Source: Bacteroidota bacterium (GTDB taxonomy: Bacteria > Bacteroidota > Bacteroidia > Bacteroidales > NBLH01). From it: a stretch of 64,000 bases of DNA. The position numbers and the translations under genes were made by a program. Under the pieces are notes generated by a model. It searched no databases. It had not been told where the DNA came from and saw only the letters and a program-made list of their open reading frames with translations. Location: contig JANYKN010000033.1 of NCBI GenBank assembly GCA_025361565.1, positions 1 through 64,000 on the forward strand. Direction: 5' to 3'. This document shows, piece after piece, positions 1 to 64,000 of the stretch (positions are counted from its first letter, which is position 1; every line of letters starts with the position of its first letter).

Positions 1-1
1 C

Positions 2-142
2 AATCAAATTGAACGTTTCATCTCCAAAGAAAGTATTAAGGACATAACGATAACAAATCCCGAATGGAATAAATTAAATAAATTGAAAAGTGGATTACCT
101 GAAGCTTTTTGGTATTGGTATCAGGCAATAAATTTACTTTAA
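2..142 (+). CDS. C-terminal end of an unidentified protein (5' cut by window edge)
   Basis: An open frame enters from the left edge and ends at TAA 140-142. About 46 residues are visible, ending in a Trp/Tyr-rich tail (AFWYWYQAINLL). No domain is recognisable from this tail. It lies just upstream of a broken winged-helix gene on the same strand and could be part of the same disrupted locus. It could also be a chance open frame, since its start is not in the window. Confidence 0.35.
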   Translation, partial: NQIERFISKESIKDITITNPEWNKLNKLKSGLPEAFWYWYQAINLL

Positions 143-250
143 AGGTGTCCTTATATTTCAAATGCGCAATGTGATTTTATGGTTCACAGTAAAATTATAA
201 GATATAAATAAAGTTCGGTGTAAAAGCATATGTAAAAATTTCCCGAGTAA

Positions 251-530
251 CCAAATTCATTTTTTGCTGGAATTTGGGGGTTTAATGATTACCTTTATGC
301 TGGAGATATTTCTCATTTAGAAGAAGCTCCTACTAAAGCGACTTATAAAGTTAGAAGAAAAGCTTCGGAGAAAAATGTCGGAGAAACGTCGGAGAACTCG
401 TCGGAGAAAATTTTGGAACTGATTGTAAAAAATTCAAATATTACGATTTTGCAATTGTCTGAAATAATTGGTATTTCAGCAAGAACGGTCAAAAGAGATA
501 TCAAAAAATTGCAAAAAGAGAATAAACTCA
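251..530 (+). pseudogene. Winged-helix (HTH) C-terminal gene remnant, 5' part, cut by an IS630 element
   Basis: The frame starts after a stop at 248-250, so the N-terminal region is missing. It reads through a Ser-Glu-Lys-rich linker (repeated SEK/SEN units) into a helix-turn-helix: ILELI...ITILQLSEIIGISARTVKRD...LQKENKL. Such SEK linkers followed by a winged helix are typical of the C-termini of several bacterial regulators. Coding stops making sense at 531, where the insertion element begins. The likely continuation (IKRVGADKTGYWEIS) lies on the far side at 1657-1716. The two halves are offset by one base when simply rejoined, so either a small indel followed insertion or the exact target differs. 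Confidence 0.6.
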
Positions 531-1657
531 TATCAAGTTGCGTTCTGATATATAATATAAATTTGTATCTTTGAAATAAAAAGATATGAGTAAGATAACG
601 AAAATAGAGACGAGTTTTTCAGAGGCTGAATTAATTGGGAAAATAAAACAAACTGTAGGCTTTTGGCGAGTTCAAAAGTGGCTAATTATATACAATGCAG
701 TAAATTATCCTAGAAAAGCTGAAGATATCGCCAATCATTTGGCAATATCGGTTTCCTTGGTTCACAAAACAATTTCAGAATTCAAGAGAAATGGTGCAAA
801 ATCAATCGAAACTGTTGGCAAAGGAGGCAGGAAAAATTCGTATCTTACTTTTGATGAAGAAAAGGAATTTATGGACTCATTTATCAAGCAGGCACAATTG
901 GGTCAAATTGCAACAACATCAGATATAAAAGGAGCATTTGAAAATAGAACAGGAGAAAAAGTTCATAAAACTACAATTTATAGGTTACTGGAGCGACATC
1001 AGTGGAGAAAAATCGTTCCTCTTCCTTTTCATCCAAAACAGGATAAAAAAGTACAAGAGGAATTTAAAAAAACTTCGGTAAAGAAGTAGCTCAAATTATT
1101 GAAAATAAGAATCTTGACAAAGAAAAGATAATACTGATGACTCAAGACGAGGGTAGATTTGGACGGGTAAATATCCCAAGGAGTTCATGGGCACCAATGG
1201 GCACAAGACCCCTGGTCCCAAAGCAGATAGTTCGACAAAGTTTTTATGTTTACACGGCAGTATGTCCAAGTTTAGGAAAAATGAGTTCACTAATATTACC
1301 AAATGCCAATACAGAAATGATGAGTTTGTTTTTAGAAAATGTATCTAATGAATTTGCCGATAATGAAATTATTATGCAAATAGATGGGGCTGGGTGGCAC
1401 AAATCCAAAGAATTAAAAATACCCCAAAATATTCATTTCATTATACAGCCACCTTACAGTCCGGAAGTTAATCCCACGGAGCATATCTGGGATGAATTGC
1501 GGGAGAAGTATTTACATAATAGAATATTTGATTCGTTGGAAGAAACAATGGATAGGGTATGTTTTGGATTAAAAGACTTGTCCGAAAAAATGGATTATGT
1601 GAAATCCATGACATTTTTCCCTTATCTAAATATTTCATTTTAGAACGCAACTTGGTA
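531..1657 (+). mobile_element. IS630-family insertion sequence (~1.13 kb)
   Basis: The ends carry matching 16-base inverted repeats: TATCAAGTTGCGTTCT at 531-546 and its complement (one mismatch) at 1642-1657. Both termini include TA, as expected for the TA target duplication of IS630/Tc1/mariner elements. The element is almost filled by a DDE transposase encoded in two overlapping frames. It interrupts a winged-helix gene whose halves flank it. Size, TA ends and the two-frame transposase all fit IS630. The element looks intact; no second copy is seen in the window. Confidence 0.85.
586..1643 (+). CDS. IS630-family DDE transposase, made by -1 ribosomal frameshifting
   Basis: The first frame (586-1089, 167 aa) is an N-terminal HTH region with a winged-helix_33-like segment (HLAISVSLVHKTISEF; TTIYRLLERHQW). 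It ends at TAG 1087-1089. The catalytic domain continues in the -1 frame. A run of seven A at 1066-1072 allows slippage, after which the protein reads QEEFKKNFGKEVAQ without interruption. The second frame (ATG 1137, to 1643) holds the DDE triad: Asp in TQDEGRFG, Asp in QIDGAGWHKS and Glu in SPEVNPTEHIWDEL. Two-frame organisation with an A-rich shift site is well known in IS630 elements, so this is probably functional rather than a mutation. Confidence 0.85.
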
Positions 1658-1716
1658 TCAAACGTGTTGGAGCTGATAAGACTGGATATTGGGAAATATC
1701 AGAAAATAATAATTAA
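1657..1716 (+). pseudogene. 3' remnant of the interrupted winged-helix gene
   Basis: Directly after the right inverted repeat a frame reads IKRVGADKTGYWEIS and then stops at TAA 1714-1716. This is the usual end of a winged helix (wing strand followed by GxDKxGYWE). It fits as the continuation of the 251-530 remnant that ends in ENKL before the insertion. Too short to be a gene on its own. Confidence 0.5.
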
Positions 1717-2047
1717 TGTCGGTGTAAATTATATCATATTTATAAAGAACTTAGTATAAGTAATTGATATTTAAAAAAATAACACATAATCTTTTTAAAT
1801 AATACAAGATAATTCTTAATTAAGTTCGGAGACGAATTATATATTATTGATTAATAACAACATAGATAAAATAGTGGTTCGCAGACAAGTTCGGAGAGTA
1901 AAATTACTTCAATCTTGATTAATGTAATTTTCAACCAGAATGAATTATTAATATGCTCTTTAGGTTATTCGTAATAATATAATAAATATTTTAAATACTT
2001 ATATATCAGTTAATTTATAAATTTTACAAAAAATTTTAATAAATTAT
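1717..2047. other. AT-rich stretch with no recognisable gene
   Basis: No coding frame of useful length or family similarity is seen. The sequence is very AT-rich and contains two short TTCGGAGA echoes of the SEK-linker coding repeat upstream, possibly decayed duplication. It separates the IS630 element from the retron promoter. Confidence 0.5.
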
Positions 2048-2078
2048 TTTGTACTGACAGTTATATTGCATACTTTTG
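2048..2078 (+). promoter_or_regulatory. Bacteroidota-type promoter of the retron-like unit
   Basis: TTTG at 2048-2051 and TACTTTTG (consensus TAnnTTTG) at 2071-2078 are separated by 19 bases, the standard spacing for this phylum's primary sigma factor. The predicted start is near 2083-2086, about ten bases before the a1 repeat of the structured RNA. There is no ORF between promoter and RNA. Confidence 0.75.
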
Positions 2079-2082
2079 TACC

Positions 2083-2392
2083 AGTTCTTTGAAAAATATT
2101 TTAAGGGTCAATTATAAGTCCGAAATTTTATGTGTGCATTATTTGTACACGGTAGCTAAGCTACTTTTTTTTGGGAAGAACACAATCAGCCACTACAAGA
2201 CTAAATCATTCGATTCGTTATTGTCAGTAATTGATTCAAGTGTTTAAAGTATTAAACTTTATTAAACCAAAATAAATTGTCAAAATTAAGGCAAGGGAAT
2301 TAATGGGGTATTTAACAAATCACGTTTAACGGCAAATTGGCAAAATATGTTGGCAAGGTAATTTTGCCTGTTTAACTTAAAATATTTATTAA
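2083..2392 (+). ncRNA. Candidate retron msr-msd RNA with a1/a2 inverted repeats
   Basis: A perfect 12-bp inverted pair, AAATATTTTAAG (2094-2105) and CTTAAAATATTT (2376-2387), encloses about 270 nt, as the a1/a2 repeats of retrons do. Right after a1 come two small hairpins: GTGTGCA/TGTACAC with a 5-nt loop (2132-2150, one G-U pair) and GTAGC/GCTAC with a 3-nt loop (2152-2164), followed by eight T. This resembles an msr. Further on are a 6-bp hairpin (2242-2257) and GGCAAAAT/ATTTTGCC (2339-2346 with 2361-2368), which could be msd structure. A good promoter precedes the RNA and a retron-type RT gene follows 0.6 kb later. The branching G and exact msd limits cannot be set by eye. Confidence 0.7.
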
Positions 2393-2632
2393 ATGAAAAC
2401 AAAAAGAACCATCAAAAAGTTTGTTCGTAATTTAGAACAACATTGGTTAAATTCAAAGAACCGTGATTTGCTGTCAGTTAGTGACATTGTTATTTTAGAA
2501 GATTGTTTGGCTGTTTTAAAGAGTGCATTAGCCGAAAATGATGAAGAAGCTTTTAAATTGTTAATTTTAGAGGCCACATCAAAGTTTTTATTACTCTTTC
2601 CAGTTAAAAAGTTTGAAGATTTAAATTCCTAA
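2393..2632 (+). CDS. 79-aa protein of unknown function in the retron unit
   Basis: The ATG lies five bases after the a2 repeat, so the gene is probably read from the same transcript as the retron RNA. The product is small, with a basic N-terminus (KTKRTIKKFVRN) and an acidic, helical middle (ALAENDEEAFKLLILEATSKFLLL). No signal peptide, membrane segment or known domain is seen. It is followed after 41 bases by an XRE gene and then the RT. By position it could be a retron accessory protein, an effector or an RNA-processing partner; function is not known. Confidence 0.6.
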   Translation: MKTKRTIKKFVRNLEQHWLNSKNRDLLSVSDIVILEDCLAVLKSALAENDEEAFKLLILEATSKFLLLFPVKKFEDLNS

Positions 2633-2673
2633 TTGACTACCCCCTTTTTTTCACCTAAATTAAATTATAGTAT

Positions 2674-2964
2674 ATGAACTTAGGTAACACTATAAGCACA
2701 TTAAGGCAAAAACGTGGTCTTAAGCAATCTGATTTGGCTGAAAAGTGCCAAATTACACAAGCTTATTTGTCAAATATAGAACACAATAAAAAGGAGCCAA
2801 TTATTGCAATATTAAAGTTGATAAGTTTAGCGTTAGAAATTCCTTTACCTGTTTTATTTTTCCTATCAATGGACGAAGAGGATGTACCTGAAAATAAAAA
2901 ACAATTATTTTCATTTCTTTCGAATAATTTCAAGCCAATTCTAATAAATAATTTTGTTGAATGA
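2674..2964 (+). CDS. XRE/Cro-CI family HTH protein of the retron unit
   Basis: A 96-aa protein. Residues 3-60 form a classic Cro/CI helix-turn-helix (ISTLRQKRGLKQSDLAEK, then AYLSNIEHNKKEP), followed by a hydrophobic helix and a short tail. Its stop codon overlaps the RT start as ATGA (2961-2964), which implies translational coupling. Retron surveys describe a class whose partner protein is a small HTH protein; this order (RNA, small ORF, HTH, RT) suggests a member of that class. It could be the effector, a regulator of the unit, or both. Confidence 0.8.
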   Translation: MNLGNTISTLRQKRGLKQSDLAEKCQITQAYLSNIEHNKKEPIIAILKLISLALEIPLPVLFFLSMDEEDVPENKKQLFSFLSNNFKPILINNFVE

Positions 2965-3779
2965 AGTCAAAAATGGAATTGAAATATACGCTTGGTTACT
3001 CCTTTGATGAATTGACTTTAATTGCAAATGATATTGATAAATATTATAGACCATACGAAAAAAAGGAACTTAAAAAAAACGGCAAACTCAAAATTAGAAA
3101 TATTGAGCCCAGTATTGAACCATTAAAATCAATTCAGAGAAAAATTAAAGATAAAATTCTTAAACCAATACCTCTACCTGACAATATTTTTGGTGGAGTA
3201 AAGGGTAAAAGTAACATTGCCAATGCAAAAGTTCATCAGGGTAAAAAGTTTCATTTGTGTACTGATTTGACTAGCTTTTTTCCATCAATTTCATATAAAC
3301 TAGTATTTAAAATGTTTCGAAGCTTCGATTTCTCTACAGATATTGCTAGTTTGCTTACTAAATTAACTACCTATAAAGGTCACGTTCCACAAGGTGCGCC
3401 AACTAGCACTCATATCGCAAATCTTGTCTTTTTACCCATTGACTTGCAACTTATAAATGAATGTGAACAAAGCAATATCTATTATACCAGATTTATTGAT
3501 GATTTAAGTCTTTCTTCACAAAAAGATTTTAAAAGCAAAGCTGGGCAATTATTAGAAATTGTCTATTGCCAATTTCGGATAAGTAACCGTAAAACTGTAT
3601 ATAGCGATAAACCAGTTGAAATTACAGGCATTGTGCCAAAACAAAATTCAATAGATGTCAATAACAAATTTAAAAATAAGGATATTTCGACTTTATCCGA
3701 AAATTCAATAAAAGGAAGACAGAACTATTATAATCAGGTTAAAAAGTATAAAAAATCTCATATTAAACCAAGTCTCTAA
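2961..3779 (+). CDS. Retron-type reverse transcriptase
   Basis: A 272-aa RT with the expected blocks in order: an Asp in CTDLTSFFPSI (D102), VPQGAPTS (142-149), the catalytic YTRFIDD (D180, D181), and a thumb-side GIVP segment. Two retron hallmarks are present: NAKVH (88-92) matches the region X motif NAxxH, and ITG (221-223) matches the region Y VTG motif. In retrons the RT primes from the 2'-OH of its cognate msr-msd RNA to make msDNA. The protein is short for the family but has all core motifs. It has no maturase or integrase domain, which argues against a group II intron. The start ATG overlaps the upstream stop. Confidence 0.85.
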   Translation: MKSKMELKYTLGYSFDELTLIANDIDKYYRPYEKKELKKNGKLKIRNIEPSIEPLKSIQRKIKDKILKPIPLPDNIFGGVKGKSNIANAKVHQGKKFHLCTDLTSFFPSISYKLVFKMFRSFDFSTDIASLLTKLTTYKGHVPQGAPTSTHIANLVFLPIDLQLINECEQSNIYYTRFIDDLSLSSQKDFKSKAGQLLEIVYCQFRISNRKTVYSDKPVEITGIVPKQNSIDVNNKFKNKDISTLSENSIKGRQNYYNQVKKYKKSHIKPSL

Positions 3780-3826
3780 GATTCTAATAAAATACGTTTT
3801 AAGGTATTATTTTCTATTCTTTCCAT

Positions 3827-3940
3827 TCAATTCCAACCCGTTATAATCCTATCCGTTTCCGATAAAGCCACAATAATTTTCTTATACTTCAGAATACCAT
3901 CAAATTCCAATTGCCATTCTTTTTTGTCATATAGCCATTT
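3827..3940 (-). pseudogene. Short decayed coding fragment
   Basis: On the minus strand about 37 codons read protein-like (LYDKKEWQLEFDGILKYKKI, ending ETDRIITGWN) before a stop, but a TAA lies immediately upstream and there is no start. It looks like the C-terminal end of a lost gene. Family unknown. Confidence 0.3.
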
Positions 3941-4267
3941 TTATAAGATTGGTAACATCCGATATCAAAACAAGGTATATAAATGAGGCTATAAAATGAT
4001 GTATCAAAGCCAGCTGTATCTTAACCTTTATTAAATTATTCTATAACAAAACATAGGTGATTTAGATAAATTACTGATAAAGAATTTGGAATACAATTTC
4101 CTTGACCATAGAGAAAACAAACAAAGCAACTTTTTACTATTAGTATAAATGTTTAGAATTAAAAAAGCAAGTTAGACTCAATAATCCACAAGCCTCTTCC
4201 CACCCCAAAACTTTTTTAGCATTAATCCTCTAAATTTCTTATTTTGCAAATTATTTCCAATTAGATA
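3941..4267. other. Intergenic DNA before the type I operon
   Basis: No gene is seen. An A/T-rich leader runs up to the hsdR ATG; a weak TTATTTTG at about 4240-4247 partly resembles a -7 element. Nothing else is supported. Confidence 0.4.
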
Positions 4268-6664
4268 ATGATTGACAAAAAATCCCTATCCGAGCGTGAT
4301 ATCTGCACAAAGTTTATAACCCCTGCGCTTGAAAAAGCAGGATGGAATAAACTTACTCAGTTTTTGGAAGAAGTTTCTTTTACCGATGGTAAAATTTATG
4401 TCCGTGGTAAGTTAACTGCCAGGGGTGAAAAGAAGCGGGCTGACTACATTTTATATTTTAAACCCAATATTCCAATCGCAATCATTGAAGCAAAAGACAA
4501 CAAACATTCTATTAAATCAGGGATTCAACAAGCTTTGGATTATGCCCGCATTCTGGATATTCCATGTGTTTTTAGCAGCAACGGCGATGGGTTTTTATTT
4601 CACGATCGCACGGCAACTGGCAATGATATCGAAACTGAATTAAGTATTGATAACTTTCCTTCACCTACGCAACTTTGGGAGAAATACAAAAAGTACAAAG
4701 GTATCAGCACACCAACAGAGGAAAAAATTGCTTCTCAGGATTTCTATTTTGACGGTAGTGGACGTAAACCAAGATATTATCAGCAGATAGCCATAAACAG
4801 AACAGTTGAAGCCATTGCAAAAGGACAAAATAGAATCCTTTTGGTTTTGGCAACTGGAACAGGAAAAACCTATACTGCATTTCAAATCATACATCGGCTA
4901 TGGAAAGCTGGTGCAAAAAAACGGATTCTTTTTTTAGCAGATCGAAATGCGCTGATTGACCAAACAAGACGGGGCGACTTCAAACATTTCAAAGATAAAA
5001 TGACGGTGGTAAAACACCGGGAGATTGATAAAAGCTATGAAATCTATCTGGCTTTGTATCAGGGTTTATCTGGTACTGATGAAGATGCCAATGTTTATAA
5101 GCAATTTACACCGGAGTTTTTTGATTTAATTGTAATTGATGAGTGTCATAGGGGTAGTGCAAAAGAAGACAGCGCCTGGCGCGAAATACTGACCTATTTC
5201 AAAAACGCTACACATATTGGTTTAACGGCAACTCCAAAAGAAACTAAAGAAACAAGTAATACAGAATATTTCGGAGATCCTGTTTATACGTATTCCCTAA
5301 AGCAAGGTATTAATGATGGTTTTCTGGCTCCTTACAGGGTTATAAGGGTTGCACTGAATGTTGATGCCGAAGGTTGGCGACCAGAACAGGGAAAAACAGA
5401 TAAAGAAGGTGATCTTGTTGAAGATCGGATATATAACCGAAAAGATTATGACAGGAATCTGGTAATTGATGAGCGAACAGAAACCGTAGCCAAAAAATTG
5501 ACTGAATTTTTAAATGGTTACGATCGTTTTGCAAAAACAATTGCTTTTTGCGTGGATATTGACCATGCCGAAAGAATGCGCACCAATTTATCTAAAGAAA
5601 ATGCCGATTTGGTTGCTCTAAACTACAAATATGTAATGCAAATCACAGGTGACAACGACGAAGGAAAACGGGAATTGGACAACTTTACCAATCCCGAAGA
5701 AAAGTATCCGGTAATTGCTACTACTTCCGAATTAATGACAACCGGAATTGACGCCCAAACATGCAAGGTAATTGTATTGGATGCAAATATCAATTCAATG
5801 ACCAAGTTCAAACAGATTATAGGACGCGGCACACGGATCAATGAAGAATTTGGGAAAATGTATTTTACCATTCTCGACTTTAGAAATGCCACGGATTTAT
5901 TTGCTGATAAAGATTTTGATGGAGACCCGATAAGAATAAAACCAGTAAGCCAGGATACTGATTTAAATGGTATTGTTGATGAAGAAGAAAACGACGAAAC
6001 TCCAATCATAGATGAAGTTACAGGTGATGAAATTGAAATGGTTAAACCTGAAATCAGGTATCCTGAAGATGAAAGCCCCCCTAAAGAATTAAGCGAATCC
6101 AAACCAAAAGTTTATGTTAATGGGGTTGATGTTTCAATTCTGGTAAGCAGGGAATTATATTTCGACCAGCACGGTAAACCAATTACTACCAGTTTAAAAG
6201 ACCACACCAAAGAAATCATAAAAGGTAAATATGCTTCGCTTGATGATTTCTTAAACAAGTGGAAAACAACTGATCGTAAAGATGCAATCATTGCAGAACT
6301 GCAGGAACAAGGCGTTTTAGTAGAAGCTTTATACGAAGCGGTGAATCAGGAAGTTGATTTGTTTGATTTAATATGCCACGTAGCTTACGACCAACCTCCA
6401 TTGACCCGGAAAGAAAGAGTAAACAACGTAAGAAAGCGAAACTATTTTACCAAATACGGCGAGCAGGCCAAAAATGTGTTGGAATCTTTATTGGATAAAT
6501 ATGCCGATGAAGGAATTACCAATATCGAAAGCATGGATGTTTTAAAAGTAAAACCATTGACTGATTTTGGTTCCCCAACTGAAATTATAAGTGAATTTGG
6601 TAGCAAAGAAAAATATTTACAAGCAGTAAAAGAGTTAGAAAACGAATTATATAAAACCGCATGA
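4268..6664 (+). CDS. hsdR: Type I restriction enzyme R subunit (HsdR, EcoEI-like)
   Basis: A 798-aa motor and nuclease subunit. The N-terminal PD-(D/E)XK core is visible as RADYILYF (D59) and IAIIEAK (E74, K76), followed by the QxxxY-like QQALDYA. The helicase follows: Walker A ATGTGKT (195-201), DECH box (291-294), TATP motif III (320-323) and an arginine motif GRGTRI in the second RecA domain. The C-terminal ~200 residues resemble the EcoEI-type HsdR C-terminal domain that docks on the methylase. It translocates DNA with ATP and cuts unmodified DNA when complexed with HsdM and HsdS. It is the first gene of a tightly packed operon running to 12822. Confidence 0.92.
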   Translation: MIDKKSLSERDICTKFITPALEKAGWNKLTQFLEEVSFTDGKIYVRGKLTARGEKKRADYILYFKPNIPIAIIEAKDNKHSIKSGIQQALDYARILDIPCVFSSNGDGFLFHDRTATGNDIETELSIDNFPSPTQLWEKYKKYKGISTPTEEKIASQDFYFDGSGRKPRYYQQIAINRTVEAIAKGQNRILLVLATGTGKTYTAFQIIHRLWKAGAKKRILFLADRNALIDQTRRGDFKHFKDKMTVVKHREIDKSYEIYLALYQGLSGTDEDANVYKQFTPEFFDLIVIDECHRGSAKEDSAWREILTYFKNATHIGLTATPKETKETSNTEYFGDPVYTYSLKQGINDGFLAPYRVIRVALNVDAEGWRPEQGKTDKEGDLVEDRIYNRKDYDRNLVIDERTETVAKKLTEFLNGYDRFAKTIAFCVDIDHAERMRTNLSKENADLVALNYKYVMQITGDNDEGKRELDNFTNPEEKYPVIATTSELMTTGIDAQTCKVIVLDANINSMTKFKQIIGRGTRINEEFGKMYFTILDFRNATDLFADKDFDGDPIRIKPVSQDTDLNGIVDEEENDETPIIDEVTGDEIEMVKPEIRYPEDESPPKELSESKPKVYVNGVDVSILVSRELYFDQHGKPITTSLKDHTKEIIKGKYASLDDFLNKWKTTDRKDAIIAELQEQGVLVEALYEAVNQEVDLFDLICHVAYDQPPLTRKERVNNVRKRNYFTKYGEQAKNVLESLLDKYADEGITNIESMDVLKVKPLTDFGSPTEIISEFGSKEKYLQAVKELENELYKTA

Positions 6665-7230
6665 TTTCTAAACAATATAATAACTCATTTTTAAAAAAAT
6701 CAGTAAATGATTTTTACGAAAAACAAATTGAAAATCTTAATACATTCAACTCATTGGTACTTGAAAATAAGGATTTTGAATTTAAAGAGTTTTCTTCTGA
6801 CAAGCCAATTGATTACACCAAATTTAATTTCAAAAAAGCACTATACTTTTTTGAATTGGATGAAAGTGAAGAAAAATGCGAAATCATTTGCAATAAAATC
6901 AAAGACCGGAAAAAGCTAAAAAAGAACGAATTAAAACTTCCAAAAGTCAATTTTGAGAATTTATCTGGGGAAAACAAAATACTTTATGTTGGAAAATCGC
7001 TTGGTCTATTTTCTGAGCGTTTGAAGCAACATTTAGGCGAAGGTTCCGAAAAAACCTATGCCTTACATTTAAATAAATGGAAGGATAACCTGGATTTGAA
7101 AGCAAAATTGAAACTTTATTATACTTCATTCGAAGGTATCATTAAAGATGATCAAAATGATTTACTGGAATTATTAGAATCTTCCTTGCATAATAAGTTA
7201 AAACCAATATTAGGTAGAACTGGCCATTAA
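6661..7230 (+). CDS. GIY-YIG-like protein embedded in the type I operon
   Basis: A 189-aa protein whose ATG overlaps the hsdR stop (ATGA, 6661-6664). A GIY-YIG fold is suggested by ALYFFEL (60-66, GIY strand), ILYVGKS (107-113, YIG strand), an Arg soon after (SERL, R120), and a Glu and Asn in LLESSLHNKLKP (E173, N178). A ~40-residue charged insertion separates the two strands, longer than in the canonical nuclease. Proteins of this kind may add nicking activity or be degenerate DNA binders. The nuclease reading is by motif only. Translational coupling implies a role with the restriction system. Confidence 0.6.
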   Translation: MISKQYNNSFLKKSVNDFYEKQIENLNTFNSLVLENKDFEFKEFSSDKPIDYTKFNFKKALYFFELDESEEKCEIICNKIKDRKKLKKNELKLPKVNFENLSGENKILYVGKSLGLFSERLKQHLGEGSEKTYALHLNKWKDNLDLKAKLKLYYTSFEGIIKDDQNDLLELLESSLHNKLKPILGRTGH

Positions 7231-7289
7231 ATAATCTATAAGAATAATTAAACTTTAAACTTTAAACTTCAAACTTTTTTCTTTTTAAA

Positions 7290-8726
7290 ATGAGCAACAT
7301 ATCAGGCATAATAAAAAGCATCCGCGACATCATGTGGCAGGACACCGGGCTAAACGGCGATGCACAAAGAGTAGAACAACTGGGCTGGATGCTTTTCCTT
7401 AAAATATTTTCGGACAAAGACAAAGAACTTGAGTTACTAGACGACAAATACAAATCGCCCATTCCGGATCAGTTTCATTGGGTAAAAGAAAAAGGAAATT
7501 GGGCTGGCGATGATGAAGGAATAACAGGTGATGCATTATTGGAGTTTGTTGATCGTCAATTATTCCCAGCCTTGCGAAATCTGGATTTAAGCACGGCCAA
7601 CCAACGCGCAGTTATTGTTCGTGAAGTTTTTGAAGGCAATAACAATTATATGAAAAGCGGCATCAACATACGCAAGGTATTGAACAAGCTCAACGAAATT
7701 GATTTCAATATTGCCAAAGACCGTCATGCTTTTGGCGAATTATACGAAACCATTCTGAAGGAACTGCAAAGTGCCGGTAAAAGTGGCGAGTTTTATACCC
7801 CACGTGCCATTACGCACTTTATAACCGATATGATTAATCCCAGACTGGGTGAAAAAATACTGGATCCTGCCTGTGGTACAGGTGGCTACTTAACCTGTGC
7901 CATTGAGCATTTAAAAAAACTGGCTAACAATGTGGATGAACGCAAAAGCATTGAACAAAACATCATTGGATGGGAATACAAGCCATTGCCTTATTTGTTG
8001 GCAACCACTAACTTAATTTTACACGATATTGAAATTCCAAATATTACTTTTCGCGATTCACTTGACCAACCATTGAGCAATTTTACCGAAAAGCACCGTG
8101 TAAATGTAATCCTTGCAAATCCTCCTTTTGGCGGCATTGTGGCTAACGGAAACGAAAGCAATTTTCCACAAACTTACCGGACAAAGGAAAGTGCCGATTT
8201 ATTCCTGATTTTAATGATTCACCTTTTAAAACAAGGCGGAAGGGCAGGAATTGTATTGCCCGATGGTTCATTAACTGGCGATGGTGTAAAACAAAGGGTA
8301 AGGCAAAAACTACTTGAAGATTGTAACCTGCATACCATTATTCGTTTGCCCAATTCTGTTTTTCAGCCTTATGCAACCGTAGCCACCAATTTGTTGTTTT
8401 TTGATAAAGGCACACCTACAAAAGAAGTTTGGTATTACGAGCACCGCCTGCCCGAAGGACAAAAAGCCTACAATAAAACAAGGCCCATCCAGGCCAAAGA
8501 ATTTGAACCCATTAAAAAATGGTGGAATAACAGACAAGAAAGCGAAATTTGCTGGAAAGTAAACATCAATACCATTATTGAACGAGGCTACGATTTAGAC
8601 ATTAAAAACCCAACCAAACAGGAAGAAGAACAAGAGCACAGCAGCACAGAACTAATGGAAATGCTAGATAAAAGTTTTTCGAAAAGCCACGATTTATTAA
8701 TGAAATTGAAGGAGGCAGTAAAATGA
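7290..8726 (+). CDS. hsdM: Type I DNA methyltransferase M subunit (HsdM)
   Basis: 478 aa. An N-terminal HsdM_N helical domain (about 1-150) precedes the N6-adenine methylase domain. The SAM-binding motif I is DPACGTGGY (192-200), preceded by GEFYTPRAIT, and the catalytic motif IV is NPPFGG (~277-282). It methylates adenines in the bipartite site chosen by HsdS and joins the restriction complex. It ends in ATGA overlap with the next gene (8723-8726). The 59-base gap upstream holds an A/T-rich leader, where translation reinitiates. Confidence 0.95.
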   Translation: MSNISGIIKSIRDIMWQDTGLNGDAQRVEQLGWMLFLKIFSDKDKELELLDDKYKSPIPDQFHWVKEKGNWAGDDEGITGDALLEFVDRQLFPALRNLDLSTANQRAVIVREVFEGNNNYMKSGINIRKVLNKLNEIDFNIAKDRHAFGELYETILKELQSAGKSGEFYTPRAITHFITDMINPRLGEKILDPACGTGGYLTCAIEHLKKLANNVDERKSIEQNIIGWEYKPLPYLLATTNLILHDIEIPNITFRDSLDQPLSNFTEKHRVNVILANPPFGGIVANGNESNFPQTYRTKESADLFLILMIHLLKQGGRAGIVLPDGSLTGDGVKQRVRQKLLEDCNLHTIIRLPNSVFQPYATVATNLLFFDKGTPTKEVWYYEHRLPEGQKAYNKTRPIQAKEFEPIKKWWNNRQESEICWKVNINTIIERGYDLDIKNPTKQEEEQEHSSTELMEMLDKSFSKSHDLLMKLKEAVK

Positions 8727-9817
8727 GCCGGGAACTTCAATTTTTAAATGTTATTGCTCTCATTAAACAGTCGAGGGCAAATGCTATAAAATCGGTGAAT
8801 GCTGAACTAATTAACCTTTATTGGAACATTGGCTCATATATAACTGTGCAATTGGCCAATGCCCAATGGGGCGAAAAAACAGTGGACGAACTTGCCGAAT
8901 TCATCAAAGCCAACCATCCGGAACTGAAAGGTTTTAATAGAAGAGGCTTGTACCGAATGAAGCAATTCTACGAAACCTATTCAAATTCATTATTTATGTC
9001 AGCGGCGTTGACACAAACCCAAAGTATTGATAATAAAAAAGATGCAATTGTGTCATTGGCAATGACACAATTTATTGAAAGCAATATTAGAGAAACTATT
9101 TTAACCAAAATTAGTTGGACAAACCATCTGACCATTTTTGGACGATGTAAATCGGACGAAGAAAGAGAATTCTATATACAGCTTTGTATAAAAGAGAACT
9201 ATACTGTAAAAGAACTCGAACGCCAAATAAATGCTTCATATTTTGAACGTTCTATGTTAAATAGTTCAATATTCCCTACAGTGTCGGGAATATTGCCTGA
9301 GAATTTTGATACAGTTTTTAAAGAAAATTATGTGTTTGAATTCCTGAATTTACCTGAACCTTATTCGGAAAAGGAATTGCAAAAAGGATTGATACAGAAC
9401 ATGAAAAAATTCTTACTCGAACTGGGCAAAGATTTTTTGTTTGTTGACGAAGAATACCGACTGCAAGTGGGCAACCGCGATTTTAAAGCCGATTTACTTT
9501 TTTATCACCGTAATTTGCAATGCCTGGTGGCTTTTGAGTTAAAAACAGAAGCCTTTGAACCCGAACATTTGGGTAAATTAAATTTTTACCTCGAAGCCCT
9601 CGACCGCGATGTGAAAAAACCGCACGAGAACCCCAGTATTGGTATATTGCTCTGCAAAGACAAAGATACCGAAGTGGTGGAATATGCCCTAAGCCGCCAG
9701 TTATCGCCCGCAATGGTAAGCCAGTATACACTGGCATTACCCGACAAAAAGCTATTACAAAACAAACTGCACGAATTGTTTGAAATGTGGGAAAACAGAA
9801 TGGAGGAGGAGAAATGA
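8723..9817 (+). CDS. DUF1016 / YhcG-type PD-(D/E)XK nuclease
   Basis: 364 aa. The N-terminal DUF1016 half carries the family pattern LINLYWNIGSYI, then GFNRRGLYRMKQFYETY and SWTNHLTIFGRCKSDEER. The C-terminal half is a PD-(D/E)XK fold: FKADLLFYHR (D ~257) and LVAFELKTEAF (E ~272, K ~274), then LNFYLEALDR. Family members are widespread beside type I R-M systems; their role is not established, with nuclease or Holliday-junction-type functions proposed. Start and stop overlap hsdM and hsdS by ATGA, so all are co-translated. Confidence 0.85.
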   Translation: MSRELQFLNVIALIKQSRANAIKSVNAELINLYWNIGSYITVQLANAQWGEKTVDELAEFIKANHPELKGFNRRGLYRMKQFYETYSNSLFMSAALTQTQSIDNKKDAIVSLAMTQFIESNIRETILTKISWTNHLTIFGRCKSDEEREFYIQLCIKENYTVKELERQINASYFERSMLNSSIFPTVSGILPENFDTVFKENYVFEFLNLPEPYSEKELQKGLIQNMKKFLLELGKDFLFVDEEYRLQVGNRDFKADLLFYHRNLQCLVAFELKTEAFEPEHLGKLNFYLEALDRDVKKPHENPSIGILLCKDKDTEVVEYALSRQLSPAMVSQYTLALPDKKLLQNKLHELFEMWENRMEEEK

Positions 9818-11160
9818 GTTGGAAGAAAGTAAAATTGGGAGAAATTTGCATAATTGAAAAAGGTACAACTGGTATTTTAAAAGCAATTCCTGGCGAATAT
9901 CCTATGGTTGTTACAGCGGAAGAAAGAAAATCACACAACGAATTTCAATTTGATGATGAAGCAGTAATTATTCCACTGGTTTCAGGAACTGGTCATGGAC
10001 ATGCAAGTATAAAAAGAATACATTTTCAAAAAGGTAAATTTGCTTTAGGATCAATTCTTTGCGCCGTAATTCCTAAAGATAAAACACAATTGAGTTCTGA
10101 ATATCTTTACCGGTATCTTGATTTAAATAAAGAAGATGAATTGGTTGCAAGAATGAAAGGCATGGCCAATGTTACATTGCCAATTAAAGAAATTGCCCAG
10201 ATAGAAATTCCATTACCAACATTAAAAGAACAAACTGAATTTGTAGAAAATTATAAGAAATTAGAGGCTAATAGCGATTTGCTATCCACCGAACTCACCC
10301 ACCAACTCACACTTGTAAAAAAACTCCGCCAGCAATTCCTGCAGGATGCCGTGCAGGGAAAATTAACCGCTGAGTTCCGCACTTTGCACCCCGAGCTTGT
10401 TGAGGGGCCAAACAGTGCCAGCGAATTACTTAAAAAAATAAAAGCAGAAAAAGCCCAACTCATAGCTGACAAAAAACTTAAAAAAGAAAAAGATCTGCCA
10501 CCCATTAAGCCAGAAGAAATTCCTTTTGAAATTCCTGAAGGTTGGGTTTGGTGCAGGTTGGGAGAGATTGTTACAATGTCGAGAGGCAGATTCTCTATAA
10601 GACCAAGAAATGATTTAAGCTGTTTTGGCGGGCAATACCCATTCATACAAATTGGTAGCTTAGATGAACAAGGTTCAATAATAACAGAAGCTCCACAAAC
10701 ATTAAATGAAAAAGGATATAAGGTTTCAAAGGAGTTTCCAGTTGGCACAATTGCAATAGCAATAGTTGGAGGCACAATAGGGAATTTAGGAGTGCTTGGA
10801 ATCCCAATGTGTTTCACTGATAGTATGGTTGGTATATTTCCATCAGATTGTCCAAATCAAAAGTTTATTCTGAACTTTCTCAGATTCGTTCAACCTGAAT
10901 TAAAAAAAGCTGCATACCAAATGTCCGGTCAACCAAATATTAAAATTCCAACTTTAACTGATTTATTAATTCCACTTCCCCCACTATCAGAACAACACCA
11001 AATCGTCCAAAAATTAGAACAACTGATGCAAACCTGCAATGAGCTTGAAGAAAGCATTAAACTAAGTGCATTGCTTAATGATAAATTATTGCAACAGGTT
11101 TTGAGGGAGGCTTTAAGTAATAAAGTAGATCAAAATAAATTGGCCAATATTACAAATTGA
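9814..11160 (+). CDS. hsdS: Type I specificity subunit (HsdS)
   Basis: 448 aa from ATG 9814, chosen because a purine-rich GGAGGAGGAG lies just before it and it overlaps the DUF1016 stop as ATGA. Two target recognition domains are each followed by a long helix. TRD1 covers about 1-150 and ends LKEQTEFVENYKKLE. TRD2 begins FEIPEGWVWCRLGE and ends with PLSEQHQIVQKLEQLM. The helices set the spacer of the bipartite site. The linker at about 10385-10407 encodes HPELVEG, a peptide often created by a short dispersed repeat. The recognised sequence cannot be read from the protein. Confidence 0.92.
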   Translation: MSWKKVKLGEICIIEKGTTGILKAIPGEYPMVVTAEERKSHNEFQFDDEAVIIPLVSGTGHGHASIKRIHFQKGKFALGSILCAVIPKDKTQLSSEYLYRYLDLNKEDELVARMKGMANVTLPIKEIAQIEIPLPTLKEQTEFVENYKKLEANSDLLSTELTHQLTLVKKLRQQFLQDAVQGKLTAEFRTLHPELVEGPNSASELLKKIKAEKAQLIADKKLKKEKDLPPIKPEEIPFEIPEGWVWCRLGEIVTMSRGRFSIRPRNDLSCFGGQYPFIQIGSLDEQGSIITEAPQTLNEKGYKVSKEFPVGTIAIAIVGGTIGNLGVLGIPMCFTDSMVGIFPSDCPNQKFILNFLRFVQPELKKAAYQMSGQPNIKIPTLTDLLIPLPPLSEQHQIVQKLEQLMQTCNELEESIKLSALLNDKLLQQVLREALSNKVDQNKLANITN

Positions 11161-11170
11161 AACCTATTGA

Positions 11171-12175
11171 ATGGTAGAGTTATATGATATAACCAAATGG
11201 AATGTTAAAGAGTGGATTAATACCACTGGTACAAGAGAAAAATGCTTTATTGAAAATCCGGTAGATTCAAAGCTTTATTTCTATAAGATGTCCATTGAAA
11301 AATATCCATCTGAATTTTGGTCCGAGATTATTGCCAGCAAAATTGGCAAAGAGCTAAAATTTGATATTGTGGATTATAATATTGCCATACATAAAAATAC
11401 CATCGGTTGTTTATGCGAATCTATGATTGACCAACAAACACAGGAATTGGATCATGGAATAAATATTATTAAAAATGCCTTTCCTGGCTTTGTTGTAACT
11501 GAACGACCCGAAATTTCTTTTCATCAGATAGAAAAAGCATTAGAAAAATACAGGGGTTATATTCAAAAATTTATTGATGTGATGGTTTTTGATGCACTAA
11601 TTGGTAATCAGGATAGACATTCAGAAAATTGGGCAATCATCCGCTCTTTAGATATTAATAACAAAGAATTTAATAAACAAAGACTACTTAAATACTTGAA
11701 AGGAATTTACAAAAAATTCGGTTTGAAACTTAAAAATGTACCATTTAAGAAATTTATTATCAGGCACATGGATGAATTATCTTTGGTTGATTATGAATTT
11801 TCACCAATATACGACAGCGGCAGCAGTTTAGGAAGAGAGATAACAGAAATATCAATCCCTGAATATTTATCAGATGAAAATAAAATGAAAAAATATATTA
11901 AAAACGGAAAATCTGATATTAGATGGGAAAATAAACGTGTAAAACATTTTGAACTTCTCAATTTTTTGAAAAAATCTTATCCTGAACAATTAATTAGTAC
12001 AGCACAAAAGGTAATTAATCAATATAACAGCGATAGAATGAAAGATTTAATTTTTAATATTGATAAAAAATTACCAGCAAATTTTGGAGAAAGTAGTTTA
12101 TCTTTGCCCAGAAAAGAATTGATATTTAAACTCATAGATTTAAGAATACAAACTTTAAAAGAATTAATTTCTTGA
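11171..12175 (+). CDS. HipA-like kinase domain protein
   Basis: 334 aa, ten bases after hsdS. The kinase core resembles HipA: DVMVFDALIGNQDRHSENW (136-154) supplies a catalytic Asp (D148) and metal-binding Asn (N153), and YDSGSSLGRE (about 213-222) resembles the second metal-binding Asp segment. There is no N-terminal HipA_N lid region; the next gene may supply it. HipA-type kinases phosphorylate Ser/Thr on targets such as GltX and can act as toxins. Its place at the end of the restriction operon suggests a guard or a toxin-like arm, which is inference. The stop overlaps the next gene's TTG start. Confidence 0.75.
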   Translation: MVELYDITKWNVKEWINTTGTREKCFIENPVDSKLYFYKMSIEKYPSEFWSEIIASKIGKELKFDIVDYNIAIHKNTIGCLCESMIDQQTQELDHGINIIKNAFPGFVVTERPEISFHQIEKALEKYRGYIQKFIDVMVFDALIGNQDRHSENWAIIRSLDINNKEFNKQRLLKYLKGIYKKFGLKLKNVPFKKFIIRHMDELSLVDYEFSPIYDSGSSLGREITEISIPEYLSDENKMKKYIKNGKSDIRWENKRVKHFELLNFLKKSYPEQLISTAQKVINQYNSDRMKDLIFNIDKKLPANFGESSLSLPRKELIFKLIDLRIQTLKELIS

Positions 12176-12822
12176 AAATCCGTAAAATATATTTAAGCTG
12201 GCGAAAAGGTCAGGGTAGCCGTCGGAAAATTGTTGGTTTGTTAAAACGAACAGCTTCAGATGGTATTACATTTAAATATAATGAAGAAGGAGTAATGGAA
12301 GCTCAAAAAGAAGGGTTCAAAGAATATCCGGGCTTTCCTTTAGATTTTCATAAAATATACGAAGAAAAGAACCTTGATGTTTTTGGTTTACGTTTAGCTT
12401 CGTTTGACAGAAAAGATAGTATTAAATTACGTAATTTCTGGGAAGCAGATAAAATTCAGGATAAATTTGATTTACTAGCTCTCACCCAGGGATTATTACC
12501 AACCGATAACTTTGAGTTTTTAGGCTTGTTTAATCCAGGTACTGATTTACAATTTGTTACCGATGTTGCAGGATTGAGTTACCTCCAATTGGAAAAAGAT
12601 ATTGTGAAAGTTGGCGATATTATCACCTACGAACAGGAATTCATGAAAGATGCTTATGAAGGGAAAGCGATAAAGCTCTATAAATCAAATACACCAATTG
12701 GATATATTAAAAATATCCACAATAATGCATTTATTAAATCGGGCAAGCAATTAAAGCTTAAAGTTAAAGCGATTGAACAAAATGGTATAATTAGCAAGAT
12801 ATTTGTTCTTGTAACTGGTTAG
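12172..12822 (+). CDS. HIRAN-domain protein, partner of the HipA-like kinase
   Basis: 216 aa, TTG start overlapping the kinase stop (TTGA). The N-terminal half (KIYLSWRKGQGSRRKIVGLL, then GITFKYNEEGV, EGFKEYPGFP, LTQGLLPTDNFEFL) resembles the N-terminal lid domain of HipA-like proteins. The C-terminal ~100 residues (AGLSYLQLEKD, then DAYEGKAIKLYKSNTPIGYIKNIHN) look like a HIRAN domain, which in HLTF-type proteins binds DNA 3' ends and damaged DNA. Split kinase and lid polypeptides recall HipBST-type systems. The HIRAN domain could sense DNA damage left by restriction. The pairing is seen; the mechanism is inferred. Confidence 0.65.
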   Translation: MKIRKIYLSWRKGQGSRRKIVGLLKRTASDGITFKYNEEGVMEAQKEGFKEYPGFPLDFHKIYEEKNLDVFGLRLASFDRKDSIKLRNFWEADKIQDKFDLLALTQGLLPTDNFEFLGLFNPGTDLQFVTDVAGLSYLQLEKDIVKVGDIITYEQEFMKDAYEGKAIKLYKSNTPIGYIKNIHNNAFIKSGKQLKLKVKAIEQNGIISKIFVLVTG

Positions 12823-12860
12823 AATATAAAATTTTAGCATTTTCCTCTTTTTAGTTTTAC

Positions 12861-12955
12861 TAGCTTTTCTATGTCATATTTAAAATATGATTAATGCGTA
12901 GATTTGCAGCGGCAACATTTCAACAAGGTTCTTATTTTAATAAGAGCCTTTTTCA
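12861..12955 (+). ncRNA. Promoter-hairpin cassette, copy A (candidate tiny RNA)
   Basis: A conserved unit that recurs at 14384-14485. It contains TAGATTTG (12899-12906, TAnnTTTG), a conserved CAG-GGCAACATT segment, then a terminator hairpin AAGGTTCTTAT/ATAAGAGCCTT (12925-12935 with 12940-12950, one G-U pair) and a T run. If the promoter fires near 12912, the product is only about 45 nt. It lies between the HIRAN gene and the GHKL ATPase gene. It may also simply terminate the restriction operon. Confidence 0.45.
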
Positions 12956-13066
12956 TCTTTTATTATTAAGTATAAAGCAAAAACAAGTTAATAATCCATG
13001 GATTTATTTTGAAATTCTTCTCAAAGAATAATGAATCAATCATGTATAATATTGTAAATTTAAAGA

Positions 13067-14329
13067 ATGTCTGGACACGAAAATAAATACTTCAAAAATT
13101 ACAATTGTTGGATACAGGAAAATAAAATTCGTTTTGGGAACTTATCCAACCAGAGGGTAATCCCAGAATTTATAAATTCTATTAACCGCTTAATCTATAA
13201 ATTTGAACACAAGAAAATTATTTTGGATTTTTCTGAGGTCAAACAAATATACCCATTTCCTGTTGTTCCAGTATCTGCATACATTCAATATTTTAAAGAA
13301 AATAATGATATTGAATTTGAGTTTAGCAATATGCCTAAATATCTAAAAAACATAAACTTCGGAAATCCCAAGTTGCCATCAAAATCTTCAACAAACCGAT
13401 ATTCGAATATTCTTGATAAAATTTGGACTTTTAACGATGGTACAGAAGTAAATTTACTCGTAAACGGAATCAAAAATAGTATTCGTAAATCAATTGTTTG
13501 TGAAAAAGGCATTCTCGATGCAATAGATTGGGGTTTAAATGAAGTAATGGATAACGTAATTCAACATTCAGGTATCAATAAAGGTTTTGTAATGTCTCAG
13601 GTTCAAAAGTCAAGTAAAAATTTAAATGTTTGTATATTTGACTATGGTCATGGGATTTATAATACGTTGAAAAACACTCAATATAAACCCAAAAATGCAG
13701 CCGATGCAATTTCATTATGCGTTCAGGAAGGAGTAACACGTGATAAAAAAATAGGGCAGGGAAATGGTTTGTGGGGCCTTTATAATATGGTAACCCTCAA
13801 TGGAGGTCACCTAACAATCATTTCTGGCAAAGGTGGATTGAATTTTAATCAAAAGGATAAAGAAATATATTCATATAAAGATATTATTCTGCTTAATAGT
13901 AAAAATCAGGCAACTAATATAAATTTCCATTTAAATTTAGCTAAGAATATTTCAATTAAAGAAGCATTAAAGGGATATGAACTAACAGATTTATTCGTTG
14001 AAAGTTTAGAAAATGATTATGGTCAATATATTTATAAAATATCTGAAGCTGCATCTGGCACAGGAACACGTCAATCAGCGATTGCTATAAAAAATGAAAT
14101 TTTGAATATTCAGAAACAAACTCAAAAACCAATAGCGCTTGATTTTAGTAATATTGGAATTATTTCATCATCATTTGCAGACGAACTTATTGCAAAATTG
14201 ATAATTGACTTAGGCTATTATCAATTTCAAAATACTTTTAGGTTAATTAATATGAATCCTACAATACAATCAATTTTGCACCGTTCTATTGGTATGAGAT
14301 TTGCAGATACTTTTGTTAATAAAATTTAA
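13067..14329 (+). CDS. GHKL ATPase with STAS-like/DUF4325 C-terminal domain
   Basis: 420 aa, no signal peptide. The N-terminal ~110 residues look STAS-like (KKIILDFSEVKQIYPF). The middle is a histidine-kinase-type ATP fold: N box LNEVMDNVIQHSG (N158-H167), G1 DYGHGI (192-197), G2 GQGNGLWGLYNM (230-241). The C-terminus (about 320-405) matches DUF4325: IALDFSNIGIISSSFADEL. No His phosphoacceptor domain is present, so it is more like an anti-sigma or sensor ATPase than a kinase. It stands alone on the plus strand, convergent with the ubiquitin-like operon, and is bracketed by the two promoter-hairpin cassettes. Its role, perhaps a sensor or switch for that operon, is unknown. Confidence 0.75.
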   Translation: MSGHENKYFKNYNCWIQENKIRFGNLSNQRVIPEFINSINRLIYKFEHKKIILDFSEVKQIYPFPVVPVSAYIQYFKENNDIEFEFSNMPKYLKNINFGNPKLPSKSSTNRYSNILDKIWTFNDGTEVNLLVNGIKNSIRKSIVCEKGILDAIDWGLNEVMDNVIQHSGINKGFVMSQVQKSSKNLNVCIFDYGHGIYNTLKNTQYKPKNAADAISLCVQEGVTRDKKIGQGNGLWGLYNMVTLNGGHLTIISGKGGLNFNQKDKEIYSYKDIILLNSKNQATNINFHLNLAKNISIKEALKGYELTDLFVESLENDYGQYIYKISEAASGTGTRQSAIAIKNEILNIQKQTQKPIALDFSNIGIISSSFADELIAKLIIDLGYYQFQNTFRLINMNPTIQSILHRSIGMRFADTFVNKI

Positions 14330-14383
14330 AAATAGAAGATATATTAAATATATCTTTCGTATTTTTTGTTTTTTCCCTTTTTT

Positions 14384-14485
14384 TAGCTTTTCTTTGTCTC
14401 AAATAATAAACAATTATGCTTAATGCATATATTTGCAGTGGCAACATTATAACAAGGTTCTTATTTCGATAAGAACCTTTTTTTA
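14384..14485 (+). ncRNA. Promoter-hairpin cassette, copy B (candidate tiny RNA)
   Basis: Second copy of the 12861-12955 unit. TATATTTG lies at 14428-14435, followed by the same GCAG-GGCAACATT segment. A perfect 11-bp stem AAGGTTCTTAT/ATAAGAACCTT (14454-14464 with 14469-14479) is closed by a TTCG tetraloop and followed by seven T. The base changes between copies preserve the stem (G-U in A becomes A-U here). It follows the ATPase gene and overlaps the 3' end of the convergent DUF6527 gene, so it can serve at least as the ATPase gene's terminator. Confidence 0.5.
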
Positions 14486-14817
14486 TTCCCTTTTTTGAAT
14501 CTTCTTTTCGAATAATTCTCCCTTTCAAACCAGTTCTTGGCCATCCTGATTTTGCTATTAATAATCCAATAATGTGATCTACAAGCAAAATTCCAATTCC
14601 CAATGGAAGGATAAAGAGAGATAGTCTTTCCATCAAATGTCAGTTTCCAATCATTTGGCGCAATCGGCGTAACAACCTCATTGCCACAGCCACACACGCA
14701 TTTGTGTATAGCTGTGCAATATTCAAATGAGATATACAATATTCCATCTTCAAGTTTATCTGGGATAAACTCAACAAATTTGTGCTGTAAAATCATCATT
14801 TGCCAGGTGTGAATCAT
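14461..14817 (-). CDS. DUF6527 protein of the ubiquitin-like operon
   Basis: 118 aa from ATG 14817; in-frame ATGs at 14799 and 14796 are also possible and nearer the conserved part. The family core is clear: [20 protein letters not shown], then [31 protein letters not shown] and FACRSHYWI. The Cys/His set (HxCxCGCG ... CRSHYW) suggests metal binding and a role as a peptidase-like or zinc-ribbon partner. DUF6527 proteins are known to co-occur with multiubiquitin and ThiF genes. It overlaps the E1-like gene's 3' end by 47 bases. The last codons run into the hairpin of the opposite-strand terminator. Confidence 0.8.
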
Positions 14818-15958
14818 TAATTGAATACGAAGAATTATGTTCCTTAATTAAATCCTGATAAAATCCGCATAATTTTTTCCATTTGATAACTGCAAAAAGT
14901 GCATTTAATGCGTTTAAATCAGCTATTTGAATATTTGTACTATACTCATTATTAATATCATCACCACAGGATATTCGATTAAACAAATGATCATGTTTAT
15001 CTGAAGTTCCGGTAGTAACCCTTAAAGTTCCAATAAGGCTATTATCAACAATATTAACACCTAAGCCGACATCAAAGAATGGAATATTCATTTTTATAAG
15101 ATATTCAATGATGTTCCTTTTTACAGAATCCTTATCAATTGCAACAAATACATAGGTCATATTTCCCAATTCCTCAATATTTGCTTCATTGATATAATAA
15201 GGATGAGCAATCACATTTTTATGCATCTTTGAATAAATTTTCTTATAATATTCCGGTTTTGATTTTCTCATGTTCAATTCTTCAATTGTTGCAGCTCCTG
15301 GTGAACGAAAAGCATTATGCAAAAGGAATTCATCTCCATCATATAAATGGATTTCCAGAACAGGAGTTTTAGCAACAAAATCTAAAATATATGCACCGGT
15401 TCCACCTAGTCCAATGATTGCAATCTTTTGACCATTAAACTTTGAACTAATCAAATTAATGTTGGCCCGGCTGGAATTTGTATCCCAATAATTAAAAACA
15501 GAATTTGGACTTTCGTCATATATAACCTTGAAAGTTTTTTCTGTAACGCTTTTATCCAACGATTTTGCGGGTGCTGAAATTATTCCGGAATACATAGTCA
15601 CTTTGTGATAATAATCATCATAACCATTTGCTGGTTTATTCGAAAAAGAATGATTTATCGTAATTCCATCAAATAGTATTTGATTTGGGCTTGTATGTTT
15701 TATTTGAGCAATGATACTGCCATCATTATTACAAGGATGTTCACCCATGAAATTTATGACATGGGTATTCGGTTTGGCAGTTTGTTTATTATTATATAAT
15801 GTAAGCTCACTTACCAATATACCAAATTTTATTTCTTTCGAATGGTTTACGTAAGGGATATGGTGGATAAGCAAATATCCACCGTTTACCTCAATTTCAA
15901 AACCTTCGTCCCTGAGTCGCTTCAAATCAGGACTATGATCTATTAGTTGCTGTGACAT
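14771..15958 (-). CDS. E2/E1-like ThiF-family ubiquitin-activating protein
   Basis: 395 aa. The C-terminal ThiF/E1 adenylation domain shows the nucleotide-binding loop [12 protein letters not shown] (182-193), the acidic strand end LYDGDEF (D207, D209) and the conserved Arg in HNAFRSPGA (R218). Near the end, [20 protein letters not shown] (C331) holds a possible catalytic Cys. The first ~130 residues form a separate domain with [16 protein letters not shown] (C76), resembling the E2-like domain fused to ThiF in bacterial polyubiquitin-type operons. It would adenylate the C-terminus of the multiubiquitin protein and pass it on. It overlaps the upstream gene by 26 bases. Confidence 0.82.
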
Positions 15959-16406
15959 TGAAAATCATTTTATTTTTAACAAATACCTCAACTCCTTTAA
16001 CCATAGAACCTTCATGGTTTTGTCCTGGTCCATGTGAATACGAAACAGTATAAACTGTTGTTTCATCTTCAACATAATTTTCAAAAGCAAGCTTTACAAC
16101 TTGTTCATAAGAAATTTTCCTTTCGGTCCATTTTTTTTGCCTTCCATTTACAATGATTTCAACTGAATGTTCATCATGTTTTTTGGAAAAGAAATGTTCA
16201 ATACCAGGTCGGGCTAAATCTATCCTGGTATCATCAAATATTGGTTCATCTTCCCATGGTCGTTTAATAGACAAAAAGATTTTCTCATCTTTAGGTATAC
16301 TGCCAAGATTTCTGACTTCAGCACCTGTAATGTATTGATGCTCCCATTTGTAATTTTCACCATTTATTATTAATGGTAATTCATTGTTATTTTTCAAATT
16401 AATCAT
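15933..16406 (-). CDS. Multiubiquitin-domain protein (tandem ubiquitin-like)
   Basis: 157 aa made of two beta-grasp-like units. The first (about 10-75) reads LPLIINGENYKWEHQYITG ... GIEHFF. The second (about 80-157) reads VEIIVNGRQKKWTERKISYE, VVKLAFENY, YTVSYSHGPGQNHEGSM and [14 protein letters not shown], which is the signature of the bacterial multiubiquitin family. The C-terminus is NVTATNRS with no Gly-Gly, so conjugation, if any, uses a different tail or needs processing. It is the first gene of a three-gene minus-strand operon with the E1/E2-like and DUF6527 genes. Confidence 0.88.
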   Translation of the reverse strand: MINLKNNNELPLIINGENYKWEHQYITGAEVRNLGSIPKDEKIFLSIKRPWEDEPIFDDTRIDLARPGIEHFFSKKHDEHSVEIIVNGRQKKWTERKISYEQVVKLAFENYVEDETTVYTVSYSHGPGQNHEGSMVKGVEVFVKNKMIFNVTATNRS

Positions 16407-16654
16407 GTTATTTACTTTTTAAAGTTTGTAAAATATTTTATAAATCTGTCAACCTACTTCTGTTAGGTAACTTTTGCTTTTATTGCACATAGCAATACTA
16501 ATACTCTGATTTAAGCATCATTTTATTTTAATAATTATACACTACCAGAAGAAAAAGACAAAGGAAGGCTTTGGATTTGTCCTTAAAAAGTAATATGTTT
16601 GTTCCGATCAAAGATAAACATTTCCAAGCTTGCTAAACTTGGATCTTCAAAAAG

Positions 16655-16687
16655 ACTAAAGCCTGATTGTCAATCAATCTGGCTTTA
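16655..16687 (-). terminator. Rho-independent terminator after the 57-aa gene
   Basis: Arms AAAGCC-GATTG (16658-16669) and CAATC-GGCTTT (16675-16686) pair with a single T-T mismatch around a 5-nt loop. On the minus strand the hairpin is followed by CTTTTT. It lies immediately after the stop codon of the small gene, which it terminates. Confidence 0.7.
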
Positions 16688-16858
16688 TTTTTCCTTAGTT
16701 ACGCCTTTTAAAGGCTTTTCATCCGCTTTTTGGTCAATAAATTGGCCTGTCTCTGTATCTCTCTTAACCCAATGTTTAGTTTTTGGATTAAAAGTTTGAG
16801 ACCTTTGTTTTACAGCGCCATTCCTATGACCATCATTTGTTTTACCGTTTTTAGCCAT
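16685..16858 (-). CDS. 57-aa basic protein, Bacteroidota-type small ORF
   Basis: ATG at 16858 to TAA at 16685-16687 encodes 57 residues beginning MAKNGKTNDGHRNGAVK. It continues with a TFNPKTKHWVKRDTETGQFI segment and ends PFKGVTKEK. It is polar and basic, with a repeated hint of a beta-hairpin motif (KHWVKRDTETGQF). Similar short proteins are common in this phylum without known function. A clean terminator follows. It lies between the ubiquitin-like operon and the XRE/ImmA pair. Confidence 0.6.
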   Translation of the reverse strand: MAKNGKTNDGHRNGAVKQRSQTFNPKTKHWVKRDTETGQFIDQKADEKPLKGVTKEK

Positions 16859-16965
16859 CTTTAAAATATTAAAATTGTTTTGAAAAATATTAATGATGCA
16901 AAATTAAATAATAAATCTAAATTTATCAAGCAATAATAAAAATAGTTATCAATAAATTAGCAATA

Positions 16966-16996
16966 TTTGATATATTTAGATTTAAGTGTATATTTG
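16966..16996 (+). promoter_or_regulatory. Promoter of the XRE/ImmA pair
   Basis: TTTG at 16966-16969 and TATATTTG at 16989-16996 are 19 bases apart. This places transcription start near 17002 and rules out an upstream ATG at 16967 as the start of the XRE gene. Confidence 0.75.
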
Positions 16997-17011
16997 TATA
17001 AAAAAACCGCC

Positions 17012-17356
17012 ATGAAATCATTAGGATTTACACTTAAAGAAGCACGAGCGTTAATTTCTCTCACACTTAGGCAAGTTGAGGAAGCAACTGGAATTTCCAA
17101 TGCATATTTGAGTCAATTGGAGAATGATAAAATAAAAAAGCCTTCGGCAAATGTGTTATATAAATTAGCATCAATATACAAAATAGAGTTAAATACGCTC
17201 TTAAGTGCAGCAGGAATAATACAGAAATCTGAAAATTCGGAAAAACCGAATTCATCGGAATGGGGAAAAAGAATTGCTTTTTACACTGATGAATTATCTG
17301 ACGAACAAAAAGATAAAATATTAGAATATATTGAATTTTTAAAACATAAAAATTAA
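17012..17356 (+). CDS. XRE-family transcriptional regulator
   Basis: 114 aa from ATG 17012, the first start after the promoter. The HTH is FTLKEARALISLTLRQVEEATG then AYLSQLENDKIKKPSANVLYKLA. A Ser/Asn/Pro linker and a C-terminal amphipathic helix (DELSDEQKDKILEYIEFL) follow. It is two bases from the downstream ImmA/IrrE-type peptidase gene. In known pairs the peptidase cleaves or inactivates the XRE repressor to switch on an element or stress response. Confidence 0.85.
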   Translation: MKSLGFTLKEARALISLTLRQVEEATGISNAYLSQLENDKIKKPSANVLYKLASIYKIELNTLLSAAGIIQKSENSEKPNSSEWGKRIAFYTDELSDEQKDKILEYIEFLKHKN

Positions 17357-17358
17357 TA

Positions 17359-18255
17359 ATGTTCGATCTACCTTCCAAATCCGATATTGAGAAAATTTCG
17401 TTAGATATTCTTAAGCAAAGTAAAGCCCTTGACGTATTTCCGACTCCGGTTGATAAAATTATCAATTATGCGAATCTTCATTTAAAAGGTGATATTGATC
17501 TATCAAAAGTTGACCATTCTTTTCTATCTAAGTTTTCCGATGCGGTAGCTAGTAAGTTTCTTGAAGCTATGGGCCTAGTGAGAGGGATTATAGATAGAAA
17601 GGAAAAAACAATATATTTGGATTTAAGTCAAAATCTATCTCGACAAAACTTTGTTAAACTTCATGAAGTCGGACATGATGTATTTCCTTGGCAAAGGGGG
17701 ACATTTGAACACATAGACGATGATAATACTTTAAACCCTTACACAAATGAAGAATTTGAAGCAGAGGCAAGTTATTTTGCATCACTCACTCTTTTTCAAC
17801 AAGATCGATTTGAAAATGAAATGAAAAAGCTAGAGTTAGGTATGAAGGCTCCAATGTATTTGGCTAAACATTTTGGTGCCTCCAATCATGCTGCATTGCG
17901 AAGATATGTTGAATGTTCTAAAAATAGATGTGCATTGTTGGTCTTAGAAAAAATTTCGATGTATAATGGTTCTGCATTTTGTAAAAAAAGAGATTTCTTT
18001 TCATCAAACAAATTTCAGGAAACATTCGGTACAATAGAATTTCCTGTCGAGTTTGATTCAACTTGGCAGTTTGCCCAAGATTATTTTTTCAAAAAAAGAT
18101 ATCATGAAAAAGGGAGTATCTCCTTAATTACAGAAAATGGAGAGTCAGATTTTAAATATCATTTTTTTAATAATACATTTAACGCTTTTATTTTTCTTTT
18201 CCCACTTGGTGAAACTAATAAAACAAGGACAAAAATTATTATTTCAAAGAGTTGA
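17359..18255 (+). CDS. ImmA/IrrE-family metallopeptidase
   Basis: 298 aa. The zinc site is NFVKLHEVGHDVFPW (HEVGH at 102-106), with a downstream Glu in EEFEAEASYFAS (about 133-143) as the likely third ligand. The C-terminal ~120 residues are a separate alpha/beta segment. The gene follows the XRE regulator with two bases between them, so the two are co-translated and probably interact. Such pairs regulate integrative elements or act as toxin-antitoxin-like modules; which applies here is not shown. Confidence 0.85.
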   Translation: MFDLPSKSDIEKISLDILKQSKALDVFPTPVDKIINYANLHLKGDIDLSKVDHSFLSKFSDAVASKFLEAMGLVRGIIDRKEKTIYLDLSQNLSRQNFVKLHEVGHDVFPWQRGTFEHIDDDNTLNPYTNEEFEAEASYFASLTLFQQDRFENEMKKLELGMKAPMYLAKHFGASNHAALRRYVECSKNRCALLVLEKISMYNGSAFCKKRDFFSSNKFQETFGTIEFPVEFDSTWQFAQDYFFKKRYHEKGSISLITENGESDFKYHFFNNTFNAFIFLFPLGETNKTRTKIIISKS

Positions 18256-18431
18256 TTAAGTTATTCTATTTTCGTAATTATTGGCAGTTTTTTAAAAAAC
18301 TGCCAATACTGTCAATATCTAGAAAATCGCATTTCAATGCAAAATAACCCCTAATTTGCTCATATACATGAATGTTCGTTAATTTTAACTAAGTAATGCA
18401 ATTCCAATTATTTAATTAAAAAACGTAAATC

Positions 18432-18962
18432 ATGTTCAAAGACCACAACAAACACCTAATCTGGTTGATACTCCTGATAAATTTGGGTATCTTGATAATT
18501 GCCTGGTATGCAACCGATAAATTAATCCAGGAGAATGTTAAATTCTTGGGTTTAAGTGCAAATGGTAGTACAAAAGCAGTCATAATTTCATTACTGATTG
18601 CATTCAACTATTATTCAATCCGTTCAATATTAAAGCACGACACCAGTAATCAAAAAATGATTACCGATATTGAATTAAAAAGGATTGAACAGGATAAACA
18701 GGACATACAAATTCAAATCATAGTGCATGAGAAAGGTAATCAAACAGCATACATTAACACACCCACAATCAAAATTAACTTTCCAACAGAGATAAAAATA
18801 TTTACAGCAAATCCGGTAAATATCATTTTACCACGCACAATAATTGGTAAAGAATTAATACTAAATGCCGAAAAAGTAGGCTACAGAACACGCAAGCCCC
18901 TAATTTACTTCATAGAAAATAATGATAAGCCAATTTACATTTCCTTAATATTGGATAAATAG
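18432..18962 (+). CDS. Small membrane protein with two N-terminal TM helices
   Basis: 176 aa. Two hydrophobic helices (about 9-27, LIWLILLINLGILIIAWYA, and 46-61, AVIISLLIAFNYYS) are separated by a short loop. A coiled linker (IELKRIEQDKQDIQIQII) and a beta-rich C-terminal domain of about 90 residues follow. No family is recognised. The layout is that of a membrane-anchored sensor or effector. It stands alone after the XRE/ImmA pair. Confidence 0.6.
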   Translation: MFKDHNKHLIWLILLINLGILIIAWYATDKLIQENVKFLGLSANGSTKAVIISLLIAFNYYSIRSILKHDTSNQKMITDIELKRIEQDKQDIQIQIIVHEKGNQTAYINTPTIKINFPTEIKIFTANPVNIILPRTIIGKELILNAEKVGYRTRKPLIYFIENNDKPIYISLILDK

Positions 18963-18985
18963 TAGAGTAGAAATTTAAATTAACT

Positions 18986-19020
18986 GAGGGGTTTAACTTT
19001 GCAACAAAGTTAAACCCCTC
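18986..19020. repeat. Perfect 16-bp inverted repeat (hairpin)
   Basis: GAGGGGTTTAACTTTG (18986-19001) and its exact complement (19005-19020) surround a 3-base loop. It sits just after the membrane-protein gene. There is no T run directly after it on either strand, so it is an atypical terminator; a recombination site or protected 3' end is also possible. Confidence 0.7.
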
Positions 19021-19050
19021 ACTCTTATTATCCAAATTTGTTTCAAAAAT

Positions 19051-19094
19051 GTCCAGTTTATTTGCTAATAAACTGGACAAAATAATTATCTTTG
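19051..19094 (+). promoter_or_regulatory. AbiE operator palindrome and promoter
   Basis: GTCCAGTTTAT (19051-19061) and ATAAACTGGAC (19068-19078) form a perfect 11-bp inverted repeat with a 6-base centre. TATCTTTG (19087-19094) is the -7 element, 17 bases before the abiEi ATG. The palindrome covers the place where the upstream promoter element should be. AbiEi antitoxins are known to repress their own operon through inverted repeats, so this is the probable autoregulatory site. Confidence 0.7.
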
Positions 19095-19110
19095 CATCAA
19101 CAATACAATA

Positions 19111-19836
19111 ATGAAAACATCTGATTATATAGCATTTACTATTGATAGACTTCCTAAAGGATATGTTTTCACCTATGCTGATTTTACTACTGAGGTGAAT
19201 AAGGAGGAGGCTGTAATAAAAGCCCTTAATCGTATGACAGAGTCGGGCAAAATAGCAAAGTTGGCCAAAGGCAAATATTACAAACCAGAGAACACGCCTT
19301 TTGGTAAGCTACAACCAAACCAGGCACAAGTTGTAAAAGATTTACTTGAAGATAATGGGAAAATAATAGGCTATCTTACAGGATATAGTATTTATAATCA
19401 ACTTGGTCTTACTACACAATTGAGCAATACCATACAAATAGGCAAAAATGAAATTAGGCCTTCCTTTAAACGGGAACGGTATACCATTTCATTCATTAAA
19501 CAAAAAAACACCATTACTAAGGAGAACATTCCATTATTACAGCTCCTGGATGCCATTCGATACATAAAAAGAATTACTGATAGAAAAATAGAATTTTCCT
19601 GTAAACGATTATTGATCATAATTCAAAATTTAACCAATAAGGATAAAAGTACACTGGTTCGTTTGGGATTAAAGTATCCACCGGCCACAAAGGCTTTATT
19701 AGGTGCCCTTTTGGATGAATTGAAAGAGAATTTGTTTACAGAACCGCTTCAAAAGTCATTAAACCCAATTACAAAATATAAATTGGCAGGTGTAAATAAA
19801 GTATTTGCTTCAGCCGGAAAATGGAATATCATATGA
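19111..19836 (+). CDS. AbiEi-type antitoxin / DUF6088 protein
   Basis: 241 aa. An N-terminal winged helix (GYVFTYADFTTEVNKEEAVIKALNRM, then GKIAKLAKGKYYKPE) is followed by the AbiEi-like antitoxin domain (GYLTGYSIYNQLGLTTQLSN). In type IV AbiE systems this protein represses its promoter and counters the nucleotidyltransferase toxin without direct binding. A palindromic operator lies directly upstream. The stop overlaps the toxin gene. Confidence 0.8.
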   Translation: MKTSDYIAFTIDRLPKGYVFTYADFTTEVNKEEAVIKALNRMTESGKIAKLAKGKYYKPENTPFGKLQPNQAQVVKDLLEDNGKIIGYLTGYSIYNQLGLTTQLSNTIQIGKNEIRPSFKRERYTISFIKQKNTITKENIPLLQLLDAIRYIKRITDRKIEFSCKRLLIIIQNLTNKDKSTLVRLGLKYPPATKALLGALLDELKENLFTEPLQKSLNPITKYKLAGVNKVFASAGKWNII

Positions 19837-20813
19837 ACTTACATTTTAACAAACAACTTTTCAGACAGGCAGTACAGTTTACTTCTGATCAAATGAAAAT
19901 ACTACCAGTTTATATCGAAAAAGACTATTGGGTAAGCTTTACATTGCATACAATTTTTCATAACGATATAGGAAATGACACAATTTTCAAAGGAGGTACA
20001 GCACTATCAAAGTGCTACAATCTAATAGAACGGTTTTCAGAAGATATTGATTTGGTTGTATTGCGGCGCGAAGGTGAATCGAATAATAAACTCACTACTA
20101 AAATCAGAAAAATAAGTGAAATAGTTAATGAAGTATTACCTGAAGTAAATATTGAAGGACTAACAAATAAAATGGGAATGAATCGTAAAACTGTACACTC
20201 CTACAATAAAGAATTTCAGGGAGATTATGGACAGGTTCGCGATGCAATAGTAGTCGAAGCTACCTGGCTTGGTTATCATGAGCCTTATACCACAAAAAGA
20301 ATAAGTTCATTCATTGGAAATATGATGGTTAATAATGGGCAGACTTCAATTGCTGAGCAAAATGGACTGTTGCCGTTCGAAATAAGAGTTTTAGAACCAA
20401 GCCGGACAATTTGTGAAAAAATAATGAGCCTTGTGAGATTTTCATATGGTGAAAACGCAATAGATGTCTTAAATAATAAAGTCAGGCATACCTATGATTT
20501 GCATCAACTATTGCAACAAAAAGAGTTTTTGGATTTTTTCAATTCAGTTTCATTTGAGAAGATGCTTTTGAAAGTGGCAAATGATGATGTATTAAGTTAT
20601 AAAAGCAATAATCGTTGGCTCGAAAACCATCCTGTAGATGCATTGATTTTTAAAGAATTAGAAACCGTTTGGAACAAACTAAAGCCAACTTATACTGGAG
20701 ATTTTAAAAAATTAGTTTATGGGAAATTACCAAACGAGCAAGATGTTTTCACTACATTAAAAAAGATAAAAGATAGATTAACAAGTGTAGTATGGACTAT
20801 TAAAATCGAATAA
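19833..20813 (+). CDS. AbiEii-type nucleotidyltransferase toxin
   Basis: 326 aa from ATG 19833, chosen because it overlaps the antitoxin stop as ATGA; an ATG at 19821 is in frame but less likely. The DNA polymerase beta-type motif is TIFKGGTALSKCYNLIERFSEDIDLVV, with GGT...S, then Arg and the SEDIDL acidic pair. Downstream PFEIRVLEPSRTICEKIMSL is typical of the AbiEii/AbiGii family, which modifies tRNA or other targets to stop growth during phage infection. Confidence 0.87.
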   Translation: MNLHFNKQLFRQAVQFTSDQMKILPVYIEKDYWVSFTLHTIFHNDIGNDTIFKGGTALSKCYNLIERFSEDIDLVVLRREGESNNKLTTKIRKISEIVNEVLPEVNIEGLTNKMGMNRKTVHSYNKEFQGDYGQVRDAIVVEATWLGYHEPYTTKRISSFIGNMMVNNGQTSIAEQNGLLPFEIRVLEPSRTICEKIMSLVRFSYGENAIDVLNNKVRHTYDLHQLLQQKEFLDFFNSVSFEKMLLKVANDDVLSYKSNNRWLENHPVDALIFKELETVWNKLKPTYTGDFKKLVYGKLPNEQDVFTTLKKIKDRLTSVVWTIKIE

Positions 20814-20878
20814 ACAGAATAAGATATAATCATAATCCATTAATTGAAATTTTAAAGCTGAATTTATGCTAATCTTCA

Positions 20879-20886
20879 TAAATTTG
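20879..20886 (+). promoter_or_regulatory. -7 element before the truncated TOTE gene
   Basis: TAAATTTG fits TAnnTTTG and lies 14 bases before the ATG at 20901. No good upstream element is seen. The promoter seems to survive although the gene is cut short. Confidence 0.45.
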
Positions 20887-20900
20887 CTCAAAAACCTCAG

Positions 20901-21227
20901 ATGATTGAAGATACCCTGAAAAGTCAAATCGAAATATTCAAATCTGTTTTCAAAGGCAGGGAAGATGTTTTTGCTATTCGTTGGGAAAAAGGAAATAAAA
21001 GTGGCTATATGCCAGTCTATCTATATGATGTTTATCGGTATCGCATACATAAAATGAAAGGTGGAACCCTTCAAAATTTTACAGAAAAAACTTACTTACC
21101 ATATTCTGAAGAACAAATTGCCAAACATCTCAGAGGCCAACAATTGATTGGTATTTACCCATTATTAAAGGATAACACTTCATGGTTTATTGCAGCTGAC
21201 TTCGATAAAAATGGTTGGGAATCATGA
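20901..21227 (+). pseudogene. Truncated TOTE-system primase-domain gene
   Basis: 108 residues match the start of the archaeo-eukaryotic primase domain of TOTE conflict systems: SVFKGREDVFAIRWEKGNKS, GYMPVYLYDVYRYR, YLPYSEEQIAKHLRG and GIYPLLKDNTSWFIAADFD. In the full protein this leads into the rest of the primase, then helicase and nuclease domains. Here a TGA at 21225-21227 ends it right after the first catalytic strand (ADFD), and nothing downstream continues it. The remaining ~1000 residues are missing, so it is a remnant left by deletion. Confidence 0.75.
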
Positions 21228-21331
21228 GATTGAAAAATTTTCTTTCTATAAAATACAAGATGACTTTAAATTGCTTATAAAAAGAAGAACGAAATTCATT
21301 TATAAATTAGCAATTGATCTATTTTTACTAA

Positions 21332-22699
21332 ATGAAAACACATCTGTTATTTCTTTTTTTTATAATAATTTCCTCAACAGCGAAGTCGCAAGTAGTAAAT
21401 ATTCCTGATACATGTTTTAGAGCAGCATTATTTGAAATGGGTTTTGATAAAAATAAAAATGGAGAAATAGAGGTTGATGAAGTTAATTGGCTGGGACAGC
21501 TTCATGTTAGTAGCAAAATGATCCATGACTTAACAGGAATTGAAGCATTTATAAATCTAAACAAGCTTGATTGTAGCGGTAATCAACTTACAACTATTGA
21601 TGTTAGTAAAAACTTAAAATTAAAAACGTTGCTGTGTCAGCTCAATAAATTGAATCGTATAGTTATAGGTAATAATAAGGCTTTAGAAGAATTATACTGC
21701 TATAACAACAATTTAACAGAAATAAATCTCAGCAATAACAGGCAATTGAAGATATTATATTGTAATGATAACTTGTTGTCAAAAATTGATGTAAGTGAAA
21801 ATGGAGAATTAGAAAAATTATCCATATACTCCAATAATCTAGCAGAGATTGACATTAGATTTAATAATAAGTTGGTTTATATTAATTGTAGCAAAAACAA
21901 AATCTCAAATATAGACATCAGTAAAAACAATTCTCTATTGTCATTATGTTGTGAGTATAATCTGCTAAGAAATATTGATTTAAGTAGGAATATCAGCTTG
22001 GAAGCTATCGAATGTTCTTATAATCAAATTTCTAAATTGAATATATCAAATAACCCCAATTTAAAACAAATAATGTGTGACAACAATCATATAAAGAAGC
22101 TATTAACTAAATTCAACATTAAATTAGAAAGAATTGATTGTAGTAGAAATTTTATTAAATTACTGAATGTAAATAAAAACACAAAATTAGTATGGTTTGA
22201 TTGCGATTTAAATAAACTTAAGCGACTTGATGTTTCAATTAATACTTCACTTGAAATATTAGAGTGCAGTAGTAATAAAATCAAAAACTTAAATCTAAAA
22301 GAAAATATAAATCTAAAACAATTATATTGTACGGGGAATATGATTGAAAAATTAAATTTAGGGAACAATGAACAACTAGAGATTTCATTTTGTGGGTATA
22401 ACAGACTTACAATTTTACATTTTGGCAGGAATAATAATTTGTCAAAAATAAATTGCGATAGCAATCAGCTGGCAAACCTTGATATTAGTCAATGTATGGC
22501 CTTAGAATCATTAAGTTGCAGCAGCAACAAACTAATAAAATTGAATTTAAGTAACAATGAATTCTTAAAAGATTTAGATTGTCGATTTAATGTTGATTTA
22601 CGTGCAATTTGCATGAATAAAAAGTTTGACGTTAATTTTAAAGGCAACAACTATTGGCTAAAAGATGATTGGGCTAAATGGACTTTAGATTGCCAGTAA
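21332..22699 (+). CDS. Secreted leucine-rich repeat protein
   Basis: 455 aa. A signal peptide (THLLFLFFIIISSTAKSQ) is followed by a short N-cap (IPDTCFRAALFEMGFDKNKN) and about seventeen LRRs of roughly 21 residues, in the pattern LxxLxCxxNxLxxIDISxN. The Cys and Asn positions are regular from about residue 60 to 430. The chain ends with a short cap (NYWLKDDWAKWTLDCQ) and has no T9SS sorting domain, lipobox or anchor. Such proteins are exported and probably bind protein or glycan ligands. It lies inside the defence island and is not an obvious defence gene. Confidence 0.85.
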   Translation: MKTHLLFLFFIIISSTAKSQVVNIPDTCFRAALFEMGFDKNKNGEIEVDEVNWLGQLHVSSKMIHDLTGIEAFINLNKLDCSGNQLTTIDVSKNLKLKTLLCQLNKLNRIVIGNNKALEELYCYNNNLTEINLSNNRQLKILYCNDNLLSKIDVSENGELEKLSIYSNNLAEIDIRFNNKLVYINCSKNKISNIDISKNNSLLSLCCEYNLLRNIDLSRNISLEAIECSYNQISKLNISNNPNLKQIMCDNNHIKKLLTKFNIKLERIDCSRNFIKLLNVNKNTKLVWFDCDLNKLKRLDVSINTSLEILECSSNKIKNLNLKENINLKQLYCTGNMIEKLNLGNNEQLEISFCGYNRLTILHFGRNNNLSKINCDSNQLANLDISQCMALESLSCSSNKLIKLNLSNNEFLKDLDCRFNVDLRAICMNKKFDVNFKGNNYWLKDDWAKWTLDCQ

Positions 22700-22764
22700 T
22701 CAATTAAGACTAATTTTATATTATCATGTAAACACTTGATACAGAAGAAGCAACATTCAGTTGA

Positions 22765-22962
22765 TCTATTGACAAAGAAATTTCTACCCTTAAAAACAAA
22801 CTTATAGAAATGGATAAAACCTTTAATCTAATCCGAAAAGAAGGCTGTTAGGTATTTTTAGAAAGTCAACCTCAAAACTTCACCCGCATCTTACATGACT
22901 ATTCAGATGAGCGAAAGGGTTTTATTATCTGGAAAGATTTCTTGGAAGAGATTTTAGTATAA
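22765..22962 (+). pseudogene. Decayed 3' end of an unidentified gene
   Basis: One frame reads SIDKEISTLKNKLIEMDKTF, NLIRKEGC, a stop at 22849-22851, then VFLESQPQNFTRILHDYSDE and ends FLEEILV at 22962. Protein-like composition across an in-frame stop marks a dead gene. Family not recognised; it could be the tail of the lost TOTE or another island gene. Confidence 0.4.
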
Positions 22963-23431
22963 TATTAACTATCTGAAATAAAGCCTGTTGATTTAAATGA
23001 AAACAATTAATCCACAAAGATAGGCTCAGTCACAAACGAGGCAAAAGACTACGGCATAAACGTTCTCAGCTTCCCAAAAATTCAACCAATCAATAATCAA
23101 TAGACAATTATCAATCATCATTTCTTCCTGTCATTTATTCCGTTTCCTTTTGCACTTATTGCTCCCTAACACCTAATGATGAAGCATATTAATTGTTTTT
23201 ATGTTTCACTTTAAATCTTTCGTTATGGATAAAACTGGTGCATATTTCAGGTTATTGGCTCAGGCTCGTTATCATCGTTCACTTTTCAGTTATTATGTTA
23301 GCAGGCAGTGTTTTCATTCAGCGCTTCGTTGCTTGCGTTTGGCTTCTTTAGTTCGCTCAGGTTTTCATAGGGGGCTTCCATAGTTCCCTTTTTTATTGTT
23401 GTATGCACATGTCGGATTGACAAAGGAATAG
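22963..23431. other. Non-coding stretch with short gene debris
   Basis: A short frame at 23017-23103 (IGSVTNEAKDYGINVLSFPK, ending at a stop) looks like the end of another lost gene. The rest (23104-23431) shows nothing coding; an open frame at 23201-23383 has no family features. This debris separates the LRR gene from the repeat-bracketed cassette. Confidence 0.4.
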
Positions 23432-23563
23432 ACCAGGCACTTTCCCTGCCCCCGAAAAAAACACTTTGCTGTCGCAAAACTCATTTTTTCCGTGTTCAGG
23501 TAAAAAGCCTTACCCCAGAGCAACTTTTATCAAAACTACAATCCGCATCCGGCACATTAAAAT
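23432..23563 (+). repeat. Direct repeat copy 1 bracketing the nuclease/AAA/WYL cassette
   Basis: About 132 bp that recurs in the same orientation at 28254-28384. The left end (CAGGCACTTTCCCTGCCCC), a core of about 39 identical bases (roughly 23475-23513) and the right end (CATCCGGCACATTAAAAT, ending 23563) are conserved. A stretch of about 30 bases between core and right end is diverged. It does not look coding. Confidence 0.8.
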
Positions 23564-23809
23564 ATTATAATCATATCGAAATAATTCAAAGAATATAAAA
23601 TTTTTATAATCAGTATAATTATTGCATAATTTAATTTCCGTAATTCCGCTTATTATTAAACAATTATATATATTTTAGTGTACGGATAGTGAACTCTTCT
23701 ATAAGGTGTTTTTTCATAAAAAAAGAAACACTAAGACATATTTTGGCGCATCTAATTCATACTTTTGAATTAAATATGATTAATAAAACTGCCCAACAGA
23801 TAAAACTTT

Positions 23810-24289
23810 ATGAGTAATTCTTTTACAGCAATTGATTTTGAAACTGCACATGGAAAGCGTTGGAGCATTTGTCAGGTAGGTATTGTAAAAGTAGTTCAAG
23901 GAGTTATATCTGATGAAATCAGTTTATTGGTTCAACCACCCGATAATTACTATTTTTATAAGAATATTGAAATACACGGAATTACATCAGAGCAAACACG
24001 CAATGCGCCGTCATTTCCAACCGTTTGGAATGAAATTAAACACTTAATCCAGGATCAAACAGTTGTTGCGCATAACGGAGCCTTTGATTTTAACTGCCTT
24101 TATCAAACTTTGAATTACTATGGATTAGAACATCCAAAATATAATCAGAAATGTACTTACAAAATTTATGGTACAAATCTGGCTGATTTATGTCACCAAT
24201 ATAAAATAAAGTTAAATCATCATGATGCTTTGAGTGATGCCCTGGCTTGTGCAAAGCTTTATTTAATTTCACAACAAACAAATATTTAA
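23810..24289 (+). CDS. DnaQ-like 3'-5' exonuclease (DEDDh)
   Basis: 159 aa, single domain. The DEDDh residues are visible: FTAIDFETA (D9, E11), VVAHNGAFDF (H88, D93) and LNHHDALSDAL (H138, D143). This is the fold of the polymerase III epsilon subunit, here free-standing and short. It starts a four-gene cassette (exonuclease, PD-(D/E)XK protein, AAA ATPase, WYL regulator) between direct repeats; the next gene begins three bases after its stop. TACTTTTG at 23760-23767 may be its -7 promoter element. Confidence 0.85.
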   Translation: MSNSFTAIDFETAHGKRWSICQVGIVKVVQGVISDEISLLVQPPDNYYFYKNIEIHGITSEQTRNAPSFPTVWNEIKHLIQDQTVVAHNGAFDFNCLYQTLNYYGLEHPKYNQKCTYKIYGTNLADLCHQYKIKLNHHDALSDALACAKLYLISQQTNI

Positions 24290-24292
24290 AAT

Positions 24293-25483
24293 ATGGATAC
24301 AACTGCAATTGAAAAACTATTAAATGAAGTAATTAACATTACTAAAAAATATCAGAAAGACGCTAAACCTGGCGATAACTTTAACGTTTTTAAAATATTA
24401 AACTTATCTTCTAACGAAGCAAGAACACATTCTGCCTTCATTGCTGAACTTCTAAACCCTGATGGGACACATGGAAAAGGTAACCTTTTTTTGATCGAAT
24501 TTGTGAATATGTTAAAAGAGAAGCATACAAATTCACATGATCATATCATATCAGAAATAAAATTCAATCCGGAGAATATAAAGGAAGTTAAAAGGGAATA
24601 TTGGTTGGGCAATAAAACAGAATCAGAAGGAGGGTATATTGATATTTTACTTACTGATGAGAACAACCAGCATATTATTATAGAAAATAAAATTTATGCT
24701 GGTGATCAGGAAAATCAATTATTACGATACCATCACTTGGATACCAAAGCACCAATTGTTTATTTGACTTTAGATGGGAAAATACCTTCTGAAAATAGCA
24801 TTGGAACAGAAAAATCTATTAAAGATAGGCTAATTTGTATTTCTTATGAATCAGAAATAATTAATTGGTTGGAAAAATGTAATGGACAGATTAAGGATTT
24901 ACCAGTTATTACAGAAACCATTAAACAATATATTCATTTAATTAAATATTTAACAAATCAAACAATGGAAAAAGATGAAATTAAGGAAATAGTAAATTCA
25001 ATTATAGGTAGTTCTGACCAAATTGAAGCCGTTAAAGCGTTATCTGATAATGAAATATGGGATGAAGTTAGAAAAAAAATCATGCTTGATTTAAGTTCAG
25101 AAATAATAGGGGATGATGGAATTATAAAAGAACTTGGTCTTAAAGTAGAATATCGTAAAGATATCGATTTTGGCATTAAGACATATGAATTTTGGTTTTA
25201 CAAGGAAAATTGGAAGTACTGTATTCATTTTTACTTTGCAGCCAATTTTGAAGAAATTATTTATGGTATTAATGTTAAAAATAATAAGGATAAAATATTA
25301 GTATCTGAATTAAAAAAATTCAAAGGTATATTAGACGAATCCCCAAATAACGATGGTTGGATTTGGTCTGATTATTTTGAAGAATATAGAAAAATTTCTT
25401 GGTTCAACTTAAGAACAAAAGGTAGAAATTTGTTTAGAGCTAAAGTGAATGAGCTAATTGAAAAAGTTGGAGACATAATGTAA
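24293..25483 (+). CDS. PD-(D/E)XK nuclease-family protein (PDDEXK_4-like)
   Basis: 396 aa. The N-terminal half has the family's conserved entry SSNEARTHSAFIAELLNPDG and the catalytic strand pair GGYIDILLTDE (D117) and HIIIENKIYAGDQENQL (E131, K133), with Q138/Q142 after it. The C-terminal half is alpha/beta without recognised motifs. Members are common in phage-defence neighbourhoods and are thought to cleave DNA. The gene is packed against the exonuclease gene, and 143 bases separate it from the ATPase gene. Confidence 0.8.
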   Translation: MDTTAIEKLLNEVINITKKYQKDAKPGDNFNVFKILNLSSNEARTHSAFIAELLNPDGTHGKGNLFLIEFVNMLKEKHTNSHDHIISEIKFNPENIKEVKREYWLGNKTESEGGYIDILLTDENNQHIIIENKIYAGDQENQLLRYHHLDTKAPIVYLTLDGKIPSENSIGTEKSIKDRLICISYESEIINWLEKCNGQIKDLPVITETIKQYIHLIKYLTNQTMEKDEIKEIVNSIIGSSDQIEAVKALSDNEIWDEVRKKIMLDLSSEIIGDDGIIKELGLKVEYRKDIDFGIKTYEFWFYKENWKYCIHFYFAANFEEIIYGINVKNNKDKILVSELKKFKGILDESPNNDGWIWSDYFEEYRKISWFNLRTKGRNLFRAKVNELIEKVGDIM

Positions 25484-25600
25484 ATATTTGAATATTTTTG
25501 AAAAAGTCTCCTGTAGTTCTATTATATAATAACTTATAATTTATTTTAATTTTTTATTGCGTAAATTGTTACTGCGTCACATCTTGTCGTCCTTCGTCCA

Positions 25601-25608
25601 TATCTTTG
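25601..25608 (+). promoter_or_regulatory. -7 element before the AAA ATPase gene
   Basis: TATCTTTG fits TAnnTTTG. It overlaps an in-frame TTG at 25606, so that TTG cannot be the start; ATG 25627 is chosen instead. The ATPase and WYL genes thus have their own promoter. Confidence 0.55.
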
Positions 25609-25626
25609 TTCAAAAATGACAAAGAT

Positions 25627-27294
25627 ATGGAAAAGGACTTAAAAATAAAGCTTTTAGAAAGTATAGGTAGTATCTTCGAACAGTCAAAGGAATGTAAACT
25701 TGAATCTTCTTATTTTGAGAAAATTGATAATGAATTGAAACTCCTTTCTGATTATTTCAATGTTTCAAAAAATCAATCGTTTTTTATAGCAATGATTTTT
25801 GCATTAAACTACATGGGTAAAACTGTTGATATTAATGCGCTTATCCAATATTTTGATTGCAATCCTATGAAATTACTTGAATACAGCGAAGATTTTGAGC
25901 TTTTATATTCAAAAGGTATTTTTAGTAAACAAAAATCAAGTCTTAAAGCCTGGTTGACAAGCACTGGCGAACAATTCTCCATTAATGAGAAAATAAAAGG
26001 GGCAATTCTTCAAAATAAACCATTGCCTTTGATCGAGAAAGAAGAATTTAAAGATGTGGTTGAATTTCTTGAAAAAATATATAACACAGGTCAACAAAGA
26101 GATAACGATGAAATTTCTACAGTTGAATTATTTATTCAAATAGAAGAAATGGTTTCCTCTAATTTGCATTTTCCATTGGTTAAAAAGATTTATGATCTCC
26201 AATTCAGGGTACCGGACACTTATATTTACTTTTATCTTATCTGGAAAGCACTGCTAGGTAATGAAACCAATGATATAAGAAGGGCTTTAGAAGGAGTCTT
26301 TGACAAAACTTCCGAACGGGTAAAGTATCTGCAAAAGATTTTATCAGGTGAAAATGCTTTAATTAAGAACAATTTGGCTGAAATTGTTGAGGCAAGTTTT
26401 TTCAATGACATCGAAATAAAATTATCAGAATACTCCTTGAACATAATAAGTGAGTACGACTTAAAACTAATCGCTAAAAATCAGAAAAAGGACAATATCA
26501 TTCAACCTTCACAAATCAAAGTAAGAAAACTTGTTTTTAATGAAGATGAAATGAATCAGTTGGTCTTATTGAAAAATCTTTTGCAAGACTCTAATCTTTA
26601 TGAAACTCAAAACAAATTGCTCACCAGGAATTTCTCAAAAGGAATAACTGTATTATTGCATGGACAACCTGGAACTGGAAAAACAGAAACAGTTTTGCAA
26701 TTAGCTAAAGAAACCAACCATGTAATAATGAAAGTTGAAATCAGTCAATTAAAATCAATGTGGTTTGGTGAAAGCGAAAAAAATATCAAACGCATTTTTA
26801 CTGATTATAAATCCTACGCCAAAGAATGCGAACGTATTCCAATACTTTTTTTTAATGAAGCAGATGCATTAATTTCAAAACGCAGGGAAATAAGTAATTC
26901 TAATACAGCGCAAACAGAAAATGCAATTCAAAATATAATTCTTGAAGAATTAGAAAATTTTGAAGGAATTTTAATTGCAACAACCAATCTTGCTAATAAT
27001 TTCGATACTGCGTTTGAAAGACGTTTTTTATTCAAAATCAAATTCCAATTGCCTGATATTTCAACTAAAGCGAAAATTTGGAAATTAAAACTACCAAACT
27101 TGTCTACTTCCGATTGTGAAGACCTTGCCTCACGTTTTAATTTTTCAGGTGGGCAAATTGATAATATTGCAAGGAAAAATGAAATCCATGAAATATTATA
27201 TGGATTATCTGATGGGTATAAAAGTATTCTTAAGTTTTGTCAAGAAGAAATACTCGGAAACAATAGACTTCAAATAGGTTTTACTAAATCTTAA
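25627..27294 (+). CDS. AAA-family ATPase with long N-terminal region
   Basis: About 555 aa. Residues 1-320 are helical and unrecognised; the C-terminal ~240 form an AAA module. Walker A is VLLHGQPGTGKTET (about 343-356), then the pore-like segment SQLKSMWFGESEKNI. The Walker B strand reads ILFFNEADALI, with Asn where most AAA proteins have Asp. The arginine finger is FDTAFERRFLFKIKF. This resembles the spastin/FtsH-type clade. It likely remodels a protein partner, perhaps the nuclease encoded upstream. The WYL regulator gene follows after five bases. Confidence 0.8.
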   Translation: MEKDLKIKLLESIGSIFEQSKECKLESSYFEKIDNELKLLSDYFNVSKNQSFFIAMIFALNYMGKTVDINALIQYFDCNPMKLLEYSEDFELLYSKGIFSKQKSSLKAWLTSTGEQFSINEKIKGAILQNKPLPLIEKEEFKDVVEFLEKIYNTGQQRDNDEISTVELFIQIEEMVSSNLHFPLVKKIYDLQFRVPDTYIYFYLIWKALLGNETNDIRRALEGVFDKTSERVKYLQKILSGENALIKNNLAEIVEASFFNDIEIKLSEYSLNIISEYDLKLIAKNQKKDNIIQPSQIKVRKLVFNEDEMNQLVLLKNLLQDSNLYETQNKLLTRNFSKGITVLLHGQPGTGKTETVLQLAKETNHVIMKVEISQLKSMWFGESEKNIKRIFTDYKSYAKECERIPILFFNEADALISKRREISNSNTAQTENAIQNIILEELENFEGILIATTNLANNFDTAFERRFLFKIKFQLPDISTKAKIWKLKLPNLSTSDCEDLASRFNFSGGQIDNIARKNEIHEILYGLSDGYKSILKFCQEEILGNNRLQIGFTKS

Positions 27295-27299
27295 AGCTA

Positions 27300-28205
27300 A
27301 TGTCAAAAAGAGAATCAATTTCCAGATATAGCCTGATTATTAAAAAGCTTAGAAAACATCCGGCTTCTTTTGCTGAAATCTCAGATTATCTTGCTTTAGA
27401 ATCTGAATTACAGGAATATGATTTCAATATTTCAAAAAGGACATTTCAGAGAGATATAGAAGATATTCGTTCAGTTTATCATATTGATATTCAATATGAC
27501 TTTTCACGAAAAGTGTATTTTATTGACTATGAACAAGAACCCGAAGTTAATGAGAGGATTCTGGAGGCTTTTGATACATTTAATGCACTAAATATTACCG
27601 ATAGGCTTTCTGATTATATACATTTTGAAAAAAGACGACCCCAGGGAACTGAAAATCTTTATGGTTTGTTACATGCAATAAAGAACCAGGTTCAAATAAC
27701 ATTTACTTATCAAAAATATTGGGAAGACGAATTGACCCATAGAACAACGGAGCCTTATGCACTTAAAGAGTTTAACAACCGCTGGTATGTTCTTGCCAAA
27801 GATCTTAAAGATAATCATGTAAAAAGCTTTGCACTCGACAGGTTAACAGAACTTGAAATAACAAAAAAGCCTTTTCAATTTCCGAATAATTTCAACGTAA
27901 ACGAGCATTTTAAATATTGTTTTGGAATAATTAGTCCTAATGAACATAAGCCTCAAGAAGTCATTTTATCATTTAACTCATTTCAGGGTAAGTATATCAA
28001 GTCATTACCACTTCATTCATCCCAGGAGGTTTTGAAAGACGACGATGAAGAATTAATCATCAAACTCACATTGTTTATTACACATGATTTTTTCATGGAA
28101 CTTTTATCTTATGGAGAAAATTTAAAGATTATTAAGCCGGATTCTTTGATTGCTGATATAAAAAAGGCTTATAGAAATGCCTTAAAACAATATTTAATTC
28201 TTTAA
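27300..28205 (+). CDS. WYL-domain transcriptional regulator
   Basis: 301 aa. An N-terminal winged helix (SRYSLIIKKLRKHPASFAEI, then ISKRTFQRDIEDIRSVY) precedes a WYL domain whose motif is NNRWYVLAKDL with the downstream FALDRLTELE. A C-terminal WCX-like domain ends the protein. WYL proteins bind nucleic-acid ligands and control many defence loci. Its place as the last gene of the cassette suggests that it represses or activates the four genes. No operator was identified. Confidence 0.88.
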   Translation: MSKRESISRYSLIIKKLRKHPASFAEISDYLALESELQEYDFNISKRTFQRDIEDIRSVYHIDIQYDFSRKVYFIDYEQEPEVNERILEAFDTFNALNITDRLSDYIHFEKRRPQGTENLYGLLHAIKNQVQITFTYQKYWEDELTHRTTEPYALKEFNNRWYVLAKDLKDNHVKSFALDRLTELEITKKPFQFPNNFNVNEHFKYCFGIISPNEHKPQEVILSFNSFQGKYIKSLPLHSSQEVLKDDDEELIIKLTLFITHDFFMELLSYGENLKIIKPDSLIADIKKAYRNALKQYLIL

Positions 28206-28253
28206 TCTATCTGATTACAACCCAAATAAGCACCCCAATATCTTTATCTTCCC

Positions 28254-28384
28254 ACCAGGCACTTTCCCTGCCCCCGGAAAAAACACTTTGCTGCGCAAAA
28301 CTCATTTTTTCCGTGTTCAGGTAAAAAGCCTTACCTCTCTGCGCTTTGAATCAACGATACCTACTCCATCCGGCACATTAAAAT
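28254..28384 (+). repeat. Direct repeat copy 2
   Basis: The same unit as 23432-23563, same orientation, with identical ends and core and a diverged stretch before the right end. The two copies are 4.8 kb apart and enclose exactly the exonuclease-to-WYL gene cassette. Confidence 0.8.
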
Positions 28385-28426
28385 TTTACTATTTACCAGG
28401 TTTAAATATTGGTAGTAAAATTTTAA
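28378..28426. repeat. 14-bp perfect inverted repeat
   Basis: TTAAAATTTTACTA (28378-28391) and TAGTAAAATTTTAA (28413-28426) flank a 21-base centre. It overlaps the right edge of direct repeat copy 2 and could be a terminator or a recombination-associated hairpin. Confidence 0.6.
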
Positions 28427-29220
28427 AAAGCCGATAAAAAACTCTGCAAAGGGCATTCACCCTTGCGATTTAATCTATTGCAAATTAAGCGGTATTTTTT
28501 TTTGCCACTGTTAGCCTGGCTTGGAAATGGTTTTGGTTCAGAATCAGCTTTTTCCAATTTAAATTCTGTTGTTTTTGATACTTCAGTGGAAAGCCAGTCT
28601 ACCAGCTTGGGTTTATATGGTATCCCAGCCGGCAGGCTTGTCAAAAATGCCGCCAAACCGTCTGTACCCATTTTTTACTTTTTCTATTTGATTTGATTGG
28701 TTAAAAAATAAGTACAGCCGCCCTTCGGGTTTCCATTTCATTCCAAGTTTGTCATCATTTCTGAGCTTCACCAGCCGTCTGGTCTGTGCTGCTACTCTTG
28801 TCTGGCTGCAAAATTCCGTAAACTCCATTTAGCAGCCTGCCAACAGCAGCACTTTTTTTTGTAGCGGGCCCTGCGAGGGTTGCCAGGCGTTTTTCAGTCG
28901 GTTTTTTTTTCCTCTTTTGTTTTATATTGTAAAATAACCGCCTAAAAAAACTCCAGAAGCTAAGGTTGTGGCTTTGGGTGCCTGAGGTTCTCGAAGGCAG
29001 CCACAACCTAAGCTCCAGCACTTCCAAAAGCAGTTCGTACCTCACTGCATTTTTTTGTAAGGCTGGCAACCCTACCCGCAGCGGGCCCGCGCACTCGTCG
29101 ACAGTGCCGTTCTTTGATTTCTAAGCGCCGTTCTCGTATCAGGAAAAGAATCTATACCCACCCACCACCCTTTTAAAGCAGGGCTTATGTTATTAATATT
29201 CAGCTTTATAAATTTATTAT
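28427..29220. repeat. Structured, GC-richer non-coding block with nested inverted repeats
   Basis: Arms at 28863-28886 and 29063-29090 are imperfect complements (shared GGGTTGCCAG and GCGGGCCC blocks). Inside, GCTAAGGTTGTGGCT (28959-28973) pairs with AGCCACAACCTAAGC (28999-29013) with one mismatch. The block is clearly richer in GC than its neighbours. Open frames on both strands span the repeats and show no family features, so it is treated as non-coding. It may be the end of a lost mobile element or a structured RNA. Confidence 0.55.
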
Positions 29221-29243
29221 TCAATTCAAATTACAAATTATTG

Positions 29244-29312
29244 TCCCAACATTAGGACAATTTAAATAATGTCCTTACATTTGGACTTTAATTGCATAGT
29301 CTTTACTTTTGA
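29244..29312 (+). promoter_or_regulatory. Tandem operators and promoter of the small HTH gene
   Basis: Two GTCC-N8-GGAC palindromes lie at 29244-29259 and 29272-29287, 28 bases apart, sharing ACATT in the centre. The promoter TTTG (29281-29284) and TACTTTTG (29305-29312), 20 bases apart, overlaps the second palindrome. This layout predicts autorepression by the HTH protein encoded 20 bases downstream. Confidence 0.7.
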
Positions 29313-29332
29313 ATCAGCAATAATTGTTGATG

Positions 29333-29521
29333 ACTATGCAAGAAAAAATAATTGAATTTTTCAAGGAAAGACCTGCATTATCAGTAAATCATATTGAAAA
29401 AGAAGCAGGCTTGCCACCAACTACTTTAAGCAAAGCTGTGCGTGGTGAAAGAAATCTAAATGAAGCACATATTCAAAAGCTAATACCAATTTTAAAAAAG
29501 TATGGGTTTATAATAGAATAA
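29333..29521 (+). CDS. Small HTH DNA-binding protein
   Basis: 62 aa from ATG 29333 (an in-frame ATG at 29324 is also possible). It is almost only a lambda-repressor-like HTH: LSVNHIEKEAGLPPTTLSKAVRGERNLNEAHIQKLIPIL. Two matching palindromes overlap its promoter, so it is probably autoregulated. It precedes a toxin-like membrane protein gene and may control it. A 7-bp hairpin (AGCACTG/CAGTGCT, 29535-29568) follows the stop. Confidence 0.75.
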   Translation, partial: TMQEKIIEFFKERPALSVNHIEKEAGLPPTTLSKAVRGERNLNEAHIQKLIPILKKYGFIIE

Positions 29522-29611
29522 AGTGAAATAAAAAAGCACTGTTCCAGTCGGCAAACTTTCGCAGTGCTATGAAATCTTAACAATTATTGCTAATCGTTAA
29601 TTTCTATTCCG

Positions 29612-30076
29612 ATGACAAAAGTATCAAATCTTATTGTTATTATGAAAGCTATTGCTTTATTTTTGGTAATTCCGTTAGTGTCTATTTTATGGTTCTCACC
29701 AAATGAGCGTGTATTAAAACGTGATAAAGAAATAGAACACATCTTATCAAAAGAATATCAGAATGATTTTAGCGTCCAGTATGCATTAGTGGCCAATGAA
29801 GAGGGATATTTCCCTTGCTATGGTTGTGCTGAAGGTCAAATTTATTTATATCCTGGAGAAATCTGGAAATATGGTAAAACTTGCAAAGGTGAATCAGGGC
29901 GTTATCCAAACGGTTTTCCGGTTCCAAACTTAAAGTTTGTCATTCAGTTCGAAGGAACTGAATCCGAGTGTTTGGTGGAAGAAAAGCGAAAAATATATGC
30001 TTACGAATCTTTGCTTGAATGCCAAAAGCGAAACATCAAATTACCAAGACCACCGGGCAATAAAATAGACCGATAA
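29612..30076 (+). CDS. Membrane-anchored GIY-YIG-like toxin candidate
   Basis: 154 aa; ATG 29642 is an alternative start. One N-terminal hydrophobic helix (AIALFLVIPLVSILWF) is followed by a soluble domain. Residues fit a minimal GIY-YIG fold: GQIYLYPGEIWKYGKT supplies the two tyrosine strands, GRYP the Arg, ESECLVEEKRKIY the Glu, and a terminal GNKIDR the Asn. Bacterial polymorphic toxins with such (URI-type) nuclease tips are known. The next gene starts three bases after the stop and could be the immunity gene. The assignment is by motif spacing only. Confidence 0.5.
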   Translation: MTKVSNLIVIMKAIALFLVIPLVSILWFSPNERVLKRDKEIEHILSKEYQNDFSVQYALVANEEGYFPCYGCAEGQIYLYPGEIWKYGKTCKGESGRYPNGFPVPNLKFVIQFEGTESECLVEEKRKIYAYESLLECQKRNIKLPRPPGNKIDR

Positions 30077-30079
30077 AAT

Positions 30080-30478
30080 ATGAGAGAATTTGAATTTACA
30101 ACGGCAACAAAAGAAGAACTAACATCGAAACTTGATGTATTCAAAGAGTTGCAAACATTATTCAATGAAAACCTTAAAATTTCTGATTACTCAGAAATTT
30201 ATACTTCTATTTTTATGGTCTATCAATGTTTTCCTGAAAACTCTTCTTATTTTAATGCAAAAGCCTATAGCCATATTCGCAGAAAAACAAATGTAATAGA
30301 AATCTATTCCTTACTCGATTACGAAACAATCTTAAATACTGATACAAATAAAGTTAAAACGATACTGTCCGATACCTACTTAAATTCAATAAATCAATAC
30401 CTTAAAATAAAAGGTTTTAATCATGAAGAATTTCACAATGATGTGAAGCAGATTTTAAAACCCTATTTACAATTATAA
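30080..30478 (+). CDS. Putative immunity protein for the GIY-YIG-like toxin
   Basis: 132 aa, soluble, helical and moderately acidic (TATKEELTSKLDVFKELQTL ... SHIRRKTNVIEIYSLLDYET). No known domain is recognised. Being coupled to the toxin-like gene (three-base gap) and of typical immunity-protein size is the only evidence for the role. Confidence 0.45.
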   Translation: MREFEFTTATKEELTSKLDVFKELQTLFNENLKISDYSEIYTSIFMVYQCFPENSSYFNAKAYSHIRRKTNVIEIYSLLDYETILNTDTNKVKTILSDTYLNSINQYLKIKGFNHEEFHNDVKQILKPYLQL

Positions 30479-30530
30479 CAAGATTTGTTGAAGTTTCTTT
30501 TTTGATTATTTATGATTTAAAATAAAAAAT

Positions 30531-30685
30531 GAAAGCCAAGATAGGCAGGGCTAATATATATCTAATTCTCAGTGGTTTTATCAAGGTCAGGCCCTTTGGG
30601 TTTTTTAAAAAATACTACCCGAAGGGTGGAGATTTTTTAAAAAAACCTTGACAAAACCAGTGCCCTGCCTGAAAAATGGGCTTTC
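30531..30685 (+). repeat. 155-nt nested hairpin followed by a T run
   Basis: Successive arms pair inward: GAAAGCC (30531-30537) with GGCTTTC (30679-30685); GGCAGGGC (30544-30551) with GCCCTGCC (30662-30669); a 17-base arm at 30571-30587 with 30645-30661 (two mismatches); A/T-rich arms and CCCGAAGGG at the tip. A run of T follows. It is too long for an ordinary terminator and could be a structured RNA or the end of a mobile element. Confidence 0.6.
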
Positions 30686-31200
30686 TTTTTTATTTTTTTT
30701 GTCCTTTTTTTTCTTTTTTCTTTTGAAATAATTCATTTTGGTGTGTCGGTTCTGTAAAGCACTTGTCAATACTTAAAACTTCTGTGGCACTTCCAGCCCT
30801 CAAATTGTTATGGATTTTAAACTTTGCACTTTGAAGGCTTTGTATACTTTGCATGGTTTAATTTTATTAAATCAGTAGCACAATAAAACACAACCGTGAG
30901 CAATTTCTAAAATTCAACTCAAAAATAGGAGGTGACCTAATTCAAACAACAGACCAAGACCCATCCAGGAACTATAGAAACTACAAAATAATATTCTAGT
31001 ACCCCTTGGAAAAGCAAATAAAAGCATTGATACGCATAATAATCTCATATCTGACAATATATCAAGGTACTACGTAAATTTGATTAGATTAAAACTGAAT
31101 CTGGCACGGCAGAAACAAATAAATAAAAAGTCATTATCAAAGCCGTACCAATTCCGAATTGGTCAAAGAAATTTAGTATTAACTTTTAATTTTTATCGCA
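30686..31200. other. Non-coding stretch before the DUF6266 gene
   Basis: No gene is supported. Pyrimidine-rich runs at 30686-30725 and unremarkable A/T-rich sequence follow. A frame at 31080-31283 runs into the DUF6266 gene in the wrong phase and is not coding. Confidence 0.45.
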
Positions 31201-31842
31201 ATGGGAGTAATAAAGCAAGGTATTTTAGGTGGAATTTCCGGCAAAGTCGGAACCGTAGTGGGTGGCACCTGGAAAGGCATTGATTATTTGAGAGCCAGAC
31301 CGCAAAAGGTCGCCAACCCAAACTCAGAAAAGCAACAGAACCAAAGAACCAAATTTTCAACTGTATTAGGTTTCTTAAAACCTTTTACCGGATTTGTAGC
31401 AGTTGGTTTTAAATCTCTTTCAGTAGGACAAACCGGCTTTAATGCTGCAATGTCTTATAATGTTAAAAATGCTGTTACTGGCATTTTTCCTAACTTCGTG
31501 ATGGATTTTCCATCTACTCTTTTAAGTTCAGGAAAAGCAACAGGCGCAATGAATCCATCAGTAGCAAGTGCCGCTCCAGGTACCATTCAATTTGGTTGGG
31601 CAGACAATTCAGGAATTGGAAATGCAAAAACTGATGATGTTGCAGTTTTAGCCACATTTTTTGAAGGTAGTTCTGAGGCTGTTTACCAGTTTACCAACAT
31701 CCAAAGAAATGCATTGGTTGCAGAATTAATCGTTCCAGATGTATACAGCGGTCAAGTAGCCCAATGTTGGTTATGTTTCCAAACTGCTGACGGAAAAGAC
31801 ATTTCAAACAGTTTGTACATAGGTACTGTGAATCTAGCTTAG
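31201..31842 (+). CDS. DUF6266-family protein
   Basis: 213 aa. The start MGVIKQGILGGISGKVGTVV followed by WKGIDYLRARPQKVANPNSE and QRTKFSTVLGFLKP is the family's conserved N-terminus. The rest is beta-rich, with Gly and Ala clusters. Function is unknown; members are common and multicopy in Bacteroidota. There is no signal peptide. A terminator follows at 31874-31904. It is the last gene of the accessory half, next to the tRNA. Confidence 0.85.
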   Translation: MGVIKQGILGGISGKVGTVVGGTWKGIDYLRARPQKVANPNSEKQQNQRTKFSTVLGFLKPFTGFVAVGFKSLSVGQTGFNAAMSYNVKNAVTGIFPNFVMDFPSTLLSSGKATGAMNPSVASAAPGTIQFGWADNSGIGNAKTDDVAVLATFFEGSSEAVYQFTNIQRNALVAELIVPDVYSGQVAQCWLCFQTADGKDISNSLYIGTVNLA

Positions 31843-31873
31843 TACTTTGGGTTTCTTTTCGATTAGGATTTTT

Positions 31874-31904
31874 AAGAAATCGTTCTTTTTCAGGGCGATT
31901 TCTT
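31874..31904 (+). terminator. Terminator of the DUF6266 gene
   Basis: AAGAAATCG (31874-31882) pairs with CGATTTCTT (31896-31904), followed by a pyrimidine-rich T run. Confidence 0.65.
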
Positions 31905-31939
31905 CTTTCTTTTTGTATGTATCTTGTATGTATCAAAAG

Positions 31940-31975
31940 AATAAGGCAGTTACACTTAATGTGAACTGCCTTATT
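31940..31975 (-). terminator. Terminator downstream of the tRNA gene
   Basis: A perfect 12-bp stem AATAAGGCAGTT/AACTGCCTTATT (31940-31951 with 31964-31975). Read on the minus strand it follows the tRNA 3' end by six bases and is followed by CTTTTG. Confidence 0.7.
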
Positions 31976-31981
31976 TTACTG

Positions 31982-32055
31982 TGGGCCCAATAGGGCTTGA
32001 ACCTATGACTCCCTGATTATGAGTCAGGTGCTCTAACCAACTGAGCTATGGGCCC
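31982..32055 (-). tRNA. tRNA with CAU anticodon (Met elongator or Ile2)
   Basis: The minus strand folds as a full cloverleaf: acceptor GGGCCCA/TGGGCCC, D arm GCTC/GAGC, anticodon arm CCTGA-CTCATAA-TCAGG, T arm ATAGG-TTCAAGC-CCTAT, discriminator A. CCA is not encoded. The CAU anticodon fits either elongator tRNA-Met or the TilS-modified tRNA-Ile; the sequence alone does not decide which. Its 3' end faces the accessory island. Confidence 0.92.
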
Positions 32056-32185
32056 CGAAATAATTTCGGTTGGCAAAAGTACAATTATTTTTTAATTTTA
32101 ATAGCTTTTATTGCATTTTATTCAAAAAAATATGAGAAGTTTGTTTTATGATATAAAGTGATTCATTTTTAATAATGACAAGATT

Positions 32186-32815
32186 TTGAATATGATGAAA
32201 ATAGAGCAGTTTGAAATAAACAATATCATTTTTGATTTGGGCGGGGTTATCCTTGAAATAGACATCAAAAGTGCTTTTAATAAATTCAGCCAGATGGGAA
32301 TTTCTTCTGATAAAGGTTTTGGAAAAATTAAAAATAATGATCTATTTAAAGCTTATGAAATTGGAGCATTATCAACGGAAGAATTCAGGAACGAAATTAG
32401 AAAGGGTTCAAAATCAGCTTTTGATACAAATCATTTTGATAAAATCTGGAATTCGATTATCCTTAATTATCCTGCTGAAAACATTTTAATTCTTGAAAAT
32501 CTAAAGCCTAGATATCGAACTTTTTTGATGAGCAACACCAATGAACTTCATTATCTGCACTATAACAATATCTTACACGATAAATACGGCTATCAGAATC
32601 TTGATCAATTATTTGAAAAAACATACTATTCTCATACTTCAAAAATGAGAAAACCAGAATCCCGGTTTTTTAAACTCATACTATCGGAAAATAATCTGGA
32701 ACCTGAAAAAACATTGTTTATAGATGATTTTATCGAAAATATTGAAGCCGCTGATTTATTAGGAATAAAAACCTTGCATCTAAAAGATGGCAATAAATTA
32801 ATAGATTATTTTTAA
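32186..32815 (+). CDS. HAD-superfamily hydrolase (subfamily IA)
   Basis: 209 aa. The Rossmannoid HAD motifs are all visible: NIIFDLGGVIL (nucleophile region), FLMSNTNELHY (motif II), KMRKPESRFFK (motif III Lys) and TLFIDDFIENIEAA (motif IV DD). A helical cap lies between motif I and II. The second motif I Asp is replaced by Gly (DLGGV), as in many HAD-IA members annotated as YihX/epoxide-hydrolase N-like phosphatases. The substrate is a small phosphate ester, unknown. It is the first gene of the core half. Confidence 0.88.
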   Translation: MNMMKIEQFEINNIIFDLGGVILEIDIKSAFNKFSQMGISSDKGFGKIKNNDLFKAYEIGALSTEEFRNEIRKGSKSAFDTNHFDKIWNSIILNYPAENILILENLKPRYRTFLMSNTNELHYLHYNNILHDKYGYQNLDQLFEKTYYSHTSKMRKPESRFFKLILSENNLEPEKTLFIDDFIENIEAADLLGIKTLHLKDGNKLIDYF

Positions 32816-32974
32816 TTATATATCTGTAATAAAACACGTTACAATGTAATCTATTATTTTTATTTCCTACCAGACTAACAAATGTGAAAAGCGTTGTAAA
32901 ATTGCTTTCATACAAATAAAATAATCACACTAAACAATTCTACCATTAGATCGATAATTGTATCGTTCTGATAT

Positions 32975-32982
32975 TATATTTG
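32975..32982 (+). promoter_or_regulatory. -7 element upstream of a small ORF
   Basis: TATATTTG fits TAnnTTTG. A 28-codon frame begins two bases later (32984-33070), too close for a normal leader, so the more likely product is the 55-aa frame at 33060. Confidence 0.4.
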
Positions 32983-33059
32983 TATGGAAACTTACAGGCT
33001 ACAAAATAAATTGATCAATATCCAGGAATTGGATATACAAAACTCAAAAAAATATTCAA

Positions 33060-33227
33060 ATGAAGAGTGAATATTATTGGTATTTCCTTACTTTCAAAAT
33101 CACTGAAAGGCAAGGATCATATTCCTTGAAAAGGATACCTGCAGCAGTAGCATCAGGTGAGTTTGTAGAATTTAAAGAAGTACTTAGCGAAGAATCAAAG
33201 CGATTGAACCGGCTTGAAGAGGAATAG
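33060..33227 (+). CDS. 55-aa hypothetical protein
   Basis: ATG 33060 to TAG 33225-33227. The product MKSEYYWYFLTFKITERQGS ... VASGEFVEFKEVLSEESKRL looks like a real small soluble protein with a beta start and a charged helix. A -7 promoter element lies 78 bases upstream. Family unknown. Confidence 0.4.
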   Translation: MKSEYYWYFLTFKITERQGSYSLKRIPAAVASGEFVEFKEVLSEESKRLNRLEEE

Positions 33228-33270
33228 TTCTTCTTTTTAAATTCCAGTTATTCCAAAGCAAGTAATTTAG

Positions 33271-34353
33271 TTAAATATGCCCACCGGATTTTCCACTTGA
33301 ATTTGATTGCTCCTGGCTAACTTGCAATGGATTTGAATTCAATTCTTTAAATTGTTGCCGGTTTCTATAAATATCCAAAGCCAGATACATTGCTTGTCGG
33401 AATGAATCTTCTGAAGCTTCATTTTTACCTGCTAAATCATAGGCTGTTCCGTGAGCTGGCGAAGTTCTAATAAAAGGCAAACCAGCTGTAAAATTCACCC
33501 CGCTTTCAAATGATATCGCTTTAAATGGAGCTAAACCCTGATCGTGGTACATGGCAAGTATAGCATCAAATTTCAAATAATCTTTGGAGCCAAAAAGTCC
33601 GTCAGCAGCAAATGGTCCCAATGCAATTATTCCCTCATTTCTAGCTTTATTTAGGGCAGGTATTAGAATATCTATTTCTTCATTCCCGATTAATCCATTA
33701 TCACCACAATGTGGGTTTAATCCCAATATAGCAATTTTTGGCTTTCCTATATTGAAATCCTCAATAAGGGATTTGTTTAAGATTCTTAATTTGTTTAAAA
33801 CACTATCCATAGTGATACTTGTGCCAACATCTTTTAAAGGAATATGGCCTGTAACTACACCAACTTTAAGTCTATCGCTAACCATAAGCATTAAAGAACC
33901 TTTTACTCCAAATTTATGTTCTAAATATTCTGTATGCCCAGGAAAATGAAAGTCTTTGGATTGAATGTTATCTTTATTGATTGGCGCTGTGACTAATACA
34001 TCAATTTCACCATTTTTTAAATCATCAACAGCCATTTCAAGTGCCTTTAATGATGCTGCACCTGCAATTTCGGTAGATTTTCCCAATTCAACTCTAATAT
34101 TTTCATCAACACAATTTATAATATTGGATCTTTTGGGATTAGCTTCGGCAGCAACTCTTATACTGTTCAAACTAAAATTCTCAATATCAAGCGCTTTTCT
34201 ATGGTAAGCAAGTACTTTTGAAGATCCATATATGATTGGTGTAAATAATTCATTGATACGGATATCCATCAATGCTTTTAGTATCACTTCATATCCAATA
34301 CCATTTATATCTCCTTGACTAATGCCTAGTTTTATCTTAGGATTTTCTTCCAT
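33271..34353 (-). CDS. pdxA: 4-hydroxythreonine-4-phosphate dehydrogenase (PdxA)
   Basis: 360 aa. PdxA oxidises 4-phosphohydroxy-L-threonine with NAD in the DXP-dependent pyridoxal phosphate pathway. The family signature is clear: KLGISQGDINGIGYEVILKA at the start, TAPINKDNIQ, FPGHTEYLEHKFG (metal His), MYHDQGLAPFKAISFESGVN (metal His, substrate Asp) and PFIRTSPAHGTAYDLAGKNE. The length is slightly more than E. coli PdxA because of a Ser/Gln-rich tail (LQVSQEQSNSSGKSGGH). It is the only B6 gene here. Confidence 0.95.
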   Translation of the reverse strand: MEENPKIKLGISQGDINGIGYEVILKALMDIRINELFTPIIYGSSKVLAYHRKALDIENFSLNSIRVAAEANPKRSNIINCVDENIRVELGKSTEIAGAASLKALEMAVDDLKNGEIDVLVTAPINKDNIQSKDFHFPGHTEYLEHKFGVKGSLMLMVSDRLKVGVVTGHIPLKDVGTSITMDSVLNKLRILNKSLIEDFNIGKPKIAILGLNPHCGDNGLIGNEEIDILIPALNKARNEGIIALGPFAADGLFGSKDYLKFDAILAMYHDQGLAPFKAISFESGVNFTAGLPFIRTSPAHGTAYDLAGKNEASEDSFRQAMYLALDIYRNRQQFKELNSNPLQVSQEQSNSSGKSGGHI

Positions 34354-34662
34354 TATATTGGTTTTTATCAGAATATAATTTAAAAGTCTTAATTTTTCTG
34401 ATTGAGAATAATCTCAATTCAGATAGATAAACTTTTTGGTTTAAAATAAATAATACGAAATATTATCAATTCCGTATGGCTGCTAAATTACAATAATTTA
34501 ATTAAATCACATATTATGTAACAAAAAGCATTCACCTGGAATTCCTAATTTAGAAATCCAGGTGTTTTAAAAATTTAATAAATTTATCCCTTAATAGTAA
34601 TACTTTGAAATGTATGTTAGTTTAATGAATCTACCGTTCCAAAAAACATTAAAATAATTGAG
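34354..34662. other. pdxA-tdh intergenic region
   Basis: No gene is seen. It contains the tdh terminator (34533-34564) and an A/T-rich leader for pdxA. Confidence 0.5.
34533..34564 (-). terminator. Terminator downstream of tdh
   Basis: CACCTGGA (34533-34540) and TCCAGGTG (34557-34564) form an 8-bp stem with a 16-base loop; on the minus strand CTTTTTG follows a few bases later. Confidence 0.55.
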
Positions 34663-35694
34663 TTATTCCCAATTAAGGATAACTTTTCCACAATTTCCTT
34701 CATCCATCACATCAAATCCTTTTTGAAAATCATCAACTTTAAATCTATGGGTGATAATTGGTGAAAGATCCAGACCCGACATGAGCATTTGCTCCATCAA
34801 ATACCAGGTTTCGAACATCTCTCTTCCATAAATTCCTTTGAGCTGAAGGCCTTTAAAAATAACCTTATCCCAGTCAATCCCTGTATTTGGAGGTAATATT
34901 CCCAATAACGAAATCTTGCCTGAATTATACATATGTGCTAACATATCGTTAAATGCCTTTGGTGCTCCTGAACATTCCATCCCAATATCAAAGCCGATCA
35001 TACCCAATTCCTTAATTACATCATCGAGCGTTTCTTTAAGTGGATTGATTACCCTTGTTGCACCCATTTTTTTTGCAAGTTCTATTCTAAAAGGATTAGT
35101 TTCGGTGGCAACAATATATCTGGCGCCGGCAAATCTCGAAATGGCAACACACATACTTCCAATTAATCCGGCTCCTGTTATCAAAACATCTTCTCCAATT
35201 AATGGAAATGAAAGCGCTGTGTGGGTTGCATTTCCAAATGGATCCATAATTGCCAGGATTTCATCAGGTATTTTATCGCTCATTTTCATCACATTTGATG
35301 AAGGAACCAAAACATATTCAGCAAAAACTCCATCGCGATTTACACCTATTCCAATGGTATTTTCGCAAATGTGTTTTTTTCCTCGTCGGCAATTTCGGCA
35401 GTGTCCGCATGCGATATGACCTTCGCCGGTAACTCTTTCACCAATATTAAAACCAGTTACACCATTACCAAAACCGGCAACTTCACCTACATATTCATGC
35501 CCTATGGTCATTGGGGTTTTAATTGTTTTTTGGGCCCACTCATCCCATCTATAAATATGTAAATCAGTTCCACAAATGGCTGTTTTTCTAATTTTAATAA
35601 GAACATCGTTTACTCCTGGTTCTGGTTTCGGAACATCTTGCATCCAAATTCCTTTTTGTGCTTTTGCTTTTACCAAAGCTTTCATTGTTGCCAT
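34663..35694 (-). CDS. tdh: L-threonine 3-dehydrogenase (zinc-dependent MDR)
   Basis: 343 aa, the usual length of Tdh. It oxidises L-threonine to 2-amino-3-ketobutyrate with NAD. Catalytic zinc ligands are in [16 protein letters not shown] and [12 protein letters not shown]; the structural zinc site is [20 protein letters not shown]. The Rossmann motif is [12 protein letters not shown], followed by [16 protein letters not shown]. The tail [12 protein letters not shown] is typical. No kbl partner is adjacent. Other medium-chain dehydrogenases (sorbitol, butanediol) share the zinc motifs, but the overall pattern fits Tdh best. Confidence 0.9.
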
Positions 35695-35952
35695 ATCTTG
35701 TCGGTTTAAATAAGTTAAAAATCAGATAATCAATAATATGAAAATAATTATTGCTGTATAAATTTACACAAAAAAAACTGATATATGATGACTTTTATCA
35801 AGTGCCCATGATTGATTGCTAATATTGTAATTTTGGAAAGTCTTTTTACCATTGGTTTTTACAAATCATGCAATAATAATTATAAATCCCAATTATAAAA
35901 TTTTATATTAAACAGTTCAAAAAACACCTATTCCATTTGAGCCAGAATAATT

Positions 35953-35960
35953 TATCTTTG
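35953..35960 (+). promoter_or_regulatory. -7 promoter element of gltX
   Basis: TATCTTTG matches TAnnTTTG, 14 bases before the ATG at 35975. The upstream element is weak. Confidence 0.55.
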
Positions 35961-35974
35961 CAAAAAAAAATATT

Positions 35975-37501
35975 ATGCATACAAAAGTTAGAGTACGATT
36001 TGCACCAAGTCCAACTGGACCTTTGCATATAGGAGGTGTTCGCACCACTTTATTTAATTATTTATTCGCAAAAAAACATGGAGGAGATTTTATCCTTCGG
36101 ATTGAAGATACAGATCAGACCCGCTACGTTGAAGGAGCAGAAAAGTATATTATTGACTCATTAAATTGGTGCGGTATTAAATTCGATGAGGGCGTTGGTA
36201 TAGGTGGAAAATACGGACCTTATCGCCAATCGGAAAGAAAAGAAATATATAAAAACTATGCATGGCAATTGGTTGATTCCGGAAATGCTTATTTTGCTTT
36301 TGATACTCCGGCAGAATTGGATGAAATGCGCGACAAGCTTAAGCTTGAAAATAATTCAAATCAACAATATGGCATTCATACCCGCTTGAAAATGAAGAAT
36401 TCACTAACCCTTTCTTCTGAGGAATGTAAAAGAAGAATTGATGGCGGTGGAGATTTTGTTATTCGAATTAAAATGCCGGAGAATGAAAAAATCCATGTAA
36501 CTGATTTAATTAGAGGCGATGTGGTTTTTGAATCGAACTTGTTGGATGATAAAGTATTATATAAATCGGATGGCATGCCAACCTACCATCTTGCCAATAT
36601 AGTTGACGATCATTTAATGGAAATAACTCATGTGATTAGAGGTGAGGAATGGCTGCCTTCACTCCCATTGCACAAACTATTATATCAATTTTTTGGATGG
36701 GAAAGCACCATGCCACAATTTGCACATTTACCTCTGATTTTAAAACCGAATGGAAAAGGAAAATTAAGTAAACGAGATGGTGATGCTGGAGGATTTCCAG
36801 TTTTTCCTTTGGAATGGAAAGATCCCGAAACCGGTGAAATTTCTTCTGGATACGCTGAGTATGGATATTTTCCTGATGCATTCCTTAATATGCTTGCCTT
36901 GCTGGGATGGAACCCGGGAACAGAGCAGGAGATATTTAGCCTCCCTGAATTGGTTGAAGCATTTAGCATTGAAAAAGTTGGTAAATCAGGTTCGAAATTC
37001 GATCCCGAAAAAACCAAATGGTTCAATCATCAATATTTAATTAAAAGGACCGATAATGAGTTGGCTAAAATATTTCACGGACAACTATTAAAAAGGAATT
37101 TAAATCCAGACATTAAATTAGTTGAAAAGATAGTTTGTATAATAAAAGAAAGAGCAAATTTTGTATCTGATTTTTGGGAACATTCATCGTTCTTTTTTGA
37201 AGCACCAATAGATTATGATGAGAAAATGATGAAAAAGAGCTGGAAAGAAAACACCTCGGAAGAATTAAAAAAACTAGTTTTAATTTTATCAAAAATTGAT
37301 GATTTTGCTTCGAATAACATCGAAACATTGGTAAAATCGTGGCTTGAAGAAATGAATTTGGGTGTTGGACAAATAGTTGCTCCATTAAGACTTGCTTTGG
37401 TTGGTGCAGCTAAAGGACCGCATATATTTGATATTATTGAGATTATTGGAAAAGAAGAAACCATAGAGCGTATTGAAATTGCAATTAACAGAATCAAATA
37501 A
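35975..37501 (+). CDS. gltX: Glutamyl-tRNA synthetase
   Basis: 508 aa, class I. The HIGH motif is APSPTGPLHIGGVRTTLFNY (residues ~11-29), then FILRIEDTDQTR; the KMSKS loop reads KGKLSKRDGDAGG. The C-terminal anticodon-binding domain is helical. It charges tRNA-Glu (possibly also tRNA-Gln for amidation). GltX is the known target of HipA kinases, and an unlinked HipA-like kinase is encoded at 11171-12175. It has its own promoter and stands 92 bases before ruvB. Confidence 0.96.
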   Translation: MHTKVRVRFAPSPTGPLHIGGVRTTLFNYLFAKKHGGDFILRIEDTDQTRYVEGAEKYIIDSLNWCGIKFDEGVGIGGKYGPYRQSERKEIYKNYAWQLVDSGNAYFAFDTPAELDEMRDKLKLENNSNQQYGIHTRLKMKNSLTLSSEECKRRIDGGGDFVIRIKMPENEKIHVTDLIRGDVVFESNLLDDKVLYKSDGMPTYHLANIVDDHLMEITHVIRGEEWLPSLPLHKLLYQFFGWESTMPQFAHLPLILKPNGKGKLSKRDGDAGGFPVFPLEWKDPETGEISSGYAEYGYFPDAFLNMLALLGWNPGTEQEIFSLPELVEAFSIEKVGKSGSKFDPEKTKWFNHQYLIKRTDNELAKIFHGQLLKRNLNPDIKLVEKIVCIIKERANFVSDFWEHSSFFFEAPIDYDEKMMKKSWKENTSEELKKLVLILSKIDDFASNNIETLVKSWLEEMNLGVGQIVAPLRLALVGAAKGPHIFDIIEIIGKEETIERIEIAINRIK

Positions 37502-37593
37502 AAAACTGTAGATTTGGTATTTTAACATCAAATTTTGAAATGAATTAAATACCTCCATTTGCATTAAAATGAAATTCAGGGAGAAATAAAATT

Positions 37594-38616
37594 ATGTCGG
37601 ATTTGGATTTTATGCGTAAGGACAAGCCTACTAATTCAGAACTTGAGTTAGAGCAAACATTAAGGCCTTTGCGTTTTGATGATTTCAGAGGACAGGCAAG
37701 AACCATTGAAAACCTGAAAATATTTGTACAAGCTGCAAAAATGCGGGGAGAAGTGCTTGATCATGTTCTGCTGCACGGCCCACCTGGTTTGGGTAAAACC
37801 ACCCTTTCGAATATTATTGCTAACGAATTGGGGGTGAGTATGAAACTAAGTTCAGGTCCTGTCCTTGATAAGCCTGGTGATTTAGCTGGCTTACTTACCA
37901 ATTTAGATAAAAACGATGTATTATTTATTGACGAAATTCATCGATTAAGCCCTGTGGTTGAAGAATACTTATATTCGGCAATGGAAGATTTTACCATTGA
38001 TATATTAATTGATAAAGGGCCAAGTGCAAGGTCAATTCAGCTTACTTTAAATCCGTTTACTCTGGTTGGGGCAACAACACGTTCAGGATTATTAACCAGC
38101 CCATTGAGAGCCAGATTTGGTATAAAATTTTTACTTGAATATTATGATATTGAAGTTCTTACCAATATTGTAAAACGGTCATCCAAAATATTAAATGTGC
38201 CCATTGAAGATAAAGCAGCAAGAGAAATTGCAGGCCGAAGCCGTGGAACCCCACGTATAGCAAATGCTTTGCTCAGAAGGGTTAGAGATTTTGCACAGGT
38301 AAAAGGGAATGGAACCATAGATATGGAAATGGCAATATACGCTCTGGATCAACTAAATATTGATAAAAGAGGCCTGGACGAAATGGATAATAAAATATTG
38401 CTTACTATTATAGAAAAATTTAATGGAGGCCCAGTTGGTGTAAATACTATTGCTACTGCGGTTGGTGACGAAGCTGGAACCATCGAAGAAGTATATGAAC
38501 CATTTTTAATCAAAGAAGGTTTTTTAAAAAGAACTCCAAGAGGTCGAGAGGTGACGGATCTTGCTTATTTTCATCTCAATAAAATTAAAATTGCGGGGCA
38601 AGGCAGTTTGTTTTAA
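37594..38616 (+). CDS. ruvB: Holliday junction branch migration ATPase RuvB
   Basis: 340 aa, standard length. Domain order is N-terminal region ([13 protein letters not shown]), Walker [16 protein letters not shown], Walker [10 protein letters not shown], sensor [18 protein letters not shown] and a C-terminal winged helix ([20 protein letters not shown], then [16 protein letters not shown]). It drives branch migration of Holliday junctions with RuvA, not encoded here. The ruvB stop is 20 bases before folB, suggesting co-transcription. Confidence 0.97.
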
Positions 38617-38635
38617 ATCTAAAAATATTAAGGTT

Positions 38636-39001
38636 GTGGGAATTATTGAAATAGAAGGAATGGAATTCTATGCCTATCATGGGCATTATGAAGAAGAAAG
38701 AGTAGTTGGCAACCGTTTTTTATTGGATCTTAGAATTGAAGCTGATTGCGACATGGCTGCTAATTCAGATCGGATTAAAGATGCTTTAAATTATCAAACG
38801 GCATACAAAATTATTAAGGAACAAATGTTCCAGAAATCACACTTGCTTGAGAACATAGCAATGAGAATTCTCGATGCCCTGTTCAATAATATGAAAGGTA
38901 TCAATAAGGCAACCATCAAAGTAAGGAAAATGAATCCTCCAATGGGTGGTCAAATCAAATGTGTGAGCGTAACAATGTTTCGTGAAAAAACACCTGAATA
39001 A
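38636..39001 (+). CDS. folB: Dihydroneopterin aldolase (FolB)
   Basis: 121 aa from GTG 38636, which gives the usual FolB length and start (VGIIEIEGMEFYAYHGHYEE); a longer in-frame ATG at 38561 overlaps ruvB and is rejected. Conserved segments are the YHGHYEEER active-site region, LNYQTAYKII, HLLENIAMRI (catalytic Glu region) and KATIKVRKMNPPMGG. It cleaves 7,8-dihydroneopterin to 6-hydroxymethyl-dihydropterin in folate synthesis. Confidence 0.92.
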   Translation: MGIIEIEGMEFYAYHGHYEEERVVGNRFLLDLRIEADCDMAANSDRIKDALNYQTAYKIIKEQMFQKSHLLENIAMRILDALFNNMKGINKATIKVRKMNPPMGGQIKCVSVTMFREKTPE

Positions 39002-39086
39002 GCATTTTAAAGAATAGAAATCAAGAGATCTATAATTAATTCAATCTCTTGATTTTCTATTTTATAATCCTCAATAAAAACTGTTG

Positions 39087-39650
39087 TTAATCAATTTTTA
39101 CATGTCCCCAATTTTCGCCAGAGCGAATTCTGTTTAATTGAGTATGGGTAATTCCGAATTCCTTAGCAAGCTTATAAAGCTTGTTTTTACCTCTTGCTAA
39201 TTTTTTCTTCAATCTGATAACATCAGTTTCAGTTAATTTCGCATTTGTAATCCTACCTTTTCGGTTAATGTTCTTGTAGTTAGGATTTTCGCGGTGATGC
39301 TCAGATAACAATGCTCTTGTAACCCATTTTAAGTTATCGGCGTTGTTGTTCTCTTTGTAGAAATCGACATGGATAACATACTTATGTTCTTCAGAAGGTC
39401 TTGGGCAGAACGCAGCAGCAACCAATTTATGAACAATTTTCGTCTTTTTGTGTTTCCAATCGATGTTTGACTTGAACGTAAAATACTTATAACCATTTAC
39501 GTTTTGTGATTTTAGGATGACCCAGTCTTCCAATTCTTTTTTAAACCTCCTGATACGGCCAAAATTAGAAATTTCATACTTCTCTTGCTGACTGATTTCC
39601 TCGTCGGCAATTGACACCCATTTTTCATTCCAAAATGTGTTTTTTTCCAT
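39087..39650 (-). CDS. Free-standing NUMOD4/HNH endonuclease-like protein
   Basis: 187 aa. An N-terminal NUMOD4 motif (KWVSIAD ... YEISNFGRIRRF) leads to an HNH-like core (IVHKLVAAAFCPRP ... YVIHVDFYKENNNADNLKWV) and a C-terminal HTH (NKLYKLAKEFGITHTQLNRI). This is the layout of homing-type endonucleases, but the gene lies in no intron or intein. The central histidine position reads HVDF where the usual motif is HxDGN/HKNG-like, so activity may be altered. Confidence 0.78.
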   Translation of the reverse strand: MEKNTFWNEKWVSIADEEISQQEKYEISNFGRIRRFKKELEDWVILKSQNVNGYKYFTFKSNIDWKHKKTKIVHKLVAAAFCPRPSEEHKYVIHVDFYKENNNADNLKWVTRALLSEHHRENPNYKNINRKGRITNAKLTETDVIRLKKKLARGKNKLYKLAKEFGITHTQLNRIRSGENWGHVKID

Positions 39651-39960
39651 GTTTTAAATGTTTTAATAGATAAAAGCATTCAGCTTTAGTGAAGGAATAA
39701 TCTATATTGAACTTACTAACCTATATGAGAATTATATGGTAGAATTTCAATTAATTACTTGATTCAATTTCTCTAATTCCATATAGAAGGATGCACGTAG
39801 AAAAAGCTCCTTAACAGAATGATAAATTAATCCTAAATTCTTGTATCTAAATTGTTTCCCTTTTGTGTAAATGCAAATATAAGTAATTTTTTAATAAAAT
39901 CAAGATTTCAAATAAAATATTTTATAACCGAGATAGGTTAGATCTGTATCTGGATTTTGA
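39651..39960. other. Intergenic, nothing recognisable
   Basis: About 310 bases without a coding frame or strong hairpin; leader of the HNH gene on one side and end of the barrel gene on the other. Confidence 0.5.
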
Positions 39961-41613
39961 CTATAAATAATCGAGTTCCAAATCTCGAACTAAACACCTG
40001 ATACCTAAAGATATAAATGTATTTCGGGAAGTCAATGACGGTAATTGTATATTTTGGTTATTTATACATACAAACAATGAATGATTCAACTTGGGATTTA
40101 ACAACCAGGATATTTTAATTTCCAGATTAGAATAATCGCCTTTAAATCCTTGCCTAAATTTATTTCCATAATCATTTGCCCGAAGGAGATATGATTTATA
40201 AATATTTTGACCATAACTTGTACTATCCTTGTCCATTCCTGCATTGCCAATGATTGCCTTTAAAAGCACAGAGAAACGGTTTTTATGATAATGTGCAAGA
40301 AAAATAAGTTCTTCAAAATTTGCACCTGACGGATGAGCGAGTGATTGAAAATGGTTGCCATAATTAAGAATGCTATTTGAGTAGGAATAGGTGTACGGAC
40401 GAACTGCATTATATTCAAATTGAATAAACAAGTTTTGAAGGTTAAACACATCGAAAGCTTTGATTCCACCTTGTAATCCAAATTTGTTTCCCCACCAGCC
40501 TGAACCTGATTTCATTTCAGACAAAACAAATTCATCAATTACCATCTGTCCATATAATTGATATTTATCCTGGAATTTAAGGTTAAATCCAAATCCCAGA
40601 AGCGCATTATCAGCAGAACCTCCTGCAAATTCAACTGGCCTGAAAAAAATAACAGGATTCAAATAACCAACATTAAAATTTGTTATCCCCAATGAATCAA
40701 TCGGATTTGAAACAATGGACTCAAAAAAATTGATATTCAGCCAATGTGTAGCATTCCAACTTAAATAATGCGAAAATAACAGTTTTGATTTCAATTCATT
40801 GTTCAAAAGTTCAGAATTAAAATCTCGCAGATATCCGAAAAGCCATATATATTTAAATCTCCACACATTAATAGTTGCCTTAAAAAAAGGATAATTGACA
40901 CTATTATCAGAAAGAAATAATGAACGGTAACCTTCGCCCCAAAAATTTCCTCCAATTCCGGTTTGCAGGTTCAAATATTTCCAGGGAGAAAAAGATAGAT
41001 AACCAATGATTGAAGCATAATGATAATCATTACCTTTTTTATATAAATATTTTCCTATACCCGGCAGTAATCCGCATGAGTCAATTTTTAATTCAAGGTG
41101 ATCATAATAGGACTGGATGCCATAAAAACCATTCATCTGAAATGCAAATTGATTTCCAATATTGCCTCCAATTGATATACCTGCTTTGTAATTATTCAAT
41201 GATTGTTGTGGATTTATTACGAATTCTGGAGCAATTTCCAAAATTGGATTGATCTGAATTTTAAAATGGCTAGAGTTAAGTTCAAAAATATTATTGTTAA
41301 GCAAATAATAAATTAACTTGTTTTTTGTAATAATTTCCGATTTCTGAGCAAGACTATCATATGAAAGAAAATCAGATGTCAAGAATGGCTTTATATTGCT
41401 GTGAAAATTTGGCTGGGAATAATATTTTTTTTCAAATCTGAGATTGTTTTCTATATTCAGATTGATATAATTTGGTTGGGAAAATGAAATGTAATTTATT
41501 ACAAAACAAATTGTGGTAGAAAATAAATAATTTAAAATACATGACTTTTTCGAAATATTATCAATAGATAATTTTCCATTTTTTTTTTCTTCTAAAGTTG
41601 AATTACTCATCAT
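39961..41613 (-). CDS. Outer-membrane beta-barrel, Wzi/capsule-assembly-like
   Basis: 550 aa. After a charged start a hydrophobic segment (CILNYLFSTTICFVINYISF) acts as signal sequence. The rest alternates hydrophobic and polar residues as in a large beta-barrel. The segment GIGGNFWGEGYRSLFLSDNS, then FFKATINVWRFKYIWLFGYL, matches the conserved core of capsule assembly Wzi-family proteins. The C-terminus ends in a beta strand. It is likely an outer-membrane protein with a role in surface polysaccharide. It lies 18 bases after the LD-carboxypeptidase gene. Confidence 0.75.
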   Translation of the reverse strand: MMSNSTLEEKKNGKLSIDNISKKSCILNYLFSTTICFVINYISFSQPNYINLNIENNLRFEKKYYSQPNFHSNIKPFLTSDFLSYDSLAQKSEIITKNKLIYYLLNNNIFELNSSHFKIQINPILEIAPEFVINPQQSLNNYKAGISIGGNIGNQFAFQMNGFYGIQSYYDHLELKIDSCGLLPGIGKYLYKKGNDYHYASIIGYLSFSPWKYLNLQTGIGGNFWGEGYRSLFLSDNSVNYPFFKATINVWRFKYIWLFGYLRDFNSELLNNELKSKLLFSHYLSWNATHWLNINFFESIVSNPIDSLGITNFNVGYLNPVIFFRPVEFAGGSADNALLGFGFNLKFQDKYQLYGQMVIDEFVLSEMKSGSGWWGNKFGLQGGIKAFDVFNLQNLFIQFEYNAVRPYTYSYSNSILNYGNHFQSLAHPSGANFEELIFLAHYHKNRFSVLLKAIIGNAGMDKDSTSYGQNIYKSYLLRANDYGNKFRQGFKGDYSNLEIKISWLLNPKLNHSLFVCINNQNIQLPSLTSRNTFISLGIRCLVRDLELDYL

Positions 41614-41631
41614 TTACTCAATTCGATGCAA

Positions 41632-42582
41632 TTAGATAACTGGGCACTCAAGAAGCTTGATACCATTAAATCCTGTATCTAATTCTGCTTCAATTCCAAT
41701 TGGAAAAATAGCCTGATTTTGAACATGCCCAAACGAAAAACCCGATATGATAGGAATATTTAGATGTCCCAATCTCTCTTTGAAAACTTCAACTAAAGAT
41801 AAGGAATTTTCACTGGTTAGTTCCTTATTATTGATATCACAATCGGTAAAAATACCTAGGATAATACCTGAAGCTTTTTGCAAACAATCACATAATAACA
41901 ACTGTGTCAACATTCTATCTATCTTGTAAGGCGCTTCACCAATATCTTCAAGAAAAACAATTTTGTCGGCAAAATCTATCTGATATTTTGTACCAATCAG
42001 AGCATTAACAAGACTTAAGTTGCCTCCAACAAGTCTGCCTTTTGCCTTGCCAGGGAAAATGGTTTTAATCGTATTATTATCTTTGGGATAAATGATTAAT
42101 TCATTTTCTTCAGCAGATAAAATGCTAGAAAACTCTTTTTTAGTATATTCCGTAAATGCCGAAATGCCTACAACTCCATGAAAAGTTATTAGACCTACCT
42201 GTTGATTGATGGAATTAAGTAAAGCTGTAATATCGCTATATCCAATAAATATTTTTGGATTTCGTTTTATCAAATCGTAATCTATTTTATCAATTATCCT
42301 TGTTGTACCATACCCTCCTCTGATACAAATGACTGCGTTTATATCTTTGTTTTCGAACGCTTCATGCAAATCATTTAAACGAACTTCATCGCTGCCAGCC
42401 AAATGCCCTTTCTTTGAAAGAATTGCTTTATTATAGCAACTTCTATAACCCATTTCTGATAAAACATCTTGCGCTTTATCGATTTGCTCTTGCCTAACAG
42501 GTCCTGCTGGAGCTATTATGGCAATCATGCTGTTTCCAATTAATTTTCGGGGTTTTATTATTTTTTGGGGTAGGGCATCCAT
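41632..42582 (-). CDS. Muramoyltetrapeptide LD-carboxypeptidase (S66 family)
   Basis: 316 aa. The N-terminal SIIAPAGP-type start reads MIAIIAPAGPVRQEQ; the nucleophile serine is in KIFIGYSDITALL; the C-terminal Glu/His part is LFLEDIGEAPYKIDRML and GFSFGHVQNQAIFPIG. It removes the terminal D-Ala from murein tetrapeptides during recycling. No signal peptide is seen, consistent with a cytoplasmic LdcA. It is followed by the outer-membrane barrel gene and preceded by rpoN on the same strand. Confidence 0.9.
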   Translation of the reverse strand: MDALPQKIIKPRKLIGNSMIAIIAPAGPVRQEQIDKAQDVLSEMGYRSCYNKAILSKKGHLAGSDEVRLNDLHEAFENKDINAVICIRGGYGTTRIIDKIDYDLIKRNPKIFIGYSDITALLNSINQQVGLITFHGVVGISAFTEYTKKEFSSILSAEENELIIYPKDNNTIKTIFPGKAKGRLVGGNLSLVNALIGTKYQIDFADKIVFLEDIGEAPYKIDRMLTQLLLCDCLQKASGIILGIFTDCDINNKELTSENSLSLVEVFKERLGHLNIPIISGFSFGHVQNQAIFPIGIEAELDTGFNGIKLLECPVI

Positions 42583-42615
42583 ATTTTCATTATTGGATGA
42601 TTTTTTATGTAATGA

Positions 42616-44088
42616 TTACAACTCTTTCCTCATCCTGGCAACAGGTATATTCAATTGCTCCCGGTATTTGGCCACTGTACGCCTGGCAATTTGGTATCCT
42701 TTTTCTTGTAGGATTTCTGCAAGTTTTTCGTCTGTGAGAGGCCTTTTTTTACTTTCACCATCAATGCATTCCTGTAATATTTTCTTTATTTCCCTGGTTG
42801 AAACTTCTTCGCCACTATCTGTTTGCATACCTTCGGAAAAGAAATATTTGAGTGGAAAAATGCCAAAATGTGTCTGTATGTATTTGCTATTTACTACCCT
42901 TGAAATTGTTGAAATATCAAGGTTTGTTTTTTCAGCAATATCTTTAAGAATCATTGGCCGAAGTTTAGTTTCATCACCCTCATTAAAATAAAGCTGTTGA
43001 TATTGGATAATGGCATCCATCGTATGCATCAATGTGTTTTGACGTTGTTTGATAGCATCGATAAACCATTTAGCAGAATCAAGCTTTTGCTTAACAAACG
43101 AAATGGCATCTTTTTGTTCACGAGTATTTTTAGCTTTATTTTGCTGATAAGATTCCAGCATATTTGCATAAGTTTTACTAACCTTTAAATCGGGCACATT
43201 TTTAGAATTAAGGCTTAAAATCAACTCACCATCAATACTTTCGATAATGAAATCAGGAGTAATATGTTGTGAATTTTTATTTAAAGGGTTCGAATATGAG
43301 CTGCCAGGTTTGGGATTTAGGTGTAGGATAACTTCTACTGCATCTCTTAAATCGTCATCGCTCAGATTTAATTTTTGGACAATTTTTTCGTAATGCTTTT
43401 TAATAAATTCTCCAAAATGGTTTTTTATTATCTTATGAGCCAATCGAAACATTAAATTTTCAACTTCATGATGAGAAGTTTTAATTTTATATTCCAATTG
43501 TAATGATAAAGATTCCTGTAAATCCCTTGCTCCTACACCTGGTGGATCGAAATCGTGTATAATATCCAGGATTTCAAGTAATTCAGCATCACTCGTCATG
43601 ATATTTTGAGCAAAAGCAATATCATTTACAATTGCGTCAATTTCTCGTCTCAAATAACCATCTTCATCAATATTGCCGATTAGATATTCTGCTAAAACTT
43701 TTTGATGATCAGTTAAAATACGCAACCCTAGCTGCTGCTCAAGATGTTCATGAAAAGAAGTTCCTGTTGAATAAGGTACTTCTGTTTTTTTATCATCCGT
43801 TGAATAATTGGTTGTATTCAGTCTGTATGACGGAGTATCTTCATCGTCAGGTAAATAATCTTCAAGTGAAAACTCATCATCACTTGCATTATAATCATCT
43901 TCCTGATCCTGCTCTTCGTAACCTTCTTCGTCTTCTTCGCGCCCTTCTTCTAAAACCGGATTTTCTTCAATTTCTTTTTTTATCCTTTGCTCAAGCTGAA
44001 TAGTAGGTACCTCCAACAATTTTATTAGTTGAATTTGCTGTGGTGAAAGCTTTTGAATAAGTTTTTGTTGTAGTCGTTGCTTCAGCAT
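42616..44088 (-). CDS. rpoN: RNA polymerase sigma-54 factor
   Basis: 490 aa. Region I is Gln/Leu-rich (QRLQQKLIQKLSPQQIQLIK, LEVPTIQLEQRIKKEIEENP). Region II is a long acidic stretch (about 45-75). Region III ends with the RpoN box ARRTVAKYRE (near 470) preceded by the HTH. It directs polymerase to -24/-12 promoters and needs an enhancer-binding ATPase, not encoded in this window. Confidence 0.96.
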   Translation of the reverse strand: MLKQRLQQKLIQKLSPQQIQLIKLLEVPTIQLEQRIKKEIEENPVLEEGREEDEEGYEEQDQEDDYNASDDEFSLEDYLPDDEDTPSYRLNTTNYSTDDKKTEVPYSTGTSFHEHLEQQLGLRILTDHQKVLAEYLIGNIDEDGYLRREIDAIVNDIAFAQNIMTSDAELLEILDIIHDFDPPGVGARDLQESLSLQLEYKIKTSHHEVENLMFRLAHKIIKNHFGEFIKKHYEKIVQKLNLSDDDLRDAVEVILHLNPKPGSSYSNPLNKNSQHITPDFIIESIDGELILSLNSKNVPDLKVSKTYANMLESYQQNKAKNTREQKDAISFVKQKLDSAKWFIDAIKQRQNTLMHTMDAIIQYQQLYFNEGDETKLRPMILKDIAEKTNLDISTISRVVNSKYIQTHFGIFPLKYFFSEGMQTDSGEEVSTREIKKILQECIDGESKKRPLTDEKLAEILQEKGYQIARRTVAKYREQLNIPVARMRKEL

Positions 44089-44430
44089 TTAATTGAATTC
44101 TCCAAAATTCCTTATTTGAACAACAAAAATAAACTAATTTCCAGAAAAAAAAAGTATGGACGGCATTTATTCTATTATTCTTTGCAAAAATTAAAGAAGT
44201 CTTTATAAAAAGATTGTTGTTTTTGATGCCAAAAATTGGAGTAATCACATAAAACATTGGATAAATGATAAAGAAATAAAAACAGAATCATAGGTTGTTT
44301 CAAATCATTGATATTTTCAAATTTTAATAATCAATTAAATTTGCTGCAATCATAAATGAACTTTCATTGTTAAATTGATAAGAAAATAAGACTCTTGGGA
44401 TATTTATATTAGGTTAAATAACAAAATTTA
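44089..44430. other. rpoN-asnS divergent intergenic region
   Basis: No gene is supported; an 88-codon minus-strand frame (to 44257) overlaps the start of rpoN and lacks family features. The region must hold the rpoN promoter on the minus strand; no clear element is seen. Confidence 0.45.
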
Positions 44431-44438
44431 TATCTTTG
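44431..44438 (+). promoter_or_regulatory. -7 promoter element of asnS
   Basis: TATCTTTG matches TAnnTTTG, about 100 bases before the ATG, giving a ~95-nt leader. Confidence 0.5.
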
Positions 44439-44539
44439 CAATTCGATTTTCGAAAATGGTTTGACTTTAAACTATTTGTTTTTAAACCATTGAATTGGAA
44501 ATTTATTCTTTTTTTTGAATGCTATTATAAATAAATTAC

Positions 44540-46063
44540 ATGGAAAAAGTGTTAATACAGAATCTGAAAAATTTTGAAAATCAAGAAGTTAGCATTTCAG
44601 GTTGGTTAACAAATAAACGTAGTGGAAAAGGACTGGAGTTTTTGATCATTCGTGATGGATCCGGATTTACACAATGTATAGTTGACGAAACTAAAGTTAA
44701 TGAAAAGGTATTTCAGCTTGCTAAAGAATTAAGCCAGGAAAGTTCTTTAAAACTAAAAGGAAAAGTTGTTAAAGATGAAAGACAAATTGGAGGATATGAA
44801 ATTCAAGTTCAATCACTTGAAATAATTCATATATCAAATAGCTTTCCAATCACCAATAAACCTCATGGTGTTGAGTTTTTGATGGACAACAGGCATTTAT
44901 GGTTGCGTTCTAAAAGACAGTGGGCGATTATGCGTATCCGCAACCGGATTATTTTTGCCATACATAATTTTTTCCAAAACGAAGGTTTTGTACAAATGGA
45001 TGCCCCAGTTTTTACAGGAAATGCAGTTGAAGGCACAACCACATTATTTGAAACTACTTTTTACGAAGAAAAAGCATATTTAACTCAATCAGGACAATTG
45101 TATGGAGAAGCAATGGCAATGGCCATGGGCAGAATATATACTTTTGGCCCAACTTTTCGTGCAGAAAAGTCGAAAACAAGGCGACATCTATCCGAATTTT
45201 GGATGATTGAACCGGAAATGGCTTTTTTCAATAATGATATGAATATGGACTTGATCGAAAATTTCATAAAATACATATTGAAGGATGTTAAGGAGCATTG
45301 CACACAGGAATTTGAAGTTATTGAAAGAGATACAACTTCGTTTGATAAGATTGTGAATGAGCGATTTCCAAGACTTACTTACGATTATGCAGTTAAAATA
45401 TTAACCGGCAAGGAAAAAGTAGACGGCAAAACAACAATTGAAACCCTTGAGGGCGATTACAATGAAGTAATGCATGAAATTGAAGACAAGCTGAAACAGG
45501 TTCAGGAAGCTGAGAATGAAATGAAGCAAAGTATTAAAGCTGGGAAAAAGAACTTCCTCCAAAATAAAGTAGACACTTTAAAAAATGAAATTAAAGATTT
45601 GGAAGATAAAAAGCGTGTGATCCCAGAATGGATAAATTCTGCTAAAACATTTGAATATGGAAGTGATTTAGGAGGTTCTGATGAAACAGTTCTAACCAGA
45701 ATGTTTGATTTGCCATTAATGGTTTACAATTGGCCACATGAGGTTAAGGCTTTTTATATGAAACGTGATGAAAAAGATCCTAGACTTGCAAAAGGTGTTG
45801 ATGTTTTGGCTCCAGAAGGATATGGAGAAATAGTTGGCGGTGGCGAACGTGAAACCAATGAAGATTTGTTAATTGAAAAAATAAACGAGCACCAATTGCC
45901 AATGAAAGCATTTGAATGGTATCTCGATTTACGCAGATATGGTTCAGTTCCTCATGCAGGATTTGGCCTGGGACTTGAAAGAATGGTTGCCTGGGTTTGC
46001 AAGTTGAAACATATCAGGGAAACGATTCCTTTCCCAAGAATGTATGGTAGATTATTCCCATAA
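44540..46063 (+). CDS. asnS: Asparaginyl-tRNA synthetase
   Basis: 507 aa, class IIb. An N-terminal OB-fold anticodon domain (VSISGWLTNKRSGKGLEFLI) is followed by motif 2 (TFGPTFRAEKSKTRRHLSEFWMIEPE) and motif 3 (GFGLGLERMVAWVC). The protein is about 40 residues longer than E. coli AsnS because of a charged coiled insertion near 310-370 (KLKQVQEAENEMKQS ... LKNEIKDLEDKK), a feature seen in Bacteroidota AsnS. A strong terminator follows. Confidence 0.95.
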   Translation: MEKVLIQNLKNFENQEVSISGWLTNKRSGKGLEFLIIRDGSGFTQCIVDETKVNEKVFQLAKELSQESSLKLKGKVVKDERQIGGYEIQVQSLEIIHISNSFPITNKPHGVEFLMDNRHLWLRSKRQWAIMRIRNRIIFAIHNFFQNEGFVQMDAPVFTGNAVEGTTTLFETTFYEEKAYLTQSGQLYGEAMAMAMGRIYTFGPTFRAEKSKTRRHLSEFWMIEPEMAFFNNDMNMDLIENFIKYILKDVKEHCTQEFEVIERDTTSFDKIVNERFPRLTYDYAVKILTGKEKVDGKTTIETLEGDYNEVMHEIEDKLKQVQEAENEMKQSIKAGKKNFLQNKVDTLKNEIKDLEDKKRVIPEWINSAKTFEYGSDLGGSDETVLTRMFDLPLMVYNWPHEVKAFYMKRDEKDPRLAKGVDVLAPEGYGEIVGGGERETNEDLLIEKINEHQLPMKAFEWYLDLRRYGSVPHAGFGLGLERMVAWVCKLKHIRETIPFPRMYGRLFP

Positions 46064-46075
46064 TCAATTTGAAAT

Positions 46076-46104
46076 AAAAAAACCCGCGAAAATCGGGTTT
46101 TTTT
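46076..46104 (+). terminator. Terminator of asnS
   Basis: AACCCG (46081-46086) pairs with CGGGTT (46094-46099); flanking A and T runs extend the stem, and seven or more T follow. It may also serve the convergent minus-strand gene. Confidence 0.8.
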
Positions 46105-46150
46105 ATTTCAAATTATTCAGATGGTTGAGAATAACCCAAAATCTTGTTTA

Positions 46151-46705
46151 TTAGTTGAATCCCAATTCTTCAGATTTTTTATCCTGAATAAAAATAGTGA
46201 CACAACCTTTCTTTTTCTCATCTGTTGTTTGGACTGTATTGTCAGTTCCAGTTTTAGGAGCTTCTTCAGCAGCAATATCGATGATAACTTTTAAAGTTGT
46301 AGAACTGTTTGGATAAAAATCAAAGAAAGGATGTATCATTTTATTCGTAGCATCATCAAAGTACTCCCTTAATACACACTCTCCTTTTGCACTGCTTTGA
46401 GTTTCACCGGGAAGCTCAAGAACTTTTTGCCCAGAATTCATATCAATAATTCTGAATGTAATATTATTGTTGAAAATAGGGCTTGCATAAAAGGATAATC
46501 TGTATTCTTTTCCCTTCATCAGAGGAACTACAAATTCGTATTTTTTACCTGTAAAACATTGAGCGCTTTTGGAAAGATCATTAAACGTGAACGGAGGAGT
46601 TGCCCTACGCATTTGCAATGTTGACGGACAATCGAGAGATTGAGCAACAATGGCAATCGGAACAATAAGCAATATTACTATAAGTTTTAACTTTCTCATT
46701 TTCAT
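46151..46705 (-). CDS. Secreted protein of unknown function
   Basis: 184 aa with an N-terminal signal peptide (LKLIVILLIVPIAIVAQS). The mature part is beta-rich, with four Cys (DCPS, AQCFTG, GECVL, KGCVT) and a C-terminal Thr/Lys-rich segment. No domain is recognised. It is 44 bases downstream of the lipoprotein gene at 46750-47643 on the same strand and likely co-transcribed. Confidence 0.6.
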   Translation of the reverse strand: MKMRKLKLIVILLIVPIAIVAQSLDCPSTLQMRRATPPFTFNDLSKSAQCFTGKKYEFVVPLMKGKEYRLSFYASPIFNNNITFRIIDMNSGQKVLELPGETQSSAKGECVLREYFDDATNKMIHPFFDFYPNSSTTLKVIIDIAAEEAPKTGTDNTVQTTDEKKKGCVTIFIQDKKSEELGFN

Positions 46706-46749
46706 TTTTTTTAAATTTTAAGTTTTAAGCAGTTTACACTAGAACAAGG

Positions 46750-47643
46750 TTAGCTCTTTTTAATCATTTTGTTACGCACACTGGTAATTTCCTTTTTTAA
46801 TGTAAGAAACTGTGGTTCGGTCATAATTATTTTAGCATTTCCACCAACAACAATTTTACCATCTTTTGGCTGCTCACCATTTTTTGGTTCTTCCTTTTGT
46901 ACTTCAAGACTTTCGTAAAAAGCAGACAGTGGCTTTAATTCATTGATAGTCATCTGAATACTTTCATCAGATTTCATTTGTTCAAGATACGAAGTCAAAT
47001 TTGAAACAACGTGTTTTTGAGATGCCAACAGAGAAATCACTTTTGCATCCTGTTTGTAAGTGTCCAGCAAATTTACAACAACATAAATGCTTTCAACCCA
47101 ACCTCCAGTAACAATTAAAGCCAAAGATTTTTTTCTGTCGGAACTTTCAAGATATCGTACAATACTTAAATATGAATCGCTTGTTACCTTTAATAAAGAA
47201 TCCTGATCGTCAATGATATTATCTATACGGCCAATCAGATTTTGATCAAATACAGCAGAAATACCAATTTCATCACTCAAAGTACGGACAGTGTTCAAAT
47301 AATCAACAGATTGCTGATATTTGTTAAATGATGCCACATAGGCCAAATCAGCAGAATAGATACCAAAATTTAATTCCTTAGATCTGGTATCAATGTAATT
47401 GTCGATATTATTGGTTGGATTCAAAACTGCATCAGAATATTTTAACTTCCCATCTTTGATAAAACTAAATAATCCTTCGGGCGATGGGATTAGGTAATAA
47501 GTTTGACTTTGAATATCCTGCAGTCCTACCAGGCTGTCGTTCAATTTGTCGTCATTTCCGTTACCTTTTCCGTTGCATGCTGCAAAAGTTGCAATAAAGG
47601 CCAGAATCATTATTGTTTTAAACATACTTAACAATGAATTCAT
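46750..47643 (-). CDS. Lipoprotein with helical periplasmic domain
   Basis: 297 aa from ATG 47643, chosen because it places a lipoprotein signal at the N-terminus (FKTIMILAFIATFAAC, lipobox TFAAC). An upstream ATG at 47733 would bury that signal. The mature protein is mostly alpha-helical, with repeated NTVRTLSDEI and YLSIVRYLESS-like helices. No family is recognised with confidence. It is probably anchored in an envelope membrane. Confidence 0.65.
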   Translation of the reverse strand: MNSLLSMFKTIMILAFIATFAACNGKGNGNDDKLNDSLVGLQDIQSQTYYLIPSPEGLFSFIKDGKLKYSDAVLNPTNNIDNYIDTRSKELNFGIYSADLAYVASFNKYQQSVDYLNTVRTLSDEIGISAVFDQNLIGRIDNIIDDQDSLLKVTSDSYLSIVRYLESSDRKKSLALIVTGGWVESIYVVVNLLDTYKQDAKVISLLASQKHVVSNLTSYLEQMKSDESIQMTINELKPLSAFYESLEVQKEEPKNGEQPKDGKIVVGGNAKIIMTEPQFLTLKKEITSVRNKMIKKS

Positions 47644-48133
47644 ATTTATCTGTTTTTTGGTTAATAAAAAATTCGTATCAAATGGTCTATTTATTTTGAG
47701 CATAAAGTTAGTAATTTGTTCCATTTCAATCAAATCTAAAATAATAGAATCAAAATTCTCTATTTATACTATATTATTTTTAAAGCTTAGGTAAATTTGT
47801 GATTGCAAAAATAACATAACATTAAACTTTATTTTGCATGCTAAAAGTATACCAGAAATTATTTTATGAAAATTTTATCGTTAATCTAATTTTTTACAAA
47901 GTAACTGTTTTCAATTTTATTGAAAGAAATTTCCAATCATAAGTTCATATTATAGAAGAAAAAATCATTTTCAGGTAAATTCTCGAAATGTTTTGGCAAT
48001 ACTAGATTCTGCTATAGTAGATTTAAATAATTTCCACGCCAGTATTGCCTTGCAATAGTCCATTAAAAATTTTAACATTGACTTTGATTAATAAACGAAA
48101 GAATAGAAAACAAATTACAATGAATAGTTTTCG
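47644..48133. other. Divergent intergenic region
   Basis: Nearly 500 bases of A/T-rich DNA without a supported gene between the lipoprotein gene and the thiamine-binding gene. No strong hairpin or repeat was seen. Confidence 0.45.
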
Positions 48134-48141
48134 TATTTTTG
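48134..48141 (+). promoter_or_regulatory. -7 promoter element of the thiamine-binding gene
   Basis: TATTTTTG fits TAnnTTTG, 26 bases before the ATG at 48168. Confidence 0.5.
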
Positions 48142-48167
48142 AAAGATAAATTATAAAAAGAAATCAG

Positions 48168-48479
48168 ATGTCTGTATTAATGGAATTTGCTATGTTCCCT
48201 ACCGATAAAGGAACAAGCGTAAGTGAAGAGGTTAGTAAAATTATTGATTTGATAAGAAATTCAGGCTTCAACTATAAACTTGGAGCAATGGGTACAACTA
48301 TTGAAACAGAAACACTAGCCGAAGCGCTACAAATTATTGAGCTCTCTTATCTGGCAATTGATCCCGCATCGCAAAGGGTATATTCGAGTATTAACCTAGA
48401 TATTCGAAAAGGACAAAGCAACAGATTGATAAAAAAAGTAGAATCAATTGAAAATAAAATTGGAATAGTTAACAAATAA
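48168..48479 (+). CDS. MTH1187/YqgV-family thiamine-binding protein
   Basis: 103 aa. The ferredoxin-like fold of the family is recognisable: VLMEFAMFPTDKGTSVSEEV, IIDLIRNSGFNYKLGAMGTT and ETLAEALQIIE. Family members bind thiamine (HMP) as oligomers in the cytoplasm, possibly as part of vitamin salvage. The DUF3108 gene begins 12 bases after its stop, so the two share a transcript. Confidence 0.88.
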   Translation: MSVLMEFAMFPTDKGTSVSEEVSKIIDLIRNSGFNYKLGAMGTTIETETLAEALQIIELSYLAIDPASQRVYSSINLDIRKGQSNRLIKKVESIENKIGIVNK

Positions 48480-48491
48480 AACAGTAACGCA

Positions 48492-49325
48492 TTGAAATTG
48501 AATAACAATCATATATTCGGCAAATTGAGAATCAAAGTTGTGCTGATTTTGTTCTTTTTTCTATCAATAAATAACATTTCAGCCCAATGCAAACCACAGC
48601 TTTGGAGTTTTCAGGCAGGAGAAGAATTGAACTACGATATTGTTTATAATTGGGGATTCATTTGGGTTGATGCCGGGAAAGTAGAATTTAAAGCAAAAAA
48701 AGAAATCCTTGAAGGAAGGGAAGTTTTCCATTTTAGTGGAACAGGCATATCGCTCCCGAAACATGATTGGTTTTTTAAAGTTAGGGATTATTTCGATTCA
48801 TGGGCTGATGTATCTGATTTAAAACCAATTAAACACGTCAGGAATACTTCTGAAGGAAAATATAAAGCTGATGAGAAATATAAATTTGACCATTTAAACC
48901 AGAAAATATATTCGGAAGTTTGGAATTCGGACAAAGCACGAAAGCTTGACACGTTAAAATTACCATCATGTGTTTTTGACGTGATGACCGCAGTTTATTA
49001 TGCACGCACCTTTGATTTAGAAAATTACAAAGAAAATCAGAAAATACCTTTGTCCATGATAATTGACAATGACATCTATAATTTATATGGACGATATTTG
49101 GGAAAAGAAATGATAAAAACAAGAGATAAAAAAAACATCAATTGCTTGAAATTCAGCATAAAACTCATTGAAGGCACTATGTTTCAGGGAGGTGAAGATC
49201 TTCAAGTATGGATAAGTGATGATTCAAACCATGTACCGATTCTTATTGAGGCAAAAGTTTTAGTTGGTTCTGTTAAAGCATATTTTAAAGATTCAAAAAA
49301 TTTGAAATATTCAGCAAAATATTGA
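48492..49325 (+). CDS. DUF3108 secreted protein
   Basis: 277 aa with a TTG start (no ATG before the signal peptide VVLILFFFLSINNISAQ). The mature sequence FQAGEELNYDIVYNWGFIWV, AGKVEFKAKK, GTGISLPKHDWFFKVRDYFD and RNTSEGKYKADEKYKFD is the family's typical beta-sandwich opening; LPSCVFDVMTAVYYARTF also fits. Function is unknown; these are periplasmic or outer-membrane lipid-binding-like proteins. The gene is in one unit with the thiamine-binding gene. Confidence 0.85.
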   Translation: MKLNNNHIFGKLRIKVVLILFFFLSINNISAQCKPQLWSFQAGEELNYDIVYNWGFIWVDAGKVEFKAKKEILEGREVFHFSGTGISLPKHDWFFKVRDYFDSWADVSDLKPIKHVRNTSEGKYKADEKYKFDHLNQKIYSEVWNSDKARKLDTLKLPSCVFDVMTAVYYARTFDLENYKENQKIPLSMIIDNDIYNLYGRYLGKEMIKTRDKKNINCLKFSIKLIEGTMFQGGEDLQVWISDDSNHVPILIEAKVLVGSVKAYFKDSKNLKYSAKY

Positions 49326-49535
49326 AAAAATATAGGCTATAACTCCAATTATCTTAAAAATTCAAACTAAAACTTTACCTGCTTGACTATTGAATTCTTT
49401 TTATTTTGTTTTATTTCATTGAGAAGGAAAAATTATTTTATCGTAAATAAAGGGTTAAAGAGTTAGAAGAAATGGTTTTAAAACATTAATTTTAACAAAA
49501 TAAATTCCAGGTACAAATTCATAAAACCCAAGCTT

Positions 49536-49763
49536 ATGTTTAAAAACGCATTAAAATTAACAAGTTCACTCGTTTCAAAAGTGCCTATAAGTACAGTTGC
49601 TGCTACCGTTGGAATGGTTGGAATAGTTGCTGTAAGAGCCACTGGCGTTAACAACTATTTAGGATTTGTTGGTATGGAAGTCACCTCTGGTGATATAGAG
49701 AAAATAGTGGGCAAAGCCCTGGAAATGGGTGTAGATGTTCTAAATGACTTAAACAAATCTTAA
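49536..49763 (+). CDS. 75-aa small protein, first of a TerB-like cluster
   Basis: 75 aa with a hydrophobic middle (VPISTVAATVGMVGIVAVRA) that could be a membrane helix, followed by a Gly/Glu-rich C-terminus (GMEVTSGDIEKIVGKALEM). No family is recognised. The TerB-like gene starts ten bases after its stop. Confidence 0.55.
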   Translation: MFKNALKLTSSLVSKVPISTVAATVGMVGIVAVRATGVNNYLGFVGMEVTSGDIEKIVGKALEMGVDVLNDLNKS

Positions 49764-49773
49764 AATAAAAGAA

Positions 49774-50196
49774 ATGGACAAAATTTACGAAGATTTATCA
49801 ATTCTACAGATAAAAATATTGTCATTAATTGCATGGACAGATGGCGAAATTTCAGTAGAAGAACGCCAGTTTTATCAAAATATGGTTCAGGTGAGCCCTT
49901 GCTCCGATGAAACAAAACAGACATTGTTACAATACATTGAAAAAAGCCCTTCATTAGACGATATTTTCAAAAGTTTATCTGGCATACCAAAAGAGATAGT
50001 TACTTCGGTATTGCGCAATGCTTATGCAATTGCACTTGCCGATGGGAAAATTAGTGAACAGGAAATCGATATTATTGATAAAATTGCAATGAAATTGGGA
50101 GTTGATGAAAAAATGATACCAATTTTTCATAAATGGCTGGAATTATCGTATCAGGTCGAATTAATTGAAACTAAATTATTTAACACTCATTTTTAA
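49774..50196 (+). CDS. TerB-like (tellurite-resistance) family protein
   Basis: 140 aa, all helical. The duplicated TerB pattern is present: SLIAWTDGEISVEERQFYQ and NAYAIALADGKISEQEIDII, each with acidic residues (DGxIxxxE) that bind metal. TerB proteins sit at the cytoplasmic face of membranes and link stress or metal signals to a partner. The neighbours here are a 75-aa hydrophobic protein and a 54-aa membrane protein, which may form a small complex. Confidence 0.8.
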   Translation: MDKIYEDLSILQIKILSLIAWTDGEISVEERQFYQNMVQVSPCSDETKQTLLQYIEKSPSLDDIFKSLSGIPKEIVTSVLRNAYAIALADGKISEQEIDIIDKIAMKLGVDEKMIPIFHKWLELSYQVELIETKLFNTHF

Positions 50197-50203
50197 TTAA
50201 TAT

Positions 50204-50368
50204 ATGGCAAAATTTTTAGGAGTTGCAGCTGCAATAATTGTTTTTCTAATTTGGCATAGTTTGATTGGTAATCCTCATGTAATTGAAACGGTTATAGGTT
50301 TGGTTTTGGCAGTAGGTGCAGGTATTTGGGTTTATTCTATTGCTAAGAAATTTGGAACTGATAGATAA
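50204..50368 (+). CDS. 54-aa two-helix membrane protein
   Basis: ATG 50204 to TAA 50366-50368. Two hydrophobic helices (LGVAAAIIVFLIWHSLIG and VIETVIGLVLAVGAGIWVYS) with a basic C-terminus (AKKFGTDR). It begins seven bases after the TerB-like gene and is probably co-expressed with it. Confidence 0.6.
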   Translation: MAKFLGVAAAIIVFLIWHSLIGNPHVIETVIGLVLAVGAGIWVYSIAKKFGTDR

Positions 50369-50579
50369 TTTTAGCTCCTATTCATAGTTATTTAGAGAAC
50401 TTGGAAGGTTGAACTTTGAACTTTATATTTATTTGACATACTGATCGTTATAAATATAATTTGCCAAGTATTATTTTGCATTGCATGTCATTGTCAATTT
50501 TGACACAAAGATTGAAATTTTAGGATTATGATAGGCATATAAAATTTCGTATTTTCGTTAAGAATTATATTCCATAAAA

Positions 50580-50846
50580 ATGGATGCAGAACTTATCATT
50601 AAAAGATTGAGTGTGTTGCCTGAAAATTTACAGATCCAGGTTTTTGATTACATCGAATTTCTAATCAATCGGTATTCAGAACTGAGTGATAAAGAAATTT
50701 CAGCGTATGAAAATGAAGAGCTTTCACTAGAATTAAAAACATTGCTTGAAGAACGTTTGGCTGAATATAAACAAAATCCGCAAAATGTTATAACTTGGGA
50801 TGAAGTAAAAGCCAAATTTAATACGAAATATGGTTATGAAATATAA
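50580..50846 (+). CDS. Antitoxin, DUF2281/addiction-module type
   Basis: 88 aa. The N-terminal IIKRLSVLPENLQIQVFDYI is typical of DUF2281-type antitoxins. The C-terminal ERLAEYKQNPQNVITWDEVK matches the addiction-module component tail that wraps the toxin. The stop lies within the start region of the RelE/ParE-type gene, so the pair is translationally coupled. Confidence 0.8.
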   Translation: MDAELIIKRLSVLPENLQIQVFDYIEFLINRYSELSDKEISAYENEELSLELKTLLEERLAEYKQNPQNVITWDEVKAKFNTKYGYEI

Positions 50847-51147
50847 GCTTGTTGTTACAAATGGAGCACAAAATGATATTATTGAAGCATCTGGCTGGTA
50901 TGAAGGCAAAAAAAAAGGATTAGGTAAATTATTGATTCTTTCTTTTGAAAAGTGCATTACTTTAATCATAAAAAATCCATTTTCTTTTGCACTCATATAT
51001 TTGCAAATAAGAAAAGCAAACTCCAAGAAATTTCCATATTCCCTTTTCTATATTATAAACGAAACAACAAGAATAGTGACTATTTTTGCAGTAATCCACA
51101 ATAGCAGAAATGAAAACGCATGGAAAAACCGCAACAATGAATTCTAA
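50836..51147 (+). CDS. RelE/ParE-family toxin
   Basis: 103 aa from ATG 50836 (an in-frame ATG at 50830 is possible). The fold is visible as KYKLVVTNGAQNDIIEASGW, an EKCITLIIKNPF helix, and FPYSLFYIINETTRIVTIFA VIHNSRNE at the end, the standard ParE/RelE C-terminal strands. The likely target is gyrase or ribosome-bound mRNA; the sequence does not decide. It overlaps the antitoxin. Confidence 0.82.
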   Translation: MKYKLVVTNGAQNDIIEASGWYEGKKKGLGKLLILSFEKCITLIIKNPFSFALIYLQIRKANSKKFPYSLFYIINETTRIVTIFAVIHNSRNENAWKNRNNEF

Positions 51148-51344
51148 AATGATAGGAATTAAGCTATAAATCTACAACAAAGTTCACAATGCAAAGTCTT
51201 CATGCCAATTCTATTAATCTCATCTTCTATTAATTCCTCATCTTTTAGTTTTCCTTTAAATGCTTTGGGATAATTTCCCTTTTTAAGCTATCTTTGACTA
51301 TAAAACAAACCAGATTTGAAAAATCATTCCAAAAACACAATATA

Positions 51345-53522
51345 ATGGCAAAACATAAAAAGAAAAAAGAAAAAGGCTTGCCCGCATACAACAGTAAAAC
51401 TTTGCACACTTTTCTGCTTAAAATTTTAAGGGACGATCCTACCAAATTGTTTAATTACAAGCAATTGGCCACCAAACTCGATATCAAAGATTCGGGAACA
51501 AAAACCTTGATTTCGAAAGTGTTGTACGAAATGGTTGAAGAAGGTAAGCTTGAAGAGGTTTACACGGGAAAATTCAAGTTTGTATCCGCAGGTGCATTTA
51601 TTACCGGAATTGTGGATATGACCAAGCGTGGTGCTGCTTTCATTGTTTCGGACGATATGAAGGACGATGTTTTTATATCGCAACCCAATTTAAACCACGC
51701 TTTGCATGGCGACGAAGTTAAGGTTTATCTTTATGCCCAACGAAAAAACAAGCAACCTGAAGGTGAAGTGGTTGAAATAATTAAAGCCGCCAAATCCACT
51801 TTTGTAGGTATTCTTGAAATTTCGAGAAATTTTGCTTTTTTGCTTACCGAAGGTAAAAATATGCCCTATGATATTTTTATCCCAATGGGTAAACTTAATG
51901 GTGCCGAAAATGGCGACAAAGCCATTTGCAAGATTACCGAATGGCCCAAAGACGCCAAAAACCCTATTGGCGAAATAGTTGAAGTGCTCGGTAAACCAGG
52001 TAACAACGATGTGGAAATGCATGCAATACTTGCCGAATTTGAATTGCCTTTTAAATTCCCTGAAAGTATCAATGCCGAAGCGGAAAAAATACCTGCCGAA
52101 ATTACCGAAACAGAAATTAAAAACCGAAGGGATTTTAGGGATATCCTAACCATTACAATTGATCCGGAGGATGCCAAAGATTTTGACGATGCACTTTCGT
52201 TCAGAAAACTGGACAACGGAAACTACGAAATTGGCGTTCACATTGCCGATGTTTCACATTATGTAACGCAAAGCACCATACTTGACGAGGAAGCCTTTTC
52301 GCGAGGAACTTCTGTGTATTTGGTGGATAGGGTAGTTCCGATGTTGCCCGAGCGATTATCGAACAATATATGCTCTTTGAGGCCAAATGAGGATAAACTA
52401 ACATTTTCGGCAGTTTTTGAAATGGACGAAAATGCCGATATTTTGAACCAATGGATTGGCAAGACCATCATCAATTCGAACCGAAGGTTTTCATACGATG
52501 AAGTGCAAACCATGATTGAAGGTGCCGATGGCGATTTTAAAGAAGAAATACTCCTTTTCAATGGTTTGGCGCAGAAATTAAGGGGCTACCGATACAAAAG
52601 AGGATCCATTTCGTTCGATAAAATTGAAGTAAAATTTCATATCGATGAAAACGGGAAACCTTTGGATGTTTATTTCAAAGAATCGAAAGAATCACACAAA
52701 TTGATTGAAGAATTTATGCTATTGGCAAATAAAAAAGTGGCCGAATTAATTGGTAAACCCAAAGCAAATGAGCTTGTTAAAACCTTTGTTTATCGTGTAC
52801 ACGATGAACCGGATTTGGAAAAATTGAACGTTTTTTCAAATTTTATTAAACGATATGGCTATCAGATAAGCCTGAAAAGCAACAAAGAAATTGCCAGTTC
52901 AATAAACAGTTTGCTTGAATCTGTAAAAGGAAAAGCGGAGCAAGATGTGATTGAAAATTTAGCCATCCGATCCATGGCAAAAGCAGTTTATGACGTGAAA
53001 AACATTGGACATTATGGACTTGCATTTGAGTATTATACACATTTTACATCACCAATACGCCGTTATCCGGATTTGATGGTTCACCGTTTGCTCTATTCAT
53101 ACCTAAACAACGGAAAATCAGCCAACAACAGCGAATATGCCAAATATTGCAAGCACAGTTCAAACATGGAGAACAAAGCGGCCCAGGCCGAAAGGGCTTC
53201 GATAAAATACAAGCAAGTTGAATTTATGCAAGACAAGTTGGGCCATATTTTTGATGGCGTGGTGTCGGGCATCACAGAATGGGGAATGTATGTTGAAATT
53301 ATAGAAACAAGGGTTGAAGGTATGATTTCGTTAAAAGATCTGGACGACGATTATTACACTTTCGACGAGAAGAATTTCTATATCATTGGAAAGAAAAAGA
53401 AAAAGAAATTTCAATTGGGCGACAAGCTTAAAGTTCAGATTATCAGAACAAACCTGGCCAAAAAGCAAATTGACATGATGTTGGTGGAGGAAAAAATGGA
53501 AGTTGGGAAAAAGAAAAAGTAA
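51345..53522 (+). CDS. rnr: Ribonuclease R
   Basis: 725 aa from ATG 51345; a longer in-frame start at 51294 lies in leader-like DNA. An N-terminal winged helix (LHTFLLKILRDDPTKLFNYK) is followed by cold-shock domains (GAFITGIVDMTKRGAAFIVS), the RNB catalytic domain (TIDPEDAKDFDDALSFRKL with the metal Asps) and a C-terminal S1 domain (FDGVVSGITEWGMYVEI), then a Lys-rich tail. It is a processive 3'-5' exoribonuclease. A terminator follows. Confidence 0.96.
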   Translation: MAKHKKKKEKGLPAYNSKTLHTFLLKILRDDPTKLFNYKQLATKLDIKDSGTKTLISKVLYEMVEEGKLEEVYTGKFKFVSAGAFITGIVDMTKRGAAFIVSDDMKDDVFISQPNLNHALHGDEVKVYLYAQRKNKQPEGEVVEIIKAAKSTFVGILEISRNFAFLLTEGKNMPYDIFIPMGKLNGAENGDKAICKITEWPKDAKNPIGEIVEVLGKPGNNDVEMHAILAEFELPFKFPESINAEAEKIPAEITETEIKNRRDFRDILTITIDPEDAKDFDDALSFRKLDNGNYEIGVHIADVSHYVTQSTILDEEAFSRGTSVYLVDRVVPMLPERLSNNICSLRPNEDKLTFSAVFEMDENADILNQWIGKTIINSNRRFSYDEVQTMIEGADGDFKEEILLFNGLAQKLRGYRYKRGSISFDKIEVKFHIDENGKPLDVYFKESKESHKLIEEFMLLANKKVAELIGKPKANELVKTFVYRVHDEPDLEKLNVFSNFIKRYGYQISLKSNKEIASSINSLLESVKGKAEQDVIENLAIRSMAKAVYDVKNIGHYGLAFEYYTHFTSPIRRYPDLMVHRLLYSYLNNGKSANNSEYAKYCKHSSNMENKAAQAERASIKYKQVEFMQDKLGHIFDGVVSGITEWGMYVEIIETRVEGMISLKDLDDDYYTFDEKNFYIIGKKKKKKFQLGDKLKVQIIRTNLAKKQIDMMLVEEKMEVGKKKK

Positions 53523-53533
53523 AGAAATAAAAT

Positions 53534-53610
53534 CTTGTCAGCGTTTTTAATTAAATGGAAATGTTATCGAAATTCCTTATCATTTTCAAAATAAACGCTG
53601 GCAAGGTTTT
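53534..53610 (+). terminator. Terminator of rnr
   Basis: CTTGTCAGCGTTT (53534-53546) pairs with AAACGCTGGCAAG (53593-53605) around a 46-base loop, followed by GTTTTT. Confidence 0.65.
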
Positions 53611-53623
53611 TCCTGTAATTGGC

Positions 53624-54217
53624 TCACCTAATCAAATGTAAAAAACCCTTAACATCCACAGGTCCTGAACCTATTTGGTAAGAAATTACATAATAATACA
53701 CCCCGGGATAGGAAGGTTGTCCTTTGCTGCGCCCATCCCACGAATTATTGATTTGATGGCTTTCAAATACCTTAATGCCAGTTCGCGTATAAATTGAAAT
53801 CCTATAATTTGACAAACTATTTATGGGATTGATTACGAAATAATCGTTTATGCCATCCTCGTTTGGGGTAAAAACATTTGGAATCACCAATTCTATTACA
53901 TTGTTAATTGGCTCTATCACCATTATCTGTGCAATATACATTTCGCCGGTGCAGCCTGAATTTGTGGTTTCGTATACGGACAATTCAAATATTCCGGTTT
54001 CATCTTTCCACTGCAGCATTACGCTGTCGGAGTTTGTTGGGTTTTCCGACAATATTTCTGCATTTTCAACCTGAAAAACCAATTGTGTGGCCATGTTTTT
54101 GTTCAAAATATGATATACCGCTGTTTCATTGGTTTGGCAAGTATCCATAACTTGCGAAATCAGCGATTTGGAAGTTAAAACCAACAAAATCAGCAACATA
54201 TATTTTAAACCTTTCAT
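53624..54217 (-). CDS. Secreted protein with T9SS type B (gliding motility C-terminal) sorting domain
   Basis: 197 aa. Signal peptide (LKYMLLILLVLTSKSLIS), a short beta domain, then the CHU_C-type sorting domain: ELVIPNVFTPNEDGINDYFV, YRISIYTRTGIKVFESH, GRSKGQPSYPGVYYYVISYQ and a final FLHLIR. This domain directs export by the type IX secretion system. It is the last of a four-gene minus-strand set with overlapping starts and stops (54214-54217). Confidence 0.9.
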   Translation of the reverse strand: MKGLKYMLLILLVLTSKSLISQVMDTCQTNETAVYHILNKNMATQLVFQVENAEILSENPTNSDSVMLQWKDETGIFELSVYETTNSGCTGEMYIAQIMVIEPINNVIELVIPNVFTPNEDGINDYFVINPINSLSNYRISIYTRTGIKVFESHQINNSWDGRSKGQPSYPGVYYYVISYQIGSGPVDVKGFLHLIR

Positions 54218-54837
54218 TTGCGGATGATTTGAAGTGGGTTAAGTGAGGATAAAACGGTGATGGTTGCTGTTCCAATTACTGGGTTATCGATACCCAACTT
54301 ATCTTTTAGGCTTATCAATTCATAAACCGTTGTAATTGTTAGCGATGTTGCCGGAATAGTAAAACTATTGCCGCTTGTTACAATCTGCGTTTGTTCTATT
54401 CCATTTTTTTTATAAACTATTGTAAATGGGGCTATTCCGGTTAATGTAAAAGTTACCTCGCTTCCGTCATTTTCCTTGCAAAGTGAAGTATTTCCGTTTA
54501 TAGTGGCTGTTGGGCGTGCAAAACGCCGTACTGTCAATTTTGAAGTATCGCTTTTACAGCCCCCCGGATTGGTTTCAACGACCCAAAGTGTGTCTGTGCC
54601 AACGGTGTTTATCCACTGAACGTTGATACTGTCTGTATTTTGGCCTGAAATGATTTTGCCTCCTGAACTTTTTATTCCCCATACAAATGTTGACCCGCTT
54701 GGTGGATTTGATATTTTGTAATAATCCGTGGAACCTGCGCATACACTATCCGGACTGGAGGTGGTTTGTGCCAAAACCGCAAGCGTGTTTAACCAAAATA
54801 CTAGAAATAATAGAACAATGAATTTTACCATACTCAT
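54214..54837 (-). CDS. Secreted PKD/Ig-like protein
   Basis: 207 aa. Signal peptide (FIVLLFLVFWLNTLAVLAQ), then two Ig/PKD-like domains: SVCAGSTDYYKISNPPSGST ... VQWINTVGTDTLWVVETN, and SLCKENDGSEVTFTLTGIAP. It has no sorting domain itself. Its start is one base after the stop of the beta-helix gene, and its end overlaps the start of the sorting-domain gene, so the three products are probably co-expressed. Confidence 0.75.
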   Translation of the reverse strand: MSMVKFIVLLFLVFWLNTLAVLAQTTSSPDSVCAGSTDYYKISNPPSGSTFVWGIKSSGGKIISGQNTDSINVQWINTVGTDTLWVVETNPGGCKSDTSKLTVRRFARPTATINGNTSLCKENDGSEVTFTLTGIAPFTIVYKKNGIEQTQIVTSGNSFTIPATSLTITTVYELISLKDKLGIDNPVIGTATITVLSSLNPLQIIRK

Positions 54838-54838
54838 G

Positions 54839-56671
54839 TTAATTATGTGTAATGGTTGAAATAATTGGCTTTTGGCTGATTACAACTTGCCTGTTTACCG
54901 TTTGTTGCTGGCCACCAGTATAGGTAACAGTTAAGCTAACATTATATATACCTGAACTTACATAACTGTGGTTTGGATTGAATTCGGTCGATGTTTGGCC
55001 ATCGCCAAAGGCCCAAAGTGCTGATTGAATATTAATTAAATTATAAATTTGAAAAATAACTTTTTCACCCAAACAGACCTTGGAAAAAGTAAATTCAATC
55101 AAATTGTTAAATTCATCAGCACCTGCATCAGGGGCATCCACATTTCGAGTTTCACCATGAATGTCGGTAAGAATATTTAATGAGCTGCCAATATCGTTCG
55201 AATTTAATATGTCTAAATCTAGCTCCGAAATAAAAGAAGGATTTATAAATTCCGATTGTAAATTTTGAGTCGGATAATCCGAAATCCATTGCGCTATAGT
55301 AGAATAATTTTGACCATTGGAAAAAGCTAAATAATCTGTATCATGGTTTGACGAAAAGTAAATATTGTTGTTGAACTTTTCAAAAGGTTGTCCTTCTGCA
55401 TTGAAAAAAGCATATCCACCCGATAAAATTTCGGAATTTTCTTTTTCACCCAATGCTGTCCAAAGAATATTGTTCCGAAAATCTATGTTGGAGTTTGCAG
55501 AATTGATGTATAAAGCAGCGGAATATGAATTAGTTGCGGCTGAAAGACCATTTTGTATATCTTGGGTTATATAAACAGAGTTGTGATAAAATTGTGCTGG
55601 GGAATTTATATTTGAAATATACAAACCAGTATTTAATATTCCGCCCGCTATATGAAAAATCATATTGTTTTGTAATCGGACTCCCGCATTATCTATTCGG
55701 ATACCCGCACATACGGGGATTGTTGGATTTCCAATAATGTCATAAATCCTGTTATTCTCAATTAAACAATCGCTAGCCTGAATTTTTGATAAGTATATTC
55801 CATAAGTATTGGCATTGAAAACATAATTATTGCCAATTAATATCGTATTATAAAGTACATTAGTTTCTAAATTTAAATACACCCCACAAACATTTGCCGA
55901 AATGCTATTGTCCATCAAATAAACATCCCCTCGGGTATTTAATTCAATTCCATTTGAAGCAATATTGTCGATCTTGTTTTCTGAAATTGATACAGTACCA
56001 CCATTTAATCCGTATTCAAATATTTCGTAGCCTTTTGTGCAATTTGATATGTAAATGTTTTCAGAAAATAAAGTGCATGCAGTGGCGCGCACATCAATAG
56101 CCGCAGCTCTTTTGTTCGATATTATATTACAATTTCGTATATCAACTTGATGAATAATATAACCATTTGGCATGTCTTCAAGACTACCGATTAATATATT
56201 TGAATGATAACCTTTATTAAGAAAACTTAAAGTACTTTCAAAAGTTAGATTTCGAGTATTTGTTCCATTGTTTGAACCATCTATTATGAAGTCCATTGCA
56301 GTAATTCTAAAAAAATATTCGCCAAATCCATCAAATACATTAGACCCTCGTATTTTGGCATTCACTCCTGTTGCGGGTTTCAATACAACATATGAAGTCG
56401 CATTTTCGCCTGGACAATGTTTTACACAAATACCACTTTCTTCGTAAAGAGTATCTATAAGTAAAAAATAAACAAGCTCATTTCCTATAATTCCAACATT
56501 GTTAAGATGGTTTACTGCATTTGATATAGTATTAAAAGGTTCTGGTTGGGCTGCTCCAATTAAATATGTTCCACTAAGTTGAGAATAGGAACTATTAAAT
56601 ATAAAAAGCATCAAAATTGAAAAGATGATTTTCTTAACTTGCATTTTATAGATAAAATCAAATTGCGACAT
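54839..56671 (-). CDS. Secreted parallel beta-helix protein with PKD domain
   Basis: 610 aa. Signal peptide (KKIIFSILMLFIFNSSYSQ), then a right-handed parallel beta-helix of many short N/I-rich turns (residues ~100-470; e.g. SNILIGSLED, DVRNCNIISN-type rungs), and a C-terminal PKD domain (ALWAFGDGQTSTEFNPNHSY). No T9SS domain is present on this chain. Such proteins bind or cleave polysaccharides at the surface; no catalytic residues were identified. Confidence 0.8.
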   Translation of the reverse strand: MSQFDFIYKMQVKKIIFSILMLFIFNSSYSQLSGTYLIGAAQPEPFNTISNAVNHLNNVGIIGNELVYFLLIDTLYEESGICVKHCPGENATSYVVLKPATGVNAKIRGSNVFDGFGEYFFRITAMDFIIDGSNNGTNTRNLTFESTLSFLNKGYHSNILIGSLEDMPNGYIIHQVDIRNCNIISNKRAAAIDVRATACTLFSENIYISNCTKGYEIFEYGLNGGTVSISENKIDNIASNGIELNTRGDVYLMDNSISANVCGVYLNLETNVLYNTILIGNNYVFNANTYGIYLSKIQASDCLIENNRIYDIIGNPTIPVCAGIRIDNAGVRLQNNMIFHIAGGILNTGLYISNINSPAQFYHNSVYITQDIQNGLSAATNSYSAALYINSANSNIDFRNNILWTALGEKENSEILSGGYAFFNAEGQPFEKFNNNIYFSSNHDTDYLAFSNGQNYSTIAQWISDYPTQNLQSEFINPSFISELDLDILNSNDIGSSLNILTDIHGETRNVDAPDAGADEFNNLIEFTFSKVCLGEKVIFQIYNLINIQSALWAFGDGQTSTEFNPNHSYVSSGIYNVSLTVTYTGGQQQTVNRQVVISQKPIISTITHN

Positions 56672-56734
56672 ATGTAGGACCGCTGAATAAACTGGGATGG
56701 TTATTTAAAATATCCACCCCAATTTATAAAAAGG

Positions 56735-57658
56735 TTATTGATAAATAGGTTCGAAAACATAACGAACAGAAAATCCAAAAGCATCGGAATGACCGACATT
56801 GATATAGGCAGAATGATCATCCACTTCACCCGCAATGCTTAATGGGTAATGGGCTCCTGTTACAGCAAGTTCAGCAGTCCAAAATTGACCTTTTTGATTT
56901 AACTGATAGTATTGATTGGATCCGGTAGGGTATGTATCTCGCCATCCTGCTAGTGAAGGATATGCTTTGGTATAATCACCAAAAGCCTCTTCCCTACCTG
57001 CAAGGAATGCATCATAATAAAATTTAGGATTGGCATTATTGGGATCAAATAATGGATCAGAAGGGTTCGTTCCATTTGAAGGTAAATTGCCAATTACAGT
57101 AGATTCAAATAAATCTTTTATGTCTTGAAATTTAGGTAACCTTCCATAAACTGTATATATTGGTGAGCTAGGAACACCATTAACTATCCTTGGAAGTTTC
57201 ATATAGATTCTATTTGTAGCAGCAACTGAACTTGCCATAGTCCAGGTATAGAGCCTGCCATAGGTTGCCAAATTAGATGTGTTATTGCCATAGGTATAAC
57301 ATCCTGAGCCTGTATTATACTTGTAGTTGTCAATCATAATCCAAAAATACCTGCCATCGGGTCGTACAACCTTAATTACCCTATAACTGTTTGCAGCAGT
57401 TGTATATGGATAATCTTTAATAATTTGTTGTTCGATATTCGTCCCACTTGATGTTTCATCTGTAAAGAGCCCTTTCAAATTATTTTTGGGGAGGTTGAAA
57501 ATCATGGTCTGCCCATCGATAACTGCAGGTTTTTGGACATCTCCCGATAATACAACTTCAGTATTTTCGGACAATTTATTCAAATCGTCTTTTTCGCACC
57601 CTGTCATCAAAGCAGCCAGGAGTGCAAATGCTGCAAAAAATTTTGATAATTGTTTCAT
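56735..57658 (-). CDS. FISUMP-domain lipoprotein
   Basis: 307 aa. A lipoprotein signal (KFFAAFALLAALMTGC, lipobox LMTGC) precedes a domain with YTYGNNTSNLATYGRLYTWT, SLAGWRDTYPTGSNQYYQLN, GQFWTAELAVTGAHYPLSIA and a final FGFSVRYVFEP, which is the Fibrobacter-succinogenes major paralogous (FISUMP) ending. These are surface-exposed, C-type-lectin-like proteins of unknown ligand. It is the first gene of the minus-strand secreted set. Confidence 0.8.
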   Translation of the reverse strand: MKQLSKFFAAFALLAALMTGCEKDDLNKLSENTEVVLSGDVQKPAVIDGQTMIFNLPKNNLKGLFTDETSSGTNIEQQIIKDYPYTTAANSYRVIKVVRPDGRYFWIMIDNYKYNTGSGCYTYGNNTSNLATYGRLYTWTMASSVAATNRIYMKLPRIVNGVPSSPIYTVYGRLPKFQDIKDLFESTVIGNLPSNGTNPSDPLFDPNNANPKFYYDAFLAGREEAFGDYTKAYPSLAGWRDTYPTGSNQYYQLNQKGQFWTAELAVTGAHYPLSIAGEVDDHSAYINVGHSDAFGFSVRYVFEPIYQ

Positions 57659-57947
57659 AAAATTAATAGTTTTAAAAGTTTACAATAAATTATTAATTTT
57701 ACAGAGGCCAAAAGCCAAGGTAAAGTAGGGTCATCCGGTATCAAGTTTTCAGGTTAAGCCGGATGCCTATTTTTATCCTACATGCACAAATGTACAAAAG
57801 TATTTTCCATAAAAAAATAATCCCCCGGGGATCAATTTTTGTTTATTTGGAGGTTTTTAACGCTAATGTTTTGAATATCAATTGTGAAAAATTTTCAATT
57901 TTATCAAAAATACATATCGATCATAAACCTAATCAATCCAAAACCCA

Positions 57948-58679
57948 ATGACTATAAAAGCAGAAGACTTTATACTTAAGCAAGGTATAAAAATGGAAGA
58001 TATTGACTATCAACAAGCTGAAGAACTGGTTCGTCAGATAAAAATCTTTGAACTGATAAGCCAGCAATGCTACACTGTTTTTGATTATTACAAAAACGAG
58101 TTTTACTATATTACTGAAGGGACAGATTTTTTTTCGCCAAAGTTCCATTTAGGCAATCAAAGCTACAATTTGTTAATCGACAATTTCGATGAAGAAGACC
58201 TGGTACTGATGCAAAGCATACAAAAAAGGGCATTCCAATTCCTTCAAAATCAAAATGAAATTGAGCGAACAAAATTTATTTTTTCTGTGATTGTGCGGAT
58301 GAATTGCAATGGAAAAAAAGTAGACACGAACTATCGCGTAAAACCTCAATTGCTTGATAAAAAGGGAAATATTTGGCTTAGCCTTGCAGTTTTGGCCAAA
58401 GCAGAGGTATTTACAAAACCACAGGTTATAAACATCGAAACCAAGGAGTTACATCTATATAAGCCGTTAAAGGTGGATGACTTAATCAAACATACTAAGC
58501 AGGAGGTTCAAATACTTCAATATATGTCAAATGGCTTGAGCGAAGAAAAAATATGCAGCAAACTGAAAATAAAATCACCTACCTACAAGCGGCACAGGCG
58601 CAATATTTATAATAAACTTGGGGCAGATACCAAGTTAAGCGCCATTAATAGGGCTTTTATTTTTGGGATGATAAAATAA
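57948..58679 (+). CDS. LuxR-type response regulator with PAS-like sensor region
   Basis: 243 aa. The N-terminal ~160 residues resemble a PAS/sensor domain (CYTVFDYYKNEFYYITEGTD), with no receiver Asp pocket seen. The C-terminal HTH is LuxR-type: EVQILQYMSNGLSEEKICSK, LKIKSPTYKRHRRNIYNKLG. It probably binds DNA when its N-terminal domain senses a ligand. It is divergent from the secreted-protein set and could regulate it; this is inference from position. Confidence 0.8.
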   Translation: MTIKAEDFILKQGIKMEDIDYQQAEELVRQIKIFELISQQCYTVFDYYKNEFYYITEGTDFFSPKFHLGNQSYNLLIDNFDEEDLVLMQSIQKRAFQFLQNQNEIERTKFIFSVIVRMNCNGKKVDTNYRVKPQLLDKKGNIWLSLAVLAKAEVFTKPQVINIETKELHLYKPLKVDDLIKHTKQEVQILQYMSNGLSEEKICSKLKIKSPTYKRHRRNIYNKLGADTKLSAINRAFIFGMIK

Positions 58680-58697
58680 TAATAGTTGAGAATAAAA

Positions 58698-58738
58698 AAT
58701 AAAGCCCTGTCGATAAAATTTGTTGACAGGGCTTTATT
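58698..58738. terminator. Bidirectional terminator between the LuxR gene and carB
   Basis: A perfect 14-bp stem AATAAAGCCCTGTC/GACAGGGCTTTATT (58698-58711 with 58725-58738) lies two bases past the carB stop and 19 bases past the LuxR gene stop. Confidence 0.8.
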
Positions 58739-58739
58739 A

Positions 58740-61700
58740 TTACGAATATTCCGCCCAGCTCGTAATGCTCACATCTTCAAGCTTCAAGCGTGTAAAAGCA
58801 TAGATAAAGGCCGAAGCCAAACGCGAATTAGTAACCAATGGAACATTATAGTCAATGGCTGATCTCCTTATGATGTAATCGTTGGCCAACTCACCTTGTG
58901 TTAAATCTTTAGGGATATTGATCACCAAATCGAATTGCTTGTTTTTGATGTAATCCAGCACGTTTGGCGTTTTGTTTTCGTCCGGCCAATGCAAAAAAGT
59001 AACGGGTAATCCATTTGCAGTGAGGAAACTGTGGGTTCCGCCCGTGGCATAAAGGTTGATTCCTTTTTCAACCATCATCCTGCAACTATTGAGTAGTTCC
59101 ACTTTATCGCGGATTGGGCCACTCGATATCATTACATTTCCTTTTGGGATGCGGTAACCAACCGACAACATGGCTTTTAAAACTGCATCGTAATAACTAT
59201 CGCCAATGCAACCCACTTCGCCGGTCGAAGACATATCAACACCGAGCACCGGGTCTGCTTTTGCAAGACGTGAAAACGAAAACTGCGAAGCTTTTATCCC
59301 AATATGATCCATCTCAAATATCGATTTTTCAGGCACTTTATAAGGTAAACCGAGCATTACATTGGTAGCGAGTTCAATCATATTCGATTTTAAAACCTTC
59401 GAAACAAACGGGAAACTCCTCGAAGCCCTTAAATTACATTCAATCACCTTAATATCATTGTCTTTGGCAAGAAACTGAATGTTAAACGGCCCGGAAATAT
59501 TGAGCTCCTTGGCAATGCTCTTGGCCGCACGTTTAATTCGTCTAACTGTCTCGAAATAAATCTTTTGTGGAGGAAAAACCATGGTGGCATCGCCCGAATG
59601 TACGCCGGCAAACTCAATGTGCTCGCTCATGGCATAAGCAACCATAACACCATTATCGGCAACAGCATCAATTTCAATTTCTTTGGCTTGCTCAATAAAT
59701 TGCGAAACCACAACCGGATATTGTTTAGAAACTTTTACTGCCAATTTTAAGAAATGTTCCAGTTCTTCATTGTTCGAAACCACATTCATAGCCGCACCCG
59801 ACAAAACATACGAAGGCCTTATCAATACAGGGAAACCAACTTTGTTGGCAAAAATATGGATTTCATCCATGCTGGTCAATTCTTTCCAAACAGGTTGGTC
59901 AATTTCCAAGGCATCGAGCATCATCGAAAATTTATGACGGTTTTCTGCCCTATCGATTGATAGCGGAGAAGATCCCAAAATGGGCACATTGGCGTGATGT
60001 AAACGCATGGCCAGATTGTTTGGAATTTGGCCACCAGTAGAAAGGATCAGACCTTTGGGGTTTTCCAAATCTACGATATCCAGAACACGTTCGTAAGTAA
60101 GTTCATCGAAATAAAGTCTATCTGTAACATCATAATCGGTAGAAACCGTTTCGGGATTGTAATTGATCATGATAGAGCGCAAGCCCGATTTGTTGATGGT
60201 GTTGATGGCATTTACGCTGCACCAGTCAAACTCAACCGAACTTCCGATGCGGTATGCGCCTGAACCTAAAACGATTACAGACCTTCCGTCGTTTTCATAT
60301 TCCACATCGTGCTTTTTGCCGCCATAAGTCAAATACAAATAATTTGTGAATGCCGGATATTCAGCCGCCAACGTGTCAATTTGTTTTACGGCAGGTAAAA
60401 TTCCACGGGATTTCCTGTATTCGCGCATGCTCAAAACGGCATCATGCATTTCGTCCGTTTCCTCTTTGTTGATCATCCTGGCAAGCTGGAAATCAGAAAA
60501 ACCTTTGCGCTTTGCATTCTGTAATACCTCATCAGGCATTTCTTCATAGCCGGAATAGGTTTCGATGTGTTTAGATAAATCGAAAATAACTTTCAATTTT
60601 TGAAGAAACCATTTATCAATTTTTGTCAAATCGTACACCCGATCGATGGTGTAACCTGCTTCAAAGGCTTTTTCAATGACAAATATCCTTGATTCTGTTG
60701 GGTTTGAAAGTTCTTTTTCAATATCTTCAATTACAATTTCGCGGTTGCCAACAAAACCATGTGCGCCCTGCCCTATCATCCTAAGTCCTTTTTGAATGGC
60801 TTCTTCAAAAGTGGTTCCGATGGCCATTACTTCGCCCACCGATTTCATCGAAGAACCTATCTGGTGCGATACTCCTTCAAATTTATTCAAATCCCAACGT
60901 GGAATTTTACAAACCACGTAATCGAGCGCCGGTTCAAAAAATGCGGAAGTAGTTTTGGTAATCGAATTTTTGAGTTCAAAAAGTCCGTAGCCCAAACCCA
61001 ATTTTGCAGCCACAAATGCCAAAGGATAACCTGTTGCTTTCGAAGCCAGGGCTGATGAACGTGAAAGTCTCGCATTTACTTCAATCACCCGGTAATCTTG
61101 CGAAAAAGGATCGAGTGCATATTGTACATTGCACTCGCCAATAATTCCAATGTGTTGGATAATTTTTATGGCAAGCGATCTCAATTTATGATATTCAGCA
61201 TTGCTAAGCGTTTGCGATGGAGCAATTACAATACTTTCTCCAGTATGGATGCCCAATGGATCGAAATTTTCCATATTGCAAACCGTGATGCAATTGTTGT
61301 ATTTGTCACGAACTACCTCATATTCAACCTCTTTCCAGCCTTTGAGCGATTCTTCAATCAACACTTGGTTGCTGAAAGAAAAAGCATTGTTGACCAATGG
61401 CAGCAGATCTTCCCTGTTGTTGGCAAATCCGCTTCCCATACCTCCAAGTGCATATGCGGCGCGAGCAATGATTGGATAACCGAGTTTATCGCCCGCAATC
61501 AGCGCTTCATCAACCGTGTTGGTTGCAAAGCTGCGGGCGGTTTTAACATCAATTTCATTCAGTTTTTCAACAAAAATGTCACGATCTTCGGTATTTATGA
61601 TGGCTTGAACAGGAGTACCCAAAACCTCAAGGTTGTATTTTTCGAAAATCCCTGCACGATAAAGTTCAACTCCACAATTTAAAGCAGTTTGGCCACCAAA

Positions 61701-61958
61701 AGCAAGCATTACTCCATCGGGTTTCTCCTTTTTAATTACTTCTTCAACAAAATGTGGGGTAATTGGTAGAAAATAGATTTCATCCGCAATTCCTTCCGAT
61801 GTTTGAACAGTCGCGATATTTGGATTTATCAATATGGTTTTAACGCCTTCTTCTTTTAAAGCTTTAAGTGCCTGTGAACCAGAATAATCAAATTCACCAG
61901 CCTCACCAATTTTTAATGCCCCTGAACCCAGGACCAGGACTTTGTTGTATTTTTTCAC
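58740..61958 (-). CDS. carB: Carbamoyl-phosphate synthase large subunit
   Basis: 1072 aa, the usual length. Two homologous ATP-grasp halves: SGALKIGEAGEFDYSGSQAL near the start and SGAYRIGSSVEFDWCSVNAI in the middle open the two halves; both ATP sites have the Arg/Glu/Asn clusters (VIEVNARLSRSSALASKATG; VIECNLRASRSFPFVSKVLK). The C-terminal allosteric MGS domain ends the chain (LYATGGTHSFLTANGLPV). It makes carbamoyl phosphate for arginine and pyrimidines. The CarA gene lies 54 bases upstream on the same strand. Confidence 0.97.
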   Translation of the reverse strand: MKKYNKVLVLGSGALKIGEAGEFDYSGSQALKALKEEGVKTILINPNIATVQTSEGIADEIYFLPITPHFVEEVIKKEKPDGVMLAFGGQTALNCGVELYRAGIFEKYNLEVLGTPVQAIINTEDRDIFVEKLNEIDVKTARSFATNTVDEALIAGDKLGYPIIARAAYALGGMGSGFANNREDLLPLVNNAFSFSNQVLIEESLKGWKEVEYEVVRDKYNNCITVCNMENFDPLGIHTGESIVIAPSQTLSNAEYHKLRSLAIKIIQHIGIIGECNVQYALDPFSQDYRVIEVNARLSRSSALASKATGYPLAFVAAKLGLGYGLFELKNSITKTTSAFFEPALDYVVCKIPRWDLNKFEGVSHQIGSSMKSVGEVMAIGTTFEEAIQKGLRMIGQGAHGFVGNREIVIEDIEKELSNPTESRIFVIEKAFEAGYTIDRVYDLTKIDKWFLQKLKVIFDLSKHIETYSGYEEMPDEVLQNAKRKGFSDFQLARMINKEETDEMHDAVLSMREYRKSRGILPAVKQIDTLAAEYPAFTNYLYLTYGGKKHDVEYENDGRSVIVLGSGAYRIGSSVEFDWCSVNAINTINKSGLRSIMINYNPETVSTDYDVTDRLYFDELTYERVLDIVDLENPKGLILSTGGQIPNNLAMRLHHANVPILGSSPLSIDRAENRHKFSMMLDALEIDQPVWKELTSMDEIHIFANKVGFPVLIRPSYVLSGAAMNVVSNNEELEHFLKLAVKVSKQYPVVVSQFIEQAKEIEIDAVADNGVMVAYAMSEHIEFAGVHSGDATMVFPPQKIYFETVRRIKRAAKSIAKELNISGPFNIQFLAKDNDIKVIECNLRASRSFPFVSKVLKSNMIELATNVMLGLPYKVPEKSIFEMDHIGIKASQFSFSRLAKADPVLGVDMSSTGEVGCIGDSYYDAVLKAMLSVGYRIPKGNVMISSGPIRDKVELLNSCRMMVEKGINLYATGGTHSFLTANGLPVTFLHWPDENKTPNVLDYIKNKQFDLVINIPKDLTQGELANDYIIRRSAIDYNVPLVTNSRLASAFIYAFTRLKLEDVSITSWAEYS

Positions 61959-62012
61959 GCGGAATATATTTTTTATAATTATTATATTTTTCTAATATCA
62001 CTAAAAATGGAT

Positions 62013-63083
62013 TTATTTCTTTTTCGCCATCAATTCCATAAAATCATCAAACAAAAATTCCGTATCCGTTGGCCCACCTGAAGCTTCGGGATGGAACTGT
62101 GTAGAAAAAAATGGTTTGGTTTTATGTTTGATACCTTCGCTTGTTCCGTCGTTCAAATTAGTAAACAACGGTTCCCAATCCTTTCCAAGCGTTTTATTAT
62201 CAACAGCATATCCATGATTTTGAGAGGTAATATAGCATTTTTTCTCACCATATTTAATAACTGGTTGGTTGTGGCTCCGATGGCCATATTTCAGTTTATA
62301 AGTGCTTGCTCCTGATGCCAGTGCCATCAATTGGCTTCCCAAACAAATCCCAAAAATTGGTTTGTCTTGATTTAATGCTGCTTGCAGGTTTTTAATCGCA
62401 GCAATACAATTCTGCGGATCTCCGGGGCCATTGGAAATGAAAAGCCCGTCATAATCATCTTTTGAATAATCATAATCATATGGAACCCGCACCACGGTGG
62501 TATCTCTATCCAAAAAACAACGGATAATGTTATTTTTTACGCCACAATCCACCAATATTACTTTGTATTTGCCCGTGCCATAAGTCTCCACTTTTTTAGG
62601 GCTTACTTGGGCTACAATGTCTTCTTTGCCAGGATCATACCAATCAACATCCTTTTCGTCGAAGATTATTTTGCCAAGCATGGTGCCGCTTTCTCTTAAA
62701 ATTTGTGTCAGTTCACGGGTATCAATACCATAAATTCCTGGTATTTTTTGTGATTTTAGCCAATCACCCAAGCTTTCGGAAGCATTCCAATGGCTGTATT
62801 CCGAAGAATAATCAGACACAATAAATGCCTGAACAGCAATTCTTTCCGATTCATAAAATTTATGTATTCCGTTTTCAGAATCTTTTTTGGGTACACCATA
62901 ATTCCCAACCAATGGGAAAGTGGACACCAATATTTGCCCAGTGTAGGAAGGATCTGTCAGACTCTCGGGATAGCCTGTCATTGCAGTATTAAAAACCACT
63001 TCACCTGCCACGGAGCCTTCATATCCAAAAGATATTCCTATAAATTCTTTCCCATCTTCAAGGACTAATTTTGCTTTTTTCAT
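62013..63083 (-). CDS. carA: Carbamoyl-phosphate synthase small (glutamine amidotransferase) subunit
   Basis: 356 aa. The N-terminal CarA domain (AKLVLEDGKEFIGISFGYEG ... GEVVFNTAMTGYPESLTDP) is followed by a class I glutamine amidotransferase: nucleophile region FGICLGSQLMALASGA (Cys in GICLG), SHNQPV, and the His/Glu pair in STQFHPEASGGPTD. Ser replaces the common His after GICLG, a variant seen in this phylum. It supplies ammonia to CarB. Confidence 0.96.
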   Translation of the reverse strand: MKKAKLVLEDGKEFIGISFGYEGSVAGEVVFNTAMTGYPESLTDPSYTGQILVSTFPLVGNYGVPKKDSENGIHKFYESERIAVQAFIVSDYSSEYSHWNASESLGDWLKSQKIPGIYGIDTRELTQILRESGTMLGKIIFDEKDVDWYDPGKEDIVAQVSPKKVETYGTGKYKVILVDCGVKNNIIRCFLDRDTTVVRVPYDYDYSKDDYDGLFISNGPGDPQNCIAAIKNLQAALNQDKPIFGICLGSQLMALASGASTYKLKYGHRSHNQPVIKYGEKKCYITSQNHGYAVDNKTLGKDWEPLFTNLNDGTSEGIKHKTKPFFSTQFHPEASGGPTDTEFLFDDFMELMAKKK

Positions 63084-63168
63084 GTTTTAGATATCTCTCA
63101 ATATTTTAAATGATTGGATGATTGATTTAATGATAATTTATGGTTGATTTTGAATCAATCCCCCCCAA

Positions 63169-63296
63169 AGGCTGTATCAAAATATTAGTTTCACAAAGTA
63201 TCTCTAAGTTTATGCTTTAAATTTCAATACTTTGAGAAACTTAGTGTTTTAACTTGGAGTAACTTAGTGATACAAAAAAGAATTTTGATACTGCCT
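63169..63296. repeat. MITE-like inverted repeat between carA and argH
   Basis: AGGCTGTATCAAAAT (63169-63183) and ATTTTGATACTGCCT (63282-63296) are inverted copies with one mismatch, enclosing A/T-rich DNA with repeated ACTTAGTG words (63238-63269). The ~128-bp non-coding unit with terminal inverted repeats looks like a miniature mobile element or intergenic repeat. Confidence 0.55.
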
Positions 63297-63350
63297 CAGT
63301 TTGTTTCTAATCAAATTAAAACTAATCAGTAACTTACACTGTATTGCAAA

Positions 63351-64000
63351 CTACTTCAATAATTCGTTCAATTTGTTTTCAGTATATTCAAAATGAAATT
63401 CATCAATACATTTTTTCATTTTATGCGATATTTCAACATTGCATAAATTTCCAATACTGCCTTCGTGCGTATGATAAATTTCTGTATCGGGTTCAAAATT
63501 ACCATCTTCAATTTCTTTTCCAACTATCTGATAAGCTTCCCTGAATGGAACTCCTGCCAACACCAATTCATTTACTTTTTCTACGCTAAAAACGAATTTA
63601 TATTTCTCATCCTGAATGATATCTTTATGGATAACAACATTTTCGAACATGATTTTTGCTACCGAAATACAGCTTTTTAACTCGGCAAAAGCTGGAAACA
63701 AAAGCTCTTTAATTATCTGTAAATCACGAAAATAACCAGAAGTTAAATTTCCAGTAATCAATGTAATTTGTTGTGGCAATGCTTGAATTTTATTGCATTT
63801 TCCACGTATCAGTTCAAAAACATCCGGATTTTTTTTGTGCGGCATAATGCTCGAACCGGTTACCAATTCATCCGGAAAACTCAAAAAATTGAAATTCTGG
63901 CTCATGAACAAACACACATCGGCGGCCATTTTGGCCATTGTGGCAGAAAATGAACTGAGGGCAAAACTAACTATTTTCTCGGTTTTTCCGCGCGACATTT
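63351..64000 (-). CDS. argH: Argininosuccinate lyase, C-terminal part (cut by window edge)
   Basis: 216 residues are visible, running off the right edge; the codon for the first Met is internal. The fumarase/aspartase-superfamily signature GSSIMPHKKNPDVFE is present, with the catalytic Ser in GSS. Typical ArgH continuation (FRDLQIIKELLFPAF, VPFREAYQIVGKEI) follows. ArgH converts argininosuccinate to arginine and fumarate. With carA and carB nearby on the same strand it fits an arginine-related region. Confidence 0.93.
   Translation of the reverse strand, partial: MSRGKTEKIVSFALSSFSATMAKMAADVCLFMSQNFNFLSFPDELVTGSSIMPHKKNPDVFELIRGKCNKIQALPQQITLITGNLTSGYFRDLQIIKELLFPAFAELKSCISVAKIMFENVVIHKDIIQDEKYKFVFSVEKVNELVLAGVPFREAYQIVGKEIEDGNFEPDTEIYHTHEGSIGNLCNVEISHKMKKCIDEFHFEYTENKLNELLK

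Follow-up and report, generated by a model that had tools for sequence, protein, structure and literature searches.

Ubiquitin-type conjugation is usually described as a relay in which the carboxylate of a Gly is passed to a Cys thioester and then to Lys. Among prokaryotic relatives, the operons termed type 6e are outlined by Iyer et al. (2006; PMC1779556) as combining a polyubiquitin-like (polyUbl) protein, an inactive E2/RWD-like domain, a JAB-E1 fusion, and a metal-binding protein Y; according to their Table 1 (row 6e, note b), JAB is replaced in some type 6e E1 proteins by a distinct domain, X. The JAB type is represented by the Bub operon of Citrobacter, with PDB entries 9EA4, 9EA5, 9EA8, 9EAE, and 9EAV (Ye et al., 2026 and Gong et al., 2025, both as cited in PMC13373217). 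Of 544 Bub operons, 219 adjoin CapW or CapH+CapP, which are DNA-damage controlled regulators (PMC13373217). A JAB-type Bub operon was located here on a Citrobacter plasmid (L039). In it, BubCD consists of JAB and ThiF domains, BubB is a Prok-E2_E domain fused to BubA, and the third gene encodes a DUF6527 protein. The invariant H-x-H...D pattern of this JAB domain includes D104, known from the published mutant.

The locus compared with these systems lies in the window, the whole 64-kb stretch of Bacteroidota DNA that was analysed (Table 1). The original prediction of three overlapping minus-strand genes was borne out, with ORFs at the expected places and domains recognized by Pfam. Within the fusion protein, PF20590 (DUF6791) covers residues 10–160 (E 1.3e-57) and PF00899 (ThiF) residues 173–298 (E 1.5e-8); the protein is also a member of NCBIfam NF004805 (PRK06153), scoring 603.7 bits against a cut-off of 352. 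The DUF6527 gene more likely starts at 14796 than at the upstream ATG at 14817 (the earlier ORF being 14461–14817), because its homologues begin at the equivalent Met. The sequence motifs previously listed are all there: H74-P75-C76 and C331 in the fusion protein, C33-V-C35-G-C37-G...C72-R-S-H75-Y-W in the DUF6527 protein (numbered from the 14796 start), and TATNRS before the stop of the Ubl. All 35 homologous operons sampled (35/35) have these three genes, and their order does not differ; with the low dN/dS ratios, this places the trio far beyond chance. Relative to the closest relative (L019, whose fusion protein is 91% identical to the window's), dN/dS is ~0.11 for the Ubl, ~0.17 for the fusion protein, and ~0.14 for the DUF6527 protein, and so all three genes are, judging from these ratios, under purifying selection and maintained. 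The fusion is single-copy in the window's genome. The operon should be regarded as a real, conserved gene set of a known, lightly studied kind, from which unusual chemistry is to be expected.

Table 1. Features of the operon and its surroundings (window coordinates).
Feature	Position	Strand	Remarks
Double ubiquitin-like (Ubl) protein, 157 aa, C-terminus VTATNRS	15933..16406	-	PF14452 (Multi_ubiq, beta-grasp) x2, E 1.7e-27
DUF6791-ThiF fusion protein, 395 aa; C-terminal E1-like adenylation domain	14771..15958	-	PF20590 + PF00899
DUF6527 protein (BubE-like), 111 aa	14461..14796	-	PF20137, E 7.9e-25
Overlap of Ubl gene end and fusion gene start, 26 nt	15933..15958	-	exactly 26 nt in 31/35 operons, five phyla
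Codon of Ubl C-terminal Ser157	15936..15938	-	Ser in 35/35 operon Ubls
Codon of DUF6791 Cys76	15731..15733	-	Cys in 32/36; H or F in four alphaproteobacterial copies
Codon of Cys331	14966..14968	-	Cys in the window sequence only, among 36
Codon of Tyr339, candidate acceptor, E1 crossover region	14942..14944	-	Tyr in 35/36 columns
Terminator-like hairpin at operon end, between convergent genes	14454..14479	.	11-pair stem, then T run (+ strand)
57-aa basic accessory protein (MAKNGKTNDGHRNGAVK...), upstream of Ubl	16685..16858	-	no Pfam family
Inverted-repeat arm, 18 nt (TAAATCTAAATTTATCAA), candidate operator upstream of HTH gene	16912..16929	+	
Second arm of 18-nt inverted repeat	16967..16984	-	94% complementary, 37 nt apart
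CapH-like HTH regulator, divergent from operon	17012..17356	+	PF12844, E 8.6e-12; layout as CapH+CapP
CapP-like M78 (IrrE/ImmA-type) metallopeptidase, HEVGH	17359..18255	+	PF06114, E 3.1e-8
PADLOC candidate PDC-M03	11171-12822		
DUF6088/AbiEii toxin pair	19111-20813		
TOTE primase fragment	20901-21227		

The description of the locus as a prokaryotic polyubiquitin-like operon also holds, since it fits the domain X variant of type 6e (Iyer et al., 2006) and is related to Bub. As that variant is outlined there, the likeness lies in a polyUbl, an E1 with a non-JAB N-terminal domain, and a predicted metal-binding protein Y; the signature listed for protein Y is C-x3-C-x(35-38)-H-x2-C, while the window's DUF6527 protein has C-x3-C-x34-C-x2-H. 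Set against this outline, domain X would be DUF6791, and the operon is, on sequence grounds, a type 6e operon of the domain X-E1 variant, related to Bub operons. With JAB-type Bub it shares a multi-Ubl protein, a BubD-family E1, a DUF6527 third gene, the gene order, and the presence of CapH/CapP or other Cap regulators upstream, and both DUF6527 proteins have the C-x3-C...C-x2-H and PS motifs. Neither a JAB domain nor Prok-E2_E (BubB, PF14462) was detected in the trio by Pfam, however; DUF6791 takes the JAB position N-terminal to the E1, and the tail ends in ...TNRS where that of Bub is Gly-bearing. Bil operons (BilABCD) likewise have a double-Ubl modifier and an E1 (window Ubl vs BilA 8u38, E 1.6e-5), but also separate E2 and JAB-family DUB genes, of which the window's operon has none. 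No characterization of the DUF6791 class was found in the literature; Ye et al. (2026) and Gong et al. (2025) may already cover parts of it.

The operon probably encodes a reduced, Bub-like module for Ubl conjugation. The established part of this picture comprises the gene content and its conservation, the homology between the E1 domain and BubD, the conserved tail, and the layout of the regulators. Conserved residues suggest how the module might work. The ThiF/E1 domain would bind ATP and adenylate the C-terminal carboxylate of the Ubl, that of the encoded Ser; no processing to a Gly would be needed, in keeping with the lack of a JAB protease. The Ubl would then form an ester with Tyr339, in the crossover loop of the E1, or move to Cys76, or both; the E1 would employ no cysteine of its own, and DUF6791 would take the part of the absent JAB and BubB domains. 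Finally, the Ubl would be transferred to a cellular or phage target. The zinc-type DUF6527 protein could act as an accessory, either a target adaptor or a deconjugating hydrolase. By homology, the divergent CapH-like repressor probably keeps transcription down, to be released by the CapP-like protease on DNA damage. That this Ubl family is activated through its encoded C-terminal Ser, with tyrosine-ester transfer and a new transfer domain, DUF6791, fused to the E1, is a more tentative suggestion, possible but with the balance against it. For DUF6791-type operons, no conjugate, adenylate, or ester is reported in the literature found. If terminal Ser and Tyr ester proved correct, ubiquitin-type conjugation would have a second chemistry, distributed across five phyla. 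With just three genes, the pathway is compact enough to be reconstituted in full in vitro. Even an ordinary outcome would leave Bub-like operons sorted into two classes, those with JAB and a Gly-bearing tail and those with DUF6791 and a tail ending in Ser.

Homologues of the Ubl range from ~80 to 250 aa, corresponding, as judged by length, to one to three domains. The lack of a Gly-Gly at the tail had been noted, and the encoded terminal Ser turns out to be invariant (Table 1). Its codon is TCA, TCT, or TCG. Codon 8 of the overlapping E1 gene is made up of the last two bases of this codon and the first base of the Ubl stop, and accordingly reads H, L, or R; TCC, which would make it Pro, is unused. 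Since E1 residue 8 drifts and Ser157 does not, selection appears to act on the tail of the Ubl. The possibility that the terminal Ser is a by-product of the gene overlap was rejected, given that the third base of its codon varies, with changes in E1 residue 8, and that the four operons with a different overlap have Ubls ending in Ser as well. The sole Ubl sequence outside the Ser rule is a second, unlinked copy in L025, which ends in Ala. This orphan gene (L025:7522–7758, minus strand; tail ...TNNA) adjoins the operon there. The BubA tails of JAB-type operons bear a Gly near the end (TTEG, NNG, or NPG), and Gly229, from an NNG tail, is the final residue of the crystallised BubA(155–229). From these sequences, it seems that a Gly-bearing tail goes with JAB and a Ser tail with DUF6791. 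The closest solved relative of the window's Ubl is the ZDHYS365 multi-ubiquitin domain protein (PDB 9cd2; profile E 6.2e-38), which ends in TQTDKS but carries additional sequence at the N-terminus, where a third Ubl is weakly matched; the operon of this protein was absent from the collections searched.

In the E1 domain, the GG[TS]G loop, D207, D209, R218, K234, and D275 are invariant among 36 homologues, and N215 is present in 32 of them. Its profile matches that of BubD from JAB-type Bub over 233 columns (hhalign, E 9.3e-21). The AlphaFold model of the fusion protein (pLDDT 80.5, pTM 0.62) has Citrobacter BubCD, including the complex with BubA, as its best PDB fold match (Foldseek, E 2.3e-12), followed by PaaA and then by MccB structures. 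An alternative reading is that the E1 does not conjugate the Ubl to proteins but yields a stable product, a Ubl-nucleotide or a Ubl with a modified tail, much as MccB acts on the microcin C7 peptide. The place of MccB just behind BubCD and PaaA among the matches to the predicted fold, the non-Gly tail, and the lack of a conserved E1 cysteine would all agree with such a product. The closest homologues by fold and by profile are nevertheless Bub E1 domains, and protein conjugation is established, as far as the sources drawn on describe them, in further Ubl systems of bacteria, Bil and CBASS among them; an MccB-like product is considered very unlikely.

Cys331 had been put forward as the catalytic cysteine. 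This was not upheld: at the same position the other homologues (36 aligned) have F, S, M, L, and other residues, and across these 36 no conserved catalytic Cys of the classical E1 kind was found among the window's E1-domain cysteines. The leading candidate for an acceptor, on conservation, is a tyrosine. The one apparent replacement of Tyr339 (L024) reflects a shifted alignment. All eight sequences of the JAB-type E1 family have an invariant Tyr (Tyr370 of BubCD), and PDB entry 9EAV carries Y370F among its mutations. The pairing of Tyr339 with Tyr370 was made by hhalign in a larger comparison, while gap placement by MAFFT leaves the two unpaired.

In DUF6791, the HPC motif originally described needs some adjustment: the three residues are present, but H74 is variable, and the conserved unit is H66-x5-G-x2-P-C76. 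Among the 36 homologues, H66, G72, P75, S106, and Y123 are invariant, and Cys76 is the sole conserved cysteine of the fusion protein. The copies without it (L034–L037) are deep-branching and have kept the rest of the operon; with His or Phe in its place in such a subclade, Cys76 cannot be essential in all of these proteins. DUF6791 and ThiF are encoded by separate genes in two operons, so the former appears to work as a module. Together, its position and conserved residues point to DUF6791 as a functional domain.

The same residues could be taken to indicate a thioester relay, with E1 Cys331 and Cys76 of an E2-like DUF6791 passing the Ubl to a lysine. Invariant H66 lies ten residues before Cys76, the same spacing as between the HPN-His and the Cys of eukaryotic E2 enzymes, and the predicted secondary structure runs in the order helix, four strands, and Cys loop; the retention of Cys76 in 32 of 36 copies and the existence of separate DUF6791 and ThiF genes would also suit a relay. 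Against this, Cys331 is unique to the window's copy, and DUF6791 had no match to E2 proteins in searches of Pfam, of PDB profiles, with Foldseek, or of profile against profile, the last of these being powerless as a test, since E2 families also failed to match each other. In that last test, the DUF6791 profile was compared with BubB, Prok-E2_A, Prok-E2_B, and JAB and gave nothing, as did the control comparisons between E2 families. The relay is on the whole doubtful. A different assignment would make DUF6791 a replacement for JAB in function, a Cys76/His66 hydrolase for removing or remodelling the Ubl, leaving conjugation to the DUF6527 protein and the E1. It does sit at exactly the N-terminal JAB position of BubCD, with His66 in all 36 copies and Cys76 in most (32/36), but no sequence similarity to any peptidase was found, and with the Ubl tail already at the end of its gene there is no precursor to cut; this assignment is judged improbable, less so than an MccB-like product.

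In the DUF6527 protein, C33, C35, C37, C72, S64, and S74 are found in 36 of 37 homologous rows and H75 in all 37; C33, C37, C72, H75, W50, P63, and S64 are shared with the BubE proteins of JAB-type operons. The protein likely has a zinc site, and a hydrolase role is possible. The AlphaFold model (pLDDT 75.8) had no significant match in the PDB.

Beside the operon promoter is a divergent copy of a CapH+CapP-type pair, an HTH protein and an HExxH M78 peptidase (16967–18255). The HTH ORF is open from a TTG at 16967, but the ATG at 17012 is its likely start. The peptidase matches the PADLOC capP model with partial coverage (E 3.3e-18, residues 79–199). An M78 peptidase is also divergently upstream in 12 further operons, about a third of the relatives; other regulators in this position are a WYL protein in two operons and a CapS-like protein in two. 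Exact TAAATCTAAATWTATCAA sites occur at only two places in the 64-kb window, the two arms of the inverted repeat (Table 1). Homologues of the 57-aa protein are found directly upstream of the Ubl gene in L035, L081, and L082, but also on 68 plasmid records, so it is not operon-specific.

The window as a whole is a defence island, with type I restriction-modification genes for HsdR, HsdM, and HsdS and a YhcG nuclease at 4268–11160 in addition to the systems in Table 1. The link to defence that had been drawn for the operon is sound insofar as it sits among defence genes, but was overstated, the link being one of genomic context. No demonstration of anti-phage activity for Bub operons was found in the literature. 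In one relative (L021), a gene for a 654-aa antiphage-type dCTP deaminase (positions 2443–4407; PADLOC dCTPase, E 2.9e-121) forms part of the operon, with the DUF6791-ThiF gene on one side and the DUF6527 gene on the other and its ends overlapping both, which counts in favour of a defence role.

Two other genes in the window may be mentioned. A short reverse transcriptase (PF00078, 272 aa) is encoded on the plus strand at 2961–3779, upstream of the type I restriction genes. A STAS/GHKL/DUF4325 protein, also on the plus strand (13067–14329) and convergent with the operon, matches the PADLOC DrmA model. It was considered as a CapK and rejected, having only weak similarity (pairwise E 1e-4), a convergent orientation, and no HTH that could be found.

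The 35 sampled operons with the full trio come from at least five phyla: Bacteroidota, Pseudomonadota, Cyanobacteriota, Bacillota, and Actinomycetota. Fourteen of 395 Bacteroidota genomes carry the fusion protein, every copy between Ubl and DUF6527 genes. DUF6527 in these 395 genomes occurs mostly in DUF6791-type operons; four instances are in operons of the JAB-E1 type and two in phage-like settings. A scan of genome contigs with a single-sequence query gave only three loci. Matches were found in 115 plasmid records, from all five phyla, where the genes usually bear the annotations multiubiquitin, ThiF, and DUF6527; the operon itself is therefore known and annotated. Searches for homologues in the phage record collection and in E. 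coli genomes gave no match.

Several further loci deserve a mention. On an IMG/VR contig (L024:2064–12362), a DUF6791-type operon is flanked by genes for a DnaB-like helicase and for the large subunit of a terminase, which suggests that the operon is carried by a phage. DUF6527-like proteins are encoded in phage structural or lysis regions at L060:1405–1710 and L070:1003–1827, away from any Ubl operon. In L031 (5140–7050), the DUF6527 gene is apparently split by an IS256-family insertion. Finally, the window's own genome encodes, at G000:C188:11148–11447 (locus L092), a Prok-E2_B domain protein (PF14461), of the family of CBASS-type E2-E1 proteins.

Follow-up and report, generated by a model that had tools for sequence, protein, structure and literature searches.

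How does a single defence operon come to lie between two copies of a non-coding repeat? Defence genes gather in mobile elements and, to our knowledge, the slotting-in of single defence operons is seldom visible. In the window analysed here, meaning the whole 64,000-nt stretch of DNA, such an operon can be compared with its surroundings elsewhere: a single genome has the block both with and without a cassette, and subtypes indicate which hairpin would have arrived with the cargo. The first-pass annotation had described direct repeats with an identical core of ~39 bp around an exonuclease, a PD-(D/E)XK nuclease, an AAA ATPase and a WYL gene, with no recombinase inside, and all of this is borne out. 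The repeats (23432-23567 and 28254-28388) align over 136 columns at 85% identity and score 152 bits, whereas none of 60 shuffled pairs exceeds 27 bits, and between them lie four genes, none of which encodes a recombinase:

23810-24289, + strand: DEDDh 3'-5' exonuclease, 159 aa (Pfam RNase_T 6.8e-21; PADLOC DEDDh 2.1e-26)
24293-25483, + strand: PD-(D/E)XK nuclease, PDDEXK_4, 396 aa (Pfam/PADLOC 4.9e-35; 2e-96)
25606-27294, + strand: AAA ATPase, IetA-like (Pfam/PADLOC; start more likely at ATG 25627, 555 aa)
27300-28205, + strand: WYL regulator with WCX domain, 301 aa (Pfam/PADLOC; directly after AAA homologues in many genomes)

There are ~188 nt from the left repeat copy to the start codon of the exonuclease gene, and 44 nt from the stop codon of the WYL gene to the right copy. 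A repeat of ~131 bp, as first reported, does exist here, but homology extends over ~195 nt per copy and takes the form of two hairpins in tandem order, HP1 and HP2. A covariance model (R1), trained on six copies of this paired-hairpin motif (HP), matches both copies at full length:

23428-23622, + strand: left copy, HP_L (R1 192.8 bits; subtype sites near those of contig C185, locus L006); HP1 at 23435-23510, HP2 at about 23550-23613 with a degenerate 3' arm
28250-28442, + strand: right copy, HP_R (R1 205.8 bits; subtype of contig C134, locus L007, to which it is 88% identical); HP1 at 28257-28331, HP2 at 28371-28433

HP1 (~76 nt) is near-invariant, loop included, whilst the part between the hairpins is variable. 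Because HP1 hardly varies in sequence, covariation is no test of it; folded as RNA, the HP1 of the right copy reaches z = -4.15, a value that no shuffle equals. HP2 (~64 nt) carries compensatory changes, with 7 pairs altered on both sides, and the covariation score of the whole structure is reached by none of 500 shuffles, slid-partner controls scoring lower as well. The fold is possible on both strands, so that the acting form could be either DNA or RNA, and the orientation of HP is constant. Against Rfam, the repeat region and one empty block gave only chance-level or miRNA-family matches, all below the gathering score.

Both copies belong to a wider unit, a conserved and largely non-coding block of ~1.4 kb in which HP lies between a left module (LM) and a right module (RM), followed by conserved genes:

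22985-23394, + strand: LM, a dispersed repeat with a sharp left end (AAAACAATTAATC...) and homologues at several loci
23225-23383, + strand: small ORF in LM, 52 aa (MDKTGAYFRLLAQARYHRS...), from an alignment read by eye
28443-29181, + strand: RM, largely non-coding, with a GC-rich long-range palindrome
29324-30478, + strand: genes for a 65-aa HTH protein and for proteins of 154 aa and 132 aa, common to C185 by sequence match

Homologues of LM lie on contigs C105, C195, C153, C134, C185 and C18 and, in a second species of the genus (G003), on C276/C969; to its left the sequence is unrelated at most loci. The small ORF is probably translated, judging from a by-eye reading of the alignment in which its frame is retained in five copies with indels in multiples of three, and a terminator-like hairpin follows it. 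RM is 91% identical to its C134 counterpart in the first part and 87% in the second, is also present on C185, C18, G003 C276 and C582, and shows by eye a compensatory difference in its palindrome on C18. On this side homology to other loci runs through ~29181 and further, with 28840-30444 being 87% identical to L006 10160-11764. Empty sites carrying one repeat, for which a search had been suggested, do exist: blocks of LM, a single HP and RM, with no cassette, lie on C134, C185 and G003 C276, and at the first of these (L007) the left flank of the window (23188 onward) is joined to the right flank (28254-29181) through one HP. Other module orders are seen at L008 and L176, and the order on C18 is HP-LM-RM; on G003 C969, two LMs are followed by an AbiE gene 93% identical to that of the window. 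A DDE transposase is inserted in the LM of C105 and, at L008, a single ORF directly after RM (5650-8376) combines an RNase H-like N-terminal region with an IS66 transposase.

How widely is this motif distributed? In the 6.76-Mb source genome R1 finds five HP copies on four contigs (C77 twice, C185, C134 and C18), and in G003 it finds HP at two places, so that further copies, for which the first-pass annotation had suggested a search, exist both in the genome and in a relative; five other genomes of the genus have no R1 match. An HP1 pattern search gave no match in IMG/VR and, in a collection of genome contigs, nothing beyond G003. Among 393 genomes of the order, the block has only short matches (25-47 bp) outside its own genus, many of which fall in a stretch that contains a REP-like TGAGCGnAGTCGAA hairpin. 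Such hairpins are contained in the RM of L053, L054 and L008, and the REP-like stretch has short matches in genomes from other families. The assembly is fragmented (199 contigs, 2.6% contamination), and we infer the contig joins used below from exact 141-bp overlaps.

The block is carried by a family of integrative elements laid out as tyrosine integrase, RteC, Rep, DnaC-like loader, variable defence cargo, LM-HP-RM and conserved right-end genes. C105 and C134 together form a whole element at tRNA-Pro(GGG), with a 15-bp att core (TCTTCTCACCCCGAC) at both ends, which in C105 lies within the 3' end of the tRNA gene; the gene order is integrase, RteC, Rep-like, DnaC-like, AbiE, DUF4007, PAPS-reductase, HNH, TOTE, LM-HP-RM and right end. 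C134 (3,604 bp) supplies the block and the right-end genes, and shares its exact 141-bp ends with other contigs (the left with C105 and C153, the right with C153 and C83), as would a collapsed two-copy repeat. C153 and C134 form a second element, whose cargo comprises an Eco57I-type R-M enzyme, metal transport, and DUF262-like and DUF1016-like genes (the last two by eye); it is seen as a junction of right end to left end, as either a circle or a tandem copy would give. At the ends of L186, L187 and L007, the right end of one element abuts the left end of another with the att core between, which points to tandem elements or a circular form at tRNA-Pro(GGG). An IntDOT-like tyrosine integrase adjoins RteC in both complete relatives, C105 and C153, and no relaxase turned up among those of their ORFs that were inspected and scanned; the family's recombinase has a tRNA gene's 3' end as its shown target, not HP.

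The island in the window has the same right-hand gene order, with its left end beyond the contig edge and its right end beside a tRNA gene:

31201-31842, + strand: DUF6266 protein at the right end of the island (Pfam DUF6266 1.6e-68)
31981-32055, - strand: tRNA-Met, 3' end toward the right end of the island (ARAGORN)

We saw no convincing duplicate of an att core near this tRNA-Met, the tRNA-Arg of C185 or the tRNAs of C18. A phage origin of the DUF6266 protein was considered and rejected, with no tblastn match in INPHARED, none in IMG/VR and no PHROG. The island is best explained as the right end of an RteC-type integrative element, from a genus-restricted family, together with the cargo of that element. 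The first-pass annotation had wondered whether the repeat marks cassettes or belongs to a dispersed element unconnected with them, and the answer lies between the two: HP is part of a dispersed element, yet this element does carry defence cargo, although the other HP copies are single, sit in the core block and have the cargo upstream of LM rather than between two HPs, which is the normal arrangement in the family.

Which parts of the locus, then, were there first? The LM of the window is 96% identical to L007 against 54% to L006, and the first part of RM 91% against 70%, which marks LM, HP_R and RM as what would be one resident block of C134 type. HP_L differs: it is closest to L006, at 12 of 15 informative four-taxon sites, which lie only in columns 100-180, all beyond HP1, with a bootstrap of 76. 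Over the full motif it is 77% identical to L006, with no close donor, and the spacer between LM and HP at the left junction has no good match in any other copy. With a degenerate HP2 arm, no close donor and a moderate bootstrap, this subtype signal could in part reflect accelerated decay. As HP_L is of another subtype than HP_R and the flanks, plain target duplication is unlikely, and the best fit is recombinational exchange at a repeated boundary, one of the routes proposed at the outset. We propose that a unit of hairpin and cassette probably entered a block already in place through recombination in the HP1 core, as the pattern of identities suggests, with homologous recombination as the simplest candidate agent. 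A resident block with LM and RM of C134 type would have been present first, and the incoming unit would have consisted of a second hairpin pair, of C185 type, and the four-gene defence operon; a single crossover in the near-invariant HP1 core, with a co-resident element or a circular intermediate as partner, would yield LM-HP(B)-cassette-HP(A)-RM in one step, with a hairpin pair on each side. Neither a donor locus with the same cassette nor a circular HP-cassette form was found. The site of the defence genes looks like a place of recombinational insertion, and most HP copies of the family are without these four genes.

Could the same arrangement stem instead from two tandem elements that fused, a deletion having removed the right-hand part of one and the left-hand part of the next, so that the cargo of the latter came to lie between the HP of each? 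Cargo normally lies to the left of the block, the HPs differ in subtype, and LM, HP and RM occur in other orders at L008 and L176, all of which suits a fusion; the contig-end overlaps also fit tandem elements at tRNA-Pro (C105-C134-C153-C134), and fit a circle equally well. However, the second element must have lost its LM too, and the LM and RM of the window are both of C134 type, as one resident block predicts; we regard a fusion as unlikely. Rather more doubtful is the idea that HP1 serves as a folded site for an unlinked tyrosine recombinase, by which HP-led cassettes would be inserted and excised in the manner of integrons. HP1 is almost invariant in stem and loop next to a variable inter-hairpin part, HP keeps a constant orientation, the breakpoints fall in or at HP1, and the genome has many tyrosine recombinases, including a 598-aa orphan on C53; yet HP has by eye no attC-type R boxes, no gene exceeds the TIGR02249 cut-off, a bracketed cassette occurs at only one HP place, and the integrases of the element family sit at the 3' end of tRNA genes.

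We give little credence to a broader version, in which HP1-HP2 would fold into a recombination site that has no relation to integron attC, and integrative elements of Bacteroidales would use it to gain and swap defence cassettes led by a hairpin. Finally, a cassette flanked by direct repeats brings to mind the ends of a composite transposon, or a target-site duplication made upon cassette insertion, and transposases do occur in other copies of the block (the IS66-fusion gene at L008 and the DDE transposase in the LM of C105). But the cassette is without a transposase, its repeats are 14-26% divergent and of different subtypes, and HP is single in empty blocks; the subtype result largely refutes this reading, which we consider highly improbable.

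What would the genes of the cassette do? From its gene families, the cassette is probably a nuclease-based anti-phage operon. The exonuclease retains its catalytic motifs (by eye) and is separated by a gap of 3 bp from the gene for the PD-(D/E)XK nuclease, which in PADLOC has only candidate status, as phage-defence candidate PDC-S26. The AAA ATPase has an intact Walker A and, as Walker B, FNEAD; the WYL gene starts 5 bp past it, its product containing WYL and WCX domains and an HTH that is assumed. A separate promoter serves the AAA gene, and an inverted repeat spans its -7 box:

25597-25631, no strand assigned: inverted repeat TCCATATCTTTGTTCAAAAATGACAAAGATATGGA, 13 bp and perfect, with the -7 box TATCTTTG

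Similar palindromes precede AAA homologues at L104, L133, L135 and L137, with weaker ones at L134 and L142, and several of the homologues so preceded come from other families; the palindrome is likely a WYL operator. Relatives of the AAA ATPase (E <= 1e-30) occur in 45 of the 206 genera searched, with none in other genomes of the same genus in that search. The AAA-WYL pair recurs in many Bacteroidales; in 20-odd neighbourhoods a WYL gene usually adjoins the AAA gene, and the partners of this pair change, including HsdR, GmrSD/DUF262, McrBC, Schlafen, PDDEXK_4 and exonuclease. Probably the WYL protein keeps the AAA-WYL promoter repressed by way of the palindrome until infection or DNA damage relieves repression, upon which the AAA ATPase, the PD-(D/E)XK nuclease and the DEDDh exonuclease would attack or process foreign DNA. 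Taken jointly, a structured HP element in an RteC-type block, recombinational insertion of a hairpin-led cassette and an anti-phage operon as its cargo form a reading that we hold with somewhat more belief than doubt.

The elements resemble CTnDOT, NBU1 and Tn6031, RteC-type ICEs and IMEs, in their Arm-DNA-bind_5/SAM_5 tyrosine integrase, RteC, HTH excisionase-like protein and insertion at tRNA 3' ends; Tn6031 is listed at tRNA-Pro (PMC5704250), and IntDOT-like integrases and RteC have been tied to Bacteroidota islands (PMC6316836). In contrast to these, no relaxase or mating genes were recognised here among the annotated ORFs, the cargo is mainly defence, and there is a conserved structured LM-HP-RM unmatched in Rfam. 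This undescribed block is the part most worth following: supported by covariation, it is a candidate for an origin, a transfer site or an RNA, in elements that have no recognised relaxase. With defence operons regulated by WYL proteins, BrxR or CapW, the cassette shares a WYL-WCX regulator in a defence locus and a promoter-spanning inverted repeat, inverted repeats being bound by the WYL protein BrxR (PMC9122601); here, however, the WYL gene lies downstream of an IetA-like AAA ATPase gene with which it is paired, and the partners are PD-(D/E)XK and DEDDh nucleases. Integron gene cassettes likewise place genes beside a folded, repeated non-coding motif, whereas here the motif is part of the element core. 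An integron cassette as such was rejected: by inspection, the attC core RYYYAAC/GTTRRRY is absent at the HP ends, and the best IntI result (TIGR02249) is 122.5 + 87.1 bits against a cut-off of 265. The 598-aa orphan tyrosine recombinase on C53 (L200 1583-3379) has integron-integrase similarity under the cut-off, and a GC-rich inverted sequence near the contig end (L200 115-270) is attC-like by eye.

The window holds further features. A second direct repeat of about 105 bp (12855-12953 and 14378-14482, 80%) stands on both sides of one gene, DUF4325 STAS-like (13067-14329). In each copy a terminator-like hairpin comes after a TAnnTTTG-like box, much as in a very short unit of transcription, and the repeat was found nowhere else in the genome. 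Nearby lie a ubiquitin-like conjugation operon (14461-16406: multiubiquitin, E1-like ThiF/DUF6791 and DUF6527), and an HTH regulator with an M78/IrrE peptidase (16967-18255), akin to the damage-responsive regulators CapH/CapP. A reverse transcriptase (2961-3779) possibly belongs to a retron or is another defence RT. The TOTE primase gene at 20901-21227 is truncated, an LRR gene filling the gap, and an intact 939-aa TOTE relative is carried by the C105 element (L174 5019-7838).
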